Notes under the pieces: model-generated | What the model saw: the letters and a program-made list of their open reading frames with translations, nothing else | Told to the model about the DNA's origin: nothing | Databases searched by the model: none | Source: a virus | DNA length: 20,545 bases | Reading direction: 5' to 3' (one strand) | IMG/VR virus record: IMGVR_UViG_3300042312_000391 | Span: 1 to 20,545 of that record | In this document: piece after piece, positions 1 to 20,545 of the stretch | Position numbering within the stretch: the first letter of the stretch is position 1 | Layout: every line of letters starts with the position of its first letter | Made by a program: the position numbers and the translations under genes

Positions 1-699
1 TTCATTAATATCTGTCATTACTACAACACAGTATTTTACCCCATTTTTCATTGGCAAAGAAGCATGCTCATAGATGTAATTAGATGGACAAAGTAAAATA
101 TCTCCTACTTTTGGAGTGTGAGTATAATTATTAAATCTAGGGAATCTAATTTCTCCACCTTCGTAATCATCATTAATATATATTACGGCAGAAACTGTAC
201 AATTATATGCTGGTCCGTGGTCAGCGTGAATATTAAAATGCTTTCCCTCTCCCTCATATTTTACAAAATTAAATGCCTCATAATAAATTACATTAATTCC
301 CCAATATCTTGCATAATCATCAACACAAAATTTTAATTTTTGATATATTTCTTCATGTAAATCTATAAGTTCGGCATTATGCTGATCTCTTGGACCTAAA
401 TTTTCTTGTTTATATTTAAAATCAACACAATCTCTTGCTTTTTTAATTGGTTTTTCTGAGTTTGTAACTGTTGCATCTGACCATTTATATTTACCGCCAT
501 TACTTAAATTAGACTCAAGTGTTTTTATATATCTTTCAGAATCTTCTTTTGAAAATACATTTTTATATAAATTTATACCTAGTTGTGGATTTTCAACTAT
601 AATATTATCTCCTATAGTTTTTGTTGAATATCTATTTGTTGATGTTTCTGATCTGTCTTTAGTGAACCATGGTATTTGGTTTTCATCTTCATATATCAT
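1..699 (-). CDS. 2OG-Fe(II) oxygenase (prolyl 4-hydroxylase-like), C-terminus cut by window edge
   Basis: An open frame of 233 codons runs from ATG at 699 to the window edge with no stop, so the C-terminus is missing. The iron ligands of the 2-oxoglutarate/Fe(II) dioxygenase fold are visible: His158-Ala-Asp160 and distal His212, with Lys222 ten residues later in the place of the 2OG-binding basic residue. The stretch YINDDYEGGEIRFP between them is typical of phage-borne prolyl hydroxylase-like enzymes. Such enzymes hydroxylate protein side chains or other substrates using O2 and 2-oxoglutarate; the substrate cannot be read here. GGAATAGGAAA precedes the ATG. A -10-like TGATACAAT lies at 727-735. 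Its place next to tail-protein genes suggests modification of a virion or host-surface protein, which is inference. Confidence 0.88.
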   Translation of the reverse strand, partial: MIYEDENQIPWFTKDRSETSTNRYSTKTIGDNIIVENPQLGINLYKNVFSKEDSERYIKTLESNLSNGGKYKWSDATVTNSEKPIKKARDCVDFKYKQENLGPRDQHNAELIDLHEEIYQKLKFCVDDYARYWGINVIYYEAFNFVKYEGEGKHFNIHADHGPAYNCTVSAVIYINDDYEGGEIRFPRFNNYTHTPKVGDILLCPSNYIYEHASLPMKNGVKYCVVVMTDINE

Positions 700-750
700 A
701 TAAAATTTCCTATTCCCTTTTATTATATTGTATCACAAATCAATGTTAGT

Positions 751-799
751 AAATATAGTAAGGAATATTTATTTTATTTAATTATTCCTTACTATATTT
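751..799 (-). terminator. Perfect 17-bp hairpin between two minus-strand genes
   Basis: Positions 751-767 and 783-799 are perfect reverse complements of 17 nt, with a 15-nt A/T-rich loop. The element follows the stop of the Fn3 gene and precedes the oxygenase gene. The stem is AT-rich and no clean T run follows on the minus strand, so it may be a terminator, a processing site or a transcript-stabilising hairpin. Confidence 0.6.
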
Positions 800-810
800 T
801 TATTTATATA

Positions 811-1620
811 TTATTGATATCTAAATCCAGCAAAGGCTGGGAAGAATGGTGGGAAGAACGGGAAGAATGGTGGGAAGAACGGGAAGAACGGTGGGAAGAA
901 CGGGAAGAACGGTGGGAAGAACGGGAAGAACGGGAAGAATGGTGGGAAAAATGGGAAAAATGGCGGGAAGAATGGGAAGAATGGTGGGAAAAATGGAAAG
1001 AATGGTGGAAAGAATGGTGGAAAGAATGGAGGGGTAGTTACACTGCTTGATGCATTTGAGGTTCCTGAGTTACCATTATCGTTAGTTGCATAAACTGTAT
1101 AAGTTTGTGAAGTATTTGCTTCTTGAGTAACATTAACACTTGTTGTTCCTGAACCTACTGTAGCGCCTTTTCCATCAGAAGATGCCCAAGTATATCCAGT
1201 AATTGCTTTACCACCATTTGCAGGGGCAGTCCAAGAAACATTATCATTCAATGCTGAAGTTGTTACGCTTGGTGCAGAGGGTGTTGCTGGTACTGTAGTT
1301 GCTGTAATAGAGTTAGAGGCAGATGAATCAAGTGATGAACCTGATAGGTTATTTCCTTTAACAGTAAATGTATAGGATGTATTAGATTGTAATCCTTCAA
1401 CGGTTATTGGAGATGATGATCCAGTTGCTGTGAAGCCACCTGGTGATGATGTAACTGTAAAAGATGTTGCAGGTGCTCCTGCTCCTTCGGTAAAGGTTAC
1501 AGTGGCAGCACCATTGTTGAATGCACGAGATGTTCCCACATCAGTTGCTGTTCCAATTGTTGGGATGCCAGGAGCACCCTTCGCAGAGGAACTAATGGTA
1601 CCCAGAATATCTGTTGCCAT
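811..1620 (-). CDS. Fn3-domain tail protein with Phe/Pro repeat C-terminus
   Basis: A 269-residue protein. Residues about 16-105 and 112-197 read as two fibronectin type III domains (SYTFTVKGNN, TVPATPSAPSV, VSWTAPANGG, QTYTVYATN are typical strand and linker motifs). Residues about 198-262 are almost only Phe and Pro in a PPFFPFF pattern, ending in AFAGFRYQ. It is paralogous to the Fn3 protein at 8681-9784, which has the same domains and tail. Fn3 modules are common in phage tail proteins, where they are thought to bind carbohydrate or act as spacers. The start follows GAAAGGGTAGG. The Phe/Pro tail is unusual; a surface-adhesive tip is inference. Confidence 0.8.
   Translation of the reverse strand: MATDILGTISSSAKGAPGIPTIGTATDVGTSRAFNNGAATVTFTEGAGAPATSFTVTSSPGGFTATGSSSPITVEGLQSNTSYTFTVKGNNLSGSSLDSSASNSITATTVPATPSAPSVTTSALNDNVSWTAPANGGKAITGYTWASSDGKGATVGSGTTSVNVTQEANTSQTYTVYATNDNGNSGTSNASSSVTTPPFFPPFFPPFFPFFPPFFPFFPPFFPFFPPFFPFFPFFPPFFPFFPPFFPFFPPFFPFFPPFFPAFAGFRYQ
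839..1030. repeat. Purine-rich tandem repeat encoding the Phe/Pro tail
   Basis: Degenerate units of GGGAAGAATGGT and GGGAAGAACGG are repeated in tandem. The plus strand is nearly all purine, the minus strand nearly all pyrimidine. Units are multiples of 3 nt, so gain or loss keeps the frame of the coding strand. Long plus-strand frames over this stretch (Glu/Trp/Arg-rich) are shadows. Confidence 0.85.
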
Positions 1621-1649
1621 TAACCTACCCTTTCTATTCTTTAGTTAAA

Positions 1650-3938
1650 TTAACTAATATCTCCTACAACGTACCAAACATCTGAACCTTCATATACGCA
1701 TGTTGCTGATGAGTAACGTGCTCTTAGTTTAGGAGCAGTTGCAGTAGCACCAGTGGAGTTAATTGTTACTCCAGAGCCTTGTGCAAAAGTAACTTGGCCT
1801 GTACCTTTTTGAAGAACAGTTATCTGTGATCCAATTGCGTAAGCAACGTCACCTGATGGTGGAATAGTAACTGTAATTGCTGAAGAATTAGAGGCTGTTA
1901 CAACTTTTCCAGCATCACCCAAAACAAGTGTGTATGTTGTTCCAGTTTGAGCATTAAGTCCTAAATTAATTTTAGGTGCTGTTAAAGTTTTGTTTGTAAG
2001 AGTTTGTGCTGTTGAAAGATCTGCAGTAATACTAGTATTAATACTAAATGCTGTATCAGTTAATGTTAATCCATTACCCGCAGTAAATGTTCCAGCACCT
2101 GAGAATTGGCTAAACTCAATTGGATCTGTACCTATTGTTCCAACAGTGTTTATCTGTACGAAGCCTTTGTTATCATTTGCTGTTCCTCCAGTTACGAATA
2201 CGAAGTCTCCTCCGTCAATTTCAGCAGGGGAGTCAAAGTCTGCTGCTCTAGATGGTGCTCCTGATGCTGCTACTACGTAAATACCGTTTTGAGATGCAGT
2301 TGATTGATTCTTAACAAGAATTCTGTTACCAGTTGCAAGAGTTACTCCGTCAAGAGTGTCTCCGTTTTCAACATCTGTAGCAAGAGTAATGTTAGCAGTT
2401 GTTGCAGCGACTACTGAAGCATGGATGTGAAGTCCTTCTCCAAGAGCATCTACATAGGCTTTTGTTGCTGCATCTGCTGCATCGGTTGGTGTTCCAAGAC
2501 CAGTAATCTTGTTTGTACCCATTGCAATAGCACCAGTCATGGTTCCACCAGCAAGGGCTAACTTAGCATCTAGTTGTGCTTGAATGTCTGAAGTTACAGC
2601 ACTAAGGTATCCAATTTCTGTATCTGATACACCAGAAATTTTATCTTGCTTATTTCCTAAATCTGTTGTTAATCCAGAAATCTTAGATTGTGCAATTGCT
2701 GCTGATGCATTAACATCTGCATCTAGGATAGTTCCATCTAAAATCATTGTGCTAGTTACAGTACCTGTGTCACCAGTTGTAATAACAGAACCACTTATGT
2801 CAGGAAATGTAATTGTCCTGTCAGCAGTTGGATCAGTAAAAGTTACTGTAGTTTCAAAATCATTTGGTGTAGAACCTTCAAGAACAATGCTTCCATCTGT
2901 AATGATTAAGTTGCTTACATGTGGGCTTGTTAATGTTTTATTTGTAAGGGTCTGTGTAGCAGTATCAACAACAAGTGTTCCTGCTGCATCAGGGAATGAA
3001 ATAGTTATGTCAGAGGTTGGATCTCCTGCAGCAAGAGTTAGTTCATGATCGTTTGCTGTAGTACCTTCAAAAACAACTGATGTAGTAAGTACTCCAACAG
3101 CAGTGATATCTGAAAGGTTTCCAGTTGTGATTACTGTACCGCTAACGTCTGGAAGAGTAATGGTACGATCTGCAGTTGGGTCTTGTGCTTGAACAGTAGT
3201 TTCAAATTCATTTGGTGTTGCACCCTCAAGTATAATTTGACCAGAGAATATTCCAGTATTAGTAATATCAGACATATTTCCAGTTGTAATTACTGTACCA
3301 CTAGCGTCTGGGAAAGTGATTACACGATCTTGGGTTGGATCCCCTGCAGAAAGTGTTAACTCAAAATCATTTGGAGTTGTTCCTTCCATTGTAATAGTTG
3401 AACTAAATACTCCAATATTTGTAATGTCTGAAAGGTTTCCAGTTGTAATTACTGTACCAGTTACGTCAGGAATTGTAATGGTTCTATCAGCAGTTGGATC
3501 AGTAAATTGAACAGTAGTTTCAAAATCGTTTGCAGTTGTACCCTCTACAACAATTGAGCCATCTGAAATTTTAAGTCCTGCAACTGTTGGATCTTGTAAA
3601 GTTTTATTTGAAAGTGTTTCATATGTATCACGAAGAACAAGTTGTCCGCTTGCATTTGGAATTGTAATTGTGCGATCTTCGGTTGGGTCTTCTACTGATA
3701 AAGTAGTTTCATAAGAGTCAGCGGTAGCGCCTTCAAAAGTAATACTTGTACCAAAAGCAGGATTTGCAGTTGAATTGCCATCAATAAAATAATCTAAATC
3801 TGCCCAGTGGTTTGTTCCATCACCAATTTTAAATTTATTGGTATCTGATTCCCATCCCATCTCACCAGCATTTAATACTGGATTTGCAGATGTCCATTGT
3901 GAAGCGGTTCCCCTACGCTGTTGCATTCTGGTTGCCAT
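1650..3938 (-). CDS. Large tail fibre protein with Mtd-like N-terminus
   Basis: A 762-residue protein. Residues 1-50 (MQQRRGTASQWTSANPVLNAGE, then SDTNKFKIGDGTNHW) match the N-terminal attachment domain found on many phage fibres and named for the Bordetella phage major tropism determinant. Then come six copies of a roughly 31-residue beta unit, EGxTxNxFETT...DPTxDRTITxPDxSG, often followed by TVITTGNLSDI. A middle module (LGTPTDAADAATKAYVD onward, about 150 residues) is shared with the fibre at 4455-6833. The C-terminal part (TIPPSGDVAYAIGSQITVLQKG) is a frequent phage fibre ending. GGAGTATAA precedes the ATG, with an extended -10 TGTTATAAT at 3962-3970. It probably forms part of a trimeric host-recognition fibre. 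Confidence 0.87.
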   Translation of the reverse strand: MATRMQQRRGTASQWTSANPVLNAGEMGWESDTNKFKIGDGTNHWADLDYFIDGNSTANPAFGTSITFEGATADSYETTLSVEDPTEDRTITIPNASGQLVLRDTYETLSNKTLQDPTVAGLKISDGSIVVEGTTANDFETTVQFTDPTADRTITIPDVTGTVITTGNLSDITNIGVFSSTITMEGTTPNDFELTLSAGDPTQDRVITFPDASGTVITTGNMSDITNTGIFSGQIILEGATPNEFETTVQAQDPTADRTITLPDVSGTVITTGNLSDITAVGVLTTSVVFEGTTANDHELTLAAGDPTSDITISFPDAAGTLVVDTATQTLTNKTLTSPHVSNLIITDGSIVLEGSTPNDFETTVTFTDPTADRTITFPDISGSVITTGDTGTVTSTMILDGTILDADVNASAAIAQSKISGLTTDLGNKQDKISGVSDTEIGYLSAVTSDIQAQLDAKLALAGGTMTGAIAMGTNKITGLGTPTDAADAATKAYVDALGEGLHIHASVVAATTANITLATDVENGDTLDGVTLATGNRILVKNQSTASQNGIYVVAASGAPSRAADFDSPAEIDGGDFVFVTGGTANDNKGFVQINTVGTIGTDPIEFSQFSGAGTFTAGNGLTLTDTAFSINTSITADLSTAQTLTNKTLTAPKINLGLNAQTGTTYTLVLGDAGKVVTASNSSAITVTIPPSGDVAYAIGSQITVLQKGTGQVTFAQGSGVTINSTGATATAPKLRARYSSATCVYEGSDVWYVVGDIS

Positions 3939-3961
3939 TTATACTCCTTTGGTATGTATAT

Positions 3962-3970
3962 ATTATAACA
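3962..3970 (-). promoter_or_regulatory. Extended -10 box (TGTTATAAT) for the tail fibre gene
   Basis: Read on the minus strand, TGTTATAAT lies 23 nt before the ATG at 3938, with a Shine-Dalgarno AAAGGAG between. No clear -35 hexamer was seen. Confidence 0.5.
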
Positions 3971-3975
3971 GATAA

Positions 3976-4434
3976 TTAATTAAAATTATCAATAGCCGTT
4001 CCACCATCATATGTTGCTTCAAATGATGATGTATTATATAGTCCACCACTAACAAGAACACCTGGTTCGTTGTATGCTCCACCACTAATAAAAGTACTTA
4101 CGATTAATCCATTACCATCAATTGCTGTATCATGAATGTGGTCTTGTAATTCTGCTGCATCCTCAAGTGTTGCAATTGCAACCCATTCAGAACTATAATA
4201 AACATGTACACGTTCTGTTAATGTATCAAACCACAAATCTCCATTTTCTGGAGATGCTGGTGGCGTAGCACCAACTGGAAGTTGTGGAGATCCTACTGCA
4301 GTATCTACATATAACTTTGTTGCTGCATGTGAATTTTGAGTAGGAGTGGCAACTGTGACTGTTGATCCAAAGATTCCGCCTTCGGCTACGTTAATGCCGT
4401 GCTTTACTCTGAAGTCTTTATTTACTGTTGCCAC
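3976..4434 (-). CDS. Small tail-fibre-associated protein sharing the KDFRVK N-terminus
   Basis: The frame could open at TTG 4440, but GTG 4434 is preferred. It gives MATVNKDFRVKHG, which aligns with the first residues of the next fibre (MATVTKDFRVKAG), and it sits after AGAGGTTGG. The protein is 152 residues. It contains a fibre-type TPTQNSHAATKLYVDTAVG segment, then PPASPENGDLWFDTLTERVHVYYSSEWV, a motif common in phage structural proteins. The ending (SGGAYNEPGVLVSGGLYN) is Gly/Ser-rich. A shared N-terminus with the larger fibre suggests a common attachment point on the tail, which is inference. Confidence 0.72.
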   Translation of the reverse strand: MATVNKDFRVKHGINVAEGGIFGSTVTVATPTQNSHAATKLYVDTAVGSPQLPVGATPPASPENGDLWFDTLTERVHVYYSSEWVAIATLEDAAELQDHIHDTAIDGNGLIVSTFISGGAYNEPGVLVSGGLYNTSSFEATYDGGTAIDNFN

Positions 4435-4454
4435 TTCCAACCTCTATTCTTTAA

Positions 4455-6833
4455 TTATGCCTCAATATAGATTTTGTGTACTTTAACAGCAGTATCTGCA
4501 GTTGTACCAGTAACCTGTAGAAGAACATTTCCTCCGCTGTATACAGCATTGGTTGTTCCAAGAACAGCGTTGCTAATTACATCTGCATACTCTGTTAAGT
4601 AAACATTGTTTGATCCGTCAACTGTAACAAGAACTTCAATTACTTCAATATCTGATCCCTTTTTCATTTGGACGATATATTTAGCGCTTGAGTATGTTGA
4701 TACTGACCATGAGTCAATTGTTGTTGCTGAATCAGAAGCGGTAGCAAGAGCAGAACCCATAAGAGCATCTGCAAGTGTTACGGATCCAACAGTTACTCCA
4801 CCAAATGTTGGTGTTGCTGATGTATTAATGCTCTGTGGTAGAGACAATGTAACTGATCCAGTTGAAACATCTGCAGTTACCTGGTTTGATGTTCCAGTGA
4901 TAGATAGTACACCAGAGTTAGAGATTGCACCAGTTGTATCATTGTATGATAAACCAGTTCCAACTGCATTACCTACTGCATCCTGTGCTCTTTCATCTGT
5001 AAACCAAAGATTGGTTGGTGATGCATCTTCCGCAATATCATCAGTTACAAGTGTACGAGTTCCACCAAGTGAGGTAGATGTTCCGTTAATTGTAATTGCT
5101 GAATTTGACAGCGATCCATTTGCAATATTTGAAAGTGTATTAGTTCCGCCATCAATTGTTTTATTTATTAATGTTTGAGCGGTAGAAAGATCTGCAGTAA
5201 TTGTTGTATTGATACTAAATGAATTACCAGTTAGTGTTAAACCATTACCTGCTAGATATGTACCAGCACCAGAGAACTGAGTAAATACAATTGCATCTGT
5301 TCCAATTATTGCTGGCTTGTTTGTTTGTACCCATCCAGTGCTAGCGTTTGCTGTTCCTGCATATACGAATATGAAGTCACCAGAGTCAACTTCAGTAGCA
5401 GTATCAAAATCAGTTGCACGAGTTGGCTGACCTGAATCCTGAACCACATAAATACCGTTTTCAGATGTTGTTGTCTGGTTTTTAACAAGAACACGGTCTC
5501 CTGTTGCAAGTGTTACTCCATCAAGAATGTCTCCATTTTCAAGAGCATTTGCAAGGTTAACGTTTGCTGTTGTTGCTGCACGAGCAGCCTCATGAATATG
5601 TAGACCTTCTGTTACTGAGTCTACGTAAGCCTTTGTAGCAGCATCTGTTGAATCTGTTGGTGTTCCAAGACTTGTAATCTTGTATGTTGCCATACTAACA
5701 TTACCAGTTGGTGCTCCAACAGCATTTAATGCAAATTCTGCAGGGTCTACAGAAATTGCTCCTGTTGTATCGTCATAGTCAAGACCATTACCTACAGAGT
5801 TACCAATAGCATCTTGTGCTCTTTCATCTGTAAAGTACTTGTTTGTTGAACCTTCTGCAATATCATCAGATCCAAGAGTACGTGAACCGCCAAGGGATGT
5901 TGATGTACCATTAATAGTAATTGCAGAGTTTGAAAGTTTTTCATTTGCAATTGATCCTGCAAGCATTGTATTTGTTACAGAACCTGTATCGCCACTTGTT
6001 ACAACAGTACCAGTTACGCTAGGAATTGTAATTGTATGATCTGCTGTTGGGTCTGTAAATTGTACAGTAGTTTCAAATTCGTTTGCTGTTGAACCTTCTA
6101 CAACAAAAGATCCATCAGAAAGTGTTAATCCTGATACTACTGGACCTGTAAGTGTTTTGTTTGTAAGTGTCTGAACTCCAGATTCAGTTACATATCCTGA
6201 AAGTGATGGAATATCAGATGTTAGCGCTACTGTACCAGTGCTTGTTGGCAATGTTAAGGTAGCAGCACCATTAGTAATAGATGATATTACTGGTGTTGTA
6301 AGAGTCTTGTTTGTAAGTGTTTCAGCACCAGCAATTGTTGCAAAGTCTGCATCAGTAAGTGCTGAGTTAAACTCAGAAATTGTACCTGTTACTGTGTTTG
6401 AACCAAGTGCAATTGATTTGTTAGAAAATGTATTTGTTGATGATGCTGAAACTGTAATATCAGTTGTAAGTGCTACTGTTCCTGATGCATCTGGAAGTGT
6501 AATTGTTCTATCTGCTGTTGGATCAGTTACTTGAAGTGTTGTCTCAAAATCATTTGCGGTTGCACCTTCAAACGTAATTGCTGTATCAAAAACACCAACT
6601 GCTTGTGGTGCTTTCCAAGCAATACCATTTGTTGCATTTGAATCTGCAGTAAGAATATAGTTATCTGTTCCTGCTGCAAGACGAGTTACGGTATCTGCTG
6701 CTGAAGCAACTAGTAAATCACCTTTTTGGTCTACTAATGCTTCTGTTAATATGTCGTGACCATTTACAGTTGCGGTTGATCCTTCAACTACTAGTCCCGC
6801 TTTTACTCTAAAGTCTTTTGTTACGGTTGCCAT
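4455..6833 (-). CDS. Large tail fibre protein, paralogue of the 1650-3938 fibre
   Basis: A 792-residue protein starting MATVTKDFRVKAGLVVEG after the Shine-Dalgarno AAGGAG. It has two EGxTxNxFETT...DPTADxTITxP beta units, several TLTNKTLTxPVIS coiled/beta linkers, and two copies of an ITINGTSTSLGG...DDIAE...YFTDERAQDAIGN unit. It shares with the neighbouring fibre the module from GLHIH to ITADLSTAQTL. The last 95 residues (IDSWSVSTYSSAKYIVQMKKG to KVHKIYIEA) match the C-terminal domain of the 148-residue protein at 6849-7295. The repeat style is familiar from fibres of marine and freshwater phages. Confidence 0.86.
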   Translation of the reverse strand: MATVTKDFRVKAGLVVEGSTATVNGHDILTEALVDQKGDLLVASAADTVTRLAAGTDNYILTADSNATNGIAWKAPQAVGVFDTAITFEGATANDFETTLQVTDPTADRTITLPDASGTVALTTDITVSASSTNTFSNKSIALGSNTVTGTISEFNSALTDADFATIAGAETLTNKTLTTPVISSITNGAATLTLPTSTGTVALTSDIPSLSGYVTESGVQTLTNKTLTGPVVSGLTLSDGSFVVEGSTANEFETTVQFTDPTADHTITIPSVTGTVVTSGDTGSVTNTMLAGSIANEKLSNSAITINGTSTSLGGSRTLGSDDIAEGSTNKYFTDERAQDAIGNSVGNGLDYDDTTGAISVDPAEFALNAVGAPTGNVSMATYKITSLGTPTDSTDAATKAYVDSVTEGLHIHEAARAATTANVNLANALENGDILDGVTLATGDRVLVKNQTTTSENGIYVVQDSGQPTRATDFDTATEVDSGDFIFVYAGTANASTGWVQTNKPAIIGTDAIVFTQFSGAGTYLAGNGLTLTGNSFSINTTITADLSTAQTLINKTIDGGTNTLSNIANGSLSNSAITINGTSTSLGGTRTLVTDDIAEDASPTNLWFTDERAQDAVGNAVGTGLSYNDTTGAISNSGVLSITGTSNQVTADVSTGSVTLSLPQSINTSATPTFGGVTVGSVTLADALMGSALATASDSATTIDSWSVSTYSSAKYIVQMKKGSDIEVIEVLVTVDGSNNVYLTEYADVISNAVLGTTNAVYSGGNVLLQVTGTTADTAVKVHKIYIEA

Positions 6834-6848
6834 CTTTTATCTCCTTGG

Positions 6849-7295
6849 TTAGGCCTTTAATCCCATACGCATGTAGCGTAAGGTTATAGGTGTAATTCCC
6901 CCTACTGGAACAACAGTTAATGAAACCGTATTTCCAGCCCTTGAAACAGAGATGGTGCCAATATTCCCATCATTTTCAATTGTTGCATACTCACTGACAG
7001 ATACTCCTGATCCATCAACTAGTATATTCATTTCTGTAGAGTAGTACTTATTTGCACCACCTGCTACATATTTTATGGAAATCATATATTTCATTGATCG
7101 CCATTCATCTGCGGAAAAATTATCAAAAATTGTTGAGTTTTCAATTCCATTAATTGTTAACTCATTGTTGCCATCTGAACCAAGATCTGTAGATCTAGCA
7201 GAAGTACTGTCAATTAAATCTATATAGTCTTCTTGTGTTGGACGGTCGCCAGTTTCAAATTTCGTTTTTACATTTGGGATTGATACTTTTGCCAT
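6849..7295 (-). CDS. Small structural protein with fibre-type C-terminal domain
   Basis: A 148-residue protein. The N-terminal KTKFETGDRPTQEDYIDLIDS resembles a short segment seen at the start of many phage tail proteins. The C-terminal half (EWRSMKYMISIKYVAGG, then EMNILVDGSGVSVSEYATI) is the same kind of domain as the end of the fibre at 4455-6833: both read sAKY...evLVdGs...teYa...Gtt...GN.v.L.v. The same domain type ends many phage structural proteins. The ATG lies 6 nt after TATAAT, so the mRNA is probably leaderless. Confidence 0.72.
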   Translation of the reverse strand: MAKVSIPNVKTKFETGDRPTQEDYIDLIDSTSARSTDLGSDGNNELTINGIENSTIFDNFSADEWRSMKYMISIKYVAGGANKYYSTEMNILVDGSGVSVSEYATIENDGNIGTISVSRAGNTVSLTVVPVGGITPITLRYMRMGLKA

Positions 7296-7301
7296 GAAGT
7301 T

Positions 7302-7310
7302 ATTATATCA
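7302..7310 (-). promoter_or_regulatory. Extended -10 box (TGATATAAT), leaderless
   Basis: Read on the minus strand, the box ends 6 nt before the ATG at 7295. The transcript would start at or next to the start codon. Confidence 0.6.
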
Positions 7311-7315
7311 TTATT

Positions 7316-7537
7316 TTAAAGAATATAATTATTTATTCCAATTATTTGAAGACCAATTCCAGGAATGTTTGCATATGTTGAACCAATTCCAATAGTAGTA
7401 AATTTAACCCTAAATGGCAAAACCTCATTAATCTTTACGCCTCTTGCATTATAGATTATTTTAGATATTGGATAACCAACAGACTTTATTTTTTTTGCTT
7501 TATGGTTATCTGTATTAATTATAACAGCAGATGCCAT
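7316..7537 (-). CDS. Small hypothetical phage protein coupled to the RGDTA-family gene
   Basis: A 73-residue protein, MASAVIINTDNHKAKKIKSV..., with a basic patch near residues 13-18 and a beta-rich, hydrophobic remainder (RVKFTTIGIGSTYANIPGIG). Its ATG shares a base with the TAA of the upstream gene (TAATG at 7539-7535), so translation is probably coupled. The same cassette arrangement occurs at 11081-12006 and 12764-13254. Function unknown; probably a minor virion component. Confidence 0.65.
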   Translation of the reverse strand: MASAVIINTDNHKAKKIKSVGYPISKIIYNARGVKINEVLPFRVKFTTIGIGSTYANIPGIGLQIIGINNYIL

Positions 7538-7947
7538 TATGACTCACTATTTGTTACGTCTTCAATAACCTTCATTGTGCCTCTGGCTACCGTCCAAACA
7601 CGACTTTCATCACTTAATTCAATATCAAAAATGTCGCCAGTCTCTAACAATACAGACTCATTTGCAGTAAGAAAAACCGTGAACTCTCCAGCATCATCTA
7701 TTTCTGTTGGAACTGGTTCAAGTTCAACAATTAATTCTGCGTCATCTGTAAAATCACCTGGCTTTGTATTTGGACGTTTAATTTCCATTGCAATTGTCCA
7801 GTCTTCAATTACTAATGGATCTTTATTATCATCTGTTACATAAACACGAAACGAAGCGGTATCTCCACGAACAATTGTCCATAAGACATTTGGTGGTGTT
7901 AAACCAACAGAATAAGAATTGGTGCCCTGACCTCTAAGAGTAGCCAT
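7537..7947 (-). CDS. RGDTA-family structural protein (Ig-like, baseplate-type), copy 1
   Basis: A 136-residue protein. Residues about 19-35, PPNVLWTIVRGDTASFRV, match the start of the proteins at 11656-12006 (FNYYRGDTAEFVI) and 12853-13254 (PANIQWTVVRGDNATLKI). The rest is beta-rich with an ending of the type RVWTVARGTMKVIEDVT. Such short proteins resemble the N-terminal beta domain of phage baseplate upper proteins. The ATG is 9 nt after an extended -10, TGGTATAAT, so the mRNA may be leaderless. The RGD tripeptide here is a family motif, not evidence of integrin binding. Confidence 0.68.
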   Translation of the reverse strand: MATLRGQGTNSYSVGLTPPNVLWTIVRGDTASFRVYVTDDNKDPLVIEDWTIAMEIKRPNTKPGDFTDDAELIVELEPVPTEIDDAGEFTVFLTANESVLLETGDIFDIELSDESRVWTVARGTMKVIEDVTNSES

Positions 7948-7956
7948 AATTAAATC

Positions 7957-7965
7957 ATTATACCA
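7957..7965 (-). promoter_or_regulatory. Extended -10 box (TGGTATAAT)
   Basis: Read on the minus strand, the box ends 9 nt before the ATG at 7947. No Shine-Dalgarno fits between. A leaderless or very short leader is predicted. Confidence 0.55.
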
Positions 7966-8001
7966 CTAACTAATAATATTATTAATATTTTTTAGGGATA
8001 T

Positions 8002-8031
8002 TTGACTTAAAGAATCAAACAATGATATAAT
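8002..8031 (+). promoter_or_regulatory. Sigma70-type promoter of the endolysin gene
   Basis: TTGACT at 8002-8007 and TATAAT at 8026-8031 are 18 nt apart, and the -10 is extended (TGATATAAT). It is one of only two promoters seen here with a clear -35 hexamer. Confidence 0.8.
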
Positions 8032-8038
8032 TAATACA

Positions 8039-8052
8039 CTACCGAAAGGTAG
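8039..8052 (+). ncRNA. 5' UTR hairpin with GAAA tetraloop
   Basis: CTACC-GAAA-GGTAG forms a 5-bp stem closed by a GNRA loop at the predicted transcript start, followed by five T. It may protect the 5' end or modulate early elongation; only the structure is seen. Confidence 0.5.
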
Positions 8053-8078
8053 TTTTTGTTTCTAAGGAGGTAACACGA

Positions 8079-8630
8079 ATGAGAAACATTGAAAAGAAGG
8101 TTTGGTTAGGATTACTATCTATTGTTGGTTTGGTTGCGCCTTTTAGCAATTCTGCCAATGCTTTAGACAATAATTTATTGACTAAACAGCCCGTAGAAGT
8201 CGTTCCAGCCCCCAAAGGGGCTTTTCTGGTTTCTAAGGAGAAAATACTAGAAAAATATGAAAATGCTCACAAACTAAGTGATGGACAGTTAGTTGAATTG
8301 TTAAAGGCTGTAGGCTTTAAGGGAAATTCATTAAGATCGGCATGTGCGATTGCTAAGGCTGAATCTAATGGACGACCTTTTGCTTTTAATGGTAATTCAG
8401 AAACTGGTGATAGTTCTTATGGAGTATTTCAAATAAATATGTTGGGAAAACTAGGTCCTGATCGTAGAGAAAAGTTTGACTTAAGTTCAAATGTTGAACT
8501 ATTTAACCCAGTAATTAATGCACAAATAACACACTATATGACTAAGGGTGGGAAAGACTGGTCAGCATGGAGTTCTGTAAATGGAACACGGTACCAAGAA
8601 TGGTACAACAAATATCCTTGTAAAGTCTAA
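8079..8630 (+). CDS. Secreted lysozyme-like (transglycosylase) cell-wall hydrolase, probable endolysin
   Basis: A 183-residue protein with a signal peptide: basic residues 2-7, hydrophobic 8-22 and an Ala-x-Ala site at 26-28. Residues about 67-183 form a lysozyme-like/SLT domain. Glu95 in AIAKAESNG is the likely catalytic acid, and SSYGVFQIN (112-120) is the conserved active-site strand motif. Cys89 and Cys181 could form a disulfide after export. The enzyme would cleave the MurNAc-GlcNAc bond of peptidoglycan. It is the only plus-strand gene in the late block, with its own promoter, a strong AAGGAGGT Shine-Dalgarno at 8064-8071, and a terminator. The signal peptide suggests Sec export with or without a holin. 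A virion or resuscitation-factor-like role is possible but less likely. Confidence 0.85.
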   Translation: MRNIEKKVWLGLLSIVGLVAPFSNSANALDNNLLTKQPVEVVPAPKGAFLVSKEKILEKYENAHKLSDGQLVELLKAVGFKGNSLRSACAIAKAESNGRPFAFNGNSETGDSSYGVFQINMLGKLGPDRREKFDLSSNVELFNPVINAQITHYMTKGGKDWSAWSSVNGTRYQEWYNKYPCKV

Positions 8631-8641
8631 AAATTATAAAT

Positions 8642-8682
8642 AATACCCCCTTTAAGATAATTCTTTAGGGGGTATTTTTTTT
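8642..8682. terminator. Bidirectional intrinsic terminator between convergent genes
   Basis: AATACCCCCT (8642-8651) pairs with AGGGGGTATT (8667-8676), and a run of eight T follows on the plus strand (8675-8682). It serves the endolysin gene and, less cleanly, the convergent Fn3 gene. Confidence 0.88.
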
Positions 8683-9784
8683 ATTTTAATTTTATATTAA
8701 CAACTCTAGATATGTTGTTTTTAAATCTTTCAGAAGAGTAACCAAATGAAGGTGAGTAAAATGTTGGGAAAAATGGTGGAGCAAAGTCTGGTGAGTAAAA
8801 TGTTGGGAAAAATGGTGGGAAGAATGGGAAAAATGGTGGGAAGAATGGGAAAAATGGTGGGAAGAATGGTGGGAAGAATGGACCAAATGAAGGTGGGGTA
8901 GTGGTTATTGGATCAGATGGATCTGAGACTAAAGAATTACCAATTGCATTTGTTGCATAAACAGTATATGTTTGTGAAGTTCCGCCTTCCTGAACAACCT
9001 CTACGCTAGTTGTTGATCCATTAACTGTACCACCTTTACCATCTGATGATGCCCAAGTGTAACTAGTAATTGTAGATCCACCATCTGCAGGAGCAGTCCA
9101 ACTTACAGTGTCTTTGTCTACGGCTGTTGTTACAGTTGGTTTATTTGGTTTTGCTGGTACAGTACTATCTGCAATATTTATTCCAGCACTTGCAGAACTA
9201 GCCAAACCAGTGCCGTTAGCATTTATTGCAGAAATAGTAAAAGTATAAACTTGTCCTCCAGCAAAAGAACCTGTTGCTGTTATTGGACTAGTTGTTCCAC
9301 TTCCAGTAGTTAATGAAATAGATGGAGATGATGCTATTATATAACTAGTGATTGCAGTTCCACCACTATTTGGTGAGGTAAAACTTAAACTTATTTCAGT
9401 ATTGCTAACTTTAGTTGCCACACCAATAATAGGAGTTCCTGGAACAGTGGTTGCTGTAATTGAATTTGAAGCCACACTTGGTAAATAAGAACTTCCTAAT
9501 GCGCTATTTCCTTTTGATGTAAAAGTATATGATACCCCAGATTGCAATCCCGTAACTGTTATTGGAGAAGATCCAGTGGCGGTAAATGATCCTGGACTTG
9601 ATGTTACTGTATAATTTGTTGCTGGGCCACCTGTTTCGGGAGCAACCAAAGAAATAGTTGCTGCTCCATTATTAAATGGACGAGATGTTCCAACATTTGT
9701 TGCTGTTGGTGTTGCAGGATCTGGTATATCATCAATTGGTGTCGTATACTGCAATTTATTTAAAGATGCTTTTGAAATTGTCAT
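8681..9784 (-). CDS. Three-Fn3 tail protein with Phe/Pro repeat C-terminus
   Basis: A 367-residue protein with three fibronectin type III domains (about residues 25-113, 116-207 and 210-295) followed by a Phe/Pro repeat (PPFFPFF units, then two PPFFPTFYSPxF units) and a short non-repeat end, SSERFKNNISRVVNIKLK. The first and last Fn3 domains match those of the 811-1620 protein nearly word for word (GTSRPFNNGAAT, YTWASSDGKGG, QTYTVYATN). It lacks one Fn3 in comparison, so the pair arose by duplication with domain gain or loss. It overlaps the terminator by its stop codon. Probably a tail adhesin or spacer protein; the ligand is unknown. Confidence 0.8.
   Translation of the reverse strand: MTISKASLNKLQYTTPIDDIPDPATPTATNVGTSRPFNNGAATISLVAPETGGPATNYTVTSSPGSFTATGSSPITVTGLQSGVSYTFTSKGNSALGSSYLPSVASNSITATTVPGTPIIGVATKVSNTEISLSFTSPNSGGTAITSYIIASSPSISLTTGSGTTSPITATGSFAGGQVYTFTISAINANGTGLASSASAGINIADSTVPAKPNKPTVTTAVDKDTVSWTAPADGGSTITSYTWASSDGKGGTVNGSTTSVEVVQEGGTSQTYTVYATNAIGNSLVSDPSDPITTTPPSFGPFFPPFFPPFFPFFPPFFPFFPPFFPTFYSPDFAPPFFPTFYSPSFGYSSERFKNNISRVVNIKLK
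8760..8882. repeat. Second purine-rich tandem repeat (Phe/Pro tail)
   Basis: Units GGGAAGAATGGG, GGGAAAAATGGT and a longer AAAATGTTGGGAAAAATGGT unit are repeated in the coding end of the three-Fn3 gene. It is the same type as the repeat at 839-1030. Confidence 0.8.
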
Positions 9785-9786
9785 TT

Positions 9787-10119
9787 TTAAGAAAGTTCAG
9801 ATCCGTATGCTGAAAAAGATATATTACCAGTTGACGGATACACTAGAATTTTATCTGAAGCAGCAAGAGTTACTCCCATTGTCAAAATAATACTATCATT
9901 TGCACCAACTGTTGTTCCATAAACCAAATAATGTTTGTCTGTGGTAGTAGCGTCTGCTGATGGTCTTACTGCAATTCTAAAGGTGGCAGATGTTGCAGCA
10001 CGATTACAAATTGCAATACTTGAAACTATTGATTGTGTTGCAGATGGGACAGTATAGAGAACTGCTTCTGTTGTTGCAGAAGGATTTGATTGTCCCAATA
10101 TTTTATATGTATTTGCCAT
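9787..10119 (-). CDS. Small phage structural protein (MANTYKILGQ type)
   Basis: A 110-residue beta-rich protein. The pattern MANTYKILGQSNPSATTEAV...TVPSATQSIVSSIAICNR...TFRIAV...GANDSIILTMGVTLAASDKI...GNISFSAYGSE is a family recurring in phage tail regions of many hosts. Its molecular role is not established, though a tail- or fibre-attached structural role is likely. AGGGGT precedes the ATG. Two bases separate its stop from the Fn3 gene start, so the two are co-transcribed. Confidence 0.75.
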   Translation of the reverse strand: MANTYKILGQSNPSATTEAVLYTVPSATQSIVSSIAICNRAATSATFRIAVRPSADATTTDKHYLVYGTTVGANDSIILTMGVTLAASDKILVYPSTGNISFSAYGSELS

Positions 10120-10131
10120 TTTTACCCCTAA

Positions 10132-10566
10132 TCACATTCCGCCTAGCATAAGAGATACTGGTGTTGAATCAGTTACCACTGACGCCCAAGAAGTCATTGT
10201 ACCATCTGTTTGTAAAAACTTTGTTTCATTTCCAGTTTGATTTGGTATAAAAGTAATCCAGTTAGAACCATTATAAAATTGTAATTCGTTTATAGTATTA
10301 CCAAGTGAATTTTGTCTCAAAAAACATATCGTTCCTGCAGTTGGACTTGTTATAGAAGCATCTCTTGCTGTTGGATTTAAATAATTATTAATACCCTTTT
10401 TTGCAATAAAAGCCTCAAGAGTAGTAAAGTTAGAAAGATGTGTATGAAGGCCAGTCCATTCAAAAGTTCCAGAAATATCTGTCTTTCCAGAAACTTGATA
10501 CCAAGTATCATCTGTTAAACTATATACATATGCTGCCTTACCGTCTGAATCAAATGATGTTGGCAT
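10132..10566 (-). CDS. Structural protein, fibre-type C-terminus
   Basis: A 144-residue protein. The segment GTICFLRQNSLGNTINELQFYNGSNWITF and the ending NETKFLQTDGTMTSWASV are typical of phage fibre or decoration proteins. The N-terminal half carries TFEWTGLHTHLSNFTTLEAFIAKKGINNY, of unknown role. Its ATG overlaps the TAA of the upstream gene (TAATG), indicating coupled translation. Confidence 0.62.
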   Translation of the reverse strand: MPTSFDSDGKAAYVYSLTDDTWYQVSGKTDISGTFEWTGLHTHLSNFTTLEAFIAKKGINNYLNPTARDASITSPTAGTICFLRQNSLGNTINELQFYNGSNWITFIPNQTGNETKFLQTDGTMTSWASVVTDSTPVSLMLGGM

Positions 10567-11045
10567 TAAATCACCTGATCAAAAGTGCTGGTATCACCAT
10601 TATATACATACATTTCAATTGGACTTGATCCTTTTTTAATCCATATAAGACCATTTGCTAAATTTGTTGATGGAGCGGTTGCTGTATAAACAGATGTTGC
10701 AGCATAATATCCAACTCCTGCTGATGAATCTTTATCTAACCAAATATATCCATCTGGTATTGTTTCAGAAAATGCTGTAAATGCTGCTGCAGTTGGCGCT
10801 GTTACACTTGCTCTAGAAATATCTCTTGCTGACTCTTCAAGAGTTGCATTATCATCTATCTGTTCCTGTAAATTATTTATAGTGTATGCAATTGATGGAT
10901 TTAGTAATTGTCCTGAATCTGTTTCGGCGGTATCAAAATCATAAGATCCATAATGATATGCCTTTAAGGCATCCTGAATATTTGCATCATCAACTAATGC
11001 TGGAATTTTAGTTGGTACTAATACCCCTATATTTTGTACAGCCAT
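10566..11045 (-). CDS. Structural protein of unknown role
   Basis: A 159-residue protein beginning MAVQNIGVLVPTKIPALVDDANIQDALKAYHYG, a start shared by small tail-region proteins of several phages. Residues about 95-159 contain WLDKDSSAGVGYYAATSVYT and GLIWIKKGSSPIEMYVYNG, beta-rich motifs. Shine-Dalgarno GAGGTGAT precedes the ATG, with an extended -10 further upstream. It heads a coupled pair with the next gene. Confidence 0.62.
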   Translation of the reverse strand: MAVQNIGVLVPTKIPALVDDANIQDALKAYHYGSYDFDTAETDSGQLLNPSIAYTINNLQEQIDDNATLEESARDISRASVTAPTAAAFTAFSETIPDGYIWLDKDSSAGVGYYAATSVYTATAPSTNLANGLIWIKKGSSPIEMYVYNGDTSTFDQVI

Positions 11046-11063
11046 TTAATCACCTCTATAAAG

Positions 11064-11072
11064 ATTATACCA
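11064..11072 (-). promoter_or_regulatory. Extended -10 box (TGGTATAAT)
   Basis: Read on the minus strand, it lies 18 nt before the ATG at 11045 with Shine-Dalgarno AGAGGTG between. No -35 hexamer is visible. Confidence 0.55.
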
Positions 11073-11080
11073 TTTTTATA

Positions 11081-11656
11081 TTAAACTATAGATATAAATA
11101 AGTGTACATTTTTGTTTCCAGTTAATGCAGACCAACTACCTCCACTATATTGAACTGCGTCAAAATTTATTACTAAGTTTGTTCCAGCACCCGCTAAAGC
11201 AGGAATCTCCATTGATGCTGCAATAGGGCTTGTCCCCTCAATCTTAAACTGAATATTAAAGTTTGAGGCGGTAAGAGGAGATCCAGTAACATTTACTATA
11301 TCTAAAATTGGAATAGTTATGGAACCTGCTCCAGAAACAAACTCAATTATTTCTATGGCAGAATAAATTGCTGGATTGATTTTCAAAACTTGTACCCAGG
11401 CGTTTCCTCCTGGCTGAGAAGTATACTGATACATATATGAATAATTTTCTCCTGGTGCTATATTAATATACATATCATTTAAAATTAAAGTTTGTCCTAA
11501 AATTACCCCATTATTTGTTTGTGAATTTGGCTCTCCAGAACCGACAATAATTTTACTACCACGAGTTCCCTGTGGACCAATATCAACTAATACATCAATG
11601 GTTTCTGGTGGACCTAAGACAACAATATTTTCGGTATTTAATAATACATCAACCAT
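11081..11656 (-). CDS. Structural protein with DIGPQGTRGS motif
   Basis: A 191-residue protein. The N-terminus holds LGPPETIDVLVDIGPQGTRGSKIIVGSGEPN, a short collagen-like element also found in other phage tail proteins. The remainder is predicted beta (IIEFVSGAGSITIPILDIVNVTG). Its ATG overlaps the TAA of the RGDTA-family gene upstream (TAATG), the same coupled cassette as at 7316-7947 and 12764-13254. Confidence 0.66.
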   Translation of the reverse strand: MVDVLLNTENIVVLGPPETIDVLVDIGPQGTRGSKIIVGSGEPNSQTNNGVILGQTLILNDMYINIAPGENYSYMYQYTSQPGGNAWVQVLKINPAIYSAIEIIEFVSGAGSITIPILDIVNVTGSPLTASNFNIQFKIEGTSPIAASMEIPALAGAGTNLVINFDAVQYSGGSWSALTGNKNVHLFISIV

Positions 11657-12006
11657 TATGAATCGTCTGCCCCAGTAATATCATCTGTTACGGTTATGGT
11701 TCCAGTTAGCAATGTAAATACCAATGTTGCACCAGAATCTATTTGAACATCGTATACATATGTTCCAGCAACAAGTCCTTCCCCTGCTCCTGGTAAAATT
11801 GTACAAGTAACTGTGTCTGCACTACCATCAACTATTGCCTGCATTTCATATTGAGTTTGATTTTCTCCTCTTGCATTGGCAATAAAAAATTGTGCGTTAT
11901 AACCAGTTAAATCAAATGCTGAACCGTTTGCTGTTTTTGGTCGTATTACAAATTCAGCAGTGTCGCCACGGTAATAGTTAAAATTATAAGTTCCTGGAAA
12001 TGCCAT
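11656..12006 (-). CDS. RGDTA-family structural protein, copy 2
   Basis: A 116-residue beta protein with NFNYYRGDTAEFVIRP near the start, then FDLTGYNAQFFIANARG and a closing VFTLLTGTITVTDDITG. The arrangement (RGDTA, a GY/W-hydrophobic strand, a closing TxTVTDDIT) matches the copy at 7537-7947, but this one lacks the PxNxxW lead. Such proteins look like a baseplate-type Ig-like domain. AGGAGGAAC precedes the ATG. Confidence 0.68.
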   Translation of the reverse strand: MAFPGTYNFNYYRGDTAEFVIRPKTANGSAFDLTGYNAQFFIANARGENQTQYEMQAIVDGSADTVTCTILPGAGEGLVAGTYVYDVQIDSGATLVFTLLTGTITVTDDITGADDS

Positions 12007-12021
12007 TGTTCCTCCTATAAC

Positions 12022-12030
12022 ATTATACCA
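12022..12030 (-). promoter_or_regulatory. Extended -10 box (TGGTATAAT)
   Basis: Read on the minus strand, it lies 15 nt before the ATG at 12006 with Shine-Dalgarno AGGAGG between. Confidence 0.55.
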
Positions 12031-12750
12031 CTATGATACTGATATATATATACCATTTAAAATAAAAGAACTTTCATTGTCTGTTCTAATTTGAGGAATT
12101 CCCCCATGGTTTTTAATTTTATCACTATCTATAAAAATGGTTTGGCAATATGAAAGGTCATACTGATATTGATATTTTAGTAACCCAGCATATCCTACTG
12201 GAGATAAAGACTCATTTTTTAAAAGAGTTCTTATCCAAACCTCAGTATTGTTGGAATATGTTTCTATAGAAAAGTCATACCTAACTTCTACCTTTGCCCC
12301 AACCTTTAAAGTCTTTAAATTGATATTTCTTGTTGTTTCATTTAACAAAGAAACGGATTTATTTGGAAGATAGGTCTCGTTAGACTTATCTTTATCAATT
12401 GTTAAAAAAAATGAAACCCATCCATCTTCGCCCCTTTCTGGTCCTAATCTATCTGCTGTTGTGCTCTTATTTGCATAATATGCCCATCCAGGATATTGGC
12501 CAGATGGACTATCATAACCTTCCGCACCTTTTCCTGGATCACCTTTTTCACCTTTTGGCCCTTGTGGACCTTGAATTCCTTTTTCACCCTTTTCGCCCTG
12601 TGGTCCTTGAGGCCCTTGCGGTCCTATTGGTCCTACTTCTCCTTTTTCACCCTGAATTCCAGGAACAGCAATATATTCAATAGATTTTGTCTGTTCTATC
12701 GTTTCGTTATATTTTTTCTTTTTACTTGGAAAGTCCATGCTTTTTGTCAT
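12031..12750 (-). CDS. Collagen-like fibre protein
   Basis: A 239-residue protein. The N-terminus is basic (residues 9-14, PSKKKK). Residues 31-75 are 15 consecutive Gly-X-Y triplets with many GEK, GPQ and GPK units, predicted to form a trimeric collagen-like stalk. Residues about 80-239 form a globular head, starting YPGWAYYANKSTTADRLG, with VEVRYDFSIETYSNNTEVWIRT in the middle. Phages use such stalks in tail fibres and decoration proteins. No promoter was identified. The upstream 29-codon gene is 13 nt away, so they are probably co-transcribed. Confidence 0.78.
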   Translation of the reverse strand: MTKSMDFPSKKKKYNETIEQTKSIEYIAVPGIQGEKGEVGPIGPQGPQGPQGEKGEKGIQGPQGPKGEKGDPGKGAEGYDSPSGQYPGWAYYANKSTTADRLGPERGEDGWVSFFLTIDKDKSNETYLPNKSVSLLNETTRNINLKTLKVGAKVEVRYDFSIETYSNNTEVWIRTLLKNESLSPVGYAGLLKYQYQYDLSYCQTIFIDSDKIKNHGGIPQIRTDNESSFILNGIYISVS

Positions 12751-12763
12751 TTTAATCCAAGTG

Positions 12764-12853
12764 TTACTTTATCTTTGTCTTAAAAACCTTTTTGCCAATT
12801 TTAATAATTGGTGGAATATATGGGGTTGGAGTAGAAACCTTTACAACTGGCAT
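12764..12853 (-). CDS. 29-residue basic peptide coupled to RGDTA copy 3
   Basis: A short frame, MPVVKVSTPTPYIPPIIKIGKK and so on, ends in a Lys-rich tail. Its ATG overlaps the TAA of the upstream gene (TAATG at 12855-12851). Position and coupling match the partners of the other two RGDTA genes, though the sequence differs. Function unknown. Confidence 0.5.
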   Translation of the reverse strand: MPVVKVSTPTPYIPPIIKIGKKVFKTKIK

Positions 12854-13254
12854 TATAGGCTTCCCGCAGAAGTGATATTTCCAAGCACACAGATTGTTCC
12901 AACTACTGGTGTCCAGATTATATCTTCTTCTCCACTACCACCAGGAATTTTAACTTGGAGATCAAACGGTAGTTCGGCTACCACTGATTTATATTGATTT
13001 CCCCAATTTATAGTGGTTTCTGATGAAGCAGAAATTATGACATATCCCGATGAATCGGTTACTGTTAATTCATCAAGAAAATCGCCTGCTGGATCATAGG
13101 CGGTAGATAAAAACGTCCACCCATCTGTGTCCCAATAGGTTTTTTCATCATCTTCAAAAAATTCTATTTTTAATGTTGCATTATCTCCACGGACGACTGT
13201 CCATTGAATATTTGCTGGCGTTGCGCCATATTTTTCTATTATTGGAGCACACAT
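12853..13254 (-). CDS. RGDTA-family structural protein, copy 3
   Basis: A 133-residue protein with ATPANIQWTVVRGDNATLKIEFFEDD, closest to copy 1 (PPNVLWTIVRGDTASFRVYVTDD). A WTFLSTAYDPAGDFLDELTVTD strand follows, then VVGTICVLGNIT. The ATG is 8 nt after the extended -10 TGGTATAAT, with no Shine-Dalgarno, so it is probably leaderless. It heads the operon towards the collagen-like fibre. Confidence 0.68.
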   Translation of the reverse strand: MCAPIIEKYGATPANIQWTVVRGDNATLKIEFFEDDEKTYWDTDGWTFLSTAYDPAGDFLDELTVTDSSGYVIISASSETTINWGNQYKSVVAELPFDLQVKIPGGSGEEDIIWTPVVGTICVLGNITSAGSL

Positions 13255-13262
13255 AATAATTG

Positions 13263-13271
13263 ATTATACCA
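13263..13271 (-). promoter_or_regulatory. Extended -10 box (TGGTATAAT), leaderless
   Basis: Read on the minus strand, it ends 8 nt before the ATG at 13254. It sits immediately downstream of the terminator-like hairpin at 13282-13328. Confidence 0.58.
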
Positions 13272-13275
13272 TTAA

Positions 13276-13328
13276 ATAAAACTGGACACCTAGACGCAGT
13301 GGGGTGGGGGATAGTATCTAGGTGCCAG
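13276..13328 (-). terminator. GC-rich 12-bp hairpin followed by TTTTATTT
   Basis: CTGG-A-CACCTAGA (13282-13294) pairs with TCTAGGTG-CCAG (13317-13328): 12 bp with one bulged A and a 22-nt loop. On the minus strand the loop is C-rich and the stem is followed by TTTTATTT, as for an intrinsic terminator upstream of the 13254 gene. The large conserved-looking loop is odd for a terminator, so a structured RNA is an alternative. Confidence 0.62.
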
Positions 13329-13519
13329 CACGAGAATTATAACATTATATTATGATAAATAGTATTATTATAACAAAATGTTATAAATAAAACAATAAAT
13401 AATTGTTATAAAATCGTTATATTGATTTCTGCATAAACTGTAAAAATCCAGGGTATAAAAGTGTATACTTAAAATATATAAAGAAAAGAATAACTAGTAA
13501 GTAAAGTTTTTAAAATATC
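13329..13519. other. AT-rich intergenic stretch with TGTTATAA inverted repeats
   Basis: No gene is visible. TTATAACA (13368-13375) and TGTTATAA (13379-13386) form a tight inverted repeat, AACAAT (13391-13396) and ATTGTT (13402-13407) form another, and further TATAACA/TTGTTATAA words lie at about 13339 and 13404. These could be operators, or hairpins ending the glycosyltransferase mRNA. Confidence 0.45.
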
Positions 13520-14203
13520 TTATATATTATATATAGGAAAATTATTATTTTTACAAAATATTTTATATTTTATTTTATTATCATTAAACACAATATCTAT
13601 ATCATCGTCAAAAATTTTTTTGTAGTCTTCGGAGTGTAAAAAATAATCATTATCAAAACACAACAAATTTTTATTTTTTTCCATTGTTAGAGCAAAGATA
13701 ATGTTTACTGGAAAATCATACACAACCATTTTTTTTTCTTTTATTTGAGAGTTTAACAAAAGGTCTTCATAGTATAAAATTAATGAATCTATAACTGATT
13801 TAATAATTCTACTATTTTTAACTGCACCAAAGTTTGAACAATTAACTCCCTCATGCTGAAACCCTATTGAAGAGCATACAACTTCCTCTTTATTATATTT
13901 TTTATAAATAGATTCTTCAATTGGCTTAACGCATACAGAATCCATGTCTGCATAAAAACCACCATAATTATATATTGCTATTAATCTCCAAATATCTGAT
14001 TGAGTTATTTTATCTGATTTTAAGTAATGACTATATAAAAAACTATCAAACTCTTTTACCATGCTAGATCTTTTATTTGCATCAACATATACATGCTTCC
14101 ATCCATAATTTAAATTTTTCCAATTATTTATTATATTTTTTTGAAATGGAAATAAATCCTCATACTCTGGTTCGTGTGTTTGCCAAATTATTTTTGGAAT
14201 CAC
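13520..14203 (-). CDS. GT32-type glycosyltransferase (DXD motif)
   Basis: A 227-residue protein starting from GTG 14203. The opening IPKIIWQTHEP and the block QSDIWRLIAIYNYGGFYADMDSV are diagnostic of the DXD glycosyltransferase family GT32 (Och1/capsular type); Asp86-Met-Asp88 is the metal and nucleotide-sugar binding motif. The downstream C-terminal part is Lys/Asn/Ile-rich and not recognisable. Such enzymes move a sugar from a nucleotide sugar to an acceptor glycan. The base composition is markedly more AT-rich than the neighbours, with many homopolymer A/T runs, which may signal acquisition. Possible roles are modifying a virion glycoprotein or the host surface. Confidence 0.85.
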   Translation of the reverse strand: MIPKIIWQTHEPEYEDLFPFQKNIINNWKNLNYGWKHVYVDANKRSSMVKEFDSFLYSHYLKSDKITQSDIWRLIAIYNYGGFYADMDSVCVKPIEESIYKKYNKEEVVCSSIGFQHEGVNCSNFGAVKNSRIIKSVIDSLILYYEDLLLNSQIKEKKMVVYDFPVNIIFALTMEKNKNLLCFDNDYFLHSEDYKKIFDDDIDIVFNDNKIKYKIFCKNNNFPIYNI

Positions 14204-14219
14204 CCAAAGTGCCTTAATT

Positions 14220-14432
14220 CTACTTAGAGTGATCTTTTAAATGTTCAACTAAAAGATCAAATAATTTGTCAGTTTTTTCCTCTAGGCGATTAACGGAATC
14301 TTTTAAACTTGATCCAGAATTCGGCTTAAGTTCATTTAAATAATGTTTTACGAGCCAACGAACTCCACCAGCAACAATGGTTGTAATGGTAAGAAGAGTT
14401 AATATAAACGCTGCCCAATCTTGAGGTGACAT
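14220..14432 (-). CDS. Holin-like single-TM membrane protein
   Basis: A 70-residue protein with one hydrophobic segment at residues 7-24 (AAFILTLLTITTIVAGGV), then RWLVKHYLNELKPNSGSSLKD and a charged helix ending VEHLKDHSK, likely coiled coil. This layout (MSPQDWAA...GGVRWLVKHYL...LKPN..SLKD) recurs in tailed phages and is often labelled putative holin. The ATG is 7 nt after the extended -10 TGATATAAT, so a leaderless mRNA is predicted. It is far from the endolysin gene, so the holin role is tentative. Confidence 0.7.
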   Translation of the reverse strand: MSPQDWAAFILTLLTITTIVAGGVRWLVKHYLNELKPNSGSSLKDSVNRLEEKTDKLFDLLVEHLKDHSK

Positions 14433-14439
14433 AAGGTTT

Positions 14440-14448
14440 ATTATATCA
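14440..14448 (-). promoter_or_regulatory. Extended -10 box (TGATATAAT), leaderless
   Basis: Read on the minus strand, it ends 7 nt before the ATG at 14432, with no room for a Shine-Dalgarno. Confidence 0.6.
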
Positions 14449-14462
14449 TTATTTGAGATTAG

Positions 14463-14957
14463 TTATCCAACTTGATTTACCGTCAAAATAATTGAAGGAA
14501 TTGCTGGATGATTTACACCTGCTGCTTCATAATGTAAATCTGCTTGAGTAGAACTTGTCATCCATATCAGTTGATAGTAGTCCCCAGCAGAGGCATCTAC
14601 AAAAAAATTAACTATTGCAACAACATATTGAAAGTCATTTTCTACATTCCATCTAGTATCAGTATTTGCTACGTTATTATTATTTTTTCTTAGCCAAGCG
14701 TTTACTTCTGCCGATGAACTTCCGCCAGTATGTTTATATAACTGTGCTGAAAATTGAATATTATAAATGCCAGAATTTGCTATTGTTATTTTTGAGTTAT
14801 CAACTATAGTCACACCATTTGACAGGTCTGTATTATTAAAGGTCATAGGTGTGGGGGTATTTGCTAAAGCGTCTTGATGCTCTGTACTAAAAAATGATCC
14901 ATAATATAGATTTGGAGCAGATGATGATTCTATAGCGGGATGAGTAAATCTTGCCAC
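14463..14957 (-). CDS. C1q/TNF-like jelly-roll structural protein
   Basis: A 164-residue protein starting from GTG 14957, which abuts the TAA of the upstream gene (TAAGTG). The pattern YGSFFSTEHQDALANTPTPMTFNNTDLSNGVTI, SGIYNIQFSAQLYKHTGG, AWLRKNNNNVANTDTRW, ASAGDYYQLIWMTSS is that of a C1q/TNF-like beta jelly roll found in phage fibre tips and decoration proteins. Such domains trimerise. It is likely a virion surface component. Confidence 0.75.
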   Translation of the reverse strand: MARFTHPAIESSSAPNLYYGSFFSTEHQDALANTPTPMTFNNTDLSNGVTIVDNSKITIANSGIYNIQFSAQLYKHTGGSSSAEVNAWLRKNNNNVANTDTRWNVENDFQYVVAIVNFFVDASAGDYYQLIWMTSSTQADLHYEAAGVNHPAIPSIILTVNQVG

Positions 14958-15236
14958 TTAAGGCTCCAAGCCAATTTGAATCATAGCAATGTTCATAGAG
15001 TTTACGGATGAAATTGCATATAGCGCATCGTTAGAGACGAGTTCAAAAGAGATTGAATGGTTTGGCAAAATTCTAAATCCGTAGTTAGAAGATGTAACTC
15101 CTTCGCCACCGATATAAACATATCCAGTTGCGTTAACATTTTGTAGAGTAATATCCATACCACCGTGTGCGCCTGGTGGAGTCAAGCGAGTAGCGGAAGT
15201 ATCGCTAAGTGTGACTAATGAATGCGCTGTTGCCAT
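14958..15236 (-). CDS. Small conserved phage structural protein (MATAHSLVTL type)
   Basis: A 92-residue beta-rich protein. The pattern HSLVTLSDTSATRLTPPGAHGGMDITLQNVNATGYVYIGGEGVTSSNYGFRILPNHSISFELVSNDALYAISS is a family seen repeatedly next to tail-protein genes in phages. TATACT ends 6 nt before the ATG with no Shine-Dalgarno, so the mRNA is probably leaderless. It is the first gene of the late minus-strand block here. Confidence 0.75.
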   Translation of the reverse strand: MATAHSLVTLSDTSATRLTPPGAHGGMDITLQNVNATGYVYIGGEGVTSSNYGFRILPNHSISFELVSNDALYAISSVNSMNIAMIQIGLEP

Positions 15237-15242
15237 TTATTA

Positions 15243-15248
15243 AGTATA
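15243..15248 (-). promoter_or_regulatory. -10 box (TATACT) of the late block, leaderless
   Basis: Read on the minus strand, TATACT ends 6 nt before the ATG at 15236. A short TTCGGC/GCCGAA inverted repeat (15257-15262, 15277-15282) lies just upstream. Confidence 0.5.
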
Positions 15249-15357
15249 TCTTATTATTCGGCGGGATTTAAGTTAAGCCGAAAATAGAGATATCAAACCA
15301 TCATAAGACACACTATGCCTGCTACGCAGTCAATAATGTCTAACTGGATGCAGTATC

Positions 15358-15363
15358 TATACT
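15358..15363 (+). promoter_or_regulatory. -10 box (TATACT) of the nuclease-like gene, leaderless
   Basis: TATACT ends 6 nt before the ATG at 15370, the mirror image of the divergent late promoter. No Shine-Dalgarno precedes the ATG and an in-frame stop lies at 15334, so the ATG is the only sensible start. Confidence 0.5.
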
Positions 15364-15369
15364 TGCTTA

Positions 15370-15993
15370 ATGTCCCGATATGGGTTATACTTAGATGTGC
15401 TAGATACAATAAAAAATATTCTAATTGAAGGTTTGACAGAGAAGTTAAAAATACATCATAGTGTTTATCGTCTTCCTTGTACCAGCGAATTTTTAGAAGA
15501 ACTTATTGCTAACACCTTTACAGAACATGGCCTGATAAACGACTGGCAGCCTAATAGAAGCCATTCTGTCAGCGTAGATATGTCTTTAGAGTCAGGCGAG
15601 AGTTTCTCCATAAAATCGGGGGTATATGCAAATAACACACTAACCTTCTCAGGCTCAAGATTAGGTAAACATGAAACCCTAGATAAGATGATAGCCAGCG
15701 TAGTGGATAATAGCCCTAAGTATTATGTGTGTCTTGCTAAAGCAGACCAGGATTGGTCTTCTGTCCCCGCCAAAAATGAGAAGAAGGTTTATTATTTATT
15801 TATTTTTGATTCCCAAACCTTGATATATGATAATGGGGTTTGGAATAAGGTTGAAACTAAGTCTGGTGGATATAACTATGTTATGGAGTCTATAGGGATG
15901 TCTGCTAGAATTAATACCAGTATGTCTTCACAGTTGTGGACCAGTGTTAGTGAATCTATTATTGGTTCCCCGACAAAACTTGAAATAGAATAA
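15370..15993 (+). CDS. Possible PD-(D/E)XK-type nuclease (restriction-endonuclease-like)
   Basis: A 207-residue protein of uncertain family. Asp70 in SVSVD and the later SFSIK (Ser80-Ile-Lys82) fit the catalytic Asp ... x-x-Lys of restriction-like nucleases, with Glu43, Glu44 and Glu78 as extra acidic candidates. SGSRLGKHETLDKM and the strand KKVYYLFIFD follow, a layout seen in some type II restriction enzymes. No methyltransferase is nearby in the window, so if it is a nuclease it may degrade host DNA or be protected by phage DNA modification. It lies at the strand switch between late and early genes. The assignment is from motif layout only. Confidence 0.4.
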   Translation: MSRYGLYLDVLDTIKNILIEGLTEKLKIHHSVYRLPCTSEFLEELIANTFTEHGLINDWQPNRSHSVSVDMSLESGESFSIKSGVYANNTLTFSGSRLGKHETLDKMIASVVDNSPKYYVCLAKADQDWSSVPAKNEKKVYYLFIFDSQTLIYDNGVWNKVETKSGGYNYVMESIGMSARINTSMSSQLWTSVSESIIGSPTKLEIE

Positions 15994-15999
15994 TCTTTT

Positions 16000-16008
16000 T
16001 GGTATAAT
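16000..16008 (+). promoter_or_regulatory. Extended -10 box (TGGTATAAT)
   Basis: It lies 31 nt before the ATG at 16040, with Shine-Dalgarno AAAGGGGG between. Confidence 0.55.
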
Positions 16009-16039
16009 TAATACAACAAGCCTAAAGGGGGATAGTTAA

Positions 16040-16228
16040 ATGAATAAAGAAGAAATTGTTATATTGATGGTTGATAGCATAAATGAAAACAATCGTCAAT
16101 TATGCGAACAAACAGGTATGGATAAAGATCAAGCCGAAAAACAGATTGCGGAAAGTCAGCCGTCACTTAGATTTTTAATGGAAAATGTATATAACAAATT
16201 AGTTGAAAAAGAAATAATTAAAGGCTAA
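16040..16228 (+). CDS. 62-residue acidic helical protein, unknown
   Basis: MNKEEIVILMVDSINENNRQLCEQTGMDKDQAEKQ and so on: charged and helix-prone, with one Cys and no membrane segment. It has a strong Shine-Dalgarno and its own extended -10 promoter. It resembles small phage regulatory or inhibitor proteins in size only. Function unknown. Confidence 0.65.
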   Translation: MNKEEIVILMVDSINENNRQLCEQTGMDKDQAEKQIAESQPSLRFLMENVYNKLVEKEIIKG

Positions 16229-16239
16229 GTTAATAAAAA

Positions 16240-16323
16240 TTATTCAAGTTCAACAGGTGGAACAGATGAGTGTAGTTCTTCACAAATACACTTATCGCAG
16301 CATTGCTTTGTTTCTTCGTCCAT
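16240..16323 (-). CDS. 27-residue Cys-rich peptide
   Basis: MDEETKQCCDKCICEELHSS and so on has four Cys in seven residues (CCDKCIC) inside an acidic peptide, suggesting metal binding. The start is 6 nt after an extended -10 (TGATATAAT at 16330-16338), so it is leaderless. It is convergent with the 16040 gene. Reality of the gene rests on promoter placement and Cys pattern. Confidence 0.5.
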   Translation of the reverse strand: MDEETKQCCDKCICEELHSSVPPVELE

Positions 16324-16329
16324 AAATAT

Positions 16330-16338
16330 ATTATATCA
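16330..16338 (-). promoter_or_regulatory. Extended -10 box (TGATATAAT), leaderless
   Basis: Read on the minus strand, it ends 6 nt before the ATG at 16323. Confidence 0.55.
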
Positions 16339-16354
16339 GAAGTGTTAAATTTTT

Positions 16355-16450
16355 TTAGTTATACCATTTTGAAGATTTTTTAGATTGTAGTTTTGCAATC
16401 AATAAAAGTCCCAATATGGCTAAAACAGAAAAAAATAGCCCCTTTATCAT
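16355..16450 (-). CDS. 31-residue single-TM peptide
   Basis: MIKGLFFSVLAILGLLLIAK then LQSKKSSKWYN: one hydrophobic segment (residues 4-19) with a basic C-terminal tail, so a small inner-membrane peptide. Its ATG overlaps the TGA of the upstream 54-codon gene (ATGA, 16450-16447), and Shine-Dalgarno AGAGGAAAAG lies inside that gene. Last gene of a three-gene coupled operon. Confidence 0.6.
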   Translation of the reverse strand: MIKGLFFSVLAILGLLLIAKLQSKKSSKWYN

Positions 16451-16611
16451 TTCTTTTCCTCTTTTATGTATGGCTTTAGTATATCCCAGTGGCCTTTAGG
16501 ATTTCCCTGATATACCTGCCCAGTTTCCCTATCTAGCAATAGCCATTTTTCAGGTCTTTTGGTTTTTACTGTCAATAATGTTGGTTCATCAAAAACCTTA
16601 TATTGAGTCAT
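16447..16611 (-). CDS. 54-residue protein, unknown, coupled operon
   Basis: MTQYKVFDEPTLLTVKTKRP then EKWLLLDRETGQVYQGNPKG and HWDILKPYIKEEKK. WLLLDRETGQVYQG reads like a small beta hairpin, and the protein is probably cytosolic. It overlaps its upstream and downstream genes by 4 nt each (ATGA). Confidence 0.6.
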   Translation of the reverse strand: MTQYKVFDEPTLLTVKTKRPEKWLLLDRETGQVYQGNPKGHWDILKPYIKEEKK

Positions 16612-16727
16612 GAAGATAGTGCCAAACTAAAATGTTTTTTGCAAACATCAACTATTTGGTAATCATATGGTTGTAGGTAAATGCTTTCTTCATTACAAAA
16701 GTAACATTCTTTAGAGTCAGATTTCAT
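16608..16727 (-). CDS. 39-residue zinc-finger-like protein
   Basis: Cys8-x2-Cys11 and Cys29-x2-His32 form a CCCH-type metal site in a 39-residue protein. First gene of a three-gene operon joined by ATGA overlaps. TAAAAT (minus strand, extended as TGG) ends 6 nt before the ATG, so a leaderless start is predicted. Confidence 0.58.
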   Translation of the reverse strand: MKSDSKECYFCNEESIYLQPYDYQIVDVCKKHFSLALSS

Positions 16728-16733
16728 ACTTTA

Positions 16734-16755
16734 ATTTTACCACATCAGGTATAAT
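16734..16755. promoter_or_regulatory. Divergent leaderless promoter pair
   Basis: Minus-strand TGGTAAAAT (16734-16742) ends 6 nt before the ATG at 16727. Plus-strand TATAAT (16750-16755) ends 6 nt before the ATG at 16762. The two -10 boxes are 10 nt apart, so simultaneous binding of two polymerases looks impossible. Confidence 0.55.
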
Positions 16756-16761
16756 GGCTAT

Positions 16762-16842
16762 ATGGGTTTTTTATTGTTTTCTATAACAGTTATATGCGTG
16801 ATTGGCGTAATTAAAATAGTTTTGGATGCCCTTGAGCGATAA
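16762..16842 (+). CDS. 26-residue single-TM peptide
   Basis: MGFLLFSITVICVIGVIKIV then LDALER: almost wholly hydrophobic over residues 2-20. Leaderless start after TATAAT. It overlaps the start of the zinc-ribbon gene by 17 nt, indicating coupled expression. Confidence 0.52.
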   Translation: MGFLLFSITVICVIGVIKIVLDALER

Positions 16843-17029
16843 CTCAAAGCCTTGGGATTTAATTAATGGATCTCCTAGGTCACCAGAAGAGATTGTTCAA
16901 TCCCGCTTAGAAATTTGTAGAGACTGTGATTGGTTTAGAAAAAATACTGAAACATGTAGGAAATGTAATTGTTTTATGAAATTAAAAACATTGTTAGAAA
17001 AATCTAAATGCCCAATAGGTAAGTGGTAA
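16826..17029 (+). CDS. Small phage zinc-ribbon protein
   Basis: A 67-residue protein with Cys31-x2-Cys34, Cys44-x2-Cys47, Cys49 and Cys62. The framework SRLEICRDCDWF...TCRKCNCFMKLKT...KCPIGKW is a recognisable family of very small phage proteins with the ending KCPxGKW. Family members have no established function; metal binding is clear. It lies in a coupled pair with the TM peptide. Confidence 0.78.
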   Translation: MPLSDNSKPWDLINGSPRSPEEIVQSRLEICRDCDWFRKNTETCRKCNCFMKLKTLLEKSKCPIGKW

Positions 17030-17191
17030 TTATTTTTTATTGTGATCTTTTTCAGACTTGCAAGAACAGCCATTACAGCAAAACTCTTGAAAAACCTTTA
17101 ATGCCAGACCATCGTTTGTAGCAATGTAGATAGAAGACTCATATCCTTTTGGTCTTTGTCTTGCCCAGGACTCTGAATAGTTAAATTCCAT
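17030..17191 (-). CDS. 53-residue Cys-cluster protein
   Basis: MEFNYSESWARQRPKGYESS then IYIATNDGLALKVFQEF and a Cys cluster CCNGCSC followed by KSEKDHNKK. Its ATG lies inside the end of the upstream gene (11-nt overlap) with Shine-Dalgarno GGAGG. Metal binding is plausible. Convergent with the zinc-ribbon gene; their stops almost touch. Confidence 0.58.
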   Translation of the reverse strand: MEFNYSESWARQRPKGYESSIYIATNDGLALKVFQEFCCNGCSCKSEKDHNKK

Positions 17192-17333
17192 GTTCCTCCA
17201 TATACTTTAATCTTTCCATAAGTTTATGATGCTCTGGGTCTTCAAGCATTTCTTTAATAGCATCTGTAACTTTTTTGCTTGGCATACTATTGTCATCTGC
17301 CATAGAAAATTCAAGATTATCTAGAAAAGCCAT
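17181..17333 (-). CDS. 50-residue helical acidic protein
   Basis: MAFLDNLEFSMADDNSMPSK then KVTDAIKEMLEDPEHHKLME and RLKYMEEHGI: helical and charged, with no Cys. Start overlaps the end of the upstream TM peptide by 13 nt. Function unknown. Confidence 0.58.
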   Translation of the reverse strand: MAFLDNLEFSMADDNSMPSKKVTDAIKEMLEDPEHHKLMERLKYMEEHGI

Positions 17334-17386
17334 ATTAATGCTGCCACACCGACTATGATGATAGAGATTAGTAGTTGTTGTTTCAT
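17321..17386 (-). CDS. 21-residue single-TM peptide
   Basis: MKQQLLISIIIVGVAALIWL then F: two polar residues and then a full membrane-spanning stretch. TATAAT (17393-17398) ends 6 nt before the ATG, so leaderless. First of a three-gene overlapping operon. Confidence 0.48.
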   Translation of the reverse strand: MKQQLLISIIIVGVAALIWLF

Positions 17387-17392
17387 AAAATC

Positions 17393-17398
17393 ATTATA
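17393..17398 (-). promoter_or_regulatory. -10 box (TATAAT), leaderless
   Basis: Read on the minus strand, it ends 6 nt before the ATG at 17386. Confidence 0.5.
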
Positions 17399-17401
17399 CT
17401 C

Positions 17402-17560
17402 CTAAATACTCCACCAGGTGTTAGTGTTATAAAAAAATCCTACTTTTTCTTTATATTCGGCATATCTTTTATTTACCGTATCCCAATTAGGATCGTTGGT
17501 GTTCAAACCACAATATCCACATAGGCCAGGACCTGTGTATGCATAGACGTGTTGGCACAT
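17402..17560 (-). CDS. 52-residue zinc-ribbon-like protein
   Basis: The frame could start upstream at 17605, but the internal ATG 17560 is preferred: TATAAT (17567-17572) ends 6 nt before it and would otherwise be coding. Cys2-x-His4 and Cys14-x2-Cys17 (QHVYAYTGPGLCGYCGLNTN) form a small metal site; the remainder is helical (KRYAEYKEKVGFFYN). Resembles small phage CxH...PGxCxxCG proteins. Confidence 0.6.
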   Translation of the reverse strand: MCQHVYAYTGPGLCGYCGLNTNDPNWDTVNKRYAEYKEKVGFFYNTNTWWSI

Positions 17561-17566
17561 ATATTT

Positions 17567-17572
17567 ATTATA
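17567..17572 (-). promoter_or_regulatory. -10 box (TATAAT), leaderless
   Basis: Read on the minus strand, it ends 6 nt before the ATG at 17560 and argues against the longer start at 17605. Confidence 0.5.
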
Positions 17573-17665
17573 CCCCATCCCCTGAAAATCTGAAAAAATT
17601 TTCATTTTACAAAAATCTGAATATTTTTCTTAGATGTATGATATGTGATTTTAAAAATAAAAAAT

Positions 17666-17687
17666 AAAAAAAATAGTGAGCACACTA
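17666..17687 (-). terminator. Intrinsic terminator of the early minus operon
   Basis: TAGTG (17674-17678) pairs with CACTA (17683-17687) around a 4-nt loop, followed on the minus strand by eight T (17673-17666). The stem includes the TAG stop of the last gene. Confidence 0.72.
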
Positions 17688-17786
17688 CTCTAACTCTGTG
17701 TAGTGCGCCCTGTCATAGTCTGCAAGTGTCCCACCATTTTCTAGGTGGGTCTTGCGTCTTAGTTGCTCAGCAGAATACTCAGCCAC
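17685..17786 (-). CDS. 33-residue charged peptide, last gene of early minus operon
   Basis: GTG start directly abuts the upstream TAA; Shine-Dalgarno AGGAGAG lies 9 nt before it, inside the upstream gene. VAEYSAEQLRRKTHLENGG then TLADYDRAHYTELE is hydrophilic and helix-prone. A strong hairpin (17722-17755) lies in the coding sequence, so a structured RNA is also possible. Confidence 0.5.
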   Translation of the reverse strand: MAEYSAEQLRRKTHLENGGTLADYDRAHYTELE

Positions 17787-17924
17787 TTATCTATCTCTCC
17801 TAATTAATTTAACTGAATAAATAAATGCGATAGTGCCAACCAATAACCATGTAGGTATATTGATCTGCAATTCTATGCTGTCAGCATATAGGCCAAATGA
17901 GTTTAGATCTAGGTATAGTTCCAC
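17787..17924 (-). CDS. 45-residue single-TM protein
   Basis: GTG start 17924, overlapping the upstream TAG by one base (TAGTG) after AGGTGG. ELYLDLNSFGLYADSIELQI leads to a TM stretch (PTWLLVGTIAFIYSV) and a basic end KLIRRDR, so N-out/C-in by the positive-inside rule. Function unknown. Confidence 0.58.
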   Translation of the reverse strand: MELYLDLNSFGLYADSIELQINIPTWLLVGTIAFIYSVKLIRRDR

Positions 17925-18082
17925 TATGCCACCTGCTCTATCTTGTGCACCAAGTATTCAAATTTTAATGGTGGATTTACTGAATTGAATTCGTCAATAA
18001 TCTTGACGATATCTTTAATGCTATTAGCGGTTAGCGTACCCTTTTGCAGGCTACCTTGCCAAATTGAATAAGTGATTTTCAT
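17924..18082 (-). CDS. 52-residue protein, unknown
   Basis: MKITYSIWQGSLQKGTLTAN then SIKDIVKIIDEFNSVNPPLK and FEYLVHKIEQVA: alpha/beta, cytosolic, possibly a host-interaction protein by size. ATG overlaps the upstream TAA (TAATG). Confidence 0.6.
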   Translation of the reverse strand: MKITYSIWQGSLQKGTLTANSIKDIVKIIDEFNSVNPPLKFEYLVHKIEQVA

Positions 18083-18192
18083 TAGTTGCTACCACCAAAC
18101 ACTGCACCAGCGATAGCAATTAGAGTTATCGTAGCAAGCACGATAGGTAAAACAATATGAGGGTAATCCTCTACCCAATCAAAAAATAGCAT
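18082..18192 (-). CDS. 36-residue single-TM peptide
   Basis: MLFFDWVEDYPHIVLPIVLA then TITLIAIAGAVFGGSN: acidic N-terminus and one membrane segment at residues 13-31. Shine-Dalgarno GAGGAGA lies in the end of the upstream gene, 1 nt from which it begins. Part of the five-gene early operon. Confidence 0.58.
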   Translation of the reverse strand: MLFFDWVEDYPHIVLPIVLATITLIAIAGAVFGGSN

Positions 18193-18193
18193 C

Positions 18194-18346
18194 TTAGTTA
18201 TTCTCCTCTACATTGTATTGAGCAGATAGATAAGCGTTAGCCTGACTTAGTGCGTCAAGCAAGGACTTATCCTCTCTATCGTAGCGAGCCTGTTGGGCTG
18301 CTCTGATATCTGCAATAAGGTTATTGTTAGGGTTATTCTTTATCAT
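18194..18346 (-). CDS. 50-residue helical protein, first gene of early minus operon
   Basis: MIKNNPNNNLIADIRAAQQA then RYDREDKSLLDALSQANAYL and SAQYNVEENN: a hydrophilic, helical protein. AACGAAAGGA precedes the ATG, and the RecA-NDp-like promoter at 18389-18411 lies 43 nt upstream. Confidence 0.6.
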   Translation of the reverse strand: MIKNNPNNNLIADIRAAQQARYDREDKSLLDALSQANAYLSAQYNVEENN

Positions 18347-18388
18347 TTTAGTTTATCCTTTCGTTAGATAACTTTCTTTATACCTGCA

Positions 18389-18411
18389 ATTCTAGCAGGG
18401 GGGTCTGACAA
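18389..18411 (-). promoter_or_regulatory. RecA-NDp/PafBC-like promoter A
   Basis: Read on the minus strand: TTGTCAGAC, 8 nt, TAGAAT. This fits the mycobacterial RecA-independent DNA-damage promoter TTGTCRGTG-N8-TANNNT in spacing and core. A CCTGC/GCAGG inverted repeat frames the -10. It drives the five-gene minus operon. Confidence 0.68.
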
Positions 18412-18439
18412 TTTAGGGGCTTTCCCTAGCGTGTCGTGA

Positions 18440-18455
18440 TGTGATCTACACCACT
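18440..18455. promoter_or_regulatory. CRP/GlxR-like palindrome 1
   Basis: TGTGA-N6-CCACT, two mismatches from TGTGA-N6-TCACA. Its centre is 53.5 bp upstream of the -10 of promoter A. GCGTGTCG lies 3 nt to its left. Confidence 0.5.
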
Positions 18456-18464
18456 TGTGGAGGT

Positions 18465-18513
18465 CTTATTCGCTAGGCTCATCCTCTTGTAGAGGCTTAC
18501 TTGCTAGGCTCAT
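18465..18513. repeat. Pair of 18-nt direct repeats
   Basis: CTTAYTYGCTAGGCTCAT occurs at 18465-18482 and 18496-18513, 31 nt apart, with a CCTCT/AGAGG hairpin between. On the minus strand each begins ATGAGCCTAGC. Possible protein-binding iterons. Confidence 0.55.
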
Positions 18514-18541
18514 ACCTAATTCTTTATTTTGTTGTATGGTA

Positions 18542-18570
18542 ATACTATCAGAGATAACCCTAAAAGTCAA
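18542..18570 (-). promoter_or_regulatory. Sigma70-type promoter on the minus strand
   Basis: TTGACT (18570-18565), 17 nt, TAGTAT (18547-18542) with an extended TGA. It points to the minus operon about 200 nt away and lies 52.5 bp from the centre of CRP-like site 2. Confidence 0.65.
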
Positions 18571-18591
18571 ATCTAAACACGGCGTGTCGCA

Positions 18592-18607
18592 TGTGATCTA
18601 TACCACA
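18592..18607. promoter_or_regulatory. CRP/GlxR-like palindrome 2
   Basis: TGTGATCTATACCACA, one mismatch from TGTGA-N6-TCACA. CACGGCGTGTCG lies 2 nt to the left. It is placed to serve the minus-strand TTGACT promoter. Confidence 0.58.
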
Positions 18608-18660
18608 TAGACAAATGGTACAAATCGGACATTGGCCTCGGCGCTCACGGCGTGTCGTGG

Positions 18661-18676
18661 TGTGCTTAAGATCACA
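18661..18676. promoter_or_regulatory. CRP/GlxR-like palindrome 3
   Basis: TGTGCTTAAGATCACA; the reverse strand reads TGTGA-N6-GCACA. Its centre is 64.5 bp upstream of the -10 of promoter B. CACGGCGTGTCG lies 3 nt to the left. Confidence 0.56.
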
Positions 18677-18715
18677 ATCCCTTATGTCTGAAATGTCCGT
18701 TTTGTATACCCTAAA

Positions 18716-18738
18716 ATGTCAGTGGTCTATGTTAGGAT
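18716..18738 (+). promoter_or_regulatory. RecA-NDp/PafBC-like promoter B
   Basis: ATGTCAGTG, 8 nt, TAGGAT. Closest of the four to the published TTGTCRGTG-N8-TANNNT. It precedes the gene at 18773, which has Shine-Dalgarno GAAAGGTGG. Confidence 0.7.
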
Positions 18739-18772
18739 TATCCTATAAAGTTAAAAAAGAAAGGTGGTCAAA

Positions 18773-18949
18773 ATGACTACATTAGAAATAACAAAGTGTG
18801 TTAGGCATACACCAAATATAAATGCCATGTCTATCGTTCATGATGAGCGATTTACTTTCTGCGAAAATTGTGAGCAGAATATAACTTCTCACTATATTGA
18901 GGACAATGACATCATGTCATACTGGTCTTCATGGAAGGTAGGTAAATAA
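18773..18949 (+). CDS. 58-residue zinc-ribbon-like protein, early operon 1
   Basis: ATG 18773 is chosen over the in-frame GTG at 18764, because GAAAGGTGG lies just upstream of it and the same leader (AAAGGTGGTCA) precedes the ATG at 19757. Cys9-x2-His12 and Cys30-x2-Cys33 suggest a metal site. The next gene's ATG abuts its stop. Function unknown. Confidence 0.62.
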   Translation: MTTLEITKCVRHTPNINAMSIVHDERFTFCENCEQNITSHYIEDNDIMSYWSSWKVGK

Positions 18950-19045
18950 ATGATAACCCTTAATTGTCGTCTATGTGATGAAAAAGTTTCTAGTAATTTA
19001 TTTGATGAGCAAGATATAATTACTTGCTCAAATTGTTGGGAGTAA
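18950..19045 (+). CDS. 31-residue four-Cys zinc-finger-like peptide
   Basis: Cys6-x2-Cys9 and Cys26-x2-Cys29 in a 31-residue peptide (MITLNCRLCDEKV...DIITCSNCWE). ATG abuts the upstream stop directly. A single treble-clef or rubredoxin-like knuckle is possible. Confidence 0.58.
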   Translation: MITLNCRLCDEKVSSNLFDEQDIITCSNCWE

Positions 19046-19046
19046 A

Positions 19047-19172
19047 ATGATTAACGAAATAAAAAATAAAATAATTCGTATTCAAGAATTGCGTCGTAGT
19101 AATGCTGCGACACCAATTCCAAATAAAAAAAAATATTCTAGAAAAATAAAACATAAAAATAAATTGCAATAA
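19047..19172 (+). CDS. 41-residue very basic peptide
   Basis: MINEIKNKIIRIQELRRSNA then ATPIPNKKKYSRKIKHKNKL Q: no acidic residues after Glu14, and over a third of the residues are Lys or Arg. Likely binds nucleic acid, or acts on ribosomes or membranes, by charge alone. One base separates it from the upstream stop. Confidence 0.55.
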   Translation: MINEIKNKIIRIQELRRSNAATPIPNKKKYSRKIKHKNKLQ

Positions 19173-19186
19173 AAAATCCCGAGGCG

Positions 19187-19207
19187 TTTTCCACAGGCTG
19201 TGGATAA
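19187..19207. promoter_or_regulatory. DnaA-box pair (inverted)
   Basis: TTTTCCACA (19187-19195) and TGTGGATAA (19199-19207, minus strand TTATCCACA, a perfect DnaA box). They are 12 nt apart start to start. A replication or regulatory site; the same pair recurs at 20307-20327. Confidence 0.52.
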
Positions 19208-19216
19208 CTTACGATG

Positions 19217-19232
19217 TGTGGTTAAGATCACA
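19217..19232. promoter_or_regulatory. CRP/GlxR-like palindrome 4
   Basis: TGTGGTTAAGATCACA; the reverse strand reads TGTGA-N6-CCACA, within a longer TGTGTG...CACACA palindrome. No -10 box stands at either standard spacing, so its promoter is unassigned. Confidence 0.52.
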
Positions 19233-19338
19233 CAAAATCCTGTCCATATTTTGAGATTTACGGCGTGGCGATTTGCTTTCTTGGATTTTTTTTGGTAAAC
19301 TTACCTAGTAAGAAAATAAAGAAAGGAAGTGGCTAACA
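19233..19338 (+). other. Control region before the 19339 gene
   Basis: It holds TTTACGGCGTGGCG at 19257-19270, a T run at 19285-19293, overlapping GGTAA/TTACC and TTAC/GTAA inverted repeats around 19294-19311, and a Shine-Dalgarno (AAAGGAAG). No RecA-NDp match was found. The -10 box is not clear. Confidence 0.4.
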
Positions 19339-19539
19339 ATGGCTAACTTATTTACAATCCCTCAATTACTGGTAGGACAAAACTACCGCAGTAATTCTAT
19401 CTCTGGAGAAATTATCTCAGCAGAGAAATCTCCTCAACCAATTTGGTATGGAGAAAATACTGAGCCTTATTTAGTAGGCGTGGTTTCTAATAGTGGTAAA
19501 TATACCTACCGCACAGTAGCGGTGAAGGTTGGTGAGTAA
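19339..19539 (+). CDS. 66-residue beta protein, early operon 2
   Basis: MANLFTIPQLLVGQNYRSNS then ISGEIISAEKSPQPIWYGEN and TEPYLVGVVSNSGKYTYRTV AVKVGE. Strand-rich, no Cys and no TM segment. Shine-Dalgarno AAAGGAAG. Its stop overlaps the next ATG (TAATG). Function unknown. Confidence 0.66.
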   Translation: MANLFTIPQLLVGQNYRSNSISGEIISAEKSPQPIWYGENTEPYLVGVVSNSGKYTYRTVAVKVGE

Positions 19540-19661
19540 TGGGATACATAGAAATATTTCGCCTTGATGAGCAGGGTGCTGGATGGGTAGATCTTTCTGA
19601 GGCTACTCCTCAAGAATTGCTTGACCTAGAAATAGGTTTATTTCAGGAAGGGGCTTTGTGA
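19539..19661 (+). CDS. 40-residue acidic protein
   Basis: MGYIEIFRLDEQGAGWVDLS then EATPQELLDLEIGLFQEGAL: acidic, with amphipathic helix likely at the C-terminus. TAATG overlap with the upstream gene. Its stop codon lies inside the CRP-like site at 19657-19672. Confidence 0.58.
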   Translation: MGYIEIFRLDEQGAGWVDLSEATPQELLDLEIGLFQEGAL

Positions 19662-19672
19662 GATAAATCACA
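19657..19672. promoter_or_regulatory. CRP/GlxR-like palindrome 5 (perfect consensus)
   Basis: TGTGAGATAAATCACA matches both TGTGA-N6-TCACA and the GlxR form TGTGANNTANNTCACA with no mismatch. Its centre is 52.5 bp upstream of the -10 of promoter C. Confidence 0.68.
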
Positions 19673-19699
19673 AGGCAACACACCCCTAGCAGGTAGAAA

Positions 19700-19722
19700 A
19701 TGTCAGGGGTATTTGATAGGAT
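19700..19722 (+). promoter_or_regulatory. RecA-NDp/PafBC-like promoter C
   Basis: ATGTCAGGG, 8 nt, TAGGAT. It lies 34 nt before the ATG at 19757. An in-frame ATG inside this element (19700) is not the start. Confidence 0.68.
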
Positions 19723-19756
19723 AGTCTTATCAAACAATAAAGAAAGGTGGTCAGAA

Positions 19757-19942
19757 ATGACTTATACTGTAAAACTAGAAACCTTTAATGGTGCTGTAAA
19801 AAAAATCAACCTACCTTCTAAGGGTGCGGTTGCTCAATTCATAAACACTTATCCAAACCAATTACCTGTTGGCGTATCTGTTAAATTAGATTGCGACGCT
19901 TTAGGTATTCGTGGAACACTTCGTGGAAAGGCGTTAGCATAA
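19757..19942 (+). CDS. 61-residue protein, early operon 3
   Basis: ATG 19757 is chosen because GAAAGGTGGTCA precedes it and the longer frame would begin inside promoter C. MTYTVKLETFNGAVKKINLP then SKGAVAQFINTYPNQLPVGV and SVKLDCDALGIRGTLRGKAL A: a small alpha/beta protein with a basic face. Overlaps the next ATG (TAATG). Confidence 0.62.
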   Translation: MTYTVKLETFNGAVKKINLPSKGAVAQFINTYPNQLPVGVSVKLDCDALGIRGTLRGKALA

Positions 19943-20076
19943 TGATAAATTCTGTAATGTCTTTTGATTGTAATGAGTGTAATGGTAAAGGTTTAATCTT
20001 TTGGGGAGATAACCTTGACTACAATGTAGAAAAATGCGAGTGTGAAAATTTTGTGTTAGGAGATTTACTACAATGA
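19942..20076 (+). CDS. 44-residue DnaJ-zinc-finger-like protein
   Basis: Cys10-x2-Cys13-x-Gly15-x-Gly17 and Cys32-x-Cys34 resemble the CxxCxGxG repeat of the DnaJ central domain. The start at 19942 (TAATG overlap) is preferred over the in-frame 19891, which overlaps the upstream gene. Coupled to the next gene by an overlapping ATGA. Confidence 0.6.
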   Translation: MINSVMSFDCNECNGKGLIFWGDNLDYNVEKCECENFVLGDLLQ

Positions 20077-20264
20077 TGACACGCAAAGACTATATCAAAA
20101 CCGCAAACATCTTAAAAGGATTTGTAGATGAAATTCCGCAAATTACTTATGAGGATTTAGTAAATGAATTTGCTGAGTGGTTTAAATCAGATAATGAAAA
20201 TTTTGATTTTGCAAGATTTGAAAAGGCTTGCGGAATTGATGAGATTGGTTTAATTCCAGTATAA
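20073..20264 (+). CDS. 63-residue helical phage protein (MTRKDY type)
   Basis: MMTRKDYIKTANILKGFVDE then IPQITYEDLVNEFAEWFKSD and NENFDFARFEKACGIDEIGL: the frame TRKDY...NFDxxRFEKACG recurs in small phage proteins. The ATG at 20073 overlaps the upstream TGA; ATG 20076 is equally possible. Function unknown. Confidence 0.68.
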   Translation: MMTRKDYIKTANILKGFVDEIPQITYEDLVNEFAEWFKSDNENFDFARFEKACGIDEIGLIPV

Positions 20265-20270
20265 CAAAAA

Positions 20271-20297
20271 CGCCTCTAGAACAAATGTTCGGAGGCG
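20271..20297 (+). terminator. Strong hairpin after early operon 3
   Basis: CGCCTC (20271-20276) pairs with GAGGCG (20292-20297), and inside it GAACA (20279-20283) pairs with TGTTC (20286-20290). Only a TTTT follows, at 20307, after CCCGAGGGG. Likely a terminator, not a classic T-run one. Confidence 0.58.
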
Positions 20298-20306
20298 CCC
20301 GAGGGG

Positions 20307-20327
20307 TTTTCCACAGGTTTATCCACA
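20307..20327 (+). promoter_or_regulatory. DnaA-box pair (direct)
   Basis: TTTTCCACA (20307-20315) and TTATCCACA (20319-20327, perfect DnaA box), again 12 nt apart. The flank CCCGAGGSGTTTTCCACAGG is shared with the element at 19178-19197. Confidence 0.52.
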
Positions 20328-20336
20328 GGCTTTACG

Positions 20337-20352
20337 TGTGATTAAAAACACA
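20337..20352. promoter_or_regulatory. CRP/GlxR-like palindrome 6
   Basis: TGTGA-N6-ACACA, in a GTGTG...CACAC context, one mismatch from consensus. Its centre is 64.5 bp upstream of the -10 of promoter D. Confidence 0.56.
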
Positions 20353-20391
20353 CCCTAGATTCCCCAGATCCTTACGGCGTGGCGTTTGATA

Positions 20392-20414
20392 ATGTCAGAC
20401 TAAACTGATAGGAT
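20392..20414 (+). promoter_or_regulatory. RecA-NDp/PafBC-like promoter D
   Basis: ATGTCAGAC, 8 nt, TAGGAT. It lies 23 nt before the ATG at 20438. CTTACGGCGTGGCG (20371-20384) lies between it and site 6. Confidence 0.66.
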
Positions 20415-20437
20415 AAAGATATAACGAAAGGAAAACT

Positions 20438-20545
20438 ATGGGAAAGTTCAAAGATACTTTAATGGGAATACTTGCTCATGATGAGTGCTATGGCGCAGGT
20501 TGGCAATTCACAGGAAATGCTATAGACTATGATGTATGGGCGTGT
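20438..20545 (+). CDS. Partial early gene, cut by window edge
   Basis: 36 codons (MGKFKDTLMGILAHDECYGA then GWQFTGNAIDYDVWAC) open at ATG 20438 and run out of the window. AACGAAAGGAAAAC precedes it and promoter D lies just upstream. Family not recognised. Confidence 0.55.
   Translation, partial: MGKFKDTLMGILAHDECYGAGWQFTGNAIDYDVWAC

Follow-up and report, generated by a model that had tools for sequence, protein, structure and literature searches.

Restriction enzymes with short recognition sites are encoded by chloroviruses such as PBCV-1 and are believed to degrade host DNA early (PMC7019647). The genes for these enzymes adjoin those of the cognate methyltransferases, and the enzymes themselves are packaged. 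PacI is a solitary restriction enzyme without a methyltransferase, which is protected by the absence of recognition sites from the genome (PMC3488263). Endonucleases also act between phages, as gp210 of PhiPA3 harms a co-infecting phage in interference competition (PMC11620839). This protein is an HNH homing endonuclease, and its target is a specific sequence in one gene and not a 4-bp word. The site of PacI is 8 bp long and its catalytic centre is of the HNH type; TaqI, which recognises TCGA, is partnered with a methyltransferase. An orphan enzyme protected by site loss, virus-borne restriction and endonuclease-mediated competition between phages are known separately; searches of open-licence literature brought up no phage family in which they come together, and no restriction enzyme of a phage whose recognition site had been purged from its own genome for protection, a search result which is no proof of absence.

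We analysed a stretch of 20.5 kb from a viral record (positions 1..20545, hereafter the window), in which it is rather probable that a gene at the late/early strand switch encodes an orphan TCGA-specific endonuclease, used most likely for the breakdown of host DNA, with self-protection by purging of the site and not by methylation. The predicted protein resembles type II enzymes of the EcoRV type, its closest solved folds, in carrying an Asp and an xK on a pair of strands and, as we infer, in having a short specific site. It differs from them in its SxK in place of DxK, in showing no detectable sequence similarity, and in being phage-borne, with no partner methyltransferase found and protection apparently by site loss. 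Unlike the chloroviruses, the phage here is tailed, and none of three methyltransferase families occurs in 15 long contigs. Self-protection through missing recognition sites would be shared with PacI, but PacI is a single, bacterial case, and the word missing here has 4 bp and has disappeared from many phage genomes. TaqI has the same site as that proposed for the phage nuclease, and it was not among the matches listed in our sequence or fold searches.

In the window, late genes form one long block on the minus strand and small genes lie on the plus strand, of which the nuclease open reading frame (15370-15993, +; 207 aa, carrying D70 and S80-I81-K82) is the first after the switch. Aligning 81 loci (80 relatives and the window itself; 48 in the window's clade and 33 in a second clade) showed that the start at 15370 given in the preliminary description lies nine codons too early. 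Within the nine codons upstream of the position of GTG 15397, an in-frame stop is present in 38/48 loci of the window's clade (window included) and in 19/33 of the second clade, whose members have their start codon, usually ATG, where the alignment puts this GTG. Because of these stops and the second-clade start, translation most likely begins at GTG 15397, giving a predicted protein of 198 aa (15397..15993, +), and the first nine listed codons (15370..15396, +) are probably promoter or leader DNA. Residue numbers are counted from this GTG; adding nine gives the preliminary numbering (D61, S71 and K73 correspond to D70, S80 and K82).

Upstream of the gene, the window reads TTGCTT-N17-TATACT-N5-GTG, comprising a -35-like hexamer that is conserved in the window's clade (15363..15368, +) and a -10 hexamer 5 nt before the GTG (15386..15391, +). 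A -10-like hexamer stands 3-9 nt upstream of an in-frame start in 70/81 loci, against 424/11119 (3.8%) of start-like codons in the carrier contig G001. Among the 11 exceptions, three (L061, L068 and L080) have no promoter-like sequence and eight have a weaker hexamer or one placed a base further away. The nuclease transcript is accordingly predicted to be leaderless, as the preliminary description had proposed, and to arise from a conserved promoter of its own. Its remark that this -10 is mirrored at the divergent late gene also holds: TATACT (15243..15248, -) stands 6 nt before the ATG of the first late gene across the switch (14958..15236, -; 92 aa), in the arrangement TATACT-N6-ATG.

Searching IMG/VR with three queries returned 91, 130 and 127 loci encoding relatives of the nuclease, of which 80 were taken each time. 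Judging by these relatives, the reading frame is a real gene, with conserved counterparts at 130 or more viral loci. The preliminary description had singled out D70 and K82, with several nearby Glu, as a candidate catalytic core, and the conservation of these catalytic-type residues bears it out: E31 (the earlier E40; codon 15487..15489, +), E34, E35, D61 (15577..15579, +), S71 and K73 are invariant in 28/28 aligned relatives, down to 55% identity, as is the stretch SGSRLGK (residues 85-91). In the model, E31 falls in the helix before the core, and S71-I72-K73 (15607..15615, +) places the SxK motif on the strand formed by residues 69-78.

No named nuclease family matched the protein in Pfam, NCBIfam, PHROGs or PDB sequence searches: with the window protein as query, Pfam, PHROGs and PDB gave no match, NCBIfam gave nothing meaningful, and the best hit of a PDB profile search was a nucleoporin (E 0.37). 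PADLOC REase_II matched 3/28 members weakly (best E 0.007), PHROG 36635 matched one member (E 1e-4), and two BFVD models resemble the nuclease (A0A482IIW3, E 6e-12; I3UL10, E 5e-8). At the sensitivity used, tblastn with P0001, L079 and L131 found no relative in INPHARED phages. This PHROG and a tblastn match in Vibrio phage pVa-21 (E 2) were rejected, as the pVa-21 protein lies beside annotated virion structural genes and profile comparison gave a probability of 9%; that PHROG 36635 and the pVa-21 protein belong to one family is a guess, and the remaining tblastn matches had E values of 7-9. An Rfam search of the window returned nothing. The suggestion that the gene might be a host-derived defence gene found no support in cellular DNA: no relative appeared in plasmids (tblastn) or in 84,980 species genomes scanned with conserved peptides, both at the sensitivity used, nor in 296 genomes of the order and 394 of the class of a freshwater actinobacterium. 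Weak matches in four of the 296 order genomes (E 0.013-0.044) were rejected as transporter-component-like proteins by sequence.

Structure prediction likewise points to a restriction-like nuclease, as first proposed. AlphaFold models built from two alignments reached pLDDT 82.2 and 87.6 and pTM 0.82 and 0.85, and their order helix-helix-strands-helix-strands fits a PD-(D/E)XK core. Searched against PDB folds, the better model matched restriction endonucleases before anything else: of the 50 rows listed, they fill the top 28, headed by EcoRV (Z 8.1, rmsd 3.8 over 147 residues) and followed by NhoI, the N-terminal domain of Eco15I and DpnI, and the next unrelated row is a fructose bisphosphatase (Z 5.0). 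With the first model, the top nine PDB rows are all restriction endonucleases, led by 3ndh (Z 7.8), which we take to be ThaI. We set aside rows of low Z or low TM (fructose bisphosphatase, mucin, nitroalkane oxidase). With neither model did Foldseek find a PDB entry at E 0.001 or better, and a Z near 8 is modest; the fold result alone is moderate evidence for a PD-(D/E)XK fold, and together with the invariant D...SxK and the Glu residues it is good evidence for a predicted nuclease.

The canonical acidic residue of (D/E)xK is absent, with Ser in its place, and this substitution could indicate a catalytically dead nuclease fold that serves as a DNA-binding or virion protein. Such a reading is highly improbable in our judgement: neither D61 and K73 nor the three Glu upstream of them vary, enzymes known to be active, Cfr10I and NgoMIV among them, have SxK together with a relocated Glu, and a dead protein would leave the loss of TCGA described below unexplained.

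The earlier observation that no methyltransferase lies near the gene holds and extends further, as searches for PF01555, PF00145 and PF02086 found none in 15/15 carrier contigs of 63-109 kb, with positive controls, although contigs of this kind may be incomplete. Near the same switch, a nuclease-free sister phage carries a small gene that resembles a methyltransferase and has an HPPY motif (G018 5747-6460, -; L315 2463-3176, -).

An indirect sign of a specificity comes from the word content of the genomes, compared with maximal-order Markov expectations. Nine long carrier contigs together should contain 618 copies of the word TCGA and contain 0 (zero in each, with 59-78 expected); three long contigs of nuclease-free sisters have 127 against 275 expected (41, 25 and 61 sites). 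The window itself contains no TCGA (15 expected), and also no CCGG (13 expected), AGCT (55) or CGCG (9). Among 136 classes of four-letter words, TCGA alone is absent in carriers yet present in non-carriers (0/633 observed over expected in 895 kb, against 375/738 in 665 kb); words one base away from it show no depletion, and none of the 5- and 6-letter words scanned is absent from carriers yet present in non-carriers. Where sites could be aligned, 0/1775 TCGA sites of non-carriers are kept in carriers (a pairwise, non-independent count), while in the same alignments one-base neighbours are retained at 11-49% and TCGA between non-carriers at 18%. The word TGCGCA is nearly absent in both groups (1 against 50 expected in carriers, 0 against 37 in non-carriers), and GGATCC is depleted more strongly in carriers than in non-carriers.

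The association extends to a wider sample, for which a holin-like membrane protein of the window (14220..14432, -; 70 aa, named from sequence features) served as an anchor to find carriers and non-carriers. From 382 loci we formed 164 contig clusters on shared 200-letter words, which may merge near-identical phages; 74 are carriers, 42 non-carriers and 48 unclassed. TCGA is lacking in 73/74 carrier clusters (5 sites observed, 653 expected) and in 2/42 non-carrier clusters (458 observed, 628 expected; 40/42 keep the word), giving a Fisher p of 1.6e-27 that is uncorrected for kinship. All five carrier sites lie in L264, whose gene is intact but has Asn in place of S55, and which keeps TCGA at 5 sites against 4.5 expected in 4.6 kb; it may be a recent arrival, have a changed specificity or be a counter-example. 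The two non-carriers free of TCGA, L295 and L314, lack it in the partial genome stretch available. A further 80 sister loci anchored on RecA hold 607 TCGA sites against 1353 expected, and 75/80 are nonzero. Nuclease presence was tested in 30 of these RecA records (the longer ones), 12/42 non-carriers, L264 and two positive controls, and no nuclease was found in the covered portion of the 30. One sister group among the RecA loci (L450-L470) has strongly but incompletely reduced TCGA (e.g. L469, 1 against 12.8 expected), and six fragmentary records of it that were tested contain no nuclease.

Shared ancestry could produce such an association, a question on which gene content and trees bear. Across the 12 long contigs there are 313 protein families (at least 80 aa), 130 of them variable, and of the 313 the nuclease alone occurs in every one of the nine contigs free of TCGA and in none of the remaining three; one family, a tail-like protein by sequence, is limited to the three non-carriers. 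A six-protein tree places carriers in separate positions and rejects the hypothesis of one carrier clade (AU p 0.00077). In it the gene and the TCGA purge change together twice, as they do in a 24-row tree, and two independent contrasts are too few for significance alone. A short-marker tree of 80 contigs, from which 36/116 decided clusters were dropped because the marker was absent, requires seven changes, three of them on strong branches, with TCGA moving in the same direction in nearly all pairings.

The main rival reading is that TCGA was purged by a TCGA restriction-modification system of the hosts, that the nuclease has another specificity or role, and that the match reflects a coincidence of lineage or shared hosts. 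Other missing words lend it weight. CCGG is absent from all 12 long contigs (G001-G009, G016-G018) and all 80 RecA loci, and AGCT is absent from the window, G001, G004-G007, G017 and G018 (five of the nine long carriers and two of the three non-carriers) and from 75/80 RecA loci (L450-L529), but common in G002, G003, G008, G009 and G016. No gene in the 12 long contigs is tied to this loss (at least 6/7 AGCT-free contigs and 0/5 others). As AGCT and CCGG are fully purged in many of these phages without a linked gene found, host restriction may be able to purge genomes completely, perhaps of TCGA too, and non-carriers are themselves depleted in TCGA (observed/expected about 0.5). Avoidance of the sites of host systems is documented (PMC6286503), and the well-supported independent contrasts number just two to three. 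Against this stand the contrast between carrier and non-carrier clusters, with carriers not forming one clade, and the fact that the single family of 313 whose distribution coincides with that of the TCGA-free contigs is also the one predicted to fold like a restriction endonuclease. Nor is TCGA avoided in candidate host DNA, though a methylated host would have no need to avoid it. On balance we regard host restriction as an unlikely source of the TCGA pattern.

The gene occupies the late/early switch in 9/9 long carriers, while the sister phages examined have the same slot without it, holding a small Cys-rich gene (in the window at 16826..17029, +; its relatives lie directly at the switch in nuclease-free sisters) or other genes; the nuclease thus has the behaviour of an accessory gene that brings a promoter of its own. 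Among 97 assessable neighbour loci (63 of 160 were dropped for too little flank), 50 have the nuclease and 47 do not; all 47 were retrieved through the holin, at an identity of at most 70% in that protein. Patchy presence among relatives and the predicted PD-(D/E)XK fold would also suit a free-standing homing endonuclease or a recombination or resolution nuclease of the phage. We think either very unlikely: the gene occupies one and the same locus in each of the nine long carriers, an enzyme with a long homing site would not be expected to make a 4-bp word vanish over about 870 kb, and the phage already encodes RuvC-like and Cas4/RecB-like proteins, as named from sequence features. Alleles without the gene occur at the same locus, but the signal is a 4-bp word missing from whole genomes. 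Cargo beside the switch varies, with genes resembling those for flavin halogenases, sulfotransferases and glycosyltransferases by sequence features (L046 3028-4629; G001 93490-94137; window 13520-14203).

The best 80 cellular matches of an IscA-like protein of the phage are all actinobacterial, freshwater lineages among them, which suggests, but does not prove, that the hosts are actinobacteria including freshwater lineages; the virus is probably a phage of lake bacteria. In 14 actinobacterial loci, mostly freshwater, TCGA occurs near its expected frequency, at about 3-10 per kb, so that by extrapolation an enzyme cutting at TCGA would make thousands of breaks in a host chromosome. In the mechanism that we infer, an orphan type II restriction-fold endonuclease would be expressed from its own leaderless promoter at the strand switch and would cut TCGA specifically. 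The phage genome, purged of the word, would be safe and would need no methyltransferase; the host chromosome would be broken at TCGA during infection, most likely the main role, and co-infecting phages that keep TCGA would be cut equally.

Host breakdown and exclusion of rivals overlap in mechanism and differ in role. Exclusion of TCGA-keeping co-infecting phages would have suitable victims, since gene-free sisters keep 25-61 TCGA per long contig, and would agree with an accessory slot in which the gene is gained or lost among relatives and with a phage endonuclease known to act in interference competition (PMC11620839). However, candidate host chromosomes offer far more TCGA sites, and chlorovirus restriction enzymes were not responsible for exclusion (PMC7019647). 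As those enzymes are believed to degrade host DNA and did not account for exclusion, we favour host DNA breakdown; exclusion would be a strong second role, though as the main benefit it is the less probable choice.

More tentatively, and with considerable doubt, methyltransferase-free 4-bp endonucleases may be weapons against host or rival DNA, and the palindromes missing from each phage (in the window TCGA, AGCT, CCGG and CGCG) may record the cutters that it carries or meets; purging of the enzyme's own site would then join methylation and exotic bases as a third way for restriction enzymes to spare their own genome, one that comes and goes quickly with the gene. If so, a lone toxic restriction enzyme would become tolerable once every copy of a 4-bp word had been deleted from about 100 kb, its specificity could be predicted from genome words alone, and gene-free sister phages would provide matched controls. 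The pattern also suggests that some of the 'restriction avoidance' seen in phages may stem from a nuclease of their own and not from the host.

Elsewhere in the window, two fibre-like reading frames (811-1620 and 8681-9784, -) contain fibronectin-III-like stretches that end in Phe-Pro repeats, with a related reading frame in L052, and a lysozyme- or transglycosylase-like reading frame (8079-8630, +) lies on the plus strand within the minus-strand late block.
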